Shown one piece after another: positions 1 through 64,000 of a stretch of DNA of 64,000 bases. The translations under genes were made by a program, and so were the position numbers. The stretch covers positions 1 to 64,000 of the forward strand of contig CAIJIT010000355.1 of assembly GCA_903820745.1 (NCBI GenBank). The letters are read 5' to 3'. The notes beneath the pieces were generated by a model. That model searched no databases and had not been told where the DNA came from. It saw only the letters and a program-made list of their open reading frames with translations. Source of the stretch: an uncultured Burkholderiales bacterium (lineage in GTDB: Bacteria; Pseudomonadota; Gammaproteobacteria; Burkholderiales; Burkholderiaceae_C). How positions within the stretch are numbered: the first letter of the stretch is position 1; the number at the start of each line of letters is the position of its first letter.

Positions 1-2
1 GG

Positions 3-110
3 TGTGAGGGTTTGCATGATCGTGATGTGAACGCTGCTCGCAATATCCTGTCAAAGTTCAGAGCCGGCTGCGGACATGCAGCCCCTGTAGAGGGAATCCC
101 CGCCCTTTAG
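3..110 (+). CDS. tnpB: TnpB (IS200/IS605 family) C-terminus, cut by window start
   Basis: The first 35 codons visible encode the end of a TnpB RNA-guided nuclease. The frame reads CEGLHDRDVNAARNIL: a last zinc-finger cysteine followed by the RuvC-III motif in which the Asp of DRDVNAA is a catalytic metal ligand. The stop TAG (108-110) lies inside the terminal hairpin of the element, as is usual when the 3' end of tnpB overlaps the transposon right end. The rest of the gene is left of the window, so I cannot tell whether it is intact. TnpB proteins process an RNA from the right end (omega RNA) and use it to cut DNA, which helps the element persist. Confidence 0.85.
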   Translation, partial: CEGLHDRDVNAARNILSKFRAGCGHAAPVEGIPAL

Positions 111-127
111 GGCGGGGAGGATGTCAA
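98..127 (+). repeat. IS200/IS605-type right-end hairpin
   Basis: A perfect 9-bp stem with a 2-nt loop (ccccgccct, tt, agggcgggg, 98-117) is followed by aggatgtcaa. Subterminal hairpins of this kind mark the ends of IS200/IS605/IS1341 elements, and in TnpB systems this segment also forms the 3' end of the omega RNA scaffold. The element boundary is probably near 127; bases just beyond it would act as the guide. A closely similar hairpin sits at 5197-5216. Confidence 0.7.
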
Positions 128-132
128 GATGA

Positions 133-570
133 GTGAAACGCCGTAAGGCCTTCTATTACCAACTGTTCATGCTTTTTCAGGGAGTTCGGCATGATGTTGA
201 ATGGCGCGACGGTCTGCTGGCGCTGGAAATCATGGCGGTCGGTTCGTTGAAATTGACTGCAACGCCATTGCTCGGTTTTGCGATTTATTTCTGCACTATG
301 CACAGTCCGCGGCACATTTTGCGAACCCAGCTATAGGCTGGTGTGGCGCCAAGGCGGATGGCACTGGTGGCCGTTTTGCCGTTGTTGGCTGTTCTCGTTT
401 TGAGCGTACTGGGGTGGTATTTGTTACCCCCTTCGTCAACGGACGAACGCATGTTCAAACTGCTCTTTGTGGCGCTGGCGGCCCTGACGCTGCCGCACAT
501 GGTGTTGGTCGAGCGTGTGCGTTTTTCAGGTTGGCAGAGGCCTGCTGTGGCCAGTTCTATACCGCCATGA
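133..570 (+). pseudogene. blh: Brp/Blh-type beta-carotene 15,15'-dioxygenase, 5'-truncated remnant
   Basis: One reading frame carries two blocks typical of the C-terminal half of Brp/Blh membrane dioxygenases: PLLGFAIYFCTMHSPRH (histidine-bearing helix) and, near the end, KLLFVALAALTLPHMVLVER. The two blocks are in the same frame but separated by an in-frame TAG at 334-336. The N-terminal half is absent; homology begins a few bases after the TnpB right end, so the insertion probably split or truncated the gene. Intact Blh cleaves beta-carotene to retinal, often for a rhodopsin. No rhodopsin or carotenoid gene is visible here. Family assignment is from memory of the motif. Confidence 0.7.
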
Positions 571-704
571 CGATACGCACGTGCTGTCCAGCGCGAGTTA
601 GTGAACGCCCTAGGTTCGCTTGCGACACAGTTTTTCGCTGGTATTTTCTCTTCAAGCTGGTGAGACCCGGACAAGCTCATTTTTTGAGGCAGGGCCCATC
701 TGCT

Positions 705-2309
705 TTAGGCTTGTGCGTAAGCGAGAACCCATTCCCCGAACTGAGGGGTTCCAAGCAGCGCCCGATTGCCCGGCGACGAATCCGGCCCCAGCAGTGAACC
801 GAGTAATCCGTGGCTACAGAGCATCGCCAGGTCCTTCCAACGTAACTCGTCAAGACCGCCGGGAAAGTTCCTCTCCCAGCTGAGTGCGAGAAGGTAGGCG
901 AGGATTCCGAGGTTATTCGCTGTCACAAGGTCGAACTCGTACGAGTAGACCTTGCTGAAGTGCATCGAGATCAGCGTTGCGGCAAGCCTTGACTCTCCGC
1001 GAAGGTCCCGATGCCGCAAATCACGTGGCACGGATCGGAGCAGGCCCGAAAAGGCCACGCGGTCCCATTGCATGATCCGATCGAGGAACTCTCCAATCTG
1101 TTCATGCAGGGCCGGATCGAGTTCGGGGGGTGAGCTTGACAGCCATTCCTCGAGCCTTAGATCATCTCCGATGACCAAGGCCTCGAGGGCTCGCAAACCG
1201 AGATAAAGCCGGCGCTGCAGCGGTATGTCTGCTAGACCGAGGATCTGCCGCAGCAGCGTTTCGGCATCGCGGAATACGTTCCAGTCGACAGCCTTGTCGG
1301 GCGCAAGCCGGTAGGTTGCGGTTGACCGCAAGGGGGCAATCGCGAGGCGCTGCCGCAAATCTTTGTCGCGCTCACCGAGTGGCGCTCCGCTTCCTTCGCA
1401 GACGCTGTCGCAGGTCAGACTGGCGGTAACATCGACGCCCTCAGGCGTCAAGGTGAAGGAAAAAGGAAAGGCGGCGCAGGGAGCGAAGGGCTGGTAGCCG
1501 AGTTCGGCGTGGATGACGCACTCGTTGCGGGAACCGAGGAACCGACAAGCTTCGTGCTTGCCTTTGAGCTCGACGAGTCCGTCTCCGAACGGTTGCAGCC
1601 TAGTGCCCAAGAGATGGGGGGCCAGTCTTTCCCAGGGCAAGGCGTCAACAAGCAACTGGGCCGCTGCGGGCAATGCGACTGTGTACTCCTGACGACAGCA
1701 GGTCGTCGATCCACGACAGGAGAACCTCGTGCCCGGTAGGGCCGTCAATGGGGTGTTCGGCAGCCAGTGCATCCGGAACCAGGACGCATCCAATGCCGTA
1801 CGCGCAGCTGCCGGCTCGCGCAAGTCCATCCAGGCGAAGGTTCCGAGCATCCTTGCAAGGCCATCGGAAAAAGACCAGGCGCAGGGCTGTTCCGCGAGCG
1901 TTGCCCAGGCGATACGCAATTCGCCCCCGGTCTGTATACCTATCGCGCCGACAACGTCGTGACCCGAATGGGATTCCCGGGCAACAAACCAGGCGACACC
2001 GACAGCCGCATTTTTTTCGGGCCTCCAGCTGAGCGCCGTGGCCTCGAGGAACAATGGCAACGCTCCATTTCCCCGCTCATGGGCCAATTGGTGGGCAGTT
2101 GCGTAGGCTGCCTCGTCGCCTAACGGACACCAGGCGCCGGCTCGATAAACCCGTGCATCCAGGGCGTGCAGCGCATGGAGTGCAAGACCGGCGGCTCCGT
2201 CACAAGCTGCGTCGACGAACGAACGCACCAACATCTCCACGCTGGCCGGCACTGCAACCTGCTCCGCCCAGGCCTTTCCAAGTCCGGGCGTTGAAGTCGG
2301 GTTTGTCAT
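705..2309 (-). CDS. YkgJ-like cysteine-cluster protein (534 aa)
   Basis: The central part resembles the YkgJ/FliB-type zinc- or iron-chelating family: Cys198, Cys204-Cys205, Cys255 (CRFL), Cys264 (ECVIH) and Cys278 (APCAAFPF), the layout usually written C..C..CC...C.FL....C.IY..RP..CR.FPF. One cysteine of the first cluster (C-x2-C-x2-CC) is missing, because here the spacing is C-x5-CC. The protein is far longer than YkgJ (about 110 aa): roughly 190 residues precede the cluster and 250 follow it, neither recognised. There is no signal peptide or membrane segment. ATG start at 2309. It is transcribed alone, with 185 bp of unassigned sequence upstream. A metal-binding role is inferred; the substrate is unknown. 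Confidence 0.6.
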   Translation of the reverse strand: MTNPTSTPGLGKAWAEQVAVPASVEMLVRSFVDAACDGAAGLALHALHALDARVYRAGAWCPLGDEAAYATAHQLAHERGNGALPLFLEATALSWRPEKNAAVGVAWFVARESHSGHDVVGAIGIQTGGELRIAWATLAEQPCAWSFSDGLARMLGTFAWMDLREPAAARTALDASWFRMHWLPNTPLTALPGTRFSCRGSTTCCRQEYTVALPAAAQLLVDALPWERLAPHLLGTRLQPFGDGLVELKGKHEACRFLGSRNECVIHAELGYQPFAPCAAFPFSFTLTPEGVDVTASLTCDSVCEGSGAPLGERDKDLRQRLAIAPLRSTATYRLAPDKAVDWNVFRDAETLLRQILGLADIPLQRRLYLGLRALEALVIGDDLRLEEWLSSSPPELDPALHEQIGEFLDRIMQWDRVAFSGLLRSVPRDLRHRDLRGESRLAATLISMHFSKVYSYEFDLVTANNLGILAYLLALSWERNFPGGLDELRWKDLAMLCSHGLLGSLLGPDSSPGNRALLGTPQFGEWVLAYAQA

Positions 2310-2494
2310 TGTTTGAGTCTACACGGGTCGCGCATCACAACAGGCTCAAACCCCGATGTTCAAGACGCGAGCACTTGACTTCGATCTGGACTTCATCAGT
2401 CCCTCGGCCTACTCGCAAATTACTGCCTGTTCAGTTCCCAGACCGGGTCAACCGGCCGGCGTGCAGCACCGCTGTGTCGGCGCTGCACGTCACT

Positions 2495-2893
2495 TCATGC
2501 AATCGGGATCTTGAGCGCTGCCGAGTACAAAAAGGCGGTGCAGAAAAAACCGACAAGCCAGACACCGGTGCGAAGCCAGGGGATCCCGAGGCTGTAGAGG
2601 ATGACATAGGAGATTCTTGCGACCAGGAAGATCTGGACTGCAAGCGCCGTACTGGCGGTGGCGAAGCCAGTGAAGTGGAGTGCCAGAACTGCCGGCGTAA
2701 TCATCGCCAGTGCGATCAAGGAGTTGTTCAAGGCGCGCTCGATGCGCCCGGCAAATCCGCTCAAAGTCAGATCGTCGCGGTTGCCAGCCAAGGCCGGTAA
2801 GCCCAATTGCTGCATCGCCGCCAGCACCTGAACGAGCATGACGACGATGACAAAAGCGCCAAAGACATTGAGGTAAAAAAGTCCGGTATTCAT
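2495..2893 (-). CDS. MAPEG family membrane protein
   Basis: This protein of about 132 aa has four hydrophobic segments and the MAPEG pattern: a first helix, the cytosolic stretch GRIERALNNSLI (R-x2-R-A-x-N) and ARISYVILYSLGIPWLR followed by two more helices. MAPEG proteins are integral-membrane glutathione transferases or peroxidases acting on lipophilic compounds; bacterial members are mostly uncharacterised. I chose ATG 2893 because AAGGA lies 6 nt upstream; a TTG two codons earlier is possible. It follows the small membrane protein at 2956-3384 by about 60 bp in the same direction, so the two are probably co-transcribed. Confidence 0.85.
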   Translation of the reverse strand: MNTGLFYLNVFGAFVIVVMLVQVLAAMQQLGLPALAGNRDDLTLSGFAGRIERALNNSLIALAMITPAVLALHFTGFATASTALAVQIFLVARISYVILYSLGIPWLRTGVWLVGFFCTAFLYSAALKIPIA

Positions 2894-2955
2894 ATGCAAT
2901 CCTTATCCGCGCTCTGATGCCAACTGCTGGCCTCAGAGCAAATGATTGAACTTGA

Positions 2956-3384
2956 TCAGGCGGGTTTCTTCACCGGCATCCAGACGACTGCGACCAGCAT
3001 GATGGTCACCAGCAGCCACCAGATGACGCTGCCCGAGTCGCCAGTCAAACTGAAGCGCAGTTCGCCGCCCGCCGGAACAAAAGGCAGGCTCAGAAAGGCT
3101 TCGGCATGCACGCTCAGCGCCTGCCCCGATGCCTTGATCGCATTCAAACTCTTGGTGGCAACGCCGATCGAGAATATCCGGTTTGCAAACACGATCAGAC
3201 CTTGCCAGAACACCAGCAGGCCGAACAGCGTCACCAACACTTTTGACAAAACAGTGCCTTGATTGCCCCGGACCTGGCTAGCGAACCGGAAGGTCACCCA
3301 CAACAGGAAAAAGATACCGATGGTGTACAGAGCGTTTTGAATCAGGGCAATGTGCAACAGAGATAAAGTCTGGTATTGGTCCAT
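2956..3384 (-). CDS. Small three-helix membrane protein, unknown
   Basis: The 142-aa protein has hydrophobic segments at about residues 10-34, 46-68 and 118-136, joined by a polar loop (about 70-115) with no recognised motif, and ends in basic VKKPA. The start is an ATG at 3384 with a good AAGGA ribosome site 6-7 nt upstream. It lies just upstream of the MAPEG gene in the same direction and looks like its operon partner. I do not recognise a family. Confidence 0.65.
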   Translation of the reverse strand: MDQYQTLSLLHIALIQNALYTIGIFFLLWVTFRFASQVRGNQGTVLSKVLVTLFGLLVFWQGLIVFANRIFSIGVATKSLNAIKASGQALSVHAEAFLSLPFVPAGGELRFSLTGDSGSVIWWLLVTIMLVAVVWMPVKKPA

Positions 3385-3629
3385 TTTGTTTCCTTGGTTG
3401 GTAGAAAATTATGCGAAAGATTACTATTTGGAAGCCTTGAACTTGCTGGCAATCCGGCCGGCTGTACCCATTGCCGAACTTATTTGTGCCACCTTGTCAA
3501 GGGTGTTGACACCGGTAAAACCGTGATCTCCTTGGGGTTGAATGAAATTCCCGAACGAAATATTTTTTCGTAACAGGGCGCGCGACTTCAAGCTGTTTCA
3601 GTTGGCAAGCGGCAGGTCCAATCGAACGA

Positions 3630-3788
3630 TCAGGCCTCTACGGCCATGGACAGGATGTCTTCGCGACTCAGCTTGCCAACCAAGTCCGGATGAGCAAGAT
3701 CCACATGTTCGATGATGGCTTCGATCAACTCGTTATCCGTGTCTTTGCGGGTAATCAGCCCGCATTCGCAATGAATCACTTTTCCCAT
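3630..3788 (-). CDS. DUF1059-like 52-aa protein
   Basis: This short frame begins MGKVIHCECG and continues with NELIEAIIEHVDLAHP and a closing SREDILSMAVEA. The CxCG start, the central EAIIEHV..AHP helix and the final REDIL segment match small DUF1059-like proteins as I recall them (function unknown). Translation evidence is strong: AAAGGAGG sits 5 nt before the ATG. It is transcribed divergently from the BTAD regulator at 3839, with 50 bp between start codons, so that regulator is a natural candidate to control it. Confidence 0.7.
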   Translation of the reverse strand: MGKVIHCECGLITRKDTDNELIEAIIEHVDLAHPDLVGKLSREDILSMAVEA

Positions 3789-3838
3789 AAGGCCTCCTTT
3801 TAAATCGATTTTTCCGAGTATTGCACTACATTAAGCGA

Positions 3839-4618
3839 ATGGCTATTCAAGACATTGGTGAAACATTGGCGTCTGTGGGTGAAACCCGGATTCACCTGTG
3901 TGGAAAGTTCTCGGCGCGGATCAATGGGCAACGAATTGATGAGGGTTTTCCCGGGCGGCAGGGCCGCTTGCTGTTTGCCAATCTGGTGACAAGGCGAAGT
4001 CAGTCCAATACCCGGGCCGAACTGGCCAAGATATTGTGGCCAGAATTTTTTCCTGAGGATCCGGAAATTGCTTTGGCGGCCTTGCTTGCCAAACTCAGAA
4101 AACTCGTTGGCAAGGATCTGTTGCTGGGCAAACAGGATTTGCAACTGGTCTTGCCTGATAACTCATGGGTCGACATCGAGGTCGCGCAAACGAGCTTGCA
4201 CCGCGCTGAATCGGCAATCAGTGCCAGGGATTGGCTCGGCGCGTGGGGGCCGGCCCAGGTGGCAGTGCATATTTCCGCGCGTGCTTTCATGGCGGGCTTT
4301 GAGCACCCCTGGGTGCAAGGCATGCGCGGCAGATTGTTCGATGTGCAGATGCGGGCCAACGAATGCACTGCTGCCAGCGGGTTCAATCTGGGCGGCGCAG
4401 AATTGTTGACGGCAGAACGTGCGGCCCGCAGGGTGATTGAATTGAGTCCCTTGCGGGAAAGCGCTTGCAAACTGTTGATGTTGGTGCTGGATGCTGGCGG
4501 CAACCGCGCCGAGGCTCTGCAGGCCTACGAAAGGATCCGGGCGTTGTTTCGCGAACAACTCGGTGTCTCACCAGGCCCGGCTTTGCAGGCAACCCATCGT
4601 CAGTTGTTGCAGCAATAG
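3839..4618 (+). CDS. BTAD (SARP-type) transcriptional regulator
   Basis: The 259-aa protein has the two-part build of SARP/BTAD regulators. An N-terminal winged-helix region (about residues 15-90) contains FPGRQGRLLFANLV and a LAKILWP recognition-helix-like stretch. A tetratricopeptide-like BTAD domain (about 95-255) holds ERAARRVIELSPLRESAC and ends EALQAYERIRALFREQLGVSP. No ATPase or sensor domain follows, so it is a stand-alone form. These regulators are best known in actinomycetes; proteobacterial ones are little studied. ATG 3839 is preferred over a TTG at 3821. It is divergent from the DUF1059-like gene. A group II intron remnant lies about 30 bp past its stop. Confidence 0.8.
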   Translation: MAIQDIGETLASVGETRIHLCGKFSARINGQRIDEGFPGRQGRLLFANLVTRRSQSNTRAELAKILWPEFFPEDPEIALAALLAKLRKLVGKDLLLGKQDLQLVLPDNSWVDIEVAQTSLHRAESAISARDWLGAWGPAQVAVHISARAFMAGFEHPWVQGMRGRLFDVQMRANECTAASGFNLGGAELLTAERAARRVIELSPLRESACKLLMLVLDAGGNRAEALQAYERIRALFREQLGVSPGPALQATHRQLLQQ

Positions 4619-4647
4619 GGCTTCCCTGCCCCCGCAAAGCGATCGCC

Positions 4648-5132
4648 AATCGGCATAGGGGGCCACGATGATCGCAGCCGCCCCTGCCACACCACCGGGC
4701 ATGCGGGTCCGCACCCGGCGATTCGAGCGTTTGAGGTCATGACAGTCTTGGTAATCCCAGCCTGTCAAAGTAAGCAATCGTCAGCACCGTCTTGATCAAT
4801 CCGTCGCCGTTGCGCCACCAGCAGCGGCTATTGCCCGCCACTCGCTTGGCCACACCGTCCGATGCTCCCCGTGCCTTGAGTTCGCGGTAAATCGTCTGCG
4901 GCCTTTTCCATTGCTTGAGCTGGAGGGCCCTCAGGCGGTGACGCAGCCCCTCGTCCAGCTTTGGCCAGACTTTTGGTGTGTGCGCCAGCCAGAAGTACCC
5001 CTTCCATCTCAACATGTAGGGCCTCAGCTTTTCTACCACTTGCCCCATACTGTGCCCTACCGGGCGGCGTGTGAGTTGCCGGATTCGAGCTTTGAAGTTT
5101 TGCAGCGGCTTATTGGCCGCTGCCCACTTCAT
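4648..5132 (-). mobile_element. Group II intron, 3' fragment
   Basis: On the minus strand a maturase C-terminus (5132 to 4737) is followed by sequence typical of an intron 3' end: a domain V-like hairpin region, gccgggtgcggacccgcatg, then gcccggtggtgtgg, and a terminal ccccctatgccgatt ending near 4648. The reverse-transcriptase core and the 5' RNA domains are missing, so the element is dead. It sits just downstream of the BTAD gene. Confidence 0.75.
4737..5132 (-). pseudogene. ltrA: Group II intron reverse transcriptase/maturase, C-terminal fragment
   Basis: 131 codons remain of a maturase that is normally several hundred residues. Recognisable parts are ANKPLQNFKARIRQLTRR, the maturase-specific domain (YMLRWKGYFWLAHTPKVW) and the C-terminal block RHRLRALQLKQWKR through WWRNGDGLIKTVLTIAYFD. 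The RT palm with its YADD motif is absent. An in-frame TAG lies 21 nt upstream of the first ATG, with unrelated hairpin sequence beyond it, so the 5' part was lost. Not functional. Confidence 0.8.
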
Positions 5133-5168
5133 CGAACAGCAGCAAACACCACACTAGACACTCCAAAC

Positions 5169-5216
5169 CGGACGGTTTCGCCGTCCGCGCTCTTGACCCC
5201 GCCCTGAAGGGCGAGG
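5169..5216. repeat. Paired hairpins resembling an IS200/IS605 end
   Basis: There are two adjacent hairpins. One has stem cggacgg/ccgtccg at 5169-5187. The other is ccccgccct, ga, agggcgagg at 5197-5216, which pairs 8 of 9 positions. The second closely copies the TnpB right-end hairpin at 98-117. No TnpB coding remains next to it. Probably the footprint of a second, decayed element of the same family; it could also act as a terminator for the K+ channel gene ending at 5233. Confidence 0.5.
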
Positions 5217-5232
5217 TTTGCCGCGCAACCGA

Positions 5233-6264
5233 TCAGAGATTCTTCAGTCGGCTGATCAGTTCGTCTTCCGACATTCGTTCGAGTTCATGCACACGGGATG
5301 GGTCGATCCATTTCCGGTCGACCATCAATTTGAGAATTACCTCACGCTTGGCCACGGTGACTTCATCAGCAGTCAGATGCTCGCCGAACAACAGTACCAT
5401 GATGGTTTTGCCTACGATATTCAACAAAATACCAAACAGAACCAAGCCGAGCAACATCGTGATCGAGGCGATCACTCGTCCTCCGAATGTGACCGGGAAC
5501 ATGTCGCCGTAACCGGTGGTGGTCAAGGTCACCATGCACCACCACATCGCCGCCGGAATCGAGGTAAAGAAGCGCTTGTCCTCGGGAATCGGGTTATCGC
5601 TGATCGGATCGGTCGGCATGTACTTCAATGCCTCGGGCAGTGCATTGGCAGGCAGCGGGTTGAGCAATAGATGGGCATCGTGCTTTTCCTGACCATGGGC
5701 CATCGACTCGGGCGAGTACAAGCCACCTTCGACGTAGTACATCAGGGTGCTGGAAATCATCACGACTGAAAACAAGGCGATGAAATAGATCTTCAGGTTG
5801 GTCAGGATCGGATTTGACCTCTGTACCATGCTACTGATGTTCTGCAGCGCAATGCGGGCCATCTTGAGTACTCGCAGGACCCGCACGACTCGCAAGACCC
5901 GCAGAACCTTGGTGCCCTGCAGCGAGCTGAGATTCATCACCTGCAGGTAGGTCGGAAGGATCGAAATCAGGTCGACCAGACCCCAGAAACTGAAGAAATA
6001 TTTGACCCGGTTCGGGGCGTAATAGATGTTGCCGAGATAGTCGATGGTGAAAAACAGCACGGCAGTGTATTCAACGAAGGTGAACCAACTGTGGTAGGCC
6101 GTGGCATAAGGTTCGACTGTTTCGCCGGCAAGGGAGAGACAGGAAACGAAGATCCAGAAATTGATGACTGAAACCCAGCGTTGAAACGCAGAGCTCGTCG
6201 GAATGGTGAAAACCCTCTTGGCGAGGCTATTCGACGGACTATTTCCAGCAAGTGATGCGGGCAT
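5233..6264 (-). CDS. Voltage-gated potassium channel
   Basis: The 343-aa protein has the six-helix Kv layout. The S4 sensor RVLRVVRVLRVLKMARIA has basic residues every third position (R122, R125, R128, R131, K134, R137). The selectivity filter TTTGYGD lies at residues 248-254, with S5 at about 155-178 and S6 at about 262-290. Between S5 and the pore helix is an unusually long, Pro- and His-containing turret of about 50 residues (182-232). The cytosolic tail (290-343) is short, charged and has no nucleotide-binding or RCK domain. ATG 6264; no strong ribosome site is visible. It is a single-gene unit. A K+-selective, voltage-responsive function is well supported by S4 and filter; its physiological role is not evident. 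Confidence 0.92.
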   Translation of the reverse strand: MPASLAGNSPSNSLAKRVFTIPTSSAFQRWVSVINFWIFVSCLSLAGETVEPYATAYHSWFTFVEYTAVLFFTIDYLGNIYYAPNRVKYFFSFWGLVDLISILPTYLQVMNLSSLQGTKVLRVLRVVRVLRVLKMARIALQNISSMVQRSNPILTNLKIYFIALFSVVMISSTLMYYVEGGLYSPESMAHGQEKHDAHLLLNPLPANALPEALKYMPTDPISDNPIPEDKRFFTSIPAAMWWCMVTLTTTGYGDMFPVTFGGRVIASITMLLGLVLFGILLNIVGKTIMVLLFGEHLTADEVTVAKREVILKLMVDRKWIDPSRVHELERMSEDELISRLKNL

Positions 6265-6498
6265 ATTTTGACTCGTTCCGTTCTAGCTACTGATGAGCGT
6301 GACTGCTGGACAATTATCCGGCTTGAGTCTAACCCAAGGCATTGTCGCAACGTGGCGACGCCTGGATTGTCAATCCTTTGATCACGGGGGTACAGCGGGT
6401 TTACCTTGGGATGCTTTAAGGCCGTTCGCCGTTCGCCAAGTACCGTATGCAAGGAGTAACTCGCTCGGGTCGGACCACAAGGTTGCGCCAACCGGTGT

Positions 6499-6522
6499 CC
6501 CGGACCCGGACCCGGACCCGGA
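6499..6522. repeat. Four tandem CCCGGA hexamers
   Basis: Four perfect copies of the 6-bp unit are followed by degenerate ggagtc units up to 6540. They abut the 3' end of the small SOS-controlled gene (stop at 6524-6526). Six-base steps keep frame, so copy-number change would not shift a reading frame. Confidence 0.8.
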
Positions 6523-6523
6523 C

Positions 6524-6715
6524 TCAGGAGTCGGAGTCGGCTGTCCGGTCTGTATTGGCAGGCTGATGGGCCGCCTGCACCGAAATGGCATCCCTCGCCG
6601 GGTCGACCGGTTCAAACGCGCCGCTTGTCAGACCAAGCACCGACAGCATGCCAATGACCAGGATCCAGTTCTGCGGATCTTTGCTTAGACTCGTGATTTT
6701 GCGGGTAGAAAGCAT
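6524..6715 (-). CDS. Putative SOS-induced small membrane protein (63 aa)
   Basis: A short frame encodes a basic N-terminus (MLSTRKITSLSK), one hydrophobic segment at about residues 17-34 (WILVIGMLSVLGLTSGAF) and a polar, acidic tail ending TADSDS. ATG 6715 is preferred because GGAGA lies 7 nt upstream; an ATG six codons earlier (6733) is possible. About 55 bp upstream is a perfect LexA box overlapping a sigma70-like promoter, pointing at this gene only, because the next gene on the other side (6846-7487) also reads leftwards and ends before it. LexA-controlled single-helix peptides elsewhere (SidA and DidA in Caulobacter, TisB in E. coli) block division or depolarise the membrane. I see no sequence match to them, so the function is inferred from context alone. 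Confidence 0.6.
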   Translation of the reverse strand: MLSTRKITSLSKDPQNWILVIGMLSVLGLTSGAFEPVDPARDAISVQAAHQPANTDRTADSDS

Positions 6716-6768
6716 CTTGGTTCTCCAGGACATCGGACTGAACCACGATTGGCCCAGCAGGTGCCCTG

Positions 6769-6797
6769 AATATACTGTATTTTTATACAGTAGTCAT
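6769..6797 (-). promoter_or_regulatory. Sigma70-like promoter for the small SOS gene
   Basis: On the minus strand ATGACT (6797-6792) and TATATT (6774-6769) are separated by exactly 17 nt. The predicted transcript would start near 6762, leaving an untranslated leader of about 45 nt before ATG 6715. The -10 box and the whole spacer are covered by the LexA palindrome. Confidence 0.6.
6773..6792. promoter_or_regulatory. LexA operator (SOS box)
   Basis: The sequence tactgtatttttatacagta is a 20-bp site with perfect outer symmetry (tactgtat / atacagta) and the beta/gamma-proteobacterial core CTGT-N8-ACAG. It matches the E. coli consensus at nearly every position and lies between the -35 and -10 boxes, the classic blocking position for LexA. 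Confidence 0.85.
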
Positions 6798-6845
6798 AAG
6801 TCCAGCGAAATATTTCCTTGAAGGCGGTCGGTCTGACCAGGTGGT

Positions 6846-7487
6846 TCAGGACGCCAACGGTTGCTCCGTTGCTTCCGTTGGGGCTGCTTCGGGCGTAACA
6901 ACAGCCGCTGCATCGGCCAGCGCATCAGGCAACGCCTCGTCAGCAACAACTGGCGGCACAACCGGCGCTGTCCAGATCTTGGCAAAACGTTCGATCTCGA
7001 GGTCTGTCACCGCCATGCCCATCAGCACCTTCACATAGGGCAGATGTTCCAGTAGGGAATAACCCTCATCGGGCGTAAACCGGCCCACAGCGGCGATTTG
7101 ACGCTGCCAGAGCATCATCATGTGCAACTTGAATTCGTCCAGCGGCGTCTGCAGCACGCTGGCGCGATGCACGAGCACCCTGGTCAGTACCTCGGGTTGG
7201 ATCTTTTGATGCTTGGCGGCATTCGAGTATTCAAGTGCGGCGATCTCGCGGAAATCCTTGCTCGCGTCGCGGTCAAACTCGATCGCGGTGAAGTTGAACA
7301 CCGCTTGGGTCACCAGGTTGGCAAAGGATGCTGCATCGTCGCCATATTGGCGGCGTGCCATCTCGACCTTGAAGCTGCGCTCAAAACCCTTTTCAATCGT
7401 ATACGCGGCGTCATTGCATTGCTCCATCGGCGACTTTTCCACTTCCGTGGACGTGCCCAGCAATACCGCCATCAATTCTTTGAACAT
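6846..7487 (-). CDS. Hypothetical protein, 213 aa, Ala/Pro/Glu-rich tail
   Basis: Residues 1-165 look like a mostly helical soluble domain (MFKELMAVLLGTSTEVEKS... DEFKLHMMMLWQRQIAAV... PYVKVLMGMAVTDLEIERFAKIW). Residues 166-213 are a low-complexity tail rich in Ala, Pro, Val and Glu, probably disordered. There is no signal peptide, membrane helix or catalytic motif I recognise. The start ATG 7487 has only a weak ribosome site. It is transcribed towards the SOS gene, 53 bp upstream of the LexA box. Function unknown. Confidence 0.6.
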   Translation of the reverse strand: MFKELMAVLLGTSTEVEKSPMEQCNDAAYTIEKGFERSFKVEMARRQYGDDAASFANLVTQAVFNFTAIEFDRDASKDFREIAALEYSNAAKHQKIQPEVLTRVLVHRASVLQTPLDEFKLHMMMLWQRQIAAVGRFTPDEGYSLLEHLPYVKVLMGMAVTDLEIERFAKIWTAPVVPPVVADEALPDALADAAAVVTPEAAPTEATEQPLAS

Positions 7488-7840
7488 AGCTAATTTTCAA
7501 GTTCACTTCGGCCCGTTCATCTATTCGCAAGGACAAAGCATTGCAGTTGGGATCGGCCGACATCATCCCGGAAGTCTTGTGCCTGGATCGTGCACAAATC
7601 GACAGCTATTCTACTTGCTGTCAACCGGCATCCGAGGTGAACTAATTGCCTATTTGACAAGTTTTCAGCAGGACCAAGCATGTTCAATGGCTGGCAATCA
7701 ATCCGTCGGACCGGGAATCCAGAAAACCATTCGCTGCAGCGGTCCGCCGGGCGGCAAGCTTTCAGCTTCAGCGCTGTCGATCCGCAAATATCGGTGCCAA
7801 AGTCATGCCATGATCGGCGCCATTCGCCGCAGGAGCCGGA
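7488..7840. other. Intergenic region between divergent genes
   Basis: No gene is supported in these 353 bp. The start-proximal end holds AGGAG 5 nt before the CheB-CheR ATG. A perfect 6-bp inverted repeat gacagc-N10-gctgtc at 7601-7622 could be an operator, and a TTGACA occurs at 7654-7659, but I find no convincing -10 box at the right spacing. Confidence 0.4.
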
Positions 7841-10800
7841 ATGGAAAAGAACCAAGAACCTGAGTATTTGCCCCCGCAACAAGACATAAAAACGGGCCCA
7901 ACGGTCGACATCAACGCTGCTGTTGATGGTCAAACGCCAGCCCGATCGACGCTGGACTTTCCGGTCGTCGGCATCGGTGCATCGGCCGGCGGTCTGGCAG
8001 CCTTCGAGGCTTTCCTCTCCGGCATTCCCAGAGAGAAGTTACCTGACATGGCCTATGTGTTGGTCCAGCATCTGGCGCCCGACCACAAGAGCTTGCTGGC
8101 CGAGTTGATCCGGCGCTACACCAGCTTGCGGGTGTATGAGGTCGAGGACGGCATACCCGTGCAGGTCAACTGCGCTTACATCATTCCTCCAGGGTGGGAT
8201 ATGGCTTTTGCGAACGGCCACTTGCAGTTGCTGGCTCCCCTTGCGCCGCGCGGCCAGCGCCTGCCGATTGATTTCTTTTTTCGTTCGCTGGCAGATGGCC
8301 TGGGAGACCATGCGATCGGCATCGTCCTTTCCGGCACGGGCAGCGACGGCACCTTGGGCCTGCGGGCGATCAAGGGCGAAGGCGGCTTGGCGATGGCTCA
8401 GTTGCCCACTTCGGCGGAGTTCGACGGCATGCCCAAAAGCGCTATCGCCACCGGCCTGGTCGACTTCCAGTTGCCCCCAGCCGAAATGCCAGCCAAATTG
8501 GCCCTCTATGTGAACCAGGCTTTGGGCCGACTAGGGCCGACCTCAAACCTGCCGCCGCAGCAGATCGAGAGCGCGCGCAGAAAAATCTTCCTGCTCCTGC
8601 GCAACCAGACGGGACATGACTTCTCCCAATACAAACCGAGCACGATCTACCGTCGCATCGAGCGCCGCATGGCCGTGCACCAGATCGAATCAATCAGCAT
8701 TTACGCCACGTATCTGCAGCAGGCACCGGATGAGGTCGACGCCTTGTTTCGCGAATTGCTGATCGGCGTGACCAGTTTCTTTCGCGATTCGGCGGCTTTC
8801 CAGACCTTTGAGAATGAAGTCATTGCCCAGCTCCTGCGCGACCGCCTGAGCGATGACCCGATCCGTATCTGGGTTGCCGGCTGCTCGACCGGCGAAGAGA
8901 CCTACTCGATCGGCATGCTGCTGATGGAGCAGATGACGAAGATGAGCTGTCATGTTCCGGTGCAACTGTTCGCAACCGATCTCGACCCCCGAGCGATTGC
9001 CTTCGCCCGTGCAGGGCTTTACCCGGCCAATATCGCCGCAGACGTGGCGCCAGAACGTCTGAAGCGGTTCTTCAGTGGTGAAGCCAATGGCCAATGGAGG
9101 GTTCTGAAAAGCATTCGCGACATGGTGATTTTTTCGGAGCACGACGTCCTGAAAGATCCTCCATTCTCCCGTATCGACCTGATCAGCTGCCGGAATCTGT
9201 TGATCTATCTGGACCTGGACTTGCAGAAAAGACTGATCCCGCTGTTTCATTATGCGATCAAGCCGGGCGGCTGGCTGTTTCTGGGTAATTCAGAAGGCGT
9301 CGGCGAATTTGAACGGCTTTTCTCGCCGATCAAGGGCAAGGCCAAATTGTTTCAGCGCAGCTCCGATGTTGTCGATAAACCGCCGACCAGCTTGTGGCGG
9401 CTGCCTAACCAGGTCGACCGGAGTTTTACGGCCAGACAGCCAGGCAAGCCCCTGCCAACAGCCAAGCCGACCCTGCGCGAAATTGCCGAACAGTCGATCC
9501 TGCGCCACTTAGCCCCTGTTTCTGCCCTGCTCGACGAACGTGGCGATGTCCTGTACCTACATGGACGCAGCGGCAAATACCTGGAGCCTGCATCGGGCGA
9601 AACCGGTCCCAGCAATATTCTGAAGATGGCCCGCGAAGGCCTGCGCGCGCCGTTGGCGGCAACTTTGCGCCGGGTCGTGGCCAGCCAGCAGCAGGCTGCA
9701 GTCAACCAGCTGAGTGTCAAGACCAATGGCAATTACACCCTGGTTGACCTGACCATCTACCCACTGAGTCAGCCCAAGCCGGCAGCGCCGGAAGCGAATC
9801 TTTTCATGCTGATGTTGGCCGACAGCCCTTTGCCGGAGGTTGATCTGAATGCGGCGCCGGGGGCGACGCCGGGGCAGCCGGACCTGGTCGAAGCTGAAAA
9901 ACATATTGCAGCGCTGGAGCAGGAATTGTGCTCCAAGGATGACTTCCTGCTGAGCGGCCAAGAGGCGCTGCAAAGGGCCAACGAGGAGCTCAAGTCAGCG
10001 GTCGAGGAAATGCAATCGGTCAACGAGGAACTGCAGTCGACCAACGAAGAGTTGGAGACTTCCAAGGAGGAGTTGCAATCGGTCAATGAAGAGCTGGCGA
10101 CTGTCAACACCGAGTTGCAGACCAAGGTGCAGGACCTTTCGCGGGCCAATAACGACATGAACAATTTGCTCGCCGGCACCGGCATCGGCACGGTGTTCGT
10201 CGACCATCAACTGCGCATCCTTCGCTTCACGCCTGCGGCCAGCGAAATCATCAACCTGATCCTCAGCGACATCGGTCGACCGGTCAGCCATATCGTCAAC
10301 AACCTGGTCGGCTATGACCGCGTGGCCAGGGACTTGCAGGATGTTCTCGACCATCTGACACCGCTGGCCATCGAGGTGCAATCGCTGCAAGGCCGCTGGT
10401 ATATGCTGAGGATCCAGCCTTATAGAACGCTTGAAAACGTGATCGAAGGCGCAGTAATGACCTTTGTCGACATCAGTGAACTGAAACAGGCCGAGGCAGC
10501 GCTGCGACAATCGTCGCTGGAGTTGCAGCGTCTCGCAGCGATCATCCGCGATGCCAACGACGCCATCAGCGTGCATGATTTGAACGGCCGTATCCTGGCC
10601 TGGAACCCGGGGGCGGAACGCCTTTATGGCTGGAGTGAGGCGGAGGCCTTGACGATGAACAGGATTGATCTGATCGTGCCGGAACTCAGAGAGCAGGCCA
10701 TGGACAAGTTGTTGCAGTTGAGCAAGGCACAAATTCTGCAACCCTACAGCACGCCAAGACTGACAAAATCAGGCACCATGATCACCGTCTCGACCGTCGC

Positions 10801-10882
10801 CACGCCGCTGAAGAACGAGACCGGTGAGGTCTATGCGATTGCGAACACCGAGCGGGCTGCCACTGTGAACGAGTCGAAGTGA
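7841..10882 (+). CDS. CheB-CheR-PAS fusion protein (1013 aa)
   Basis: The N-terminus is a CheB methylesterase domain (about 38-225) with its triad visible: Ser48 in GIGASAGG, His77 in LVQHLAPDH and Asp169 in LSGTGSDGTLG. A CheR methyltransferase follows (about 245-510) with the SAM-binding segment AGCSTGEE at 346-353. Then comes a coiled coil rich in NEELQSxNEEL repeats (about 705-775), a PAS domain starting at NNLLAGTGIGTVFVD, and a second PAS near RDANDAISVHDLNGRILAW. No receiver domain precedes CheB, so activation is not by CheA-type phosphorylation. No histidine-kinase domain is present. The stop overlaps the GTG start of the next gene by 4 bp, so the two are translationally coupled. Such fusions are thought to sense and signal through PAS domains; receptor partners are not in this window. 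AGGAG precedes the ATG by 5 nt. Confidence 0.93.
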   Translation: MEKNQEPEYLPPQQDIKTGPTVDINAAVDGQTPARSTLDFPVVGIGASAGGLAAFEAFLSGIPREKLPDMAYVLVQHLAPDHKSLLAELIRRYTSLRVYEVEDGIPVQVNCAYIIPPGWDMAFANGHLQLLAPLAPRGQRLPIDFFFRSLADGLGDHAIGIVLSGTGSDGTLGLRAIKGEGGLAMAQLPTSAEFDGMPKSAIATGLVDFQLPPAEMPAKLALYVNQALGRLGPTSNLPPQQIESARRKIFLLLRNQTGHDFSQYKPSTIYRRIERRMAVHQIESISIYATYLQQAPDEVDALFRELLIGVTSFFRDSAAFQTFENEVIAQLLRDRLSDDPIRIWVAGCSTGEETYSIGMLLMEQMTKMSCHVPVQLFATDLDPRAIAFARAGLYPANIAADVAPERLKRFFSGEANGQWRVLKSIRDMVIFSEHDVLKDPPFSRIDLISCRNLLIYLDLDLQKRLIPLFHYAIKPGGWLFLGNSEGVGEFERLFSPIKGKAKLFQRSSDVVDKPPTSLWRLPNQVDRSFTARQPGKPLPTAKPTLREIAEQSILRHLAPVSALLDERGDVLYLHGRSGKYLEPASGETGPSNILKMAREGLRAPLAATLRRVVASQQQAAVNQLSVKTNGNYTLVDLTIYPLSQPKPAAPEANLFMLMLADSPLPEVDLNAAPGATPGQPDLVEAEKHIAALEQELCSKDDFLLSGQEALQRANEELKSAVEEMQSVNEELQSTNEELETSKEELQSVNEELATVNTELQTKVQDLSRANNDMNNLLAGTGIGTVFVDHQLRILRFTPAASEIINLILSDIGRPVSHIVNNLVGYDRVARDLQDVLDHLTPLAIEVQSLQGRWYMLRIQPYRTLENVIEGAVMTFVDISELKQAEAALRQSSLELQRLAAIIRDANDAISVHDLNGRILAWNPGAERLYGWSEAEALTMNRIDLIVPELREQAMDKLLQLSKAQILQPYSTPRLTKSGTMITVSTVATPLKNETGEVYAIANTERAATVNESK

Positions 10883-13608
10883 AACCATTCAAGGTTGTCG
10901 ATGACCGCTATCTGGTTGATAGCGCCGATGCCGGGGCGTTGCAGCGCCTGGCCGAAACCGCCCTTCGCAGCGGCCATGCAACGGCGCCGGATGCCATGGC
11001 GCCGCAGGATCTGCAGCAATTGCTGCAGGATCTGCAACTGCATCAGATCGAACTGGAGATGCAGAACGAGGAGCTGCGCCGGGTACAGCAAGAACTCGAA
11101 GCCAGCAAGGCCGGTTATGTCGAACTCTACGATCAGGCCCCGGTTGGCTATTGCCTGATCGACAGCCAGGGTCTGGTCCAGCAGGCCAATCTGACCCTGT
11201 CGACGATGTTGGGTCTGAGCCGCGAGGACTTGCTGCAGCGCTCGCTGACACCCTGTTTCGACCGCCAAGATCAGGACAATTTTTACCTGCTGTGCCGGCA
11301 ATTGCATCAGGACAAGCAGGCACGATCAGGCGAATTCCGCCTGCGCAAGGCCGATGGCAGCCAGATTTGGGTGCAACTGACCGCCAGCGACGATGCGGGG
11401 TCGGGCTTGCGGGTCGTGGTCAGCGAAATCCACCGCCTCAAAGTGACCGAGCAAAAGCTGCGCCTGAGCGAGGATTTCAACCAGGCGGTGATGAATTCGG
11501 TTGGTGAACATATCGCCGTGCTTGATCCACAGGGCCTAGTGCTCGCAGTCAATGGGGCCTGGAAGCGCTTTGTGCAGGCCAGTCAAGCTCCTACCGCCTT
11601 GACTGATCCGGTCGGTCTCGACTATCTGGCGATCTTCACCCAGGTGCATGGCGAGCCGAATCAAAAGGAGGCGCTGCTCACCCAGAACGGCATCCGGGCG
11701 GTGTTGAGCGGCACGCAGCAGGAGTTCCAGGTTGACTACCCCAGCCATACGGCCAAGGAGCCGCGCTGGTTCCGCATCAATGTGACGCCGATGCGGGGTG
11801 AGCGGCGCGGCGCTGTGATCAGCCATACCAACATCACCCAGAGCAAGCAGGCGGAGATGGAATTGCGTTCCGGCCGCAAGGCCTTGCGCGAGGCCGCCCA
11901 GCACAAGCAGGCGATTCTCGACAATCTAGTCGACGGCTTCATCACCGTCGATACCAAGGGACGGATCGAATCGTTCAACCCTGCCGCCAGCGCCATCTTT
12001 GGTTACACGCAGGACGATGTGCTGGGCCGTGATGCCTCGCTATTGATGGCGGCTTCGCCGCGACATCGGGAAGAATTCATTCCAAGCCGGGTCGGCAAGA
12101 CCGGCAGCCCGCGCGAGGTTACCGGCTTGCGCCGCGATGACAGCCGGTTTCCGATGCGCTTGGCGGTATCGCGGCTGGCCGTCAATGGCCACATCACCTT
12201 CCTCTGCCTGGTGCGCGACATCACGTCGGAACGTCAGCAACTCGAGGATATTCACCGGCTGGCTTTTTATGACCCCTTGACCAACCTGCCGAATCGGCGC
12301 TTGTTGCTCGACCGGTTGAAGCAGGCGATGGCAACAGCCAAGCGCACCAAAGCCCATGGCGCGTTGATGTTCCTCGACCTCGATCACTTCAAGCGACTCA
12401 ATGACAGCCTGGGTCACGCAATGGGTGACATGCTGCTGCAGCAGGTCGCGCAGCGCTTGAGCGCCTGCATTGGCGTTGACGACAGTGTGTCGCGCTTGGG
12501 CGGCGACGAATTCGTGATCCTGATCGAATCGATCAGCCCTCAGGCCAAGGATGCCGCCACCCATGCCGACCGCATCGCCCGCAAGATTGTGCTGGCGCTG
12601 GGCGAGCCCTATGGGCTGAAGGAGCATCGCCTGAGCAGCACGCCGAGCATCGGCATCGTGCTGTTCATGGACGGCGATGACACGGTTCATGATCTGCTCA
12701 AGAAGGCCGACCTGACGATGTACCAGGCCAAGAGCGCCGGCCGCAACCAGGCGATTTTTTATGATCCGGCGATGTTGGCGGCCCTTGATGCGACGGTCGA
12801 AATTGAAGACGATCTGATTGAGGCCTTGCTGGCGCAGCAGTTCGTCCTGCATTACCAGGTGCAGGTCGACGGGCATGGCAAAGTCACGGGTGCGGAAGCG
12901 CTGGTGCGCTGGCAGCACCCACGGCGTGGGCTGATGCTGCCCGGCGATTTCATCCCTGTCGCCGAAAACATGGGGCTGATCCTGGCGCTCGGAAAATGGG
13001 TGCTGCAGACTGCTTGCGAGCAACTGGTTGCCTGGGGACAGATGCCGGAGCGCGAAGATTGGACGCTGTCGGTCAACGTCAGCGCAACCCAGTTCGCACA
13101 GGTCGACTTTGTTGCCGAAGTGGTTGACGCTTTGCAAAAAACCGGTGCCAACCCTTATTTGCTGAAGCTGGAGCTGACCGAAAGCATGTTGGTCAAGGAT
13201 GTCGAAGATGTCATTGCCAAGATGACTGCGATCAAGGCCCATGGCGTGAGCTTCTCGCTCGACGACTTCGGCACCGGTTATTCGTCGCTATCGCATCTGA
13301 AACGGCTGCCGTTGGACCAGATCAAGATCGATCAGTCATTTGTCCGCGAGGTCCTGACCGACCCGAGCGATGCCGTGATCGCCCGCACCATCCTCAGGCT
13401 AGGCAACAGCCTGGGGCTCAAGGTGATCGCCGAGGGAGTTGAAACAGCCGGTCAGCAGGCGTTTTTGTCGGCGATCGGCTGCCAGGCTTTCCAGGGTTAT
13501 TACTTCGGGCGGCCGGTGCCTGCCGATGAATTGGCGCCCGCATTGACCGCCGATGTCACTCTGCAGGGCCCGCTATTTCAAGCGACAACCATGCCGTCGA
13601 TCACCTGA
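10879..13608 (+). CDS. PAS-GGDEF-EAL cyclic-di-GMP protein (909 aa)
   Basis: After an N-terminal coiled coil (about 40-80) come three PAS-like domains (about 75-190, 200-325 and 340-455), then GGDEF (about 455-625) and EAL (about 640-895). The diguanylate cyclase signature RLGGDEF is intact (GGDEF 541-545). The phosphodiesterase domain has [11 protein letters not shown] (EAL 673-675) and [10 protein letters not shown]. The product-inhibition I-site RxxD is not conserved: the residue aligned with its Arg is Gly ([14 protein letters not shown]). Both activities therefore look possible, with PAS domains as the sensors. It starts at a GTG overlapping the CheB-CheR stop by 4 bp, and its last 31 bp overlap the convergent ATPase gene. 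Confidence 0.93.
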
Positions 13609-14280
13609 ATGATCTTGTCGCAGCGCGCCGCCAAGGCAGCGTTGTGGGTCACGAACAGGACCGCCGTGCCCTGTTCGCGGTTGAAGCGGCGCAGCAATTC
13701 GAACACCGCATCAGCACTCTTGCTGTCGAGATTGCCGGTGGGCTCGTCAGCCAGCAACAGGGCTGGGTTCATCGCCAGCGCGCGCGCCACGGCGACACGT
13801 TGCTGCTGGCCCCCGCTCAGATTGCCGGCCAGATTGTCTTGCCAGGCCGAAAGCCCGACCGCGTCGATCAACTCGGCAGCCTGCTGCCGCATCGCCGGAT
13901 TCGGGAAACCGGCTGCACCCAGCAGCGGCAGCATCACGTTTTCCAACGCAGTGAAGGCGGTGATCAGGTAGTGGTACTGGAACACGAAGCCGATGCTGTG
14001 GCCTCTTAGCCGAGTCAGCGCATGGTCCGGCAATTCGGTGGTTTCCTCGCCGCAGACCTGCAGCGTGCCGCTGGTCGGACGATCGAGCAGGCCGACGATG
14101 TTCAGCAAGGTGCTTTTGCCTGAACCCGATGGGCCCATCACGGCACAGAATTCGCCCTTGCAGAGCGTCAGGTTGATACCATGCAGGACTTCGGTTTCGA
14201 TCGGCTTGCCAAGATTGAAGGCCTTGCGCACGGCCCGCAATTGCACCACCACTTCGCCGCCGGGGACAGGATTGATGGCT

Positions 14281-14288
<8 letters not shown>
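13578..14288 (-). CDS. ABC exporter ATPase (MacB/LolD/DevA type)
   Basis: The 236-aa nucleotide-binding subunit has Walker [16 protein letters not shown], signature [15 protein letters not shown], Walker [13 protein letters not shown] and the switch His in FVTHN. The DEPTGNLD form and the overall match are typical of the MacB/LolD/DevA subfamily, which uses ATP hydrolysis for mechanotransmission by a FtsX-type permease. It starts with GTG at 14288, overlapping the permease stop by 8 bp. It is third in an adaptor-permease-ATPase operon. Its 3' end overlaps the convergent GGDEF-EAL gene by 31 bp. Confidence 0.93.
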
Positions 14289-15498
<1,210 letters not shown>

Positions 15499-15502
15499 GG
15501 CC

Positions 15503-16714
15503 TCAACGCGCCCTTGCCCGGACTCCCGCAACGACTGCTTGCGAAGTGGGTATCACCGTCTCTCCCTCGCTGAGCCCCTCGAGCAATTCAACCCAGAGAT
15601 TGCTGCGCAGACCCAAACGCACCATGCGCTTTTCGGTCCGGCCATCAAGCAGGCGCAGCACCCAGGGCGATCCGCTGTCGATCTCATGGATCACGCGTGG
15701 CGACACCAGCAAGGCTTTGGGCCGCCTCGCAACTTCAATGTCGACCGAGACTGTCATGTCCTGCCTGAGCGTCGCCGGTGCATCGGCCACATCGAGTTTG
15801 ACCTGGACCGCACCGGTCTGCAGATTGATGCCTGGATTGATATAGGCCAGCCTGGCGGAGAACTGCTGCTGCGGATAGGCATCGGCCGAACTCAGGGCCG
15901 GTTGCCCGACAGCCAGCAGGCGCAGATTGCGCTCGTCGACTTCCACCACCAATTGGGTGCTGCCCAGCGGTGACAGCACCATCAGCACCTTGCCGGGTTG
16001 GACCACATCACCAACCTCGACATTGCGAGCGATCAGGACGCCGCTGAAAGGCGCTTTGATCTTTGTGTAAGCGGCGCGCGCATGGGCGGCCAAGGCGGTC
16101 TGTCTGGCCTCGAGAATGGCCGTCGAAGCGATCTCATGATCGCTGCCGCTGGCCAAGGAACTTGCATACAGCTTCTGCGCGGAAGTCATCTGTGCGCCGG
16201 CCAGGGCAGCGGCCTTGCGGACCTCATCGAGCGCTGCATCGCCGATGAAACCCTGCGCGAACAGGGCCTGGTTGCGGCGCAAGGCGGCGTTGGCATTGTT
16301 CAGATTGGCCTCGGCCTGACGCAGGTTCTGCTCGGCCACCGGCGACTGGACTTCGCGCAGTTGACGCAGGCGGGAATGAGCCTGCACCACGGCCATTTCG
16401 GCCTGCTGCTCCACCGCGTCCAGTTCCACGCTGTCGAGCAAGATCAGTAATTCGCCAGCCTTGACGCTCTGCCCTTCAAGCACCGGGACGCGCCTGACGG
16501 TGCTGGTGATCTGCGCGCCGATGTCGACGCGGTGCGGCGCCTCGACATGACCGCTGGCGACCACCGATTGAACGAAATCCCGACGTACAACGGCCTCGAC
16601 AGCGACTTCCGGGCCCTGCCACCAGCGCAATACGAACCAGCACAGCAGCGCAATCGAAGGCAGGCCGAACAGGATCAGTTTGAAGGGGCGTGGAAGCCGG
16701 AGGCTCATCGTCAT
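15503..16714 (-). CDS. HlyD/MacA-type periplasmic adaptor
   Basis: A basic N-terminus and a membrane anchor (FKLILFGLPSIALLCWFVL) are followed by a lipoyl half-motif (VEAPHRVDIGAQITSTV... VLEGQSVKAGELLILLDS), a long alpha-hairpin (about 100-190) and the second half-motif (IKAPFSGVLIARNVEVGDVV), then beta-barrel and membrane-proximal domains. That is the MacA/DevB adaptor order. I chose ATG 16714; a TTG at 16777 adds 21 residues without helping the anchor. It begins the exporter operon. No outer-membrane TolC-like gene is nearby, so an export duct would have to be encoded elsewhere. Confidence 0.9.
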   Translation of the reverse strand: MTMSLRLPRPFKLILFGLPSIALLCWFVLRWWQGPEVAVEAVVRRDFVQSVVASGHVEAPHRVDIGAQITSTVRRVPVLEGQSVKAGELLILLDSVELDAVEQQAEMAVVQAHSRLRQLREVQSPVAEQNLRQAEANLNNANAALRRNQALFAQGFIGDAALDEVRKAAALAGAQMTSAQKLYASSLASGSDHEIASTAILEARQTALAAHARAAYTKIKAPFSGVLIARNVEVGDVVQPGKVLMVLSPLGSTQLVVEVDERNLRLLAVGQPALSSADAYPQQQFSARLAYINPGINLQTGAVQVKLDVADAPATLRQDMTVSVDIEVARRPKALLVSPRVIHEIDSGSPWVLRLLDGRTEKRMVRLGLRSNLWVELLEGLSEGETVIPTSQAVVAGVRARAR

Positions 16715-16854
16715 GCGGCTCGCTGGAGACTGCTGGGAGGCGGCTTTCAGGCCGGAAGGCTTGAAAGCGATCGGCAATTCTCAACGTTCAGCCGCGGCCG
16801 GGCTTGATCGATGTCAACTATGGGAGCCAGGCCTCAGCAAGCCGGCGGTCAAGC

Positions 16855-17619
16855 TCAGGAGAAATTCGGGGCCTCGACGCCGCCATCGACGCCAAGCACC
16901 TTGCCGGTGATCCAGTTGGCCGCCGGCGAGAGCAGGAACAGCGCTGCAGCTGCGATGTCGTCGGGGCGGCCGAGCCGGGCCATCGGCGTCGTCTGCACCA
17001 GTCGGGCGCGTCGTTCCGGCGTCAGGTAAGGCGCCAGGGCACCGGTCTCGATCGTGCCGGGCTCGATCGCGTTGATTCGGATATGCGGGGCATAGTCCTG
17101 TGCCAGGTTGCGCGTCAGCTGATTCAGCGCCGCCTTGGCCGCACCGTAAGCGCTGAAATGCTTTTGCGCATAGCGCGCCGCGACCGAGGAGATATTGACC
17201 ACCGCACCGTCGCCTGCCGCCCGCATCGAGGCGGCGACTTTCTGGGTCAGCAAGAAGGCGGGAGTGACATTGCCGGCCAGCACCTGGTTGAAAGCCGCGC
17301 CGCTCATTTTTTCGGGATGATTGGGACCGGCGCCGCCGGCATTGTTGACCAGCAGATGGATGCCACCGAGCTGCGCTATCGTTTGCGCCACCAAGTGGTC
17401 GAGCTGCGCCTCGTCGCCAACATCGCAGGGCACGGCAATGGCGCGCCGGCCCATGGCGCGGATTTCGGAAGCCACCAGTTCCAGATCGGACCGGGTGCGC
17501 GCCGCCAGCGCCACGTCGGCTCCGGCGCCAGCCAGCGCGAGCGCGCAGGCCCGGCCGATGCCTTTGCCCGCGCCTGTGACGATGGCGACCTTGCCTTGGA
17601 GTGAAAAAAGCGCGCTCAT
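16855..17619 (-). CDS. Short-chain dehydrogenase/reductase (SDR)
   Basis: The 254-aa classical SDR has the cofactor motif TGAGKGIG near residue 15, NNAGG at about 92 and catalytic Ser...YGAAK (YxxxK) at about 155. The residue after the second strand is Arg in AARTRSD, which often favours NADP(H). The C-terminus has the usual WITGKVLGVDGG. Its ATG overlaps the stop of the MFS gene before it (ATGA), so it is coupled to that transporter and closes the eight-gene operon. It probably oxidises or reduces a hydroxyl or keto intermediate; the substrate is not determinable. Confidence 0.9.
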   Translation of the reverse strand: MSALFSLQGKVAIVTGAGKGIGRACALALAGAGADVALAARTRSDLELVASEIRAMGRRAIAVPCDVGDEAQLDHLVAQTIAQLGGIHLLVNNAGGAGPNHPEKMSGAAFNQVLAGNVTPAFLLTQKVAASMRAAGDGAVVNISSVAARYAQKHFSAYGAAKAALNQLTRNLAQDYAPHIRINAIEPGTIETGALAPYLTPERRARLVQTTPMARLGRPDDIAAAALFLLSPAANWITGKVLGVDGGVEAPNFS

Positions 17620-18947
17620 GGGGTCCCGATCGAAGTTTCATAGCGCTGTAACTCGACAACGAAATGTCGCCGCCAGCGCCAGACCAACAGCGCTGCCAGG
17701 GTGCCGAAAGTCAGTCCGATGATGATCAGCGACTGGCCGAGCTTGAGCGGATCCTTGAACCACAGGTCGGTCAGCGCACCGGCGACCGGAATGCCCATGA
17801 AGGCGACGATGAAGATCAAGAGGTAGAGCAAGGCAGCAGCCTGGGCCCGGAACTCGTTGACGGTGATCGCCTGGATCGCAGCAGTCACCGGACCCAGCGC
17901 CATACCGGCACAGAACATCGCCGCCCAGACCATGGCCATGCCCCAGACCACATCGCCGGCCATCTGACTCAAGGCTGCTGCAGGGGTGGCCGCCAGGGTG
18001 GCGAGCAGCAATACGAGCAACTTGCCGTCTTTATGGCCGCGACGCTCCAGCGCACCGGCCAGCCAACCGCCGAACAAGGTTCCAGGCGCCCCGGCGATCA
18101 GATAACCGAGGCCGAGCCATACGCCCGCCGTGGTGCTGGGCAAATGATGGGCCCGCTCAAACGCGGTCGGCAGCCAGAAAGACAGCGCGACAAAGGGCAG
18201 GACAAACAGCGCATAGCCAAAATAGCAAACACCATAAGCGCGCCGACGCGGGCTCAGATAGGCCAGGAAGGCCTTGAAGCTCGGGCTGCCGCCAGCTTGC
18301 GCCTGGCGTATCGGTTCGCGCACCCGCAGCATCAACAAAAAGGGCAGGATCCCGACCAATCCCAGGCCCAGCATCACCAGGCGCCAGGGCGCCATCGGCG
18401 CCCCACCCCAGCTTAAATGCGGCGCGATCCAGGGGCTCAGCGCCAGCAGGCCGGCGACCAGCACCGAAGCCAGCGCGTTACCGATCGAGGCGGCCGCGGC
18501 AAAGATGCTCAGCGGTTGCGACAAACGCTGCGCCGCGAACACATTGGCGATCATCGAGTTGGCGGCCGGCCCCAGCGTCGCATCACCGACCGAAAGCAGC
18601 AGCCTGGCCAGACAAAGTGTCCAAAAACCGATGGCCAGCCCGCTGGCCATCGTCATCAAGCTCCAGCCAATCAAGCCGGCAATGATCAGCCATTTACGGC
18701 TGAACTGGTCGGCAATGCGCGCCAGCGGCAGCCCGGCCAAAGCATAGAAAACACCAGTGACTAGGCCACCGATCAAGCCGGTCTGGGTGTCATTGAGGCC
18801 GAGCTCATGCTGCATCGGCGTGACGAGCAAGGTCATCGCAAAGCGATCGATCTGCGCCATCACATTGCAAGCAGTCAGGGCCAGCACCAGGTACCAGGCA
18901 TGGGGATAACTGGCGGGCAGCGACACAGACTGTTGAGGGCTGTTCAT
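17616..18947 (-). CDS. MFS transporter, spinster-like
   Basis: The 443-aa protein has about 12 hydrophobic segments. The first helix ends in the family motif QIDRFAMTLLVTPMQHELGL and the loop 2-3 motif is GLPLARIADQFSRK. It belongs to the same paralogous group as the MFS genes at 22849, 27374 and 44579, which share DR-x-(M/L)-x2-(L/I)-(L/I)-x-P-(V/L/M)-(K/Q). It lies 8 bp after the aldehyde dehydrogenase gene and overlaps the SDR. Probably takes up or exports the operon's substrate. Confidence 0.9.
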   Translation of the reverse strand: MNSPQQSVSLPASYPHAWYLVLALTACNVMAQIDRFAMTLLVTPMQHELGLNDTQTGLIGGLVTGVFYALAGLPLARIADQFSRKWLIIAGLIGWSLMTMASGLAIGFWTLCLARLLLSVGDATLGPAANSMIANVFAAQRLSQPLSIFAAAASIGNALASVLVAGLLALSPWIAPHLSWGGAPMAPWRLVMLGLGLVGILPFLLMLRVREPIRQAQAGGSPSFKAFLAYLSPRRRAYGVCYFGYALFVLPFVALSFWLPTAFERAHHLPSTTAGVWLGLGYLIAGAPGTLFGGWLAGALERRGHKDGKLLVLLLATLAATPAAALSQMAGDVVWGMAMVWAAMFCAGMALGPVTAAIQAITVNEFRAQAAALLYLLIFIVAFMGIPVAGALTDLWFKDPLKLGQSLIIIGLTFGTLAALLVWRWRRHFVVELQRYETSIGTP

Positions 18948-18955
18948 GCGGTCGC

Positions 18956-20386
18956 TCAGTTCGTCACCGCGGCGCGGATCATCTGGGTGAAGCCTTCGCT
19001 ATAAGGCGGCAACATGCCCCATTCACGCCTTGGGTCATGGGCGCCGGCCTGGTAGACCGAGCGCGCATGGCTGAAGGCTAAAAAGCCCTCGCGACCATGG
19101 TAATGCCCCATACCCGAAGCGCCGACACCACCGAATGGCGCGTCATGCAGGGCCGGGTGCATGGTCACATCATTGACCGAGACGCCGCCCGACAGGGTAT
19201 GACCCAGCACCCAATCCTGCTCGGCCTGATCCTGGCCGAAATAGTAAAGCGCCAGCGGCCGCTCACCCGCATTGACTGCCGCGACGGCTTCGGCCAGGTC
19301 GCTGTAGCGATTGATCAGCAAGGCGGTGCCGAAGATTTCATTGCGGGCAATTTCGCTATCGGCCGGGGCGTCGAGCACCAGGCGCAGCGGCATGCGGCGC
19401 TCGGCCACAGCGGCCTCGCTGGGCCAATCGCCGGCCATCACGATACGTGCGCCGCGCTGTGCGGCATCGGCCACATAGGCTTCGACGCGGGCGAAATGGC
19501 GTTGATTGACGGCAGCGACCAGATCCGGGTTGCCGGCGATGGTTGGAAACAGGCCGGCGTAGACCAACTGTAAGGCTTCGACCAGTTCATCGCATTGCGA
19601 CTCATGGACCCAGATGACATCGGGGGCCACACAGAGCTGGCCCGAGTTGGCCGCCTTGCCCACTGCGATCCGTTCCGCGGCATTGCGGATGTCGGCGCTG
19701 CGCCCGATCAGCACGGGCGACTTGCCGCCCAACTCGAGCGTCAAAGGCACCAGATGTTCGGCCGCAGCACGCATCACCTGCTTGCCGACGCTGGTCGATC
19801 CGGTGAAGACCAGATGGTCCCAAGGCTGGGCCGAGAAGGCTGCAGCGACATCAGGGCCGCCGCAGACCACGGCGAGTTCGCTGGCATCAAAACGGGCGGC
19901 GACCAGGCGCTCGACCAGGGCCGCAGTTTGCGGCGCCAGCTCCGACGGTTTGAGGATGGCCGAATTGCCCGCCGCCAGCACCGAGGCCAGCGGCGAAAAC
20001 AGGGTAAAAAGCGGCGCGTTCCAGGTGCCGATGATGCCGATCACACCCTTGGGCTGGTATTGCACCCAGGCGCTGGCACCGAACTGGTCGAAAGGCGCCA
20101 CGCTGGGTCTTGTCTCGGCCGGCAGCCAGGCTTCGAAACTGTCGCGCGCATGTTTGAGCGAAGCCAGTGACCCCAGCACATCGTTCATCATCGAAAAAAC
20201 CGCGGGTCGATGGCCGAAGTCTGCAGCCATCGCGGCACAGAGCTCATCGGCGTTTTCAACCAGTAGGTCGATCAATTTCTGCAGGCGAATGCGGCGTAGT
20301 TCAGCGCTGACCGGGCCGGCAGCGATGAAGGCAGCGCGCTGTGCAGCCAGCAGGCCGGGAATTGCTTGTGTCATAGTGGCAGCCAT
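18956..20386 (-). CDS. Aldehyde dehydrogenase, coniferyl-aldehyde type
   Basis: The protein of about 476 aa has the NAD-binding stretch FTGSTSVGKQVMRAA, the general base in LELGGKSP and the nucleophile Cys in GKAANSGQLCVAPD. It is shorter than most ALDHs and resembles the coniferyl/vanillin-type subgroup (GQLCVAPD instead of the usual GQxC), though the substrate cannot be fixed. ATG 20386 has AGGA 7 nt upstream; an in-frame upstream extension (to 20473) has an unlikely sequence. In the operon it sits downstream of an acyl-CoA synthetase, which suggests aldehyde-to-acid oxidation before or after CoA activation. Confidence 0.88.
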   Translation of the reverse strand: MAATMTQAIPGLLAAQRAAFIAAGPVSAELRRIRLQKLIDLLVENADELCAAMAADFGHRPAVFSMMNDVLGSLASLKHARDSFEAWLPAETRPSVAPFDQFGASAWVQYQPKGVIGIIGTWNAPLFTLFSPLASVLAAGNSAILKPSELAPQTAALVERLVAARFDASELAVVCGGPDVAAAFSAQPWDHLVFTGSTSVGKQVMRAAAEHLVPLTLELGGKSPVLIGRSADIRNAAERIAVGKAANSGQLCVAPDVIWVHESQCDELVEALQLVYAGLFPTIAGNPDLVAAVNQRHFARVEAYVADAAQRGARIVMAGDWPSEAAVAERRMPLRLVLDAPADSEIARNEIFGTALLINRYSDLAEAVAAVNAGERPLALYYFGQDQAEQDWVLGHTLSGGVSVNDVTMHPALHDAPFGGVGASGMGHYHGREGFLAFSHARSVYQAGAHDPRREWGMLPPYSEGFTQMIRAAVTN

Positions 20387-20498
20387 CTTGGGTCCTGTCA
20401 GGGTGGGTCCGGCGCTGGGCCAGCCAGCGGGGTGATGTTGATGCGGGAAGTTAGCGCAGCAGCGCGATAGCATCGTCGTCCAAAGGGACGATGCCGGC

Positions 20499-22106
20499 TC
20501 AGGTCAGGCTGACCGAAGCAGCCGCATATTCCTTGGCCCAGCGGTAATCGGCCTTGCCGGCCGGACTGCGCTGGACCTTGGCGGCCAGATAGATCGCCCG
20601 CGGCAACTTGTAGGCAGCCAGGTGCTCGCGACAGATGCGATCGAATTCAGCCAGCGAGAAGTCCTCGCCCTCCTGTAACTCAAGCACGGCAGCGACTTTC
20701 TGGCCCCAGCGCTCATCGGGCATGCCGATGATCAGCACATCACGAACCGCCGCATAGCGCCTCGCGGCGACTTCGACTTCCTCAGGGAAGACCTTTTCGC
20801 CCCCGGTATTGATGCATTCGGAGCCGCGGCCGAGCACGACGATGTCGCCGTTGGCGTCAATCCTGGCCTGATCGCCGGTCAGGACCCAAAGCCGGCCATC
20901 GATGGTGACGAAGGTCTCGGCGGTCTTGACGGCATCGCCGTAATAGCCAACCGGCGTATTGCCGCTGCGCGCCAGGATGCCGAAATCGCCGGGAGCGGCA
21001 ACGATGCGGCGCTGCTCGTCGATGAGCGCCAGGTCGGGGCGCGGCGTGATGCAGATGAAGCCTTCCCCCTGGACCGGCTTGTCACCGCCGCCGACCAGGC
21101 CAGCCTCGGACGACCCCATGCCGTTGTTGATGATCAGCTGCGGCAGCATCGCCTTGAGCCGTTGCTGCAGATGGGGCGAAAACATCGCACCCCCATTGCC
21201 AAACACCATCACGCGCGACAAGTCCCAGCGGTCGGGATGGGCTTCCAGCGCCCGGATCATCGGCAGCGCCATCGCGTCGCCAACGATCGACAGGATATTG
21301 ACCGCATCTCGTTCAACGATGTCCCAGACATGCTCGGCGTCAAACTGATGCTCATCGTTGACGACCACACAATGCCCGGCAAACAGGCTGATCAAGGTGG
21401 CCCACATGGCGGCGCCATGCATCAGCGGCGCGCAGGCCAGATAGACCAGCGGCTGTGCTGCGCTGACGAGCGCGGCGAGTTCTTCGGGCGCCTCGATCGG
21501 CGGGCGCCTGAAGTAGATGCCGCCGCCACCCAGGGCCGCCATGAACAGCGACCGGTGCGGCCACATCACACCCTTGGGCATGCCGGTGGTGCCGCCGGTG
21601 CAAAGCATGTAGATGTCCTGATCGCTGCGCAGGGGGTCTTGCAACTCGGTCGCAGCGCTGGCGAGGAAATCCTCATATTGCAGGCCCGGCGCTGCGAGCG
21701 AATCGGTTCCGCAATGCAGCAACAAACCGAGCAAGGGGGCTTGCTGCAGCGCCTGACTTACCGCCGGTGCAAACTCGGCCGCATAGACCAGGGCGCGGAA
21801 GTCGAGACTGGCGTACAAAAAGGTCAGCTCTTCGCCCTTGTAGCGGTAATTGACATTGACCGGAGCGGCGCCGATCTTGCAGCAGGCCAGGAAAGTCTCG
21901 AGGTATTCGGCCGAGTTGTAGAGCTGGATACCGACGTTGTCGCCGCGCTTGATGCCGCGCTCCCGCAAGGCGTTGCCCAGGCGGTTGGCCCGTTGATCGA
22001 GCGCCTTGAAACTGATGCGCTGGCTGGCGCAGATGAAGGCGATGCGGTCGGGAACGGCAGCGGCAACTACTTCGAACAAGTCGGCAAGATTGAAAGTACG
22101 TGGCAT
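20499..22106 (-). CDS. Acyl-CoA synthetase (AMP-forming)
   Basis: The 535-aa adenylate-forming ligase has the P-loop-like motif CTGGTTGMPKGVMWPHRS, NNGMGSSEAG in the A5 position, the YGD/TGD motif LTGDQARIDANGDI and the hinge LGRGSECINTGGEK. The C-terminal lysine expected for adenylation lies in RSPAGKADYRWAK. It resembles the FadD17/FadD19 branch used for bulky carboxylic acids such as steroid side chains, but that is from memory. ATG 22106 is preceded by AGGA. It shares the operon with EthD and aldehyde dehydrogenase. Confidence 0.9.
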   Translation of the reverse strand: MPRTFNLADLFEVVAAAVPDRIAFICASQRISFKALDQRANRLGNALRERGIKRGDNVGIQLYNSAEYLETFLACCKIGAAPVNVNYRYKGEELTFLYASLDFRALVYAAEFAPAVSQALQQAPLLGLLLHCGTDSLAAPGLQYEDFLASAATELQDPLRSDQDIYMLCTGGTTGMPKGVMWPHRSLFMAALGGGGIYFRRPPIEAPEELAALVSAAQPLVYLACAPLMHGAAMWATLISLFAGHCVVVNDEHQFDAEHVWDIVERDAVNILSIVGDAMALPMIRALEAHPDRWDLSRVMVFGNGGAMFSPHLQQRLKAMLPQLIINNGMGSSEAGLVGGGDKPVQGEGFICITPRPDLALIDEQRRIVAAPGDFGILARSGNTPVGYYGDAVKTAETFVTIDGRLWVLTGDQARIDANGDIVVLGRGSECINTGGEKVFPEEVEVAARRYAAVRDVLIIGMPDERWGQKVAAVLELQEGEDFSLAEFDRICREHLAAYKLPRAIYLAAKVQRSPAGKADYRWAKEYAAASVSLT

Positions 22107-22139
22107 AAATATCCTGGGTTCAGCGTGGATCGGCCTGGC

Positions 22140-22856
22140 TCAAGGCCGGCTGTGAGTGATGCGGGTGAACATGAACAGCGAGCGTTGCAGATCGGCCAAG
22201 TCCCTCAGCGCCAAGGGCAAGCAATCGCGCAGGTCGGCTGCCGCGAAGGCGGCGATCACCGCTGCCTCCGAGGCAAACCACCATTCGGCGATGCCGTCGA
22301 AATCAAAGCCTCGCGGCCTGGTCCCGAGCACCAGGTTGTGATTGATGCAAAGCGCCGCATCGAGCGCGGGTGACGCCTGTTGCGCCTTGTCATCAGCCGA
22401 CCAGCGCTGCTGGAACTGCTCGGTGGTCAAGCCGCTGCGACGGCGCAAAAAGGCCTGGACGCAATGAGTCGGCCGCGCCCCGACAGGCGCCTGGCGCAGG
22501 ATGCGGCCGGAGCAGACCAGCGTGAAATTGCGCACATAAGTCGAAAAGACCCGCGGCTCGTCGGGACGCATGATGGCCAGCGTCTGCGCGTCGTTCCAGA
22601 TGTCGGCGGCCGATTGCAGGTCGCGCATCAGCAGCAGATTGACGCCGTCATAGTCGTCGGCAGCACCTGCCAGACCCGGCAGGGTCAAGATGCGCGAGCA
22701 TTGGCTGACCGACAGCACTTTGTCGCGCACATTGCTGCAGCCCGCACCCAGCGCCGAATGCTCGCGCCAAGCCTGGGCAAAGTCTTCGGGCGCCAAAGCC
22801 GGGTTGCGGCGCGCCAGATAGATCATCTTGGCTTGATTCGACATCACATCAGTCAT
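22140..22856 (-). CDS. EthD-domain protein, two tandem halves
   Basis: The 238-aa protein contains two copies of the dimeric alpha/beta-barrel EthD fold. Half one begins MIYLARRNPALAPEDFAQAWREHSALG and half two HCVQAFLRRRSGLTTEQFQQRWSADD, each with the RR(x)..l...eF...W pattern. EthD was named from the ethyl-tert-butyl-ether locus; such proteins often bind or isomerise small hydrophobic intermediates. A fused pair would act as an internal dimer. The start overlaps the upstream MFS stop by 8 bp; ATG 22844 is an alternative. Confidence 0.85.
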   Translation of the reverse strand: MTDVMSNQAKMIYLARRNPALAPEDFAQAWREHSALGAGCSNVRDKVLSVSQCSRILTLPGLAGAADDYDGVNLLLMRDLQSAADIWNDAQTLAIMRPDEPRVFSTYVRNFTLVCSGRILRQAPVGARPTHCVQAFLRRRSGLTTEQFQQRWSADDKAQQASPALDAALCINHNLVLGTRPRGFDFDGIAEWWFASEAAVIAAFAAADLRDCLPLALRDLADLQRSLFMFTRITHSRP

Positions 22857-24120
22857 GGGTGACAGCTTTCAATGCAGCCGGATAAACCAGCAGCGCGCGC
22901 CAAAAGGCGTAGACCGAAAAGACCAGCATAGCGATCGTGCAGATCAGGGCAAAGCGCAAAGCCTGGTCGTGCAGCCATGGCTCCAGCCAGCTGCTGAGGC
23001 TGCCGGTGAAGATCGGCCCGATGCCGCTGCCGATGATGGCGCCGGCCAGCATCAGCATGGCGTTGGCCGTGGCACGGCGCTGCGGCGCTACCACCAGACT
23101 CAGTGCGGCATAGCTCGGTGCGGCCCACCAGGCGATGAAAAACGCGAACAAGCCGACCATCGCGGTCGCTGCAGCCACTTGGCCGGTGGGCATGGCAAAA
23201 AACAGCAATCCCGACGGCAAAGCCATCGAAACGCCGATCAGGGGCACTCCCATCTGCCAGCCTGGATGGCGGCGTACCAAGCGGTCGGTCAAGGCGCCGG
23301 CGACCAGACTGCCGCAGACCGAGGTCAGCGCGGCAAAGCCCGCCACCCAACCGGCTTGCTGCGGCGTCAGGTGATGGCTGCGCACCAGATAACTGACATT
23401 CCAGGCACCGACCGAATAAGCCGACAGCAAGGCAAAGCCGGCGCCGAGCATGATCCAGCGCGTCACCGGCTGGCGCCAGACCAGGGCGACCGAACTGCGG
23501 CCCTGTGACAAAGCATGGCTGCGCGCCGCTTGTGCACGCAAAGGCTCGCTCGAGAACAGCCGCAGCAACAGGGCCAGCAAGGCGGCGCTGCCACCGACGA
23601 TTGCCAAGGCCAGCCGCCAGCCCCATTGCTGCGCGATCCAACTGCCCAGCACCAGGGCCAGCATTGAGCCGGTGGCCGCACCCAGGCCGAACAAGCTCAT
23701 CGCCCGCGAGCGCTGCGCCGGCGGATAGAGATCGGCGATCATCGACAGCGAGGCCGGAGCCCCGCCCGCATCGCTGAGCGCGCCCCCTGCCCTGCTGCCC
23801 ATCAAGCTCCAGAAGCCGATCGACGCGCCACCCATCGCAGCCAGCAAGCCACCGACCCCGCGAGTCCAGGCGACCAGGCTGCGCCGTTCATGACGGTCGG
23901 CAATCCGCCCCAGGGGCAGACCCAGCAGACAAAAAGACAGGGCAAAGCCCAGGCCGCTGACCAGGCCGATCTGCAGATCGCTCAGCAGGAATTCGGCCTT
24001 GACCGGCTCGATCAGCACGGCGAGCATCTGCCGGTCCATCGCCGACAGCATCGACATCGCCGTCAGAAGCAGCAGCAAACCGGCAGCGCTGGAACGCTCA
24101 CGTGACTCAGGCAAGTTCAT
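22849..24120 (-). CDS. MFS transporter, spinster-like
   Basis: The 423-aa transporter has 12 predicted helices, with AMDRQMLAVLIEPVKAEF after helix 1 and the loop motif LPLGRIADRHERR. It has close structural similarity to the MFS gene at 44579 (IDRQIMGVLIEPVKQEF). It is the third gene of the eight-gene operon, between the class II aldolase-like gene and EthD. Confidence 0.9.
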   Translation of the reverse strand: MNLPESRERSSAAGLLLLLTAMSMLSAMDRQMLAVLIEPVKAEFLLSDLQIGLVSGLGFALSFCLLGLPLGRIADRHERRSLVAWTRGVGGLLAAMGGASIGFWSLMGSRAGGALSDAGGAPASLSMIADLYPPAQRSRAMSLFGLGAATGSMLALVLGSWIAQQWGWRLALAIVGGSAALLALLLRLFSSEPLRAQAARSHALSQGRSSVALVWRQPVTRWIMLGAGFALLSAYSVGAWNVSYLVRSHHLTPQQAGWVAGFAALTSVCGSLVAGALTDRLVRRHPGWQMGVPLIGVSMALPSGLLFFAMPTGQVAAATAMVGLFAFFIAWWAAPSYAALSLVVAPQRRATANAMLMLAGAIIGSGIGPIFTGSLSSWLEPWLHDQALRFALICTIAMLVFSVYAFWRALLVYPAALKAVTHD

Positions 24121-24192
24121 CGGACCATTCCAGGGTATTGATCGGCAGGGAGAATTCCGTCCATGTCAGGTTGCCCATGGCCCTCGGCGGTC

Positions 24193-24966
24193 TTATTCAA
24201 GGACAGACGGATCCCGACGGATTTCCTCGCGGGCCATGGCCTCCCACAGAAACGGGAATCCCTTCGCATCGGTGCGCTGTCCGGTGGCGGCGACCACCTC
24301 GGCCGGCAGAGGAGTTCCGCCGCCAAGCATCTCGACACGCCAGGCAAGCCGGCAGCGCCATTCGAGCGTGATGGCGCGCAGATGCGCCTGGCGAATCCCG
24401 TTGGCCACCACCAGCACGCCATGGTTGGCCAGCAGCGCCCATTTGTGCGTACCGATTGAATCTGCTGCGGCGCGACCCATTGCCTGATCTTCCACCGTGC
24501 CGCGATATTCGTCATAAAGCACCGGATCGGTATCGACCAGGGCCGAAGTCTGGTCGTAAATCGGCGGAATGCGTCCCACGGCCGACCACACCGAGCCCCA
24601 GGCCGGATGGTTGTGGATCACCACGCCGACATCATGCCGCGCAGCGTGCACATCGATATGCAGGTTGATCGCCGGGGTGATATTCCATTCGCCTTCAATC
24701 ACCTGGCCCTGTGGGTCGAGCCGCAGGATGTCGGAGGCGGTCACTTCGGCCCAAGTGAGTTCCCAGGGATTGGCCAGATAGCTGCCATCGTCCTGGCGCA
24801 CCGTGATATGGCCAGCGATGTGATCGTTATAGCCTTCGCGATGCAAGATCCGGCACAGCAAGGCCAGGGACTGCTGCGGCGTCAGTTCGGGCAGCAATGC
24901 ATAGCGGCCCGGCTTGGGCGCATAGCGGGCCAATAAGTCACGATCCATGTCATCATTTTTCTGCAT
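24193..24966 (-). CDS. Class II aldolase/adducin family protein
   Basis: The 257-aa protein has the zinc-site pattern of class II aldolases: HNHP (two His ligands), an upstream AGHITVRQDDGSYLANPW phosphate/substrate loop, and the third ligand region ALLANHGVLVV. Members cleave or decarboxylate sugar-like and hydroxy-keto compounds; in catabolic clusters like this they may act on a non-sugar carbonyl. ATG 24966 has an AGAGAAAAG purine-rich stretch upstream. It is second in the operon, about 40 bp after the dioxygenase. Confidence 0.88.
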   Translation of the reverse strand: MQKNDDMDRDLLARYAPKPGRYALLPELTPQQSLALLCRILHREGYNDHIAGHITVRQDDGSYLANPWELTWAEVTASDILRLDPQGQVIEGEWNITPAINLHIDVHAARHDVGVVIHNHPAWGSVWSAVGRIPPIYDQTSALVDTDPVLYDEYRGTVEDQAMGRAAADSIGTHKWALLANHGVLVVANGIRQAHLRAITLEWRCRLAWRVEMLGGGTPLPAEVVAATGQRTDAKGFPFLWEAMAREEIRRDPSVLE

Positions 24967-25009
24967 ATTCTTTTCTCTTGGCCTTGAATGGCCTTCTCCG
25001 GGAATTCAA

Positions 25010-25852
25010 TCAAACAGGCTGCACATGTCCGCGGGCGAATACCGAAGCTCGCTGCATGCGTCGCTGGTGCGGTTGATAGTCGAGGATGGCATGGTGAATC
25101 ACGCTGCGGTTATCCCAGATCACCATGTCGCCAAGCGCCCAGCGATGCCGGAAAACGAACAGGACATGCTGGCAATGTGCATTCAGGTAGGCCAGGATCG
25201 CGTCGCTCTCAGTCGGGGCCAGGCCGTCGATATGGGTCGTATAGGTCGGGCTGATGTAAAGTGCTTTGCGGCCAGTGACAGGGTGCGAGACGACCATCGG
25301 GTGCAGGTGGCGCCGGTTCATCGTGACGACCTCGACATAGCGCTCATGCGTGACGACCTTGTGGCGTAGCGCTGCCGTCATCGGGCCGTTCATGTCGTGC
25401 CAGGCATGGAGGCCGTCGAGATATTTTTTCATCCGATCGGACAGCGCGTCGTAGGCCGTCGTCATGCTGATCCAGCAGGTGTCACCACCGACCGGCGGCA
25501 GGATCTTGGCATGCGTCATGGTGACGATCGGCGGACTCGGGAGAAAGGTCTCGTCGTGGTGCCACATATCGGCCCGGTCGCCCAACTTGGAGTCGATGAT
25601 CGTGATCTGCTCGAATCCCGCCCCGAGGTTGGGATAAAAGGTATGAACTTCCGGTTCGCCAAAATGCTGTGCGATCGCCAGATGTTGTTCGGGTGTCAGG
25701 TCAGGAACATGCAGCACCAAGGCTTCATGCTTGACGAGAGCGGCTTCGATGGCCGTCATTGTGGCCGGCAAGAAAATCGAATCAAGATCCAGATCCACCA
25801 ATTCGGCGCCGATGGCGGGGCCGAGCGGGCGAACGGTAAATGGTGATTTCAA
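25010..25852 (-). CDS. TauD/TfdA-type Fe(II)/2-oxoglutarate dioxygenase
   Basis: The 280-aa protein has the 2-His-1-carboxylate set: HxD in MWHHDETFLPSPP and the distal His in WDNRSVIHHAILDY, followed by the 2-oxoglutarate-binding Arg in RRMQRASVF. Family members hydroxylate carbon next to a heteroatom or acid, releasing succinate and CO2. It starts with TTG at 25852, with GGAG 7 nt upstream and no nearby ATG. It is the first gene of the minus-strand operon, with its promoter presumably in the 197 bp shared with the serine hydrolase at 26050. Confidence 0.9.
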   Translation of the reverse strand: MKSPFTVRPLGPAIGAELVDLDLDSIFLPATMTAIEAALVKHEALVLHVPDLTPEQHLAIAQHFGEPEVHTFYPNLGAGFEQITIIDSKLGDRADMWHHDETFLPSPPIVTMTHAKILPPVGGDTCWISMTTAYDALSDRMKKYLDGLHAWHDMNGPMTAALRHKVVTHERYVEVVTMNRRHLHPMVVSHPVTGRKALYISPTYTTHIDGLAPTESDAILAYLNAHCQHVLFVFRHRWALGDMVIWDNRSVIHHAILDYQPHQRRMQRASVFARGHVQPV

Positions 25853-26049
25853 GGAATCGCTCCGGTTGAGATGAAAATTTCAGTTGCGGACATTTTTATG
25901 ATCAGCCACACCCAGAAAAGCTCTGGAGTTCACATGACAGTCGGCACATTCTTGCCGCCGGGCCATTCCAGGCATCGTCCGGGTGGACGATGTGGGTGTG
26001 ATCTCTGTTCGTAACATCGCGGCTGTGCACACAGCCGGCCTTGATCTGA

Positions 26050-27360
26050 ATGAACTTGACATGGAATCAGCAAATTCTTCGCTTGGGCGCTTGCGCCCTG
26101 GCCATCGGACTGAGCCTGCCTGCGTTGGCGCAGCAACAAAAAGTTCTCGACCCAGCCTTGCTGATGGTGGGGACGCCACCGCCGCCTGAGTATCGGGTGA
26201 CGATAGACAACTGGCAGGAATACCCGCAAAAAATCTGGTCCTTCCAGCACACCAGTGAGTTGTTTCCGACCCGCCTGATTGCCCGCGCCGGCAAAGTGCA
26301 TGAATTGCCCTATGCGATGCTGCCGCGGGCCGAGATCGACGCCATCGCGGTCAACGCGCCTGGTGAGCCGGCAATGAACTGGCCGCAGATGCTCAAGGAG
26401 ACCCATACCGATGCCATCGTCGTGCTGCACCGCGGCCGCATCGTCGAGGAGCGCTATTTCAATGGCATGAAGGCCTCGACTGCGCACTTGATGTTCTCGG
26501 CCAGCAAGGCGATGACCGGCCTGATGGCTGCCACGCTGATCCAGGAAGGTCGGCTGGATGAAAAAGCCAATGTTGGCAGCCTGGTTCCTGAACTGGCCGA
26601 CAGCGCCTGGGCGGGTGCGAGCGTGCGGCAAGTGCTCGACATGACCGACGGGGTGCAATTCACAGAGATCTACAACGATCCCAGCTCGGACGTTTTCCGC
26701 TATATCGGCTCGATGGGTTGGGCGCCAAAATTGCGCCAGCCCGGCAGCCCCGAGGGCATTCTGGCGATGTTGCCGACGTTGAAGAAACTCCAAGTCGAGC
26801 CTCGCGGCACAGCTTTCCGCTACCGCTCGCCGGCCACCGATGTGGCCGGCTGGATCGCCGCTCGCACCGCAGGGCAATCGATTTCAAACTGGCTGGAACA
26901 GCGTTTGTGGAGTCGCCTGGGCATGGAACAGGACGCACGCATGATGCTCGATCCCTCAGCCAATGAGGTGACATTTGCCGGCATGATTGCCGCGCCGCGC
27001 GACCTGGCCAGATTGGGCCAACTGCTGCTGCAACGCGGCCGCTGGGGCGATGCCCAGTTGCTGCCGGCGGCCCTGACCGATGAATTGACGCGCGGCGGCG
27101 ACACGCAGGCCTTCGCGGTCGGTGGCCCGAAGACCCGCTCGGGCTGGTCTTACCGCAGCCAATGGTGGGTCAACCCTGCCGCACCGCGCTCGTTTGCAGC
27201 CTTGGGTGCCTATGGGCAGATGCTCTATGTCTTTCCCGATGACGAGCTCGTCGTGGTCAAGCTCAGCAGCCATCCAAATCCGATCAGCGCCGTGACCGAC
27301 CCGTTGCACCAACGTGCTCTTGCCGCCCTGGTCAAACATTTGCAAACCAAACCCCGCTGA
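26050..27360 (+). CDS. Serine hydrolase, class C beta-lactamase fold, exported
   Basis: The 436-aa protein begins with a signal peptide (LGACALAIGLSLPALAQQQ, cleavage near residue 27). The nucleophile motif is SxxK in MFSASKAMTG, followed by a conserved DMTDGVQFTEIYNDP segment and YRSPATDVAGW near the position of the second motif. The pattern is close to the 6-aminohexanoate-dimer hydrolase (NylB) and esterase branch rather than true beta-lactamases. It is therefore likely a periplasmic esterase or amidase. ATG 26050 is divergent from the dioxygenase operon, and an MFS gene follows 13 bp downstream. Confidence 0.88.
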   Translation: MNLTWNQQILRLGACALAIGLSLPALAQQQKVLDPALLMVGTPPPPEYRVTIDNWQEYPQKIWSFQHTSELFPTRLIARAGKVHELPYAMLPRAEIDAIAVNAPGEPAMNWPQMLKETHTDAIVVLHRGRIVEERYFNGMKASTAHLMFSASKAMTGLMAATLIQEGRLDEKANVGSLVPELADSAWAGASVRQVLDMTDGVQFTEIYNDPSSDVFRYIGSMGWAPKLRQPGSPEGILAMLPTLKKLQVEPRGTAFRYRSPATDVAGWIAARTAGQSISNWLEQRLWSRLGMEQDARMMLDPSANEVTFAGMIAAPRDLARLGQLLLQRGRWGDAQLLPAALTDELTRGGDTQAFAVGGPKTRSGWSYRSQWWVNPAAPRSFAALGAYGQMLYVFPDDELVVVKLSSHPNPISAVTDPLHQRALAALVKHLQTKPR

Positions 27361-27373
27361 GCGGCCAAATCCC

Positions 27374-28624
27374 ATGAAGAAACACCTGACCCTGCTTGTG
27401 TTGACCTTGATCGCGCTGGTGCAGTTTTTCGACCGGGCGCTGATGGTCGTGATCCTCGAGCCGTTGAAACAGGAATTTTCACTCAGCGATTCCCAGCTCG
27501 GTCTGCTCTCGGGTTTCAGCTATGCGGCCGCCTTTGCCTTGGCCGGCATCCCTTTGGGCTGGCTGGCCGACCGCAGCAACCGGCGCAATCTATTGGCCGG
27601 CTTGCTGGCGGTCTGGAGCCTGGCGGTGGCTTTTGCAGGATCGGCCAACAGCTTTGCGGCCCTGGTGGCCACCCGGGTCGGCATCGGTGCGATGGATGCC
27701 GGCGGCCAACCCTGCTCGGTCTCGATCATCTCCGACCTCTACTCGCGTGAACGTCGCGCCACTGCGGTCTCAATACTCTATGTCGGCATCCCGCTGGGCA
27801 TGTTGCTGGGTTTCATGCTCGGCGCGATGGTGGCGGCCGAACATGGTTGGCGCAATGCCTTCTATGTGGCGGCAGCTCCGGGCCTGGTCCTGGCCCTGCT
27901 GCTGTGGTTATTGACCGATGAACCGGTTCGCGGTGGCGGCGAAGGCCTGGTCGAGCCGGTCGCGCCCAAAATGCGTGAAACCTTGAGCTTCATGCGCGGC
28001 CAGTCAGCGCTGCTGTATCTGATTGTCGCTTCGGTACTGGTGACCGCCAGCAGTTCGGCCATGATGTCCTGGATCGGCTCTTTGCTGGTGCGCAGCCATG
28101 GCCTGAGCTTGGCCGAGGTCGGCATGATCACCGCCTTGTGCATGGGCGGCTTCGGCGCCATCGGCACGATATTTTTCGGCCTTCTGGCTGATCGTCTGGG
28201 CGCCAGCGATATGCGCGCTCAGCCCAGGTTGATGGCACTCGCTGCCGGGCTGATCGCTCTGTTGGGCAGTGCCGTTGCCTTGCTGCCGACTGTCGCCGGC
28301 GCAGCCATCTCTCTGGCCCTGTTTGCCGGTTGTGTCGCCGGTCTGAACGGACCGACTTATGCCCTCAGCCAGAGCCTGGTGCGGGTGAATATGCGCGCCA
28401 CCTCTATGGCGATCCTGGTCGTGCTGCTGAACCTGATCGGTGTCGGCCTGGGCCCCACCATCGCCGGGATTCTCAGCGACCTGTTCGCGACCCGTTTCGG
28501 CGCCGATTCAGTGCGCTGGGCGATGGTCTGCGTGCTGAGCCTGAACCTGCCCGCAGTCTGGCTCTTCCTGCGCTGCGCCCACACGATCCGCGCAGATCTC
28601 GGACGGGCCGGGTTGGCGCATTGA
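27374..28624 (+). CDS. MFS transporter, spinster-like
   Basis: The protein of about 416 aa starts MKKHLTLLVLTLIALVQFF, followed by the family motif FDRALMVVILEPLKQEF and LPLGWLADRSNRR-type loop. It has 12 hydrophobic segments. ATG 27374 lies 13 bp past the hydrolase stop; an upstream frame extension overlaps that gene and is unlikely. Together they form a two-gene unit: hydrolyse outside, import the product. Confidence 0.9.
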   Translation: MKKHLTLLVLTLIALVQFFDRALMVVILEPLKQEFSLSDSQLGLLSGFSYAAAFALAGIPLGWLADRSNRRNLLAGLLAVWSLAVAFAGSANSFAALVATRVGIGAMDAGGQPCSVSIISDLYSRERRATAVSILYVGIPLGMLLGFMLGAMVAAEHGWRNAFYVAAAPGLVLALLLWLLTDEPVRGGGEGLVEPVAPKMRETLSFMRGQSALLYLIVASVLVTASSSAMMSWIGSLLVRSHGLSLAEVGMITALCMGGFGAIGTIFFGLLADRLGASDMRAQPRLMALAAGLIALLGSAVALLPTVAGAAISLALFAGCVAGLNGPTYALSQSLVRVNMRATSMAILVVLLNLIGVGLGPTIAGILSDLFATRFGADSVRWAMVCVLSLNLPAVWLFLRCAHTIRADLGRAGLAH

Positions 28625-28666
28625 AATTTGCCTGCTGGCGCAGTTGAAAGGAATGCTGCATTCGGT

Positions 28667-28715
28667 GACGCGGTGGACTGTCTGCAGGGCACCCATCTTG
28701 CCAACGCCGAATCGG
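28667..28715 (+). repeat. Internally deleted copy of the flanking repeat
   Basis: The segment joins the first about 20 bp of the repeat (cggtggactgtctgcag) directly to its last about 25 bp (gcacccatcttgccaacgcc). The interior of about 220 bp is missing. It sits just left of full copy 1, so the locus holds one deleted and one full copy in tandem. Confidence 0.6.
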
Positions 28716-28739
28716 TTTGAATCAAAAACCTGCCGTGCT

Positions 28740-29003
28740 GTTTGATGCGGCGGACTGTCGGCAGAGCAAGCGGCGAGCGACTTCGCTCATGTCCACCGAG
28801 CCGGTCTGCGCCTGGCTCTCCCCCTTTACTTCGCTGCGCCGCTCACCGCTTGCTCTGTGCGGGGCGATCGGGTTTGCCCCAAAACGCGGCCGTCATCGCA
28901 GTCCTTGATGCAACTGGCAGGATGGGAGTTCTGCGCAGTGAAGTAAAGAAGGAGGTGGCGCCCCGCAGGCTGGCGAAGGGTGACATGAACGCAGCAGAGC
29001 CCA
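28740..29003 (+). repeat. Structured repeat, copy 1 (left boundary of the 15.5-kb module)
   Basis: About 264 bp, nearly identical to 44278-44540 in the same orientation. Nested imperfect inverted repeats are visible: cagagcaagcggcgagcg (28762-28779) with cgctcaccgcttgctctg (28840-28857), and ctttacttcgctgcgc (28824-28839) with gcgcagtgaagtaaag (28933-28948). Open frames on both strands are conserved between copies but have repeat-like, low-quality protein sequence, so I do not call a gene. The 28625-29113 interval holds only this repeat and its deleted relative. Confidence 0.85.
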
Positions 29004-29113
29004 CTTTAAAGTCAAGGCTAACTGAGTATCCGACGGGCTTGGTATGGTCACGGCCTTTGCTCAACATTTCATTGCACGGAAACACCAGCGCAAATTACTC
29101 GAAAGTGCCGCTG

Positions 29114-29998
29114 TCAAGACATGGCCTTTCGGACGAAATTATGGACAGCAGGGTTTTCGTCATCACTGCGCCAAGCGCAGTGCAGCAATACGGTCCCCTT
29201 TTCACCTATGCCCGATACGGGTTTGTAGAGTAACTCGGGCCGCATACCCGAGACTGACTCCGGCACCAATGCTGCGCCGAGTCCGGCTTCGACCATCGCA
29301 AGCATGGTCGGCAGCACGCTCTCATGAACGATCCGTGGTCGAACGCGGCCCGAGGCGAAGATGCCTTCGAGGGTTTCGCGAAAGTAGCGTGAACCCGTGT
29401 TGGCGAAACCGATGAAAGGTAAACCTTCGAGGCGTTTGAGCGGCACCACTGAAAGTTGAGCCAAGGGATGGTTGCGAGGAATGACGAGCATCATCTTTTC
29501 TCGCGACACGACCAAGTGGCGCAACCCAGGTCCGAACATGGCCGACGACAAGCGCACCAGCGCCACATCGAGTTGGCGCGATCGCAATGCGCTCAGTAAC
29601 GGTCCCGACAACATTTCCTGAAGTTCCAGAATGACTTCCGGGTAATCGGCACGAAAACTCGCCACCGACTTCGGCAACATCCGATAGGTGGCGCTGTTGG
29701 TGAATCCCAAGACCAGTCGTCCGACTTCGCCTGAACCTGCGCGCATGACCGCGCGTTCGGCTGCTTCACCGTCGGCAAGAAGCTGCCTCGCATGATCGAG
29801 CAATGTGACGCCAGCCGCTGTCAACTGGACTGACCGTGTGGTTCGGATAAATAACGCTGTGCCTAGCGACGATTCGAGCTGGCGGATCTGCTGACTGAGC
29901 GGAGGTTGCGTCATATGAAGCCGTGCCGCAGCTGCGCCGAAATGCAACTCCTCCGCCACGGCAATGAACGATCTGAGAGCGCGCAGCGATAAAGTCAT
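29114..29998 (-). CDS. LysR-type transcriptional regulator
   Basis: The 294-aa protein has the LysR N-terminal helix-turn-helix (LRALRSFIAVAEELHFGAAA, then HMTQPPLSQQIRQLE) and a C-terminal periplasmic-binding-like inducer domain (about 90-290). The TQPPLSQQI form is typical of the catabolic CatR/BenM-like group. It is divergent from the amidase at 30091, separated by 92 bp; this arrangement predicts control of that operon. An atcc-N9-ggat inverted repeat at 30064-30080 lies next to the amidase start. A standard T-N11-A box is not clear. Confidence 0.93.
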   Translation of the reverse strand: MTLSLRALRSFIAVAEELHFGAAAARLHMTQPPLSQQIRQLESSLGTALFIRTTRSVQLTAAGVTLLDHARQLLADGEAAERAVMRAGSGEVGRLVLGFTNSATYRMLPKSVASFRADYPEVILELQEMLSGPLLSALRSRQLDVALVRLSSAMFGPGLRHLVVSREKMMLVIPRNHPLAQLSVVPLKRLEGLPFIGFANTGSRYFRETLEGIFASGRVRPRIVHESVLPTMLAMVEAGLGAALVPESVSGMRPELLYKPVSGIGEKGTVLLHCAWRSDDENPAVHNFVRKAMS

Positions 29999-30090
29999 TA
30001 GGTCAGTTTACGACTTAATCAAGATAAAAATAGTGCTAGACGGGCAAAAATCGTTCTCCTACCATCCGGATTCCTTGGATTGAAACGGGG

Positions 30091-31362
30091 ATGCGATTGA
30101 CTCAGTTCATTTCAGCGACGCCGCGACCTTCCGCATCGCAGAACGCGCAGCGTTGCCTGGGCCGGATCGCAGAGCGCGATGGAGCGCTCGGTGCATTTAC
30201 CTTCCATGATCCGGTGGAGGTTCTGCGCCAAGCGCGGGAGATCGATGCACAACCCGGCCCGCTCGCACTGCGCGGAATCCCGGTCGGCGTCAAGGATATA
30301 TTTGACACCGTCGACATGCCGACCGCGTACGGCTCATGGTTGTACCGCGACCATCGGCCGACGCGCGATGCCGAAGCGGTGAAACGGCTGCGATCAGCAG
30401 GAGCGCTGCTGATCGGCAAGACGCTCACCACCGAGTTTGCTTTTTCGCATCCAGGCCGCACGGTCAACCCCAGGCACCCATTGCACACGCCAGGCGGCTC
30501 CTCAAGCGGATCCGCAGCGGCAGTCGCCGATGGCATGGCAGATTTCGCGCTCGCATCGCAAACCGGCGGCTCAGCCATCCGACCGGCCGCCTATTGCGGA
30601 ATCGTCGGTATGAAGCCGACCCATGGCCTTATTCCCACGCAGGGCATGCGCGCGCTGGCGCCGACGATGGACACGGTCGGGCTGCATGCGCGCACGGTTG
30701 ACGACCTGCTGAGAGTGTGGCCGGTGCTGTCGGGGGTGCAGCCCAATTTCGAAGGCGGGCAAGTTCGCATCGCCTGCTTCCCAGGGCCCCATGCCGCCAG
30801 CGCCAGCGCCGAAGCCAAGCGGGCGCTGGAACTTGCAGGAGTCGCGTTGCGCGAAGCGGGACTGCCGGTCCAGCCATTCATGCCACCGATGGACGACTTC
30901 GCTGCTTTGAGCGACGCACAGAGGCTGGTCATGGCTCGCGAAGCCGCTTACGAGTTACGCGAAGAAGACCGATTGCATCGCCACTTGTTGAGCGCTGAGT
31001 TAGTCGCCTTGCTTGAGTTCGGCAAAAAGGTCAGCGATGTCGCTTATCAGCAGGCGCTCCGGTTAGCTGAGCTCTGGCGAACCGCGTTGTCTGGCATGCT
31101 CGATGCCAATGTTGTGTTGATGACGTTCAGCGCTCCGGGACAGGCGCCACTGCTGACCGAAGGTACCGGCAGTTCCGTATTCAACCGGTCATGGTCGCTG
31201 TTGGGGCTGCCCTGCCTGAGCCTTCCCTTCGGCCTGGGCGCTGCCCGGTTGCCACTGGGTATCCAGTTCGTCGGCGCCTTCGGTTGCGATGCAGTATTGC
31301 TGCGCGTCGCCGGCCCCGTCGAAAAGGCCTTCGGCGAATATCTTTCGAGGACAAGCGCATGA
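30091..31362 (+). CDS. Amidase (amidase signature family), first of two
   Basis: The 423-aa protein has the AS-family Ser-cisSer-Lys triad regions: Lys in IPVGVKDIFDT, cis-Ser in GGSSSGSAAAVADG and the nucleophile Ser in QTGGSAIRPAAYCG. At 423 aa it is shorter than the second amidase (474 aa), and the two are not close copies. It opens the module operon, and its stop overlaps the next gene (ATGA). It hydrolyses an unknown amide or half-amide. Confidence 0.92.
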   Translation: MRLTQFISATPRPSASQNAQRCLGRIAERDGALGAFTFHDPVEVLRQAREIDAQPGPLALRGIPVGVKDIFDTVDMPTAYGSWLYRDHRPTRDAEAVKRLRSAGALLIGKTLTTEFAFSHPGRTVNPRHPLHTPGGSSSGSAAAVADGMADFALASQTGGSAIRPAAYCGIVGMKPTHGLIPTQGMRALAPTMDTVGLHARTVDDLLRVWPVLSGVQPNFEGGQVRIACFPGPHAASASAEAKRALELAGVALREAGLPVQPFMPPMDDFAALSDAQRLVMAREAAYELREEDRLHRHLLSAELVALLEFGKKVSDVAYQQALRLAELWRTALSGMLDANVVLMTFSAPGQAPLLTEGTGSSVFNRSWSLLGLPCLSLPFGLGAARLPLGIQFVGAFGCDAVLLRVAGPVEKAFGEYLSRTSA

Positions 31363-32252
31363 AGCTGCCGCACCACGGTAGGTACGGGTATTCGCCGATC
31401 GTCGCGCGACCTCACTATGCCTGGCCCGAAGGCAAGCGCCTGGCCTTTTATATCGCCGTCAATATCGAACATTTTGCTTATGGCAGCGGGCTCGGCCATT
31501 CGATTTCGAGCGAACAGCCGCTGCCGGATTCGCGAACCCATGCCTGGCGAGACTACGGTAATCGTGTGGGCGTGTGGCGCCTTTATGAACTTCTGGATGA
31601 TCTGGGACTGCCTGCCTGCCATCTGATCAACACCACGGTGTTCGATCATTGCCCGGAAATCATCGCGCCGATCCTGTCTCGCGGCGATGAAATCATCGGC
31701 CATGGTCGCACCAATTCCGAACGTCAAGGTCATCTGTGGGAAGCGGACGAAGCACGTCTGATTGCCGAAGTACGAGACACCATCATCGAAAAAACCGGGC
31801 AACATCCGCGGGGTTGGATGGGCCCGTGGATGTCACAAAGCCGCGTCACGCCCGACCTGGTGCAGGAAGCGGGATTCCATTACCAGATGGACTGGCCCGG
31901 CGATGACCAGCCGATCTGGATGAAAACCCGTAGTGGAAGGATCATGTCGCTGCCGTACTCGTTCGAGATCAACGATTCGCCCCAATTGATCGTGCGCCAT
32001 CACACGGCCGAGGAATTCGCCGCCATGATCGTGCACCAGTTCGAGGAAATGCTGCTGCAGTCGCAAAAGCAGCCGCTAGTGCTGGGCATTGCGCTGCACA
32101 CCATGATCATGGGGCAACCGCACCGCATGCATGTGCTTCGCAAGGCACTGCGGCATATCGTCGGCCATGCGGAACGAGAAGCGGTCTGGTTCACGCGGCC
32201 GCGCGATATTCATGCGCACTGCCTCACCCTAGCTGAAGGCGTGATCCCATGA
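31359..32252 (+). CDS. Polysaccharide-deacetylase-fold hydrolase (PuuE-like), first paralog
   Basis: The protein of about 297 aa begins MKLPHHGRYGYSPI. The NodB barrel is recognisable by KRLAFYIAVNIEHFAYG (where classical deacetylases have TFDD), RGDEIIGHGRTNSERQ, PRGWMGPW and IALHTMIMGQP. The TFDD motif is replaced by VNIE, as in the PuuE allantoinase and cyclic-amide-hydrolase branch, so carbohydrate is an unlikely substrate. It overlaps the amidase stop by 4 bp and is followed 16 bp later by a paralog of similar length. Inference: ring opening of a cyclic amide or imide, or a related C-N bond reaction, feeding the amidases. Confidence 0.85.
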   Translation: MKLPHHGRYGYSPIVARPHYAWPEGKRLAFYIAVNIEHFAYGSGLGHSISSEQPLPDSRTHAWRDYGNRVGVWRLYELLDDLGLPACHLINTTVFDHCPEIIAPILSRGDEIIGHGRTNSERQGHLWEADEARLIAEVRDTIIEKTGQHPRGWMGPWMSQSRVTPDLVQEAGFHYQMDWPGDDQPIWMKTRSGRIMSLPYSFEINDSPQLIVRHHTAEEFAAMIVHQFEEMLLQSQKQPLVLGIALHTMIMGQPHRMHVLRKALRHIVGHAEREAVWFTRPRDIHAHCLTLAEGVIP

Positions 32253-32268
32253 GCCCAGGAAGCAAGCC

Positions 32269-33201
32269 ATGACTTTCAGCCCCCTGCCCCACCACGGCCG
32301 TTACCCCTACTCGAGCATCGACCAGCGCAAGGACTTCAGCTGGCCGGGCGGCAAACGGCTGGCCTTTTATGTTTGTTTCAATCTCGAATATTTCGCCTTC
32401 GGCGGTGGCCTGGGCTCGGATGTGGGCCTCGCCAATCCACCCCCCAACCACCGCAGTTATGCATGGCGCGATTACGGCAACCGCGTTGGTCTGTCGCGCA
32501 TGCTGGATCTGATGGACGAACTCGGACTGCCTGCGGCCCACAACACCAATTCATTTTTATACCAAGCCCATCCTGGCATGTTTGACCGCATCCGTGCCCG
32601 CGGTGACGAAATCATTGGCCACGGCCGCACCAATGCCGAGCGACAGTCGGGCATGTGGGAAGAAGATGAGGCCCGACTGATTGCCGAAGCCACTGCGACC
32701 TTGAGTCGCGAAGAGGGCAAGCCGCCGGGCGGATGGCTCGGTCCCTGGCTGGCCGAGACAGACCTCACGCCCGATCTGTTGAAAGAAGCTGGTTATCGCT
32801 ATCTGCTCGACTGGGCATCTGACGATCAACCGTTCTGGATGAGGACCCGCTCCGGACCGATTTTGTCCGTGCCCTATCCCATCGAGATCAATGATTCCCC
32901 CGCCGTCGTTTTCAGACATCACACCGCCCGTGAATTCGCCGACATGATCGTCGACCAATTCGAGGAAATGGTTGAACAGTGCGAGCGCATGCCCTTGGTC
33001 TGCCCGATCGCCCTGCATACCTTCGTGGTTGGCCAGCCGTTTCGACTGCGCGCACTGCGGCAGGCACTCAGGCATTGCCTGAACCATCCGCTCAGCGACC
33101 GAGTCTGGTTTACGCGCCCCGGAGAAATCGCCGACTACTGCTATGGCCTGCCCGCGGGCACCTTGAACGGCGGCATTCCAGGTCCGGAGGAAGTTGCATG
33201 A
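32269..33201 (+). CDS. Polysaccharide-deacetylase-fold hydrolase (PuuE-like), second paralog
   Basis: The 310-aa protein aligns with the gene before it along its whole length: LPHHGRYPYS, AWRDYGNRVG, RGDEIIGHGRTNAERQ, DDQPFWMRTRSG, EINDSP, RHHTAREFADMIVDQFEEM and VWFTRP recur in both. The N-terminal block has VCFNLEYF where the first paralog has AVNIEHF. Two similar subunits encoded side by side suggest a heteromeric enzyme or two ring-opening steps on related substrates. Its stop overlaps the AtzG-like start (ATGA). Confidence 0.85.
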   Translation: MTFSPLPHHGRYPYSSIDQRKDFSWPGGKRLAFYVCFNLEYFAFGGGLGSDVGLANPPPNHRSYAWRDYGNRVGLSRMLDLMDELGLPAAHNTNSFLYQAHPGMFDRIRARGDEIIGHGRTNAERQSGMWEEDEARLIAEATATLSREEGKPPGGWLGPWLAETDLTPDLLKEAGYRYLLDWASDDQPFWMRTRSGPILSVPYPIEINDSPAVVFRHHTAREFADMIVDQFEEMVEQCERMPLVCPIALHTFVVGQPFRLRALRQALRHCLNHPLSDRVWFTRPGEIADYCYGLPAGTLNGGIPGPEEVA

Positions 33202-33401
33202 CTAAATCCCGAATGGCGAGCGCAGCCATCGCAGCGCTGGAAGCAGCGCGGCAGGCTGAACTGGGCGACCTGCTTGACAGTTTCCCCGATGACGTGGCCG
33301 TGGCAGCGCACACGGCCGGGCAGTTGCGCGCCATCCTGAACTTGCCCGACGACCCGGCCACTGAGCCCTGGCCGCCGATGCGCATCAAAGCTTATCCATG
33401 A
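33198..33401 (+). CDS. AtzG/GatC-like small protein (67 aa)
   Basis: A tiny gene begins MTKSRMASAAIAALEAARQ, has one or two helices (HTAGQLRAILNLPDD) and ends ATEPWPPMRIKAYP. Its size, its position immediately before an amidase and the closing TEPWPP (compare the veP/EPAPVF endings of GatC and DUF4089) fit the AtzG/GatC group, which clamps and stabilises amidase partners such as AtzE and GatA. Its ATG overlaps the previous stop, and its TGA overlaps the next ATG, so translation of all three is coupled. Family assignment is by context and weak similarity. Confidence 0.6.
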   Translation: MTKSRMASAAIAALEAARQAELGDLLDSFPDDVAVAAHTAGQLRAILNLPDDPATEPWPPMRIKAYP

Positions 33402-34822
33402 TCGATCAGGGGTGGTTGAGCGCCACGGAGATTGCTTCAGCCTATGCGGTGCGCGCGTTGTCGCCGGTCGAGTTGGTGCAGGCGCTGATCGACCGCATCT
33501 CCGAACATGACCGTTCCCTGCATTCCTTTATAACTGTCGATGAGGAAGGATCACTCGACGCCGCGCGACAGGCCGACAAAGCCATCGCGGCCGGCCGACG
33601 ACTGAGCCCGCTGCACGGCATTCCGTTCGCGGTCAAGGACATCATCGATGTCGCGGGACAGCCCACAAGTTGCAACTCGCATGTTCGGGCCGGCCACAGC
33701 GCGCAGCGCGATGCGCCCGTGATTGCAAGGCTGCGCGCAGCCGGGGCGATTCTGCTGGGCAAGACGGCAATGCATGAATTCGCGATAGGCGGGCCGGCAT
33801 ACGACGTGCCGTTTCCGCCCTCCCGAAATCCCTGGAACCCGGCACACCATGCGGGCGGATCTTCATCGGGTTCGGGCGCTGCCTTGGCTGCTGGCTTGGT
33901 GCCGCTCGCACTCGGTACCGATACCGCCGGGTCGATCCGCAACCCAGCCAGCATGTGCGGGGTGGTCGGACTCAAGCCCACTTACGGCCTGGTGCCGCGC
34001 AGCGGCGTGTTTCCTCTGTCTTTCACGCTTGATCATGTGGGCCCGATGGCGCGCACCGTGACTGATGCTGCACTGATGCTGGACGCCCTGGCAGGACCGG
34101 GCGCGGGCGACCCCGGCGGCTTGCCAGTCGGTGCGGGCAGCTACTGCGTCGACCTTGAGCGCGGCGCCAAGGGCTTGCGCATCGGCTTTGTTCGGCACTT
34201 TCATGAAACCGATCTGGTCGCGAGTCCTGTGGTGGCGAGTGCGCTCAACGACATGGTGCGAGTACTGAGGCTGGAAGGCGCCCAGGTGATCGACATCGAG
34301 TTACCCGAACTGATTCGATTCGCTGCTGCGCAGCGCGTCATTTTTCACAGTGAATCCTGGGCAATCCATGGCAAGTGGCTGCGTGAACGGCCGGCTGACT
34401 ATTCGAGTATTTCGCGCCGCAAATTGCTGCCAGGGGCGTTTCTGTCGGCGGGTGACTATGTGCACGCGCAGCAATGCCGGTCAGGGTTGATCGATGCAGT
34501 CAATGCCGCATTCCATGATGTGGATGTCCTGCTGACCGTCAGCTCACTTGAACCAGCCTGCCGAATCGATGACGAAGCCGAATTCCTTCGCACCTATGCC
34601 AGGCAGGCTCGCAGCCCTTTCAACCTGACCGGCCATCCGGCAATCGCCCTGATGTGCGGACTGTCACCGGGCGGTCTGCCCCTGTCGGCGCAACTGGTCG
34701 GCAGACCCCGTGACGAGGTGACCCTCCTGCGTGCAGCGCGTGCCTACGAGCGCGCCACGGTCTGGCACAACACCAGGCCGCCGCTGAATCTGGGCAGTGT
34801 CCACGAAAAGGTTCGCACATGA
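33398..34822 (+). CDS. Amidase (AtzE/GatA-like), second of two
   Basis: The 474-aa amidase-signature enzyme has Lys in IPFAVKDIIDV, cis-Ser in GGSSSGSGAALAAG and the nucleophile in GTDTAGSIRNPASMCG. The GTDTxGSIR form is the GatA/AtzE branch. A 4-bp overlap with the 67-aa gene supports a two-subunit enzyme as in AtzE-AtzG (1-carboxybiuret hydrolase of the cyanurate pathway). The substrate here is unknown. Confidence 0.92.
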   Translation: MIDQGWLSATEIASAYAVRALSPVELVQALIDRISEHDRSLHSFITVDEEGSLDAARQADKAIAAGRRLSPLHGIPFAVKDIIDVAGQPTSCNSHVRAGHSAQRDAPVIARLRAAGAILLGKTAMHEFAIGGPAYDVPFPPSRNPWNPAHHAGGSSSGSGAALAAGLVPLALGTDTAGSIRNPASMCGVVGLKPTYGLVPRSGVFPLSFTLDHVGPMARTVTDAALMLDALAGPGAGDPGGLPVGAGSYCVDLERGAKGLRIGFVRHFHETDLVASPVVASALNDMVRVLRLEGAQVIDIELPELIRFAAAQRVIFHSESWAIHGKWLRERPADYSSISRRKLLPGAFLSAGDYVHAQQCRSGLIDAVNAAFHDVDVLLTVSSLEPACRIDDEAEFLRTYARQARSPFNLTGHPAIALMCGLSPGGLPLSAQLVGRPRDEVTLLRAARAYERATVWHNTRPPLNLGSVHEKVRT

Positions 34823-34866
34823 ATTTCTGCCATTTCCGACCGACTCAATCCAACAAAGGAGCTGCC

Positions 34867-35961
34867 ATGTCCATCGCCCTCAAGGCGCTTTACCGCCCCA
34901 TCACGGCTTTCACCATCGCTGCGGTCATTGTTGTGGTCAGCGGCGGAGCTGCGGCACAACCGAAGAAGCGCGAAATTCGTTTCGGTCTGCCTGTCAACGC
35001 CATCAATTCGGGCTACTGCATGTTCCCGACTGCGACGCGGCTTGGCTATTTCGAGGCCGAAGGCCTTGACGTCAAGATCAACAATATTGCGGGCAGCACC
35101 ACAGTCGTACAGACCGTTTCGTCAGGCCGCCTTGACATCGGCGCCGCGACACCCGAACCGGTCTTCAAGTCGTATTCACAGGGTGATCCGATCGTGCTGG
35201 TTTACAACTACATTCGAAAGCCCACGGGTAGCGTCGCAGTGCTGGCCGACAGCCCGATCAAGACATTGGCGGATCTGCGTGGTAAGCGGTTGGGGGCCGC
35301 CACGCTCGCGAGCGGCAACATCATGCTCACCAACGGCCTGCTGGCCAAAGTAAATATCGACGGCAAGAAGGAAATCACCTACCTGTCGGTCGGTGTCGGC
35401 GCCCAGGCTTTGCAGGCATTGCGTAGCGGTCATGCCGACGGCTTGGTGTTGTTCGATTCCCTGTATGCCCAGATCGAATCGCTGGGCGCGAAGATGCGCT
35501 ATATCTACGGCGAAGGCCAGGACAACCTGTTTTCCACCCAGTTCGTGGTGCGACGCGAGATGGTCGACAAAGAGCCCAACGTCGTCCGTGGTTTCGGCCG
35601 TGCCGTAGCAAAGGCGACCGCCTTTGCAAGAGACAACCCGGAAGCCTGCGTGCGCATGATGTGGCAAGAATTTCCGGCCAGCCGGATCGCCGGCATGCCT
35701 GAGGCTGAACAGCTCAAGAACGACGTGACCGTGCTGGTCAAGCGCATGGAGTTGCTGCTGCCGCCGGACGATGCAGGCAAAGGCTGGGGTTACTACGAGC
35801 CGGCGAGCATCGCCGCCTGGAACGAGTTCGCACTTGAAGGCGGAATTATCGACAAGAAGCTCGACAAGCTCGACGGCATCTACACCAACCAGTTCGTGTC
35901 CGACTTCAACCGGTTCGACCCCAAAGCCGTGGCCGACAAGGCCAGGAACTGGACCAAGTAA
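34867..35961 (+). CDS. ABC importer substrate-binding protein (SsuA/TauA/NMT1-like)
   Basis: The protein of about 364 aa has an export signal (LYRPITAFTIAAVIVVVSGG, cut after AAAQ) and the fold motif YCMFPTATRLGYFEAEGLDV with DIGAATPEP, typical of SsuA/THI5-like binding proteins for sulfonates, nitrate, pyrimidines or aromatic acids. ATG 34867 is chosen because AAAGGAG lies 6 nt upstream; an upstream ATG (34819) would place extra residues before the signal. Its ATPase and permease are encoded at 39283 and 40084, separated by two enzyme genes. Confidence 0.9.
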   Translation: MSIALKALYRPITAFTIAAVIVVVSGGAAAQPKKREIRFGLPVNAINSGYCMFPTATRLGYFEAEGLDVKINNIAGSTTVVQTVSSGRLDIGAATPEPVFKSYSQGDPIVLVYNYIRKPTGSVAVLADSPIKTLADLRGKRLGAATLASGNIMLTNGLLAKVNIDGKKEITYLSVGVGAQALQALRSGHADGLVLFDSLYAQIESLGAKMRYIYGEGQDNLFSTQFVVRREMVDKEPNVVRGFGRAVAKATAFARDNPEACVRMMWQEFPASRIAGMPEAEQLKNDVTVLVKRMELLLPPDDAGKGWGYYEPASIAAWNEFALEGGIIDKKLDKLDGIYTNQFVSDFNRFDPKAVADKARNWTK

Positions 35962-35976
35962 GGGAAAGGCACCGAC

Positions 35977-37083
35977 ATGCTGCATACGCCCATCTGTGAT
36001 CTGCTGGGAATCCAGTTGCCCATTCTTCAGGCCGGAATGGGTATTTACAAAGGAGTGGTGACAACGCCGGAGTTGGTCGCTGCGGTATCGAACGCGGGCG
36101 GCCTTGGCTGCTTGGGTGCCACCGGACTTGAACCCGACGAACTCTTGCAGGCTATTCGCACGATACGCAGGCTCACTGACAAGCCATTTGGTGTGGACCT
36201 GATCATTCCCCAGAAGCTTTCCATGCGCGAAGGAACCCGCGAGGAGATCCGGGCTGATATTCGCAAGAACTTTCCCGATCATTGGAAATTGGTCCAGGGA
36301 ATATTCGAATCGCAGGGCATCAAGCCGTCGGTTATTGACAAGGAATACAGCCTGACCGAGGAGATGACCGATGCTCAGACACAAATCATCTTCGAAGAAA
36401 AGGTCCCGGTGTTCGTGATTGCGTTGGGCGATCCGGCCAAGCTGATGGCTCGTGCCCGCGCCGCAGGCACCCTCGTCGCCGGACTGGCCGGCAGCTTGGG
36501 CAATGCGCGACGTCAGGTGGCTGCGGGCGTTGATTTCCTGATCGCGCAGGGCTCCGAGGCCGGAGGTCATGTGGGCGTGGTTCCGACGTTCCCGCTGTTA
36601 CCTCAAGTGGTCGATGTGTCGGGCGCCATCCCGGTCGTTGCAGCCGGTGGCATCGCAGACGGCCGGGGCATGGCCGCAGCCCTGGCGCTGGGCGCGCAAG
36701 CCGTCTGGTGCGGCACGGTTTTCCTGTTTGCTGAAGAAGCCAATGTGCATCCGATTCACCGTGAACAGATGGACAAGGGGCGTTCGGAGGATTTCATATC
36801 GAGCCGAACCTTCACCGGCAAAACGTCTCGCGTCTATCAGACCGAAATCCACAAGGTATGGGAAAGGTCGGGACTCGAGCCGCTGCAGATGCCGCATCAA
36901 AAGGTGTTGATGGAAGATTTCCTGGATGCGGCACGGGCGGCCGGGCGACTCGACGTCGTCAGCAGTCCCTGCGGCCAGGTGGCGGGTATGTTGAACGGCC
37001 GACGCCCCGCTGCGCAGATCGTGCATCAGATGGCAGCCGATGCCGAAACCGTGATTCGCAAGAACTACGCCTGCCTGGTTTGA
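35977..37083 (+). CDS. Nitronate monooxygenase/2-nitropropane dioxygenase family
   Basis: This 368-aa TIM-barrel flavoprotein starts ICDLLGIQLPILQAGM, followed by VSNAGGLGCLGA and the FMN/active-site segment IAQGSEAGGHVG, whose His is the catalytic base in nitronate monooxygenases. C-terminal PVVAAGGIADGRGMAAAL binds the FMN phosphate. Members oxidise nitronates or act as enoyl reductases. Placement between the importer's binding protein and a CoA ligase supports a step on the imported compound. Confidence 0.9.
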   Translation: MLHTPICDLLGIQLPILQAGMGIYKGVVTTPELVAAVSNAGGLGCLGATGLEPDELLQAIRTIRRLTDKPFGVDLIIPQKLSMREGTREEIRADIRKNFPDHWKLVQGIFESQGIKPSVIDKEYSLTEEMTDAQTQIIFEEKVPVFVIALGDPAKLMARARAAGTLVAGLAGSLGNARRQVAAGVDFLIAQGSEAGGHVGVVPTFPLLPQVVDVSGAIPVVAAGGIADGRGMAAALALGAQAVWCGTVFLFAEEANVHPIHREQMDKGRSEDFISSRTFTGKTSRVYQTEIHKVWERSGLEPLQMPHQKVLMEDFLDAARAAGRLDVVSSPCGQVAGMLNGRRPAAQIVHQMAADAETVIRKNYACLV

Positions 37084-37124
37084 ACAGGCGGTAAGAACAT
37101 GGCACAACATACACGGGGCGATCG

Positions 37125-39260
37125 ATGAACGAAGCGCAGGTGCTCGAAAAAAGCCGGAACAATCCGGGCGTGTTGTTTGATTTCGAGTCCGTGGTTATCG
37201 TGGGCGCGTCTGACGACCCGACCCGGATCGGTGGGGTGCCGATTTTTCTTTTAAAGAAATACGGTTACTCCGGTCGGGTCTATGGAATCAACCCCAAGCG
37301 CGACCTGGTCCAGGGCATACCTTGCTTCGCCGAGGTCAAGGACCTGCCGGAGCAGGTTGACGTTGCAATTTTTTGCGTCGCGGCCGAAAAAATTCGCACC
37401 CTGCTGCCCGAGTTAAAGGCCAAGGGGCTGAAGGGCGCCGTTATCTTCAGTGCAGGGTTCACTGAATCGGGCGAACAAGGCCTCGCGCTGCAAAACTGGT
37501 TGACCAGTTATGCGCGGCAGAACAGCATTGCCATCCTGGGCCCCAACTGCGTAGGCCAGATTTCATTTGCAACCGGGCGCTCATTGACATTCGCCAACGC
37601 GTTTCTGACCTTCCCGGTCACCCCTCCAGGGCGCGTCGCGCTGCTGAGCCAGAGTGGTGGCGTGGCCACCAATATCTGGGCCGATGCACTGATAGCGGGC
37701 ACTCGGTTTTCACATCTTGTCACGACCGGCAACGAAGCCGATCTGGGCTTTGCCGATTTTCTCGAATATCTTGCCGACGATGATCGCACCGATGTCGTGA
37801 TTGGCTACATCGAAGCATTGCAGGATGGCCCGGGTTTTTGCCGCGCGGCTGCCCGGCTGCGTGCAGTTGGCAAGCCGCTGGTACTGATCAAGGTCGGTAC
37901 TTCTGCTGCTGGCCGTGACGCCGTGTCATCGCATACCGGTCAACTCTCATCCGACGACTCGGCCTACCAGGCGGCGTTCGACCGCTATGGCGTGATCCGC
38001 GCCAGGACGCTCGAGGAACTCAACGATTTCGCTCGCGTGTTCTCGCTGGGCCGCATTCGACCCAAGATTACTGCTGCCACGACCTCGGGCGGTGCGGGAG
38101 TCTACGTTGCCGACCTGTGCGCTGATTTGGGCATCGAGATGAGCAATCTTTCGTTGGCGACCGAAACCAGCCTGTCGACCATCGTGCCGTCTTACGGTCG
38201 GGTCCGCAATCCGGTCGACTTGACAGCCCAGGTGGTCAACGACATCTCCATCCTCAGAGAGAGTCTTGAATTCCTGTTGAATGACCCGGAAACTGGCGTA
38301 CTGCTGTTCCTGCTCAGTGGCAAGGGCACGCTGGAACAGTCGACGGAAGTGATTGACGTCATGACCGATGTGCAGCGGCGAACCGACAAGAAGATCGTTT
38401 TGTGCTGGCTTGGCGTCAGCGACGATGTGCGACGGCGCGGCAGCGATGCCGGCTTGACCGTCTACCAGGATCCCGCGCGCTTTCTAAGGCCGCTCAAACG
38501 CTATTTGGACGCGACGCAAGCTGACTCGCCGCATACAGCAGAGGCCTTTGTAGCCTCGCCGGCGCAGACAGACCAACCTCCACCCGGCGGCCCGAACCTG
38601 ACAGGCGGCTTGGTCCTGGGACAGGATGGCCGCTGGGTTCTCCCTGAGCGTCAAAGTATGGAATGGCTGGAGCATTTCAATGTACCCTGCCCGCGCCGTT
38701 GGTACGCTCGCTCTGCCGCTGCCGTGGTCGAAATCGGCGCACAAGTGACATACCCCTGTGTGATGAAATTGGTCGAGCCCGTGGTCGCGCACAAGAGCGA
38801 TGTGGGCGGCGTGGTGGTCAATATCGCTTCTGCTCATGAGTTGTTGCAGGCCTGGCTGCTCATGTCCGAGAGCCTGCATGCAACCGAGGTGCTGGTGGCC
38901 GAGCAGATCGAGTCCGGCCTTGAGGTGATCGTCGGCTGCCTGCATGATGAGACTTTTGGTATGCGCCTGACTGTGGGCTCGGGCGGCGTCTGGACCAACT
39001 TCGTCAGCGACGCCATCACCTTGGTGCCGCCGTTCAGCGACGCCTATATCCGTTCGGAACTGCCACGTCTGGGTCTTTGGGGCCCGCTGAATGGTGCTCG
39101 CGGACAGCCGGCCTATGCAGTCGACGCACTCGTACGAACCATCGCAGACATTGCCCGCGCAGGCTGGGCAATGCGTGGTGACATCCGCGAATTTGAATGC
39201 AACCCCGTCATCGTGACTTCACACCGCGCGGTGGCGGTTGACGCCATCGGCTTTGTGTAG
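37125..39260 (+). CDS. ADP-forming acyl-CoA synthetase, fused subunits
   Basis: The 711-aa protein contains a CoA-binding Rossmann domain (VVIVGASDDPTRIGGVP near residue 22), two succinyl-CoA-synthetase-like flavodoxin domains, and a C-terminal ATP-grasp (about 500-700, with YPCVMKLVEPVVAHKSDVGGV). The phospho-His is seen in SSHTGQLS. The alpha and beta parts lie in one chain, as in bacterial acetate-CoA ligase (ADP-forming) and Pat-type proteins, but no GNAT domain is attached. It would activate a carboxylic acid to its CoA thioester, reversibly. An acyl-CoA dehydrogenase follows three genes later. Confidence 0.92.
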   Translation: MNEAQVLEKSRNNPGVLFDFESVVIVGASDDPTRIGGVPIFLLKKYGYSGRVYGINPKRDLVQGIPCFAEVKDLPEQVDVAIFCVAAEKIRTLLPELKAKGLKGAVIFSAGFTESGEQGLALQNWLTSYARQNSIAILGPNCVGQISFATGRSLTFANAFLTFPVTPPGRVALLSQSGGVATNIWADALIAGTRFSHLVTTGNEADLGFADFLEYLADDDRTDVVIGYIEALQDGPGFCRAAARLRAVGKPLVLIKVGTSAAGRDAVSSHTGQLSSDDSAYQAAFDRYGVIRARTLEELNDFARVFSLGRIRPKITAATTSGGAGVYVADLCADLGIEMSNLSLATETSLSTIVPSYGRVRNPVDLTAQVVNDISILRESLEFLLNDPETGVLLFLLSGKGTLEQSTEVIDVMTDVQRRTDKKIVLCWLGVSDDVRRRGSDAGLTVYQDPARFLRPLKRYLDATQADSPHTAEAFVASPAQTDQPPPGGPNLTGGLVLGQDGRWVLPERQSMEWLEHFNVPCPRRWYARSAAAVVEIGAQVTYPCVMKLVEPVVAHKSDVGGVVVNIASAHELLQAWLLMSESLHATEVLVAEQIESGLEVIVGCLHDETFGMRLTVGSGGVWTNFVSDAITLVPPFSDAYIRSELPRLGLWGPLNGARGQPAYAVDALVRTIADIARAGWAMRGDIREFECNPVIVTSHRAVAVDAIGFV

Positions 39261-39282
39261 ATCAAATCAAAAAGGAACGGCT

Positions 39283-40053
39283 TTGATTCCGGACATCATC
39301 GACATCCGAAACGCCTCCAAGCATTACGACACCGACTCCGGCTTCGTGCATGCCCTGGGCGAAACGACCGCGCGAATTGGTGAAGGGGCTTTCGTCTCCA
39401 TCGTAGGCCCTAGCGGCTGCGGCAAAACCACGCTGCTCAAGATGATCGGTGGCTTGATTCCTGCGTCAAATGGAGAAATCTTGATCCGCGGCACGCCGGT
39501 TACGAGCCCACGTGCCGATGTGGGTTTCGTCTTTCAGAATTCGGTCCTGCTGCCCTGGAAGACGACCCGGGAGAACGTGTTGCTGCCGATCGTCGTGCGC
39601 AAGAAATTGTCAGCCCAGGACATTGACCGGGCCGACGAGTTGCTCGACCTGGTGGGCCTGGGCAGCTTTGGCGACCGCTATCCGCACGAACTTTCGGGCG
39701 GCATGCAACAGCGCGCGTCGATTTGTCGCGCACTGATCCAAGATCCTGCTTGCCTGCTGATGGACGAACCTTTCGGAGCGCTCGATTCGCTGACGCGTGA
39801 AAACATGAACGTGTTTTTCAACGGCCTGTGGTTGAGCACCGGCAAGACGGTGGTGATGGTGACGCACAGCATTCAGGAGGCCGTCTTCATGTCAACGCGC
39901 GTGATCGTCATGAGCGAGCGGCCCGGGCGCATCGTCGACGACGTAGCCATTCCTTTCGAAGCCCAACGCTCGCCCGACATCATGGGCTCGGCTGCCTTCG
40001 GTGCAACTGCGGCGCGAATTCGTCACTACTTCACCAAAGCCAATCTCGACTGA
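39283..40053 (+). CDS. ABC importer ATPase (SsuB/TauB-like)
   Basis: The protein of about 256 aa has Walker A GPSGCGKTTLLKMIGG, Q-loop FQNSVLLPWKTT, signature LSGGMQQRASICRAL, Walker B CLLMDEPFGALDSLT and the switch His in VTHSIQEA. The LLPW and MDEPFGALD forms are those of sulfonate/nitrate/taurine importers. I chose TTG 39283 because AAAGGA lies 6 nt upstream; no suitable ATG is close. It is followed directly by its permease. Confidence 0.9.
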   Translation: MIPDIIDIRNASKHYDTDSGFVHALGETTARIGEGAFVSIVGPSGCGKTTLLKMIGGLIPASNGEILIRGTPVTSPRADVGFVFQNSVLLPWKTTRENVLLPIVVRKKLSAQDIDRADELLDLVGLGSFGDRYPHELSGGMQQRASICRALIQDPACLLMDEPFGALDSLTRENMNVFFNGLWLSTGKTVVMVTHSIQEAVFMSTRVIVMSERPGRIVDDVAIPFEAQRSPDIMGSAAFGATAARIRHYFTKANLD

Positions 40054-40083
40054 CCCAAGAAGGCTGACTTCAAGGAACTTGTG

Positions 40084-40905
40084 ATGAAATTAGCTGGCAA
40101 GCCCCTCTCTCCTGCCGACGTCAACGGCGCGAACCGCCGCATCCGGTTGGAAAACATCTTGGCTCCCTTGGTCATGCTGGTCTTGCTCTTGCTTGCATGG
40201 GAATACTTGCCTTTGCTGCTGGGTATCCGCCCGACGATCCTGCCGCAGTTCTCGAAAGTGGCCGCAGTGTTTGGCGATCCAGCAACCATTGGCCTGTACA
40301 TGAAGCATGGGCTTGTGACCTTGCAGGAAGCTGCAACCGGCTTGCTGATCGGCGGGTTGCTTGGTTTCGTCTTTGGCATTGTGCTGACCGAATCGAAGCT
40401 GCTGATGCGCAGCCTCTACCCCTATATCGTGGCCTTGCAATGCATGCCTAAAGTTGCGATCGCACCGCTTTTGGTGATCTGGTTCGGTTTCGGTATCACC
40501 TCCAAAGTGATCGTTGTGGGCTTGCTGTGTTTTTTCCCGGTGCTGGTCAACACTATTTCGGGGATCCGTGGCGTCAGCCGTGAACAACTTGAATTGTTTG
40601 CCGCAATTCGCGCATCGCGCCTAAAGACCCATCTCCATCTGCTGATTCCGGCCGCTCTGCCGAGCATTTTGACCGGGGTGGAACTGGCCGTCGTGGTCTC
40701 ACTGCTGGGCGCAATCGTCGGTGAGTTTGTCGGCGCGGAAGAGGGCTTGGGCGTGCTGCTGCTGCAGGCGCAGTTTCAGATGAGCATGTCTAGCGTGTTC
40801 GCGATTTTGCTGGTGCTGGCGCTGATGGGTGTGGTTTTCAATCTGGCAATACGCGCGGTGCGAAAGCGTTCGTTGTTCTGGATTGCTGGTGAAACGGGCA
40901 AATAG
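40084..40905 (+). CDS. ABC importer permease (SsuC/TauC-like)
   Basis: The protein of about 273 aa has six hydrophobic segments and the EAA-type coupling loop RGVSREQLELFAAIRASRLKTHLHLLIPAALPSI, which matches the SsuC/TauC branch. ATG 40084 is preferred over the GTG one codon earlier, with AAGGA 7 nt upstream. It completes the importer with the binding protein at 34867 and the ATPase just upstream. Confidence 0.9.
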   Translation: MKLAGKPLSPADVNGANRRIRLENILAPLVMLVLLLLAWEYLPLLLGIRPTILPQFSKVAAVFGDPATIGLYMKHGLVTLQEAATGLLIGGLLGFVFGIVLTESKLLMRSLYPYIVALQCMPKVAIAPLLVIWFGFGITSKVIVVGLLCFFPVLVNTISGIRGVSREQLELFAAIRASRLKTHLHLLIPAALPSILTGVELAVVVSLLGAIVGEFVGAEEGLGVLLLQAQFQMSMSSVFAILLVLALMGVVFNLAIRAVRKRSLFWIAGETGK

Positions 40906-40913
40906 GAGTTGCA

Positions 40914-42083
40914 ATGTACGAATTGACTGAAGACCAACGTGACCTGAAGCAAGCTGCCCGCAATTTCGGGCGAAAGGTGCTGGCGCCACGCGCCATGCAA
41001 ATCGAACAGTCAGGTGCGGATTTTCCGGCCGATGTTCTGATACAGATGGGGCAACTTGGCTTCCTGGGCTTGGATATTCCCCAAGCTTATGGCGGCCAAG
41101 GCTTCGATACGCTGACTTCTGCCGTCATCCTCGAGGAAATCTCAGGCGCCTGGTTTTCGGCGGCGAGCTACTGCATGACGCTGGCAACGGGTCCGATTAT
41201 TGTGGCGGGAACCAACGAACAAAAGCAGCGTATCTTGCCGGCCATTTGCCGTGGTGAACTGGTGACGGCATTTGCACTGACCGAGCCTGCCGGTGGCTCC
41301 GATGCCGCATCGATCCAGACTTTTGCGGCGCGTGACGGCGATGACTATGTCATCAACGGGACCAAATTCTTCATCACCAACGCCCACCGCGCAGACGTGA
41401 TGGTGGTGTTCGCTCGTACGGATAAATCCGCCATGCGCGGCGAAGGCATTTCCATTTTTCTGGTCGACAAAGGCACACCGGGCCTGGTCATCGGACAACG
41501 ATTTCGCACCATGGGGCATTCAGCCAACCCAATCTGGGAGGTCGTTTTCGACAACTGCCGGATACCTGCGGCCAACCTTCTGGGTGAGGAAGGTGCGGGC
41601 TTCAAATATCTTCAGAACGATTTCGCAAAGATCCGTGCGGTCTATGGCGCTCGCTGTGTCGGCGTGTCGCAGTGGGCGATGGACTATGCCCTGCGCTATG
41701 CCCAGGAACGGATCCAGTTCGGGCAGGCGGTGTCGTCGTTCCAGGGTGTGCGCTTCAAGGTGGCCGACATCATCACGAAGATCGAAGCTGCGCGCCAACT
41801 GTCCTACCGTGCGGCCGTGATCGCCGACCGCGGCGACGCGCAGGCGCCTGCGGCTGCTTCGATGGCCAAGCATTTCGCGTCCGACATATGTCTCGAAGCG
41901 ACTTCCGAAGCGATCCAGATCATGGGTGGCCACGGCTATACCGTCGATCATCCACTCGAACGCATGTTTCGGGAAGTCAAGCTGTTCCAGATCGGCGACG
42001 GTACCAGCGAGATGCTCCGCATCCTGATTTCGCGATTCGCGAATCGGTCGATCGCCGACGGGGGCTCGGCTCAGTTGGCTTGA
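40914..42083 (+). CDS. Acyl-CoA dehydrogenase
   Basis: The 389-aa FAD enzyme has FALTEPAGGSDAAS (flavin/substrate loop), YVINGTKFFITNA, the helix with YAQERIQFGQAVSSFQGV and HGYTVDHPLERMFRE. The catalytic base region is QIGDGTSEML where most have YEGTSEI; the Glu is replaced by Gly-Asp-Gly-Thr, as in the branch that places the base elsewhere or uses Asp. It lies 8 bp after the permease (GGAG before ATG). It would introduce a double bond in the CoA-activated product of the ligase at 37125. Confidence 0.92.
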   Translation: MYELTEDQRDLKQAARNFGRKVLAPRAMQIEQSGADFPADVLIQMGQLGFLGLDIPQAYGGQGFDTLTSAVILEEISGAWFSAASYCMTLATGPIIVAGTNEQKQRILPAICRGELVTAFALTEPAGGSDAASIQTFAARDGDDYVINGTKFFITNAHRADVMVVFARTDKSAMRGEGISIFLVDKGTPGLVIGQRFRTMGHSANPIWEVVFDNCRIPAANLLGEEGAGFKYLQNDFAKIRAVYGARCVGVSQWAMDYALRYAQERIQFGQAVSSFQGVRFKVADIITKIEAARQLSYRAAVIADRGDAQAPAAASMAKHFASDICLEATSEAIQIMGGHGYTVDHPLERMFREVKLFQIGDGTSEMLRILISRFANRSIADGGSAQLA

Positions 42084-42137
42084 TCCACCCATCCGGTTTT
42101 TTCCGGTCACGAAACTCTCATTCAAGGAGAAAGAAAG

Positions 42138-43034
42138 ATGTCGAAGTACGGCTACGGTGCCATAGACACGGTGGTGCATGTGTTCACACCCGAATCATTC
42201 GAGCGCGGCGAAATCACGACCGACGACAACTTCCGGGTGAAGACCCGATTGAACCCTGACGACCTGCGTGGGGTGTCGATTCCAGACTACATCAAAAAGA
42301 TGGATCGGGCAGGCATCGAGCGGTCATTCCTGATCGCCAATCGGAACGGCGATATGCGTGTCCGTTATTCGACCGAAACCCCCTATGAAGTCGTTTACGA
42401 CATCTGCAATAAGTACCCCGACCGCTTCTCGGGTCTGGCTGGCGTGGATCCAACGCGCGGAATGGCAGGACTTCGCGAACTTGAAAAAGCGGTCAAGGAA
42501 TACGGATTCGTGGGCGCGCACCTTTATCCACACTGGTTTGGCTTGGCACCCAACCATGCCAAGTACTACCCGTATTACGCCAAATGCTGCGAACTCGATA
42601 TTTCAATCATGATGCAGGTGGGCAATTGCCTGGTCTACAACAAGGATCGCCGTCTGCCCACGGTCGGACAACCGATCACGCTTGACCAGGTGGCGATCGA
42701 CTTTCCCGAACTCACCATCATCGGTATTCATGTCGGCTGGCCTTGGCACAACGAAATGATCGCAATGGCCTGGAAACACCCCAACATCTACATCGGCCTT
42801 GATGCGTACGCGCCCAAGCATTGGCCGGCCGAAATCGTTCACTACGCCAACACTTTCGGCCAGGACAAAGTCATTTTCGGGTCAGACTGGCCGGTCATCG
42901 ACCCCGAGCGCGCGATGTCCGAACTGGATATACATAATTTCAAACCTGAGTCACTGAAGAAAATCTTGCGCGACACCACCGTGCGCATCTTCAAACTCGA
43001 CGAAAGACTCGCGAAGAAGCGGGTGGCCGACTGA
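42138..43034 (+). CDS. Amidohydrolase-family protein with altered metal motif
   Basis: The 298-aa protein is an amidohydrolase_2-type TIM barrel: YGYGAIDTVVHVFTPESF at the N-terminus, IGIHVGWPWHNEM (strand-6 His) and FGSDWPVIDPE (strand-8 Asp). In relatives such as ACMS decarboxylase the first strand carries DxHxH. Here it reads DTVVH, so one metal-binding His is replaced by Val. Either the site binds metal differently or the reaction is non-hydrolytic (decarboxylase or hydratase). A strong AAGGAG site precedes the ATG. Confidence 0.85.
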   Translation: MSKYGYGAIDTVVHVFTPESFERGEITTDDNFRVKTRLNPDDLRGVSIPDYIKKMDRAGIERSFLIANRNGDMRVRYSTETPYEVVYDICNKYPDRFSGLAGVDPTRGMAGLRELEKAVKEYGFVGAHLYPHWFGLAPNHAKYYPYYAKCCELDISIMMQVGNCLVYNKDRRLPTVGQPITLDQVAIDFPELTIIGIHVGWPWHNEMIAMAWKHPNIYIGLDAYAPKHWPAEIVHYANTFGQDKVIFGSDWPVIDPERAMSELDIHNFKPESLKKILRDTTVRIFKLDERLAKKRVAD

Positions 43035-43036
43035 GC

Positions 43037-44224
43037 GTGCCACAGACTTCAGAAATTCAGGAATTGCCGGCGGTGGAGACTTTGCTGTTTTGCCCGTTGT
43101 CGCTGCGCGGCCTGCTGTTGCGCAATCGGGTGGTGGTGTCGCCGATGCTGACTTACCTTGCCTCGGCAGGCTTGCCAAGCGATGAACATCTGGTGCACTA
43201 CGGCCGGTTCGCGACTGGCGGCGCCGGACTGGTGTTTGTCGAGGCGACCAAAGTTGATCCTTGCGGTTGTTCCACCACCAAGGACCTTGGGCTCTGGAGC
43301 GATGCGTTTGTCGTACCGCTGGCCCGCATTGCACGGGTTATCCAAGCTGGCGGCGCGGCGGCAGGCATACAGATCGCGCATTCGGGTCGCAAGGCACGGC
43401 GGTCTTTGCCTTGGGAAGGCAACCAGCCCTTGGCTACCTGCCTGGGAGTCGAGCAGGATCAGGTTTGGACCCTGATCGGGCCGAGCGCCGTCGCCCATTC
43501 TCCGCAATGTGAAGTGCCTGTCGCTATGAGTGCCGCTGACATCAAGGCGCAAATCGAGGCCTGGGGAGCCGCTGCAGCCAGGGCAGATGCAGCCGGTTTC
43601 GATGTCCTTGAGATTCAGGCTGCGCATGGTTATCTGATCCACCAATTTCTTTCGCCAGTCGCCAACCAGCGTACTGATGGTTATGGTGGATCGCTCGATA
43701 ACCGTATGCGCTTCGCGGTTGACCTAGTCCGCAGGGTGCGCGAGTCGTGGCCCGCGAACAAACCGCTGTTCTTTCGACTGTCAGCAGTCGATGACATGGG
43801 CTGGACAATCGAAAACAGCGTTGTCCTTGCTGCCTTGCTGAAGACCCATGGCGTCGATGTTTTCGACTGCAGTTCTGGAGGTATTGCTGACCAGGTGACG
43901 GGAGCGGCACCAATCGCCTACGGCTATCAGGTTCCCTATGCCAAGCGCATCCGTGCGGGCGCCGGCGTCATGACGATGGCAGTCGGGATGATCATCCATG
44001 CGCGTCAGGCCGAAGAGATCCTTGCCGAAGGCTCTGCCGATCTTGTAGCGATCGGGCGAGAAATGCTGCACAACCCCAACTGGGCATTCAATGCAGCCGA
44101 GAAACTGGGCATTCCAGCCCCTTTTTCGCTACTTTCGCAGAACGCCGAGTTCTGGCTGAAAAAGCGCTCACGCGTCAAGGGAATCCAGAGTTCCACATCT
44201 CTTGGCGACACTGTACCCAGGTAG
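43037..44224 (+). CDS. Old yellow enzyme family NADH:flavin oxidoreductase
   Basis: This 395-aa FMN barrel has LRGLLLRNRVVVSPMLTYLA at the start, GIQIAHSGRKA (FMN/substrate His), the signature AAHGYLIHQFLSP and RTDGYGGSLDNR, and a C-terminal phosphate-binding region. It fits the thermophilic-like/YqjM group, reducing activated C=C bonds. It has no C-terminal Fe-S or second flavin domain, so it is not a 2,4-dienoyl-CoA reductase of the FadH type. GTG start at 43037, 2 bp after the amidohydrolase. Last gene of the module. Confidence 0.9.
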   Translation: MPQTSEIQELPAVETLLFCPLSLRGLLLRNRVVVSPMLTYLASAGLPSDEHLVHYGRFATGGAGLVFVEATKVDPCGCSTTKDLGLWSDAFVVPLARIARVIQAGGAAAGIQIAHSGRKARRSLPWEGNQPLATCLGVEQDQVWTLIGPSAVAHSPQCEVPVAMSAADIKAQIEAWGAAAARADAAGFDVLEIQAAHGYLIHQFLSPVANQRTDGYGGSLDNRMRFAVDLVRRVRESWPANKPLFFRLSAVDDMGWTIENSVVLAALLKTHGVDVFDCSSGGIADQVTGAAPIAYGYQVPYAKRIRAGAGVMTMAVGMIIHARQAEEILAEGSADLVAIGREMLHNPNWAFNAAEKLGIPAPFSLLSQNAEFWLKKRSRVKGIQSSTSLGDTVPR

Positions 44225-44277
44225 GAAGGCACCAATCCTGCATGGGTAGAGCTCAGTTCCCTGTCCTGTGCCATGCC

Positions 44278-44562
44278 GTTTGATGCGGTGGCTAGTCTGC
44301 AGAGCAAGCGGCGAGCGACTTCGCTCATGTCCGCTGAGCCGGTCTGCGCCCGGCTCTCCCCCTTTACTTCGCTGCGCCGCTCACCGCTTGCTCTGTGCGG
44401 ATCGATCGGGTTTGCCCCGAAACACGGCCGTCATCACGGTCATCGCTGCAACTGGCAGGATGGGTGTTCTGCGGAGTGAAGTAAAGAAGGAGACGGCGGC
44501 CGCAGGCCGGCGGTGGATGACATGAACGCAGCAGAGCACCCATCTTGCCAACGCCAAGCCGG
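44278..44562 (+). repeat. Structured repeat, copy 2 (right boundary of the 15.5-kb module)
   Basis: Direct copy of 28740-29003 with scattered substitutions. It extends further right than copy 1, through gcacccatcttgccaacgcc, the same end seen in the deleted copy at 28667-28715. The inverted-repeat pairs of copy 1 are kept. The 44225-44578 interval contains this repeat and about 50 bp of unassigned sequence after the flavin oxidoreductase; no gene is supported. Confidence 0.85.
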
Positions 44563-44578
44563 GTAGTACAAAAATCAA

Positions 44579-45898
44579 CTAGCGTGGCGTGGCCACCGCC
44601 TTGGCATAACTTTTCAGCGCCCAGGCAAAGGACATCGCAGCCAGGGCGAATGTGAACATCACGGCCATCAGCGACCAGCGCAGGGCTTCGGCACCAAAGC
44701 GTGGGGTCAGCGCGTCGCTCAACATACCGACGGTCAAGGGGCCGAGTCCGCCGCCGATCATCGTCAGGCCGAGGTTGTAGAGCGCCAGCGCGGTGGTGCG
44801 ACGGTGCGAGGAGACCAGTTGCGTCAGTGCGGCAAAGCTTGGTGCGGTCCACCAAACGCCGAAAAACGAGAACAACAGGCTGAACGCCATCGCATGCGGA
44901 ACATTGAGTGGGCCGAGTTGCCAGAATTGTCCGGCTGGGTACTGCAGATACATCACGCCGCAAGGCAAGGCGATGCACAGGCCGAGGATGGGCACGCCGA
45001 GTTGCCAGCGGGTATCGCGCTGTGCCAGACGGTCGCAAAGCCAGCCGCTGAACAGGGCGCCGACGATCGAGGCCAGTCCGCTGAACAGGCCAACCAGGAT
45101 GCCCGCGTCTTTCAAGCTCAGGCCATGGCTGCGCACCAGGAATGCGGTGCTCCAGATACCGATGCCATAGCCGGCAAAACCGATCAGCATGCCGGCCAGG
45201 GTGATGCGCATGAAAGCTGGCGAGGCCCAGATTTCCTGCAGCACGGTTTTGAGGCTCTCGCCTTCTCCGGCGCTGGCGGTCGCGGCCTCGCCCTGGCTGT
45301 TGAATCGCCCGCGCAGCGGTTCGATGCCGGCCAGGCGCAACAGCAGCGCGGCAATCAGACCGGGAACGGCCATCCAGAGAAAGGCACTGCGCCAGCCATA
45401 TTTGTAGGCGATCCAGGCGCCCAGACCCAGGCCGACCAAAGTGCCGAAATGGGGCCCGAGCATGAACACACTCATGGCGCGGCTGCGCTGTGTCGGCGGG
45501 TAATGGTCTGCAATCATCGACAGCGAAGGCGCGGTACCGCCCGATTCGCCGACCGCCACGCCGACCCTTGCGGCGGCCAGTTGCCAGTAACTGCCGGCCA
45601 GGCCGCACATTGCCGTCATCACGCTCCAGGCGGCACAACACCAGGCGACCATATTGCGCCGGTTGCCCCGGTCGGCGATGCGGCCCATCGGCACCGCCAG
45701 GGTCGAATAAAACACGGCAAAAGCCAGGCCGCTGAGCAAGCCCATCGCGGTGTCGGAAACCTGGAATTCCTGCTTCACGGGTTCGATCAAAACCCCCATG
45801 ATCTGGCGGTCGATCAAGCTCATCGCGTAGACGAAGGTCAGCATCAACAAGGTGCAATGAGCGCGCCAACTGGTCGCCTCGATCGGGGTTTGATTCAT
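44579..45898 (-). CDS. MFS transporter, spinster-like
   Basis: The protein of about 439 aa has 12 hydrophobic segments; the first ends LIDRQIMGVLIEPVKQEFQV and the loop motif is VPMGRIADRGNRR. ATG 45898 is preferred, since the longer frame upstream reads as non-membrane, proline-rich sequence. It is the closest match here to the MFS at 22849. It is last in the minus-strand series that starts at 57354, and abuts repeat copy 2. Confidence 0.9.
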   Translation of the reverse strand: MNQTPIEATSWRAHCTLLMLTFVYAMSLIDRQIMGVLIEPVKQEFQVSDTAMGLLSGLAFAVFYSTLAVPMGRIADRGNRRNMVAWCCAAWSVMTAMCGLAGSYWQLAAARVGVAVGESGGTAPSLSMIADHYPPTQRSRAMSVFMLGPHFGTLVGLGLGAWIAYKYGWRSAFLWMAVPGLIAALLLRLAGIEPLRGRFNSQGEAATASAGEGESLKTVLQEIWASPAFMRITLAGMLIGFAGYGIGIWSTAFLVRSHGLSLKDAGILVGLFSGLASIVGALFSGWLCDRLAQRDTRWQLGVPILGLCIALPCGVMYLQYPAGQFWQLGPLNVPHAMAFSLLFSFFGVWWTAPSFAALTQLVSSHRRTTALALYNLGLTMIGGGLGPLTVGMLSDALTPRFGAEALRWSLMAVMFTFALAAMSFAWALKSYAKAVATPR

Positions 45899-45947
45899 GC
45901 AAATTCCGGTTGATAAGGATGGGTGGGAAACAGGTGAAGCTGGCGGT

Positions 45948-47075
45948 TCATTGACCATGGTTCCAGGTCTGGCAATTGCCCCAACCGGTGGCACCGGTCA
46001 GCGGGTCGAAGACCTTGACCAGGGCATCGCGGAACTGGTTCAGGCGTGCTACGGCAGCGGGGCTCGAGCAGTCGGCGCAATATTCGCCTTCGACCAGCAG
46101 CGGCCCGCGCCATTGACCATGAAAGCGCCCATCAAGCCCATGGTAGAGGCCAGCGCCGAGATGAAAACCGGTATCACCTTGCACCTGCAAATGCAACAAA
46201 CGTTGGCTGCCATCCATCATCGTCAGCTCGACCTCGCCGCCCAGCAGGCGCTGGTTGTCGGGGTTGAATTGCAGCCTCGGCAAGATCCGGCGCAGGCCTT
46301 CACGGCGCCCGTCCGGGTATTCGAAACCGCCCTGCACTTTTTCATGCTGCCAGCCCTCGCCCGCATAGAGCAGGTAATACTGGTGGAATCCGTAATGGCT
46401 GCCGTCCGGGTTGCGGAACAGCAAGGGGTTCCAGATCGCCAGAATTCGCGGTGCGACGGCGTCGACCGGGTCAGCTTGCAGATCGGTCAATGGCGCGCCG
46501 ACCCCAGGCCGCAAGCCCCAGGAATGGTCGCGCGTCATCACCCAGTCTTCGGGCGTGACCTGGTGGCGCTGGCCCTGCAGTTCGATCCAGCCGCTCGCCA
46601 CACCGGTCTGGTGATAACGAATCTGATTGGCGCTGTGGCGATAGCCGGTCAGCGTGCGCCGGTCCTCCCGGTCCTCGAGCATGCAGGGCAGCAAGCCGTC
46701 GAGCAGCAGGTCGAAGGCAATCGGTTGCTGTTCGGTCGCCTCCAGCCTGACCCGCACCTGCCGCAAGGGCTCGATCACCTCATAGCGCAGCGGGCCGACA
46801 TCGATGTTGTTGACTGCGCTGTCGAGCGCGCGGCTGGCGCGGACCGTCCATTGCTCGACGCCGCGCGACACGCCGCCATAAGCGTCGACGACATTGCGAT
46901 TGACATATTTGCCGAAGCCCAAACCAATCGACAGGCTGCCGTCTCGCGCCGCCACCATGCCGCAGACTTTTTCGGCCCAGTTGGGGTCACTTTGCAGCAC
47001 GCTGGCATGGGTCTCGACGATCTGGTGATTGAAGAATTCATCCGCATTGACAAGCGGGCCGATGCTTGCAGTCAT
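45948..47075 (-). CDS. Conserved protein of unknown function (CrtC/DUF7064-like)
   Basis: The 375-aa protein is rich in beta-strands and aromatic residues (YVNRNVVDAYGGVSRGVEQW, TRDHSWGLRPGVG, HYGFHQYYLLYAGEGW, RRLLHLQVQGDTGF). This layout resembles the lipocalin-like CrtC/DUF7064 proteins that often accompany steroid or terpenoid catabolism; that resemblance is from memory and weak. It has no signal peptide or known catalytic motif. AGGA lies 8 nt before ATG 47075. It is 10 bp downstream of the phosphotransferase and so co-transcribed with it. Confidence 0.6.
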   Translation of the reverse strand: MTASIGPLVNADEFFNHQIVETHASVLQSDPNWAEKVCGMVAARDGSLSIGLGFGKYVNRNVVDAYGGVSRGVEQWTVRASRALDSAVNNIDVGPLRYEVIEPLRQVRVRLEATEQQPIAFDLLLDGLLPCMLEDREDRRTLTGYRHSANQIRYHQTGVASGWIELQGQRHQVTPEDWVMTRDHSWGLRPGVGAPLTDLQADPVDAVAPRILAIWNPLLFRNPDGSHYGFHQYYLLYAGEGWQHEKVQGGFEYPDGRREGLRRILPRLQFNPDNQRLLGGEVELTMMDGSQRLLHLQVQGDTGFHLGAGLYHGLDGRFHGQWRGPLLVEGEYCADCSSPAAVARLNQFRDALVKVFDPLTGATGWGNCQTWNHGQ

Positions 47076-47085
47076 GGTCTTGATC

Positions 47086-48159
47086 CTAAAAATTCAGTCG
47101 TTCGGCGTGCAACTCGAGCAGCCGGCTGCCACCATTGCGCTCATCCATCCTTGCGTCTGGCGCGACCCAGCCCCGTTTTGTGAAGATGTCACCGATGCGG
47201 CTCATCACGATGGCAAAGCGCCAGGCAGCCAGCAACTCGTAATAAGGCAGGTCGGTCGCGCTGCAGCCGCTGACCTGTTCCCAGCGGGCAATGGTTTCGG
47301 CCTTCTCAGGCAGACCCGCCAGCCTGGGCAGTCCATAGCCGGTGCACATCGATTCGTCCAGCATCAACCACCAAGCCAGGTCATCGACCGGATTGGCCAA
47401 GGCCGGGCGCTCCCAGTCGAGCATCCCGACCAGTCGCCCATCGCTATCGAAGACACAGTTGCCGAGCTTGGCATCACCCCAGCTCAGCGCCATCGGCTCA
47501 TCTTGCGGCTGATGCAGTTGCAGCCAATCCATGGCCCGCCAAAGCAAGGGATAGCTGCGGCCGGACAGGCTTTCGCTCCAACCCAGCATGCGCTCGTAAT
47601 AGTCAAGTAGCTGCACCAAGGGGCTTTGGCCCTGTTGGGGCAAGAGGAAGGAAAAGCCTAGCGCGCGCCAGTCCAGTTTTGCCAGCGCGGCGAAACCATC
47701 GACGCCGGCGAACCAATGCTGACGCATTGGTTGCGGCGCCAGATCATGGAACCAGCCTTCCAGGTGATAAGGCGGATTCTCGTTGGGCACCCTGCCCTCG
47801 ATGCGGGCCATGAGGAAGAATGGCGCGCCGATCACGCTGCTGTCGAGCTCCAGGCCCAGCAGCGCGGGTACAGGCAGGCCGGAGCCCTGCAACAGGGTCA
47901 GCGTGCGGTATTGGGTCTGCACATCGCAGTCCGGAAAGACCGAGGCGCCTTCGGGCTGGATGCGAATGACGATACCCTGGGTACCTTCATCGGTCTGCAG
48001 TTCGGCCAGCAAGGTGATGTTCGAGTAACCGCCCGCACTGCGCTGCAGATTCAGCAGCCTGGCGCTGCTGCGCCAATGTTTGACCAGCCATCGCTGCAGG
48101 CACAGCGACAGGGTCGGCAAATCGTCGCTGAACGACGGGCTGCAGGTCTGGCTGCTCAC
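47086..48159 (-). CDS. APH-fold phosphotransferase
   Basis: The protein of about 357 aa has the aminoglycoside-phosphotransferase kinase fold: IVIRIQPEG (ATP-binding Lys replaced by Arg/Ile context), the catalytic loop LSWGDAKLGNCVF (D of WGD, N of GN) and the metal Asp in VGMLDWERP. Such proteins in acyl-CoA catabolic clusters resemble the N-terminal part of ACAD10/11, which phosphorylates hydroxyacyl-CoA. The start is uncertain: GTG 48159 with GAGG 8 nt upstream, or TTG 48192. It precedes the unknown beta-rich gene by 10 bp. Confidence 0.85.
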   Translation of the reverse strand: MSSQTCSPSFSDDLPTLSLCLQRWLVKHWRSSARLLNLQRSAGGYSNITLLAELQTDEGTQGIVIRIQPEGASVFPDCDVQTQYRTLTLLQGSGLPVPALLGLELDSSVIGAPFFLMARIEGRVPNENPPYHLEGWFHDLAPQPMRQHWFAGVDGFAALAKLDWRALGFSFLLPQQGQSPLVQLLDYYERMLGWSESLSGRSYPLLWRAMDWLQLHQPQDEPMALSWGDAKLGNCVFDSDGRLVGMLDWERPALANPVDDLAWWLMLDESMCTGYGLPRLAGLPEKAETIARWEQVSGCSATDLPYYELLAAWRFAIVMSRIGDIFTKRGWVAPDARMDERNGGSRLLELHAERLNF

Positions 48160-48428
48160 AAGGGCGCCCTCATCGCACTGGACCGGGAACAAAGCTGAGC
48201 CCGGAACGCTTGCGCTAGCAGCCCAGCGGTCTGATGAAGAATGAAATCGTCGTGCGCCGTGATCATCAAGGAGTTCTCAGGTTGCAGCGCAATGTGGCAT
48301 GGCCGATGTCGAGGTAAATCTGCCAAACGGACTAGATTGAAATCAGGCAAGGCCGCGACGCTGGATCGCGGCTCGATCGAGCTTGCACGGCAGCGCAAGC
48401 GGCGAACGGACCAGGCGATCTCCGGTGC

Positions 48429-49832
48429 TCAAGGTCGTTCGCGCAGCGGCGCCAGCTTGTAGCTGCCATCGAACACCGACCGCGCCGGCTCATAGATCCG
48501 CAGCACCAGGGAAAACGGCTCTGTGCCGACCGGCAGCCAGTTGCTGCGCCCTTCGGGCGGCTCGGTCTGCTGGATGAAGAGATCGAGCGAGCCGTCCTTG
48601 TTCCATTGGAGCCCGGGGCTGCGGTCGCCGATGCTGTAGCGCCGCAGCGGGTTTTCGATCAGGGTAAAGCGCTGCAGGTCATAGGCGCTCAGCGACCAGA
48701 ATGCGCCTGCAGGTGGCAGCTCATCCGGCAACAGATGCAGGACATAACGCTTGGCGCCGCTCATCAACTGCCCGGCGTCGTCGACCGTCTTGGCAGCGTA
48801 AGTGCTTTCTTCGGGCCGGTTGGCATAGCCGCCATAGGCGACGCCGGCGCGCATCAGGTAGTCATGACCGTAGTCCGCCAGGCCGAGCGGGAAGATCCAG
48901 CCATTGCGGACATCGGGCAATTTGCGCTGCGAACTGGCGCGCAGCATGGCCTGGCCATCCTTGATCGCCTGCAACAGACCGCGACGGCTCGCCTCGTCGA
49001 GGCCCTGCGGGTTGAAGTCGGGGCCTGCTCCGATACCGATCTGCTTGAACAAACCCAGCAAGGCCGCCTCGTCGGGCCGCGCCGCGTTGCGTTTCAGCCA
49101 GCGGTCAAGCAGGCTGAAGAATTCCAGCCCGCCGATCGGATCGAGCGGCGCGGCCGACTGTTGCGGCGGCATTGCCGAGGGTGGCATGCCGGGACTGAAT
49201 TGCGACAGCGGCGCCGCCCAGAAGCCTCGCACCAGTGCCAAGGCAGCGGGAAAGTCGGCAGCACCGCCGACCAGCAGGCGGCCGAGAATCCAGACCTGCT
49301 GGGTCGCCATCGGTACCGGTTTCACCCCGGCTGGCAAGGTGCCGGAAAACCCGGGGCCGACCAGCGCGAAATACTGTTCGGCGGTGCCGGTGGTGCGGCG
49401 GCCCAGATGGGTGACCTCGTTGAAGAAATCGGTAATGGCCAGCGTGTAATAGCGCCCGGCAGTATCGGGCGCCCGCACGATGACAGGCTCGTTCGCGAGA
49501 TCGAACCAGCCACCGAAATACAAGGTGTCGCTGTTAGGCGCGCGCAGATTGCCGACGGTCTCCGGCGTCATCAGCCCCTCATAGCGGTGGAAATGATTCA
49601 ACGGCGCATAGGCAGGCTGGTCGGCCATGACCCGGTGCGTCTCGTTGTGCATCTGGCGCGACATGTCGACGATCGGATAGCCCCAGAGGTAGGCCAGGGT
49701 GCCGACATGGTGAGCCAACTGTTCGCGGATCAGCGCCTCAGACTGCGCGCGGGGGTCGTTTTGCTCTGCCCGAACTGCCGGCAATGCCAGGGCAAGGGCC
49801 AGAAGGGCCAGCAGCCAGCGACGGATTGACAT
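48429..49832 (-). CDS. Exported DUF1254/DUF1214 protein
   Basis: The protein of about 467 aa has a clear signal peptide (MSIRRWLLALLALALALPA, cut after VRA). It has the DUF1254 N-terminal part (LWGYPIVDMSRQMHNETH, LRAPNSDTLYFGGWFDL) and the DUF1214 C-terminal part (FWSLSAYDLQRFTLIENPLRRYSIGDRSPGL). Function is unknown; these proteins recur in aromatic and steroid degraders. ATG 49832 is chosen for the signal peptide, with AAGGAA 9 nt upstream. It lies 58 bp after the fused acyl-CoA dehydrogenase. Confidence 0.88.
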   Translation of the reverse strand: MSIRRWLLALLALALALPAVRAEQNDPRAQSEALIREQLAHHVGTLAYLWGYPIVDMSRQMHNETHRVMADQPAYAPLNHFHRYEGLMTPETVGNLRAPNSDTLYFGGWFDLANEPVIVRAPDTAGRYYTLAITDFFNEVTHLGRRTTGTAEQYFALVGPGFSGTLPAGVKPVPMATQQVWILGRLLVGGAADFPAALALVRGFWAAPLSQFSPGMPPSAMPPQQSAAPLDPIGGLEFFSLLDRWLKRNAARPDEAALLGLFKQIGIGAGPDFNPQGLDEASRRGLLQAIKDGQAMLRASSQRKLPDVRNGWIFPLGLADYGHDYLMRAGVAYGGYANRPEESTYAAKTVDDAGQLMSGAKRYVLHLLPDELPPAGAFWSLSAYDLQRFTLIENPLRRYSIGDRSPGLQWNKDGSLDLFIQQTEPPEGRSNWLPVGTEPFSLVLRIYEPARSVFDGSYKLAPLRERP

Positions 49833-49890
49833 GCCTGAAGATTCCTTGGGATTGCGGCTTCTTGCGGGTGATGATCGGGTTGCCTGCATG

Positions 49891-52290
49891 TCACCTGGAC
49901 AACTGATTGAACGGCACGCCCTTGTCGCTGCGCGGCTCGGGCGCCAGGCCCAGCACGCGCTCGCCGATGCTGTTGCGGATGATCTCGTCGGTGCCGCCGG
50001 CGATGCGCATGCCGGCCGCTCCGAACCAGAGCCGCTCGACCAGGGCAAAGCCCTCGCCCAGCTCACTCGCTGCCAGCACACCGCGCTGGCCCTGCAGATC
50101 GATGGCGAAGTAACTGAATGACTGCAAGGTGGCGGCGGCGACGTTCTTGGCGCCGCTCATTTCCGGACCCGGCTCGCGGCCCTTGCTCAAGGCGGTCAGC
50201 GCCCGGCATTGCAACAACCACAGTGCCTGGGCGTCGAGGTAGAGATTGGCCATCCGTTCGCGCATGCGGCCGTCTTGCAGCGCGCTGGCGCCGAACAGCC
50301 GGGCCTCGCGCAACATCTGCGCCGCATTGCGCCAGAGTTCGGCCGGCATCACACCACCGATCGCTAGGCGCTCGCTCATCAAACCGGTCAGCGTGACCTT
50401 CCAACCCGCGCCGATGGCGCCAACCCGCTGTCCATCGGGAACGAAGACATCCTCGAAAAATACTTCATTGAATTCCGATTCGCCGCCCGCTTGACGGATT
50501 GGCCGCACGCTGACGCCTGGGCTTTTCATGTCGATGAAAAAAGTCGTCAGCCCCTCGAACTTCGGCACATCGGGGTTGGTCCGGGTCAGCACCAGACCGA
50601 ACTCGGCGAACTGGGCCAGCGAGGTCCAGACCTTTTGTCCATTGATCAGCCAGCCCTCACGCCCATCGCTGCAGCGGACAGCCTTGGTTCGCACCATGCC
50701 GAGGTCCGAACCAGCACCCGGTTCGGACAGCAACTGACACCAGAGGTTCTCGCCGCGCAGCGCCGGCGCGATATGGGTGGCGCAGACCTCGGGACTTGAA
50801 TGGGCCATCACCGAAGGAATCACCATGCCCAGGCTGACATTGAAAAAACCGGTCGGCAAGTTGAAACGGCCCTCCTCCTGGCGCCAGATCAGCTCCTGCA
50901 TCGGCGTGCCGCCGCGTCCGCCCAGGGCTTGGGGCCAGGTGATGGCACCAAAGCCGGCATCGGCTTTGGTCGCCTGCCATTGCCTGGCCGCTTGCAGTCG
51001 CAAGGCGGGGCTCAAGTTCGGGCCGAAACTGTCATCGGGCCGGGTTTTGAGCAAGGCGTTGGCCGTCAGCCAGCTGCGACATTCGGCGCGGAATTGCGCT
51101 TCATCGGCTGAATCATCGAAGTCCATCGCCTCCGAGTCAGCTTGGCTGCGTGAGCTCGCTGTTGCTTCGGGCGCGTCGAGCCTGGCCTCCAGTTCGCCGG
51201 CCAGTCGTTCCCGCCAGACATGCTCATTGCCGAGCAAGACCGCTTGCTGGCGCGCGCGGCGATAGAACAAATGGCAGTCGAGTTCCCAGGTGTAGCCCAT
51301 GCCGCCATGGACATGCAGGTTCTCCTGCGCCATCAGTGTCAAGGCCTGGCTGGCCGCCACCCGCGCTGCTGCCGCCGCTGCCGGCAGTTCAGGTGCGCCA
51401 CCCGGCTGCTCGACATCCGCCGCCAGCGCCCAGGCACCGTAATAGCAATGCGCCCTGGCCATCTGGTTGGCGGTGTAGCGGTCGGCCAACTTGTGCTTGA
51501 TGCCCTGGTAGGAGCCGATCGTGCGGCCGAATGCCTTGCGCTCGCGGGCATAGGCTGCGGCCATCTCCAGCGCGGCATCGGCCGCACCGATCTGTTCGAA
51601 AGCCAGCAGCACGGCAGCGCGGTCGCGCACCCGCTGCAACAGTGCCAGCGCGTCATAGCCGCCATCGAGTCGCTCGGCCGGGCAGCCATCCATGGCCCAT
51701 TGGGCAAATGGTTTGGCCGGATCCAGGGTCGCCAGCAAGCGCCGCTCAACCCCGCTGGCCAGATCGCTGTGGACGAACAGCAGTTCGCCTTGGGCATCGG
51801 TTGCCAGCAGCACCGCCCATTGTGCGACCATGCCGTCGGCCACCAGCGGCGCCTGGCCGCTCAGGCTGCCGCCGTCAAAGCGCGGCAAGCTGTCATGATC
51901 TATTTCCCCGTCGAGTGGCGCGGCCAGAGTCCCAATCTGCCCCGCAGCAACCGCTGGCAACCAGCGCTGCTGCTGCGCCTGGCTGCTGCCCAGCATCACC
52001 GCCTGGGCGGCCAGATAAAGCGTCGAGGCCAAGGGCACCGGACTGAGCTGGCGGCCAATTTCCTCGGCCGCAACGCAGAGCTCCATCGCACCCAGGCCTA
52101 TGCCATCGCAATCGTCAGGCAGCATCAGCGCAGTCACGCCTTGTTCGGTCAGACCCCGCCAGATGGCTTGGGCATGGCTGCCCTGCTTGTCTATCAATTC
52201 GCGTGACAGCCCCAGCGGCGACTCCTTGCCGAGGTATTTACGCAAGCTGTCGCGCAGCAGGTTCTGGTCTTCGGAAAAATCAAAATTCAT
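49891..52290 (-). CDS. Fused two-domain acyl-CoA dehydrogenase (FadE34-like)
   Basis: At 799 aa this is twice the usual length and holds two complete acyl-CoA dehydrogenase folds. Domain one (about 1-370) has YARERKAFGRTIGSYQGIKHK and HVHGGMGYTWELDCHLFYRR. A linker of about 20 residues rich in Ser, Glu and Ala (370-390) follows. Domain two (about 390-799) has LLSEPGAGSDLGMVRTKA, WLINGQKVWTSLAQ and MRIAGGTDEIIRN. Neither half has the usual YEGT catalytic Glu: domain one reads GNEHVWRE and domain two AGGTDE. The same split is known from the alpha2beta2 steroid dehydrogenases (FadE26/27, FadE28/29) and from FadE34, where both halves are in one gene. Inferred role: dehydrogenation of a bulky sterol or bile-acid side-chain CoA. 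Confidence 0.9.
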   Translation of the reverse strand: MNFDFSEDQNLLRDSLRKYLGKESPLGLSRELIDKQGSHAQAIWRGLTEQGVTALMLPDDCDGIGLGAMELCVAAEEIGRQLSPVPLASTLYLAAQAVMLGSSQAQQQRWLPAVAAGQIGTLAAPLDGEIDHDSLPRFDGGSLSGQAPLVADGMVAQWAVLLATDAQGELLFVHSDLASGVERRLLATLDPAKPFAQWAMDGCPAERLDGGYDALALLQRVRDRAAVLLAFEQIGAADAALEMAAAYARERKAFGRTIGSYQGIKHKLADRYTANQMARAHCYYGAWALAADVEQPGGAPELPAAAAAARVAASQALTLMAQENLHVHGGMGYTWELDCHLFYRRARQQAVLLGNEHVWRERLAGELEARLDAPEATASSRSQADSEAMDFDDSADEAQFRAECRSWLTANALLKTRPDDSFGPNLSPALRLQAARQWQATKADAGFGAITWPQALGGRGGTPMQELIWRQEEGRFNLPTGFFNVSLGMVIPSVMAHSSPEVCATHIAPALRGENLWCQLLSEPGAGSDLGMVRTKAVRCSDGREGWLINGQKVWTSLAQFAEFGLVLTRTNPDVPKFEGLTTFFIDMKSPGVSVRPIRQAGGESEFNEVFFEDVFVPDGQRVGAIGAGWKVTLTGLMSERLAIGGVMPAELWRNAAQMLREARLFGASALQDGRMRERMANLYLDAQALWLLQCRALTALSKGREPGPEMSGAKNVAAATLQSFSYFAIDLQGQRGVLAASELGEGFALVERLWFGAAGMRIAGGTDEIIRNSIGERVLGLAPEPRSDKGVPFNQLSR

Positions 52291-52311
52291 CGAAAAAAAT
52301 CCTGTCCAAGA

Positions 52312-53952
52312 TCAGTCGTCGATCGGCGCCAGCGCCGCTCGCCCCAGCACCAGGTCGGCGCCCTTGTCACCGATCGCTACCGCAGTGGCATTGGTGTTGC
52401 CGCAGATCAGGTTCGGCATCACCGAGGCATCGATGACGCGCAAACCCTCGACTTGGCGCAGCTTCAAGTCGGGCGTTACCACCGCCATCGGGTCGTCGGC
52501 ATGGCCGATCCGGCAGCTGCCGACCGGGTGATAAGCGGTGGTCAGATGCGGGGCCAGCCAATCGAGCCATTGCTGGTCGGTCTGGACCTGCGGGCCGGGG
52601 CGGAACTCTGACTCGACCTGGTCAACCAGCGCTGCCTGTCCGGCAATCCGTCGCATCAAGCGCAAGGCCCAGAGCAGCGCACGGCGGTCGCGTTCATCCT
52701 GCAGATAGTTCATCCGGATCAGCGGATGCACTGTGGCATCAGGCGCGCGCAACTGGATCGAACCACGCGAAAAGGGACGCACTTGGCAAGGCCCGAGCGT
52801 CATGCCTGCAAAACCATCGGGCTTGGGTGCCTTGCCTTTATTGAGTGTGGGCTCGCCAGTCACCGGCAGACCGAAGAACTGGATGTCGTTGTAAGCCAGG
52901 GCCGGATCGCTGCGGGCATAGCCGCAGAGCTCGGACGGCGGGCTCGTCATCGGCCCCTGGCGCAGCAAGGCATAGCGCAGCACCGAGCGCAGCAGGCCGA
53001 GGCCGCGGAAATCCTGGTTCATGCTGGCAACACCCGGCCTCAAGCGCCATGACATCGGCACCAGGCAATGGTCCTGCAAATTGGCGCCGACCCCGGGCAA
53101 ATCGGCCAGCACCGCAATGCCCTGCTCGCGCAGATGCTCGGCCGGCCCCAGGCCCGACAGCATCAGCAACTGCGGCGACTGGATTGCGCCGGCGCAGAGC
53201 AGCACTTCGTTGTGGGCTCCCGCCTGCTGCAGCGGTCCGTCGCCAATCCGGTAGGTCACGCCGGTCGCGCGGCGGCCCTCGAAATTGATCTTGTGAACCA
53301 GCGCCTGGGTGATCACCCGCAGATTGCCGCGCTTCATGGCCGGCTCGATCGAGTTGACAGCAATCGATGAGCGTCGGCCATCGCGCACATTGACCTGCAA
53401 GGTGCCGATGCCGCGCGCCGTTCCGTCATTGAAGTCGTCGACCCGTTCAAGCCCGGCCTGTTGTCCGGCCAGGATCATCCGGTGCGTCAGCGGGTGCACC
53501 GAAGGCAGATCGGCGACATGCAAGGGGCCGCCCTGGCCATGGTACTTGTTGCGGATGCGCTGCTGGTCTTCGGTACGGACGAAATAGGGCAACAACTCGT
53601 TCCAGCTCCAGCCCAGCGCACCCGCGGCGACCCAATCGGCATAGTCTTGCCTGTGGCCGCGGATATAAAGCATGCCGTTGATTGAACTCGACCCGCCGAG
53701 CATCTTGCCGCGCGGCATCAGGATGGACCGCCCGCCCGCCCATGGCTCCGGCTCGGTCATATGCCCCCAGGAATGGGTTTTGCTGTAGGTCATCGTGCCC
53801 CAACCTGCCGGCATCGAGACCATCAAGCGCTTGTGGCTGCCGCCACCTTCGAGCAGCAGCACGCTGTGCTGTCCACCTTCACTCAGCCTTGCGGCCAGCA
53901 AGCCGCCGGCCGAACCGGCCCCGATGACGATGTAGTCGAATTGCTGGTTCAT
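52312..53952 (-). CDS. GMC-family FAD oxidoreductase
   Basis: The 546-aa protein has the FAD-binding motif VIGAGSAGGLLAARLSE, the GMC signatures GKMLGGSSSINGMLYIRG and LLCAGAIQSPQLLMLSGLGP, and the active-site region HPVGSCRIG with GLRVIDASVMPNLICGNTNA (His-Asn pair). The family covers choline and long-chain alcohol dehydrogenases and cholesterol oxidase. It has no signal peptide. It lies 2 bp downstream of FadB and 21 bp upstream of the fused dehydrogenase. Probably oxidises an alcohol on the substrate or its side chain. Confidence 0.92.
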   Translation of the reverse strand: MNQQFDYIVIGAGSAGGLLAARLSEGGQHSVLLLEGGGSHKRLMVSMPAGWGTMTYSKTHSWGHMTEPEPWAGGRSILMPRGKMLGGSSSINGMLYIRGHRQDYADWVAAGALGWSWNELLPYFVRTEDQQRIRNKYHGQGGPLHVADLPSVHPLTHRMILAGQQAGLERVDDFNDGTARGIGTLQVNVRDGRRSSIAVNSIEPAMKRGNLRVITQALVHKINFEGRRATGVTYRIGDGPLQQAGAHNEVLLCAGAIQSPQLLMLSGLGPAEHLREQGIAVLADLPGVGANLQDHCLVPMSWRLRPGVASMNQDFRGLGLLRSVLRYALLRQGPMTSPPSELCGYARSDPALAYNDIQFFGLPVTGEPTLNKGKAPKPDGFAGMTLGPCQVRPFSRGSIQLRAPDATVHPLIRMNYLQDERDRRALLWALRLMRRIAGQAALVDQVESEFRPGPQVQTDQQWLDWLAPHLTTAYHPVGSCRIGHADDPMAVVTPDLKLRQVEGLRVIDASVMPNLICGNTNATAVAIGDKGADLVLGRAALAPIDD

Positions 53953-53954
53953 TG

Positions 53955-56141
53955 CTAAGGCACCGGTACAGGACCGGCCTTGGGGCCATAGAAGGTCTGA
54001 CCGCTTGCCGCCATCTCACGCAGCAATTCGTTCGGCCGCAGGTGCTCGCCGAACAGGTCGGCCAGGCGGTCGGCCTCGTTCACAAAAGCCGTCAGGCCAA
54101 TGCCGTCGATATAGCAAAAAGGCCCGCCGGTATAGGCCGGAAAACCGACGCCCAGGATGGCGCCCAAATCCCCATCGGCCGGCGCCAGCAACACGCCTTC
54201 GGCAAAAGCCCTGGCCGCTTCGATCGCCTGGACATAGAGGATGCGTTGCTTTAGGTCATGCGGCGCTGGCTGAGCCTCGCGCGGTGGGAAAAGCAAGGCC
54301 AAGCCGGGCCAGACGCGCTTGCCGCTGTCGGTGTAATCGTAAAAGCCCTGGCCGACCTTCTTGCCCATGCGTCCCAGCGCATAGAGCTTTTGCAGCACCG
54401 GCACCGAGCGGCCCGGCCGGTAATCGGCGCCGAATTCCTTGGCCTGGCTTTGTCCGGCATGGACCGACAACTCGATCGACAATTCGTCGGTGATGGCCAG
54501 CGGCCCGACCGGCATGCCGGCCTGACGGGCGCAGTTGTCGATCAAGGGCGGGCTGATGCCTTCGGCCACCATGCTGATCGCGTCATCGATGAAAGCCCCG
54601 ATAAAGCGGCTGGTGAAAAAGCCACGGGCATCGTTGACGACGATCGGTGTCTTCTTCAATTGCGCCACGAAGTCGAGCGCGCGCGCCAGGGTCTGGTCGC
54701 TGGTCTGCTGGCCGCGTATCACCTCGACCAAGGGCATGCGATCTGCCGGCGAGAAGAAATGCAGACCGATGAAGCGCTCGGGCCGGATGCTGGCCTGGGC
54801 CAGCAAGGAGATCGGCAAGGTCGAGGTATTGGTCGCCAGCACGCAGTCAGGCGACAGCACAGCGTCAAGCCGGCGTGTGACTTCGGCCTTTACCGCGCGG
54901 TCCTCGAACACCGCTTCGACCACCAGTTCGGCATCGCGCAGCAACAAGTAGTCGGTCGTCGGCGTGATCCGCTTCAGGATCGCATCCATCTTGTCCTGAG
55001 CCAGACGGCCGCGTTGCACCTGCTTGGCCAGCGCCTTCTCGGCATAACCGTAGCCGCGCATTGCAGCTTCCTGGTCGCGGTCGATCAACACCACGTCGAT
55101 ACCTCGTTGCGCTGCATTCAGGGCAATCCCGCCGCCCATCATGCCGGCGCCGACCATGCCGAGCTTGCTGCATTTGAACGCGGCAATTGCGGCCGGGCGG
55201 TGCAGACCCTTCTCGGCCCGGCTCTTGTTGATGAACAGGGTCCGGATCATGCTGCGCGAGACCGGACTCAAGGTAGCTACCGCCAGCAGGTATTTGCTCT
55301 CGATGCGCAAGCCCTTGTCGATCGGCAGCAGGCAGCCCTCGTAGACGCAGCTCTGGATTGCCAAAGGGGCTGGCAGATTGCCCTGAGTCGCCGCAACAAT
55401 CATCGTGTTGCCGACCACAAAACCGGGCGCCACCCTGGGGTCGAGCGGATTGCCACCGGGTATCTTGAAGCCCTTCTGATCCCAGGCCTGGGTGGAATGA
55501 GGTTGGTCGAGCAGCCATTGCCGGGCAGTGGCAAGGAGCCGCTCTGGCGCCGCGACTGCGTTGACCAGACCCGCCTCAAGCGCCTTGGCCGCAGTTGCCG
55601 TTTTGCCTTCGAGCAACCAGGGCAATGCTGCCAGCACGCCGAGCATACGGGGCAAGCGCTGGGTGCCTCCGGCGCCCGGCAGCAGGCCGACCTGGACCTC
55701 GGGCAAACCGACAACCACGCCGCTGGCATCCGACATCACGCGGTGATGGCAGGCCAGGCAGAGCTCGAAGCCGCCGCCCATCGCCACCCCATTGATGGCG
55801 GCGACGATCGGCTTGCCGCAGGTTTCCAGCCGGCGATAAACGGCTGAAAGACTGGCATATTTCTCGAAAGCAATCGCCACGCTGTCGTCGGCACCGGCGT
55901 CAAGATTGGCTTCCATCGTCAACAGGTCGGCGCCGGCGACAAAGGCGTCCTTGGCCGAGGTGATGATGGCGCCGATGACCTGGGCGTCAGCCACTGCACG
56001 GCGGATGCAATCATTGAGGCCGTCGATGAATGCCTGGTCGATCACGTTCATCGACTTGCCGGGATAGTCGATCGTGAAGGTGGCGATACCTTCAGCGTCG
56101 ACCTTGTATTGAAAAACCTGTTGCATCACATTCTTTTCCAT
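53955..56141 (-). CDS. FadB-like enoyl-CoA hydratase/3-hydroxyacyl-CoA dehydrogenase
   Basis: The 728-aa bifunctional enzyme has an N-terminal crotonase domain (about 1-200) with its oxyanion-hole segments (AFVAGADLLTM, INGVAMGGGFELCLACHHRV) and catalytic Glu region (LPEVQVGLLPGAGGTQRLP). It is followed by a 3-hydroxyacyl-CoA dehydrogenase Rossmann part (GMVGAGMMGGGIALNAA near 330), catalytic His in GLHFFSPADRMPLVE, and two C-terminal helical domains. The whole resembles FadB/FadJ. It lies 7 bp after the thiolase stop, giving a complete beta-oxidation pair. ATG 56126 is an alternative start. Confidence 0.93.
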   Translation of the reverse strand: MEKNVMQQVFQYKVDAEGIATFTIDYPGKSMNVIDQAFIDGLNDCIRRAVADAQVIGAIITSAKDAFVAGADLLTMEANLDAGADDSVAIAFEKYASLSAVYRRLETCGKPIVAAINGVAMGGGFELCLACHHRVMSDASGVVVGLPEVQVGLLPGAGGTQRLPRMLGVLAALPWLLEGKTATAAKALEAGLVNAVAAPERLLATARQWLLDQPHSTQAWDQKGFKIPGGNPLDPRVAPGFVVGNTMIVAATQGNLPAPLAIQSCVYEGCLLPIDKGLRIESKYLLAVATLSPVSRSMIRTLFINKSRAEKGLHRPAAIAAFKCSKLGMVGAGMMGGGIALNAAQRGIDVVLIDRDQEAAMRGYGYAEKALAKQVQRGRLAQDKMDAILKRITPTTDYLLLRDAELVVEAVFEDRAVKAEVTRRLDAVLSPDCVLATNTSTLPISLLAQASIRPERFIGLHFFSPADRMPLVEVIRGQQTSDQTLARALDFVAQLKKTPIVVNDARGFFTSRFIGAFIDDAISMVAEGISPPLIDNCARQAGMPVGPLAITDELSIELSVHAGQSQAKEFGADYRPGRSVPVLQKLYALGRMGKKVGQGFYDYTDSGKRVWPGLALLFPPREAQPAPHDLKQRILYVQAIEAARAFAEGVLLAPADGDLGAILGVGFPAYTGGPFCYIDGIGLTAFVNEADRLADLFGEHLRPNELLREMAASGQTFYGPKAGPVPVP

Positions 56142-56148
56142 ACCGCGC

Positions 56149-57354
56149 TCAAATCCGTTCGATCACCATTGCCGACCCCATGCCGGCGGCCACGCACAAA
56201 CTGACCAAGGCCGTCTGCTTGCCGCTGCGTTCCAACTCGTCCAGGGCCGTGCCCAGGATCATTGCGCCCGAGGCCCCCAGCGGATGGCCCATGGCGATGG
56301 CGCCGCCGCAGACATTGATGCGCTGATGGGGAATGTCCAGCGCCTCCATGAAGCAGAGCACGACGGCCGAGAAGGCTTCGTTCAATTCCCACAAGTCGAT
56401 GTCAGTCGCCTTCATGCCGGCGCGGCCGAGCGCACGAATCGCCGAGGCTGCCGGCCCATCGAGCATCAAAGTCGGCTCGGAGCCGATCGCCGCGAACGAG
56501 CGGATGCGCGCGCGCGGCTTCAGGCCCAGACGCCGGCCCGCGTCGGCATTGCCGATCAGCACTGCAGCTGCGCCGTCGACGATGCCCGAACTATTGCCGG
56601 CATGGTGTTGGTGATCGATCCGCTCCAGCTGCGGATAGCGCTGCAGCGCCACCGCGTCATAGCCATATTTTTGCCCCATCTCGGTGAAGGCGGGCTTCAA
56701 GGCTGACAGCGTCCCGGTGGTGGTCTCGGGCCGGATCGTCTCGTCCTTGGCCAGCAAGGTCAGGCCGATGAAATCTTGCACCGGGATCACCGATCGATCG
56801 AAGCGGCCTTCGGCCCAGCTTTGTGCCGCGCGCTGATGGCTCTCGGCTGCATAGGCATCGAGATCATTACGGCTGAAACCATGCAAGCTGGCCAGCAAAT
56901 CGGCCGATATGCCCTGCATGATGAAACCGGTCTTGGCGGAGATCTGCGGATCCTGCGCCCAGGGGCCACCGGCCGCACCCATCGCCACCCGCGACATCAT
57001 CTCGATGCCGCCTCCAATCGTCAGGTCGGCCTGGCCGGCCATCACCTTGGCCGCGGCATAGGCGACCGCTTCCAGGCCGGAGCCGCAAGCCCGTTCGAGT
57101 TGCAGCGCCGGCACCGTCTGGTCGTAGTCAGCGTTCAGCACCGCCATGCGGGCGATGTTGCCGCCCTGCTCGCCGACCGGGCCAACGCAGCCCATCAGGA
57201 CGTCGTGCACTTCGCGGCTGTCGAGGTGGTTGCGTTCGCGCAGCGCGACGAGCGGCCGGCTCGCCAGCCAGACCGGCGTGACCTCATGCAGGCTGCCATC
57301 AGGCCTGCCCTTGCCGCGCGGGGTGCGCACATGATCGAAGATAAATGCATCCAT
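56149..57354 (-). CDS. Acetyl-CoA acyltransferase (thiolase)
   Basis: The protein of about 401 aa has the acylation Cys in LERACGSGLEAV, ELNEAFSAVVL (His region replaced by Glu-Ala-Phe as usual), the GGAIAMGHPLGASGA His motif and the second Cys in LVSLCVAAGMGSAM. It is a degradative 3-ketoacyl-CoA thiolase. ATG 57354 is the only sensible start; an upstream extension is spurious. It is first in the minus-strand operon through FadB, GMC, fused dehydrogenase and DUF1254. Its promoter should lie in 57355-57664. Confidence 0.93.
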   Translation of the reverse strand: MDAFIFDHVRTPRGKGRPDGSLHEVTPVWLASRPLVALRERNHLDSREVHDVLMGCVGPVGEQGGNIARMAVLNADYDQTVPALQLERACGSGLEAVAYAAAKVMAGQADLTIGGGIEMMSRVAMGAAGGPWAQDPQISAKTGFIMQGISADLLASLHGFSRNDLDAYAAESHQRAAQSWAEGRFDRSVIPVQDFIGLTLLAKDETIRPETTTGTLSALKPAFTEMGQKYGYDAVALQRYPQLERIDHQHHAGNSSGIVDGAAAVLIGNADAGRRLGLKPRARIRSFAAIGSEPTLMLDGPAASAIRALGRAGMKATDIDLWELNEAFSAVVLCFMEALDIPHQRINVCGGAIAMGHPLGASGAMILGTALDELERSGKQTALVSLCVAAGMGSAMVIERI

Positions 57355-57416
57355 GAAATATTCTTGTTGCCTGTGTGAGTGGCCGATGACCGAGGGTGGC
57401 AGAAAACGACTGACTC

Positions 57417-57434
57417 GACCTACCCGATCCGGAC
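57417..57434 (+). promoter_or_regulatory. Candidate operator, copy 1 of an 18-bp direct repeat
   Basis: The site gacctacccgatccggac matches the sequence at 57586-57603 at 15 of 18 positions. This copy is 62 nt from the thiolase start, and the other 61 nt from the racemase start, in the divergent intergenic region. It overlaps tccgg-N8-ccgga (57429-57446). Binding protein unknown; the LuxR-type regulator at 59654 is a candidate. Confidence 0.4.
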
Positions 57435-57455
57435 TATGGACCGGAAATAGCCGGA

Positions 57456-57515
57456 TCAGGCCGTGATGGCTCCGCCATTGAGCGGCAGCACCTGCCCGGT
57501 CATCCCGTCCAGCTT
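57456..57515 (-). pseudogene. Remnant of an SDR gene 3' end
   Basis: The minus-strand frame reads KLDGMTGQVLPLNGGAITA and then stops. This is the usual C-terminal tail of classical SDRs (yMTGqvlpvdGG). Nothing else of the gene is present, so a full SDR once ended here. The 57355-57664 interval otherwise contains the two direct repeats and presumably promoters of the divergent genes. Confidence 0.5.
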
Positions 57516-57585
57516 GATAAGAATCTACCAATGGTCGCGGACTGTCCTGCTGGCGTCATACCGTAAACGGACCATGCCTGCTGCT

Positions 57586-57603
57586 GACCTACCCAATATG
57601 GAC
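57586..57603 (+). promoter_or_regulatory. Candidate operator, copy 2 of an 18-bp direct repeat
   Basis: The site gacctacccaatatggac lies in the same orientation as copy 1 and 61 nt before the racemase ATG. The 169-bp spacing is about 16 helical turns, so both sites could be contacted by one looped complex, but this is speculation. Confidence 0.4.
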
Positions 57604-57664
57604 GAAGCCGGCACCTTCAAGTCATGCGAGCATCGAGTCCAATCAAAACTGAACCCACAGCCCC

Positions 57665-58816
57665 ATGAATCCAAGCAAAACAGGTCCCGGCCCGCTGTCC
57701 GGACTGCGCGTGATCGAGTTCGCCGGCATCGGCCCCGGCCCGATGGCCGGCATGTTGCTGGCCGATATGGGTGCCGAGGTGATCGTCATCGACCGCGCGG
57801 CAGATTGCCGGCCCGGCAATGTCGCGATGGCTGGGCAGCGCGGCAAGCGCTCGATCGCGGTCAACCTGAAGTCAGCCGATGGCCAGGCGCTGGTCTGGCA
57901 ACTGCTTGAATCGGCTGACGCCTTGATCGAAGGCTTTCGCCCCGGCGTGATGGAACGCCTGGGATTCGGCCCCGCCGCCGTGGCCGCCCGCAACCCGAAA
58001 CTGGTTTTCGGCCGTATCACCGGTTGGGGCCAGACCGGCCCGCTGGCGCAAGCGGCCGGACATGACATCAACTATGTGGCGTTGACCGGCGCGCTCTCGA
58101 CCGCCTGCCGTCCGGGTCAATTGCCGGTGCTGCCGCCGACGCTGGTTGGCGATATGGGCGGCGGCGCGATGTTTTTGCTCTTCGGGCTGATGTGCGCAAT
58201 CCACGAAGCGCGCAGCTCGGGTCTGGGTCAGGTGGTCGACGCGGCGATGATCGACGGCGTATCGGCCTTGTCGGGGCTGGTGCACCAGATGCGCGGCATC
58301 GGCTATTGGAAGGACGACCCGGCCAAGAATTTCTTCCTCAACAGCTCGCCCTTCTATGAAGTTTTTGCCTGTGCCGATGGCAAGGCGATCAGCCTGGGCG
58401 CGATCGAGCCGCAGTTCTACGCCGAATTACTTCGGCGACTGGGCCTGGATGAGATCGATCCGCTGCGCCAATACGCGAGCCAGGACTGGCCGGCCTTGAA
58501 GGCGCGGGTGGCCGCAAGAGTGGCGAGCAAGACCCGCGATGAATGGACCGCCCTGCTCGAAGGCACCGATGTCTGTTTTGCACCGGTACTTGATTTCGAC
58601 GAGGCCGCTGTCCACCCGCACAACCTCGAGCGTGGCATGTTCGTCACGGTCGACGGCCAAAGACAGCCAGCGCCGGCGCCGCGACTCTCACGCACAGAAG
58701 CCCGGCAACCGACTTCCGGCATCCGCATCGGTGAGCATAGCGAAGCGATCCTCGCCGAACTCGGACTCAGCGCCGAAGCGATCACGCAGCTGCGCGAAAG
58801 TGGCGCGATCGCCTGA
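57665..58816 (+). CDS. Alpha-methylacyl-CoA racemase
   Basis: The 383-aa family III CoA-transferase-fold protein has the racemase triad of the mycobacterial enzyme in register: His133 in AGHDINY, Asp163 in LVGDMGGGAM and Glu248 in SLGAIEPQF. These match H126, D156 and E241 of M. tuberculosis MCR with a constant offset of 7. True CoA transferases instead have Asp in another position. It interconverts 2R- and 2S-methylacyl-CoA, a step needed for beta-oxidation of methyl-branched side chains of sterols, bile acids or isoprenoids. It is divergent from the thiolase operon and convergent with the SDR at 58825, with an 8-bp gap. Confidence 0.9.
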   Translation: MNPSKTGPGPLSGLRVIEFAGIGPGPMAGMLLADMGAEVIVIDRAADCRPGNVAMAGQRGKRSIAVNLKSADGQALVWQLLESADALIEGFRPGVMERLGFGPAAVAARNPKLVFGRITGWGQTGPLAQAAGHDINYVALTGALSTACRPGQLPVLPPTLVGDMGGGAMFLLFGLMCAIHEARSSGLGQVVDAAMIDGVSALSGLVHQMRGIGYWKDDPAKNFFLNSSPFYEVFACADGKAISLGAIEPQFYAELLRRLGLDEIDPLRQYASQDWPALKARVAARVASKTRDEWTALLEGTDVCFAPVLDFDEAAVHPHNLERGMFVTVDGQRQPAPAPRLSRTEARQPTSGIRIGEHSEAILAELGLSAEAITQLRESGAIA

Positions 58817-58824
58817 ACTGGCCG

Positions 58825-59595
58825 CTATTTGGCGGTGTAACCGCCGTCGATCACCAGTTCGGCACCGGTCATATAGCGCGATTCGTCCGAGGCCAGGAAC
58901 AGCACGCCATTGGCGATGTCGATCGGATCTCCCCAGTGGCCCATCGGAACTTGCGCCACCAGCTGGGCGATCAAGACATCGCGGTCGGCGGGAGGCAAAA
59001 AGCTGAAGGCGTTTTCGACCATCGGCGTCTTGATTACGCCGGGATGCAAGGAGTTGACGCGGATGCGATAGCCCTTGCTGGCGCAATGCAAGGCGGCTGA
59101 CTTGGAAAACAGCCGCACGCCGCCCTTGCTCGCGGTGTAGGCAGCCGCCATCGGCTCGCCGATGATGCCGTCGATCGAAGACATATTGATGATCGAGCCG
59201 CCGCGATCCTTCATCACCCGAATCGCCTCGCGGGTGCCGACAAAGACCGCATCCAGGTTGATCTGCTGGGTCTGGCGCCAGGCGTCCAGCGTGGTGTCCT
59301 CGGCGTTGCCGGTCAAGGCGATGCCGGCGTTGTTGACCAGGATGTCGAGCTGCCCCAGGCGAGCCACCAGATCGGAAATCAAAGCCTGCCAACGCGCCTC
59401 GTCGGTCACATCCTGCTGCTGCGCTTCGGCCCGGCCGCCTTTGGCCAGGATCGCCGCGACAACGCCCTCGACCGCCGCAGCGTTGATGTCGGCCGCCACC
59501 ACATAAGCGCCCTCCGCGGCCAGCCGATGGGCTGTCGCTTCACCCAGTCCCGAACCTGCTCCGGTGATCAAAGCCACCTTGTTTGCCAATCTCAT
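58825..59595 (-). CDS. SDR, hydroxysteroid-dehydrogenase-like
   Basis: The 256-aa classical SDR has cofactor motif TGAGSGLG, Asp in VVAADIN (NAD preference), NNAG, INMSSIDG with the catalytic Ser, YTASK, and C-terminal YMTGAELVIDGG. The stretch VFVGTREAIRVMKDRGGSIINM plus ALHCASKGYRIRVNSLHPG closely follows the 3-beta/17-beta-hydroxysteroid dehydrogenase of Comamonas testosteroni (VFIGCQQGIAAMKETGGSIINM, as I recall it). Likely oxidises a ring or side-chain hydroxyl. It lies 58 bp downstream of the LuxR-type regulator in the same direction. Confidence 0.85.
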   Translation of the reverse strand: MRLANKVALITGAGSGLGEATAHRLAAEGAYVVAADINAAAVEGVVAAILAKGGRAEAQQQDVTDEARWQALISDLVARLGQLDILVNNAGIALTGNAEDTTLDAWRQTQQINLDAVFVGTREAIRVMKDRGGSIINMSSIDGIIGEPMAAAYTASKGGVRLFSKSAALHCASKGYRIRVNSLHPGVIKTPMVENAFSFLPPADRDVLIAQLVAQVPMGHWGDPIDIANGVLFLASDESRYMTGAELVIDGGYTAK

Positions 59596-59653
59596 TGTGT
59601 CTCCTCGTTGAAAAAATCATTGCGCAGGCAAGCTTGCCAATCCGCCTGGAGGT

Positions 59654-60832
59654 TTATTCGGCCTCGTTCTCGCCGGACCCGAGCAGTACCACCGAATTCA
59701 GGAAGATCCGCACCAACTCGGTCTGGCGCCGCACGCCGGTCTTGGAGAAGATCGAACGCAAATGTGCACGCGCCGTGTTGCGCCGGATATTCAGCGCTTC
59801 GGCCGCTTCTTCCAGCGACAGGCCATTGGCCAACTGGATCGCCAGCGCGGTTTCGGCCGGTGTCAGCTGGAACAACTGCTGTGCCAGCCGCACTGGCGGA
59901 TAGGCTTTGCCTTCGGCGTCGCGCACGAAGATCACCACGCTCGGCCGATGTTTGCCTTCGGTCCATTGATCGGGAGAAATCGCCTGGACCACCACGCCCC
60001 AGCTGACCTTGCCCGAGGGGCGGCTCACCGACATCGCTTCGATCAGCGACACCTTGCCCGCCACCTGCTGAATCAGCGCATCGCGCACCAGGCGCTGCAA
60101 TTTGCGCCCATCGGTGGCGTAAGTGGCTTCGAGCTGGTTGCCGGCAATCCGCAGACCATCGTTCATCTCGAGGATGCCCTTGGCCATCGCATTGCATTCC
60201 TGGATCTTGCCGGTCTCGTCGAGCACGATCACGCCGACCATCAACTGCGCCATTGCATGGCTGTACAACGAGCTGACGCGGCGGTCATGGTGTACCGCTT
60301 CATGCAGATTGAGCGCGCGCCGCAGATGCGGAATCAGACGTTCGGCGAGCAGCCGTTCGGCAGCGCTGAACGATTCCTTGCTTTCGGGCCGGGTCAGCCG
60401 GAAGCCGTAGACGCTGCCGTCCTTGGTGCTGATGTCGCAGGCCATCACATGGAAGACCCCGCGCGGCTCACACCAATCGCGGTAATAGGTGGTGGCGCGC
60501 CAATCGGATTCGGACAGGATGTCGCCCATCGTGACCAGACGGTCAACCGGCAGATTGGAAAATGGGCTGATTTCGATCAGCGGATTGTTGTTGCCCGGAA
60601 TCGGCACACCACCGCTGGCCGAGACGATCAGCCCGAGGTCGCTGCCGCCGCCGGCGCGGACGATCAATGAAGCGAAATTGGCATCGAACTCGTTGCGGAT
60701 CGACTCTAGGCAGCGCGTCCACTGCGAGCTATCCATGGCGGCTTCGTAAATCAAGCCCAGCATCTGGCTGAAGCGGTCAAAGTTGATTTGATCGCTCACG
60801 GTCGCTGTTGCTGGTTTCACGGCCTTGGTCAT
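59654..60832 (-). CDS. LuxR-family regulator with PAS-like sensor (TeiR-like)
   Basis: The 392-aa protein has a C-terminal LuxR/FixJ helix-turn-helix (about 320-380): LTPAETALAIQLANGLSLEEAAEALNIRRNTAR with the recognition helix before FSKTGVRRQTELVR. The N-terminal 310 residues carry no receiver or autoinducer domain; instead LYSHAMAQLMVGVIVLDETGKIQECN looks like a PAS fold. This build and length are those of TeiR and related steroid-induced activators from Comamonas, from memory. Probably senses a steroid-like ligand and controls the surrounding operons. It is separated by about 80 bp from the thiolase gene downstream of the next operon. Confidence 0.85.
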   Translation of the reverse strand: MTKAVKPATATVSDQINFDRFSQMLGLIYEAAMDSSQWTRCLESIRNEFDANFASLIVRAGGGSDLGLIVSASGGVPIPGNNNPLIEISPFSNLPVDRLVTMGDILSESDWRATTYYRDWCEPRGVFHVMACDISTKDGSVYGFRLTRPESKESFSAAERLLAERLIPHLRRALNLHEAVHHDRRVSSLYSHAMAQLMVGVIVLDETGKIQECNAMAKGILEMNDGLRIAGNQLEATYATDGRKLQRLVRDALIQQVAGKVSLIEAMSVSRPSGKVSWGVVVQAISPDQWTEGKHRPSVVIFVRDAEGKAYPPVRLAQQLFQLTPAETALAIQLANGLSLEEAAEALNIRRNTARAHLRSIFSKTGVRRQTELVRIFLNSVVLLGSGENEAE

Positions 60833-60912
60833 GGCCGGATGATTGCATAGATCGGTGTCAATTTACCCTTTGTCAGGAAGTTGCGGACCGATTCCTGCTA
60901 GGCGCTTGGGCA

Positions 60913-62121
60913 TCAGTTGAGCTCGAACAGCCCGGCCGCACCCATACCACCACCGATGCACATGCTGACCACGGCGTAGCGAACACCGCGCCGGCGGCCT
61001 TCGATCAGCGCATGGCCGACCAGTCTGGCCCCGCTCATGCCGAAGGGATGGCCGATCGAAATCGCCCCACCGTTGACATTGAGCTGATCGTTCGGAATCC
61101 CCAACTGGTCGCGGCAGTAAATCACCTGGCAGGCAAAGGCTTCGTTGATTTCCCACAGGCCGATGTCCTCGACCTTCAAGCCGGCCTGGTGCAAGAGCTT
61201 GGGAATCGCAAAGACCGGCCCGATGCCCATTTCATCGGCGCCGCAGCCGGCCACCGCCATGCCTCGGTAGCTGCCCAGGGGCTGCAGACCTCGGCTTTGC
61301 GCTTCGGCGCGGCTCATCACGACGCAGGCGCTGGCACCGTCCGACAACTGCGAGGCATTGCCGGCGGTGATGAATTCGCCCTGCGCCACCCATTGGCCGT
61401 TTTTCCAGACCGGTCGCAAGCCGGCCAGGCTTTCCAGCGTCGTCTCGGCCCGATTGCCCTCGTCGCGCAGCAGTCGCACGGCTTCGCTGCCGGTGACATT
61501 GCCTTCCTTGTCGAACAATTGCTTGACGCTGTCGAGCGGGACGATCTCGGCGTCAAAACGTCCGGCGGCTTGCGCCGCAGCCGTGCGCTGCTGGCTTTGC
61601 AAGCTGTATTCGTCCTGGGCGCTGCGGCTGATGTTGTAGCGGCGCGAAACGATTTCGGCGGTCTCGATCATCTGGATATAGGCGGTGGGAGCCGCCGCCA
61701 GCACCGCCGGCGTCTGCGCCCGATAGCTGTTCTTGTGCTTGTTCTGCACCAGAGAAATCGATTCCAGGCCGCCCGCCACGGCGATCCGGTGTTCGCCCGT
61801 CATGATGCTCTTGGCCGCGCTGGCAATGGACACCAGGCCCGAAGCACACATCCGGTCGATCGTCATGCCGCCGACCGATTCGGGCAGCCCTGCGGTATAG
61901 CCGCAGAGCCGCCCAAGGTTGTAGCCCTGATTGCCTTGCTGGGCGGCGATGCCCAGCACCACATCGTCGACATCGACGCCGGCGACCTGTGCCCGCTCAA
62001 GCGCTGCGCGGATCACATGACCACCGAGTACCGGCGCATCGGTGTCATTGAAGGCACCGCGGAAAGCCCGCCCGATCGGGGTGCGGGCAGTGGAGACGAT
62101 GACGGCTTCTTGAAGATTCAT
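60913..62121 (-). CDS. Thiolase, second copy
   Basis: The protein of about 402 aa has Cys in [27 protein letters not shown], His in [15 protein letters not shown] and Cys in [12 protein letters not shown]. It differs markedly from the thiolase at 56149 (for example [16 protein letters not shown]). ATG 62121 is chosen; the longer frame overlaps MaoC. Genes upstream (MaoC, IpdF-like SDR and a dehydrogenase) form one operon with it. By position it would do the thiolytic step of that pathway. Confidence 0.92.
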
Positions 62122-62131
62122 GGGAGAACTC

Positions 62132-62590
62132 TCATTCAAAATACAAACGGCTGATCGTGTCGACCACGCAACCCGGTTTTTCCTGGCCTTCGATCTCGAC
62201 CGTGATGCGAACAATCACCTGCACACCATCACCCTTGACCGGCTCGGCAGAAACGACCAGGCCGCGCCCGCGAATGCGCGCGCCGACCCGCACCGGCGCC
62301 GGAAATCTGACCTTCTCGCAGCCGTAATTGACGCCCATTTTCAGGCGCTGATATTCGATCAGCTCGGGCAGGAATTTATTCGCCAGGCTGAGGGTCAAAA
62401 AGCCATGGGCAACGCAGGCCCCGAATGGGCCGCTGGCGGCACGCTGCGGATCGACGTGAATCCATTGCTGGTCGCCGGTGGCATCGGCAAACTGCTGAAT
62501 GCGCGACTGGCTGATCGTCAGCCAGTCGGTGTGACCGAGGTCCTGGCCGACTACAGCCAGCACGCTGTCGATATTGTTAAAGCGCAGCAT
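62132..62590 (-). CDS. MaoC-type (R)-specific enoyl-CoA hydratase
   Basis: This 152-aa hot-dog fold has [18 protein letters not shown], the (R)-hydratase 2 pattern D-x5-H with Asp and His as catalytic pair, and [16 protein letters not shown], which lines the substrate pocket. Its ATG is 2 bp past the stop of the IpdF-like gene; the thiolase follows 10 bp downstream. It hydrates an enoyl-CoA formed by the dehydrogenase at 63461. Confidence 0.93.
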
Positions 62591-62592
62591 GC

Positions 62593-63378
62593 TCAGGCCT
62601 GTTGCGAGCTGACCGACACCACTTCGCCGGTCATATAGGACGAGTAATCGCTGGCCAGAAAAACCATCACATTGGCAATTTCCCAGGGCTCGGCAGCGCG
62701 CCCGAAAGCCTCTTTGGCCGACAACTGGTCGAGCAACTCCTCGGAAGCGGATTTCTTCAGGAAGGCATGGATCGCGATCGATGGCGACACCGCATTGATG
62801 CGCACGCCAAAAGGTGCTGCTTCCATCGCGGCGCAGCGCGTCAGCGCCATCACGCCGGCCTTGGCGGCGGCGTAATGGGCTTGCTCGACCTGCGCCCGCC
62901 AGCCCAGTACCGAGGCATTGTTGACGATCACGCCGGATCCGCGCGGTTGCATCAGCTTCAAGGCCGCACGCGTCATGCGAAACGTACCGGTCAAGGTCAC
63001 GTCGATGACCTTGTGCCATTCTTCATCGGCCATGTCGACGATGTTGCGACTGCCGCCAAGACCGGCATTGTTGATCAGCACATCGATGGCACCGAGCTTG
63101 GCTTGGGCCATGCTCATCAGCGCATCGACCTGGGTTTGCTGGGTCACATCGCAAAGCTGGCCCCAGACTTCCTGCAAGCCGGTCTCGCGCCGGATCGCCT
63201 CGACCGCTTCATTCAAGCGCCTCTCATGCACATCGGAAATCAGCAAGGCACGCGCGCCTTCCTCGGCGCAGCGCTTGGCTGCTGCAAAACCGATGCCGGC
63301 GCCTGCGGCTGCGGTGACCAGGACTGACTTTCCCTTCAGCAGGCCATGGGCGGGAACATAGTGGGGTGCTGGATTCAT
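62593..63378 (-). CDS. ipdF: SDR, IpdF-like (HIP-CoA pathway)
   Basis: The protein of about 261 aa begins MNPAPHYVPAHGLLKGKSVL, with the unusual nucleotide motif VTAAAGAGIGFAAAKRC, ISDVHERRLNEA, NNAGLGG, NNASVLGWRAQVEQAHYAAAK and DYSSYMTGEVVSVS. These blocks match IpdF (Rv3559c) of M. tuberculosis as I remember it (TAAAGTGIG, SDHHERRL, NASVLGWRAQ). IpdF oxidises the 5-hydroxyl of the steroid C/D-ring intermediate HIP-CoA. It is followed by MaoC with a 2-bp gap. The ATG at 63378 has a weak ribosome site. Confidence 0.75.
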   Translation of the reverse strand: MNPAPHYVPAHGLLKGKSVLVTAAAGAGIGFAAAKRCAEEGARALLISDVHERRLNEAVEAIRRETGLQEVWGQLCDVTQQTQVDALMSMAQAKLGAIDVLINNAGLGGSRNIVDMADEEWHKVIDVTLTGTFRMTRAALKLMQPRGSGVIVNNASVLGWRAQVEQAHYAAAKAGVMALTRCAAMEAAPFGVRINAVSPSIAIHAFLKKSASEELLDQLSAKEAFGRAAEPWEIANVMVFLASDYSSYMTGEVVSVSSQQA

Positions 63379-63460
63379 GGCTCTGTGTTGGTGCTTGGAA
63401 GCGTCAATCATCGACCCGGGCATCGGTCGGGGCATCGTCTTGTCGGACGATAAATCTTAT

Positions 63461-64000
63461 TCAGCGCGGCATGCCAAGCGCGCGTTCGGCAATCAGGTTC
63501 AGCTGGATCTCGTTGCTGCCGGCATAGATGGTATCGGCGCGGCTGTACAGCCAAACCTGGCGCAGTCGCTGCGCGGCCACATCGGCGTCGATCAGATTGG
63601 CGCGTGGCCCCAGTACATCGGCAGCCAGGCGACCGAAATCGCGATGCCAATTCGACCAGGCATATTTGGCGACAAAGGATTCGGGACTGCCTGCCGCGCC
63701 GCTCAGCACCCGCAGCGCATTCGCGCGCAATGCCTGCAAGCCAAGGGCTGCTGACGCGATGCGCTGTGCCAGCACCGACTGCTGGGTCAAGCCGTCGCGG
63801 CGCGCTTGGCTTAACAGCAGCTGCAATTCATGCTCGAACTGCGCTTGTTGGCCCAGCGTCGAAACTCCGCGCTCGAAGCCCAGCAAGTCCATCGCGACCT
63901 TCCAACCCTGGCCCAGCTCGCCCAGATGCAGCGAGGCTTCGGTGCGCGCCGAGTCGAAGAACACTTCATTGAATTCAGCGCTGCCGGTCATCTGGCGGAT
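63461..64000 (-). CDS. Acyl-CoA dehydrogenase, C-terminal part (window edge)
   Basis: The last 179 codons of a dehydrogenase enter from the right edge. Visible parts are IRQMTGSAEFNEVFFD, LGELGQGWKVAMDLLGFERG and the catalytic-base region YAGSNEIQLNLIAERALG. The Tyr-Ala-Gly-Ser-Asn-Glu form lacks the Glu of YEGT. It reads towards the IpdF-like SDR and probably corresponds to a FadE30/IpdE-type subunit, but the N-terminal half is not seen. Its stop is 82 bp upstream of the SDR start. Confidence 0.85.
   Translation of the reverse strand: MRQMTGSAEFNEVFFDSARTEASLHLGELGQGWKVAMDLLGFERGVSTLGQQAQFEHELQLLLSQARRDGLTQQSVLAQRIASAALGLQALRANALRVLSGAAGSPESFVAKYAWSNWHRDFGRLAADVLGPRANLIDADVAAQRLRQVWLYSRADTIYAGSNEIQLNLIAERALGMPR

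Follow-up and report, generated by a model that had tools for sequence, protein, structure and literature searches.

A predicted thirteen-gene Burkholderiales operon combining amidases and PuuE-fold hydrolases: a possible route for cyclic imide use

Gene content and conservation of the locus

The window is the whole stretch of 64,000 nucleotides that we analysed, positions 1-64,000 of contig CAIJIT010000355.1 from an uncultured Burkholderiales bacterium (GCA_903820745.1). It contains a predicted operon of 13 genes, all on the + strand at 30091-44224, with a LysR gene divergent upstream that is probably its regulator (Table 1). Open reading frames and Pfam matches placed all the listed genes where the original prediction had put them. 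The close packing on one strand was confirmed as well: four junctions are 4-bp overlaps and the widest gap measures 54 bp. A sigma-70 scan of 28600-44700 returned one promoter-like site, on the - strand, with 4.4 expected by chance. A megablast search of the flank against plasmids gave nothing informative.

Table 1. Features of the operon and its flanks (window positions)
Feature	Position	Strand	Basis or remark
Flanking direct repeat, upstream copy, hairpin-rich	28731..29000	+	89% identical to 44269-44537
LysR-type regulator	29114..29998	-	PF03466/PF00126; also adjoins the operon in G950
Ami1, amidase-signature enzyme	30091..31362	+	PF01425
PuuE1, PuuE/cyclic-imidase-fold hydrolase, PhyH-linked clade	31359..32252	+	3cl6 match, tree
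PuuE2, second PuuE-fold hydrolase, other clade	32269..33201	+	3cl6 match, tree
AtzG-like small protein, 67 aa	33198..33401	+	same small gene precedes Ami2 relatives elsewhere
Ami2, AtzE/GatA-like amidase	33398..34822	+	PF01425; TIGR02715 313.5 bits, below cut-off 425.75
ABC substrate-binding protein, NMT1/SsuA type	34819..35961	+	PF09084
FMN enzyme, nitronate monooxygenase/FabK family	35977..37083	+	PF03060
ADP-forming acyl-CoA ligase (acetate--CoA ligase family)	37125..39260	+	PF13607, PF13549, PF13380
ABC ATPase, SsuB/TauB type	39238..40053 (start 39238 TTG or 39283)	+	PF00005
ABC permease, SsuC/TauC type	40081..40905	+	PF00528
Acyl-CoA dehydrogenase	40914..42083	+	PF00441, PF02771, PF02770
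Amidohydro_2 protein without HxH motif	42138..43034	+	PF04909
Old yellow enzyme family flavoprotein, putative ene-reductase	43037..44224	+	PF00724
Flanking direct repeat, downstream copy	44269..44537	+	89% identical to 28731-29000

The proposed check of gene order in other genomes located the complete set in a single sister genome, G950; parts of it are widespread. G950 carries all 13 genes in unchanged order at 95.5% DNA identity, and the aligned codons are free of stops and gaps. The dN/dS ratio lies between 0 and 0.152 in 12 of the 13 genes; the 67-aa gene gives 0.56, a value based on 8 changes only. Given this conserved order and the low dN/dS, the gene set is more than a chance association. 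No further complete copy was found in the genome samples searched, which gave no sign of a widespread operon. No match to the CoA ligase was obtained in 199 other family genomes (E<=1e-120), 368 other class genomes (E<=1e-130) or 397 other phylum genomes (E<=1e-110), in samples that overlap, with few candidates scored per genome and with G950, which has the gene, in none of the search results. Ami2 was matched in 1 other of the 397 phylum-sample genomes (E<=1e-120) and in 1 of 17 same-genus genomes (E<=1e-100).

The PuuE-fold hydrolases, the amidases and the small protein

Both PuuE proteins proved homologous to the PuuE structures, the small-ring hydrolases of the PuuE/polysaccharide-deacetylase fold, and they match the PuuE allantoinase structure 3cl6 over most of their length (PuuE1, E=9.4e-26; PuuE2, E=1e-21). 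In an alignment of 128 rows, 51 columns are conserved in at least 90% of the rows, and each of the two proteins matches 50 of these columns. Allantoinase as their exact function was rejected because the TIGR03212 scores of 110.8 and 94.3 bits lie far below the cut-off of 424.6, and the operon differs from an allantoinase setting also in that it has no uric-acid gene. The zinc ligands Asp14 and His90 of HpPgdA (chain number minus 33, in our own register) align to Phe and Asn; the two histidines His86 and His247 are unchanged. The deacetylase metal site is likewise not kept in PuuE, which is reported to lack metal binding in the sections of PMC3084791 used here.

PuuE1 and PuuE2 are 55% identical and fall into separate clades of a tree of 126 of the 128 called relatives (length filter) plus the two window proteins. 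We conclude that the adjacent genes come from two lineages, and the tree rejects a local duplication as their origin. It was built with a quick method, has some long branches elsewhere and omits loci without a called PuuE gene. A PhyH dioxygenase gene is a neighbour at 19 of the 25 loci of the PuuE1 clade, which also has an SDR gene at 18 of 25, and at none of the 55 loci of the PuuE2 clade; these loci are related, so that the counts do not represent separate events, and one tight clade takes in 19 of the 25 PuuE1-type loci. A search of the organism's own genome at E<=1e-5, run without a positive control, yielded no PhyH relative; the imide is therefore probably reached by another route than in the PuuE1 relatives.

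An amidase gene directly adjoins PuuE at 8 of 29 short loci from genomes of the family, which speaks for the imide reading given below. Against it, an amide hydrolase of one of the three seed types sought lies within 6 kb at only 11 of 55 PuuE2-type and 1 of 25 PuuE1-type loci, several of them short. One locus (L126) joins PuuE, PhyH and SDR genes with a relative of Ami1 that is 52% identical. Among solved structures Ami1 is nearest to malonamidase E2 (E=1.5e-63), and it is probably a half-amidase.

At three other loci (L034, L035 and L037) PuuE relatives lie about 10 kb or less from genes for dihydropyrimidinase, N-carbamoyl-amino-acid hydrolase or dihydroorotase, so that hydantoins, ureides or pyrimidines are possible substrates. 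The PuuE-fold enzymes could thus open a cyclic ureide (hydantoin, dihydropyrimidine or allantoin-like) and the amidases could cleave ureido or carbamoyl acids in the manner of AtzEG, a reading that we find rather unlikely. The relative in L034 sits near hydA, N-carbamoyl-amino-acid hydrolase and hydantoinase A/B genes, that in L037 near a dihydropyrimidinase gene, and 1-carboxybiuret is the substrate of AtzE with AtzG in the sections of PMC6219798 consulted. The operon genes, however, include no dihydropyrimidinase, beta-ureidopropionase or allophanate hydrolase call, and the PuuE allantoinase model is missed by more than 300 bits.

AtzE as the exact function of Ami2 was likewise rejected on its TIGR02715 score (Table 1). 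The 67-aa protein encoded just before it gave no Pfam match (E<=10), no NCBIfam match (E<=5) and no AtzG chain in a PDB profile search at E<=10, whose library may hold no such chain. Since no family was matched, the label "AtzG-like" rests on position, size and the conserved C-terminus EPWPPM. The predicted structure, computed from 4 sequences, is all-helical (pLDDT 71.6, pTM 0.45), and a Foldseek search with it returned no match. A small gene stands directly upstream of an AtzE-like amidase gene in the window and at four other loci (L063, L115, L117 and L125), a conserved pair that makes the protein a probable non-catalytic partner of Ami2. The AtzD-AtzG-AtzE-AtzH-AtzF cyanuric acid operon of Pseudomonas sp. 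ADP likewise has a small non-catalytic gene right before its AtzE-like amidase gene, as far as the consulted part of PMC6219798 describes it. The window operon differs from it in having no AtzD, AtzH or AtzF call, in a small protein that profiles do not recognise as AtzG and in an amidase that stays under the AtzE cut-off.

Flavoenzymes, CoA enzymes and the amidohydrolase

None of the NCBIfam function models listed, for some proteins the best 25, reaches its cut-off. The FMN enzyme scores 233.6 bits with the FabK model (cut-off 453.1) and the old yellow enzyme 326.5 bits with the NamA model (cut-off 431); FabK, NamA and 4-hydroxybutyrate--CoA ligase were all rejected as exact functions, with scores well under the cut-offs. 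In the old yellow enzyme, Leu and Gln occupy the positions of Cys and His in its closest fetched relative (L114); of the other two relatives one has the His only (L128) and one neither residue (L042). A Cys near the N terminus and paired active-site residues are what we take to be typical of YqjM/XenA-like old yellow enzymes. The window protein lacks this pattern, and ene-reduction by it is uncertain because Leu and Gln replace Cys and His.

The amidohydrolase reads VVH at the first strand and four relatives read VVN. The HxH motif, presumably the metal motif of the metal-dependent Amidohydro_2 hydrolases at this strand, is absent. Of 281 matching records we examined 7 plasmid loci; at 5 of the 7 a relative lies near an acyl-CoA dehydrogenase gene, and at 5 of the 7 near a gene for an adenylate-forming enzyme or a CoA transferase.

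A possible route for cyclic imides

Imides are found in drugs, in fungicides and in the breakdown of natural pigments, and to our knowledge bacterial cyclic-imide pathways are poorly tied to genes. We put it at about an even chance that the operon allows a small cyclic imide, or an N-heterocycle closely related to one, to be used completely as a source of both nitrogen and carbon. The SsuABC-type ABC transporter would take up the substrate, which LysR would sense. A ring C=C bond would be reduced by the old yellow enzyme, with the FabK/NMO-type flavoenzyme possibly taking part. PuuE1 and PuuE2 would open the imide hydrolytically, their substrates perhaps differing as regio-isomers, as stereo-isomers or as two successive rings. 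Ami1 and the AtzG-like/Ami2 complex would then free ammonia from half-amides, the ADP-forming CoA ligase would activate the dicarboxylate and the acyl-CoA dehydrogenase would carry out an alpha,beta-dehydrogenation. Finally, the amidohydrolase may hydrate or hydrolyse the CoA intermediate before general beta-oxidation takes over. Each step is assigned from gene family and gene context. The order, which had been foreseen from import through reduction, opening, deamidation and CoA activation to dehydrogenation, is chemically sound and fits the contexts of the relatives; the guess of a cyclic imide or N-heterocycle is favoured by these contexts, which point towards an imide. For neither does any listed model reach its cut-off. 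If this imide reading is true, the operon supplies a complete gene set for cyclic-imide use and suggests candidate functions for three recurring unassigned groups, namely the SDR-PhyH-PuuE run, the AtzG-like/Ami2 pair and the HxH-less amidohydrolases in acyl-CoA clusters.

The claim that no described pathway has this exact set held in the literature searched, with a near parallel in Aspergillus, the hxn route (PMC9304392, used in part). We regard this fungal nicotinate route as the closest described analogue. In the parts of PMC9304392 consulted, the A. nidulans hxn pathway comprises the old yellow enzyme HxnT, HxnW, the cyclic imide hydrolase HxnM, which is akin to PuuE and HpPgdA, and the amidase HxnN; one co-regulated set thus holds an old yellow enzyme, an imide hydrolase of PuuE/HpPgdA kin and an amide hydrolase, and the window operon matches it at the level of gene families. 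The window operon differs in being bacterial, in having two imidase-like genes, an AtzG-like partner, an ABC importer, a CoA ligase and an acyl-CoA dehydrogenase, and in lacking, together with its annotated flanks, an HxnS/HxnX/HxnV-type hydroxylase and an HxnW-type dehydrogenase.

The same parallel, as given in those parts of PMC9304392, fits a pathway for a pyridine- or indole-like N-heteroaromatic compound, of which the operon would be the reduced half, as in hxn, with the first oxidation encoded elsewhere. At two loci (L033 and L063) PuuE relatives whose best tblastn match is PuuE2 do occur near Mo-hydroxylase subunit genes and together with an amidase, an association that counts for the imide reading as well. 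Yet a ring hydroxylase is absent among the operon genes and the annotated flanking genes, and these two loci form with L082 (Mo-hydroxylase genes) and L090 (CoxG) a clade (96) that contains neither window PuuE, which leaves this explanation distinctly improbable to us.

Returning to imides, we consider it doubtful, though worth stating, that the operon encodes an undescribed bacterial reductive-hydrolytic pathway that first reduces a ring of the maleimide or glutaconimide type, then opens it with PuuE-fold hydrolases recruited from two lineages, deamidates it with two different amidases and finishes via CoA thioesters and the HxH-less amidohydrolase. The two PuuE proteins could then handle two isomers or two rings, or form a single mixed enzyme. 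As a guess, natural substrates could include maleimides of haem or chlorophyll breakdown; no evidence for this was found, and a haem or bilin origin was set aside when the papers listed by our literature search included no bacterial gene set for maleimides.

One may also speculate that the run joins two units, a nitrogen-scavenging one for amides or imides (30091-34822) and an unrelated acyl-CoA/flavoenzyme/transporter one (34819-44224). Relatives of the first five genes stand in nitrogen contexts and those of the amidohydrolase in acyl-CoA contexts, and the NMO and CoA ligase genes interrupt the transporter genes. We nevertheless hold such a split to be quite unlikely: the Ami2 and binding-protein genes overlap by 4 bp, the full block is retained in the sister genome, and a Comamonas endophytica plasmid cluster (L039, NZ_CP106882 362907-369830) combines both functional halves with other enzyme types. 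This cluster holds an amidohydrolase 57% identical to that of the window, a CoA-ligase-type enzyme, an acyl-CoA dehydrogenase, an isochorismatase-family hydrolase that we read as an amide hydrolase, and two tandem PuuE genes whose products show 34 and 37% identity. It counts for the imide reading too, as an apparent functional parallel in which some enzymes are replaced by non-homologous ones: an AMP-binding enzyme and the isochorismatase type stand in for the ADP-forming ligase and the amidases.

The 13-gene operon and its conservation

The 13-gene operon is a real unit. Its genes form a head-to-tail array with 4-base overlaps at four junctions and intergenic gaps of 54 bases at most, and a LysR gene is transcribed away from it. 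The original prediction had read this gene set correctly from the DNA. Among the NCBIfam models listed (the best 25 for some proteins), none had its cut-off reached by an operon protein.

Features of the operon and its surroundings
Feature	Position	Strand	Content
Edges of variable site	26050-28624 and 44579-45994		G947 relatives of the edge genes enclose other cargo
Direct repeats	28731-29000 and 44269-44537		270 bp, 89% identical
LysR gene	29114-29998		divergent from operon
Operon	30091-44224	+	13 genes
Gene 1 (Ami1)	30091-31362	+	amidase
Gene 2 (PuuE1)	31359-32252	+	PuuE-like
Gene 3 (PuuE2)	32269-33201	+	PuuE-like
Gene 4	33198-33401	+	67-aa protein
Gene 5 (Ami2)	33398-34822	+	amidase
Genes 6-10		+	NMT1/SsuA binding protein, NMO/FabK flavoenzyme, ADP-forming CoA ligase, ABC ATPase, ABC permease
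Genes 11-13		+	acyl-CoA dehydrogenase, Amidohydro_2, old yellow enzyme (OYE)
Single gene	45948-47075		375-aa protein without Pfam match
Beta-oxidation cluster	48429-58816		GMC oxidoreductase, FadB-like, thiolase, CoA transferase III, DUF1214/1254

G950, a sister genome of the same genus, holds the identical gene set in the same order and also shares the upstream neighbours; DNA identity over the operon region (29097-44423) is 95.5%. Across all 13 genes the codons that could be aligned contain neither gaps nor stops, and dN/dS lies between 0 and 0.152 in 12 of them. The amidohydrolase gene has 18 synonymous changes and no amino-acid change, and the 0.56 of the 67-aa gene rests on only 8 changes. 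A search of 17 other genomes of the genus found Ami2 in one. A second complete operon was found neither in the family, class and phylum genome samples nor among 80 loci from named genomes.

The PuuE-like pair and the amidases

PuuE1 and PuuE2, 55% identical to each other, are homologues of PuuE allantoinase that score far under its model cut-off; a ureide would be a rival choice of substrate to the cyclic imide that we favour. We compared PuuE-type residues, in an alignment numbering of our own register, with those of the deacetylase-fold protein HpPgdA given in PMC3084791. His118 and His250 stand at His86 and His247, whereas Glu40, Phe42 and Asn122 stand at Asp12, Asp14 and His90, and two of the three HpPgdA zinc ligands are lost. 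Across 128 rows Glu40 is conserved in 126, His118 in 127, Asn122 in 113 and His250 in all. At position 76 PuuE2 carries Ser where 125 of the 128 rows have Trp, a substitution that may mark a different specificity.

In the tree of these 128 rows PuuE1 groups with two Bordetella proteins (SH-aLRT 96), nested in a clade (98) in which a PhyH dioxygenase and an SDR adjoin most members, while PuuE2 falls into a different clade of 48 rows (96). Neighbours were counted in 25 PuuE1-type and 55 PuuE2-type loci: PhyH lies within 6 kb in 19 versus 0, an SDR is found in 18 versus 14, a Bug-type binding protein in 1 versus 35, an immediately adjacent second PuuE in 0 versus 11, and an amide hydrolase (seeds: amidase, asparaginase or isochorismatase) in 1 versus 11. 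Among short loci from family genomes, an amidase gene adjoins PuuE in 8 of 29.

Other neighbourhoods were also noted. An SDR-PhyH-PuuE run recurs in Reyranella and its kin and in two Bordetella loci (L048, L068, L107 and others); a search for its function found none. Six loci (L011, L012, L014, L015, L018, L023) hold a 136-157-aa protein beside PuuE and amidase, and that of L018 has no Pfam or NCBIfam match. In L034 and L037, 'nuclear transport factor 2' proteins adjoin PuuE; because AtzH also belongs to the NTF2 superfamily (PMC6219798), they may by analogy act in decarboxylation or as amidases in a similar way. In L094 and its kin (Neoroseomonas, Roseomonas), a second, highly diverged PuuE-fold gene comes after PuuE, together with an HpcH/HpaI (CitE-like) gene.

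The closest solved structure to Ami1 is malonamidase E2, a half-amide enzyme, and an Ami1 relative (52%) occurs in L126 in a single run with PuuE, PhyH and SDR. Ami2 is AtzE/GatA-like, and in L063, L115, L117 and L125 its relatives (54-60%) are preceded by the same small gene as in the window. The four aligned 67-aa-type proteins share an E-WPPM end; AtzG identity was not recognisable in Pfam, NCBIfam and PDB profile searches or from a structure model. AtzE is described as insoluble unless AtzG, its non-catalytic partner, is present (PMC6219798), and by analogy the 67-aa protein would be the putative non-catalytic partner of Ami2.

The CoA half and the proposed pathway

The amidohydrolase matched 281 plasmid records, and the contexts of seven relatives (37-57% identical) were read. 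In five an acyl-CoA dehydrogenase is close by (L039, L041, L129-L131), and in five an adenylate-forming enzyme or CoA transferase (L039-L042, L129). Neither the window protein nor four relatives have HxH. The window protein probably acts on a CoA ester or on a product near it.

On the favoured reading the operon encodes import, reduction by a flavoenzyme, opening of an imide, deamidation, CoA activation, dehydrogenation and a last step that either hydrates or hydrolyses. Among described pathways the Aspergillus hxn nicotinate route (PMC9304392) comes closest in its logic: an OYE is followed by the dehydrogenase HxnW, and a cyclic imide hydrolase and then an amidase act after that. The substrate might instead be an N-heteroaromatic whose first steps are encoded elsewhere. 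Ene-reduction by the window OYE is uncertain, because Leu and Gln replace the Cys and His of L114, its closest fetched relative; of two farther relatives, one has His alone and the other neither residue. A literature search, with subscription journals mostly outside its reach, found no published account of the gene set.

The operon might also be two joined units. The best evidence for one pathway is L039, a Comamonas endophytica plasmid cluster (NZ_CP106882, 362907-369830), which unites the same functional set in one run although its enzyme types differ: the ligase is an AMP-binding enzyme, the amide hydrolase belongs to the isochorismatase family, and the PuuEs come from a distant branch. This pair of differently composed assemblies is a single case.

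The genomic site

In the congener G947, counterparts (58-65% identical) of the BlaC-like and MFS genes upstream and the MFS gene downstream enclose about 8 kb of other cargo (radical SAM, sulfatase, nitroreductase); the site therefore varies. The direct repeats bracket the operon and the LysR gene, and folding prediction gives a single long hairpin for either copy. Of 15 matches in the genome itself, only the two flanking copies are of (near) full length, the rest being short dispersed pieces. G948 has one near-full copy with a transposase gene beyond, and G950 has several, on both sides of the operon. The G950 operon/MFS junction is only inferred, because shortly after the last gene the operon contig stops within the repeat, and the MFS gene is found on a separate contig that starts with the same repeat.

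Further downstream, the gene for the 375-aa protein is retained in G950 (dN/dS 0.09). The separate beta-oxidation cluster also encodes a double-length acyl-CoA dehydrogenase of 799 aa, with domain hits in two stretches.
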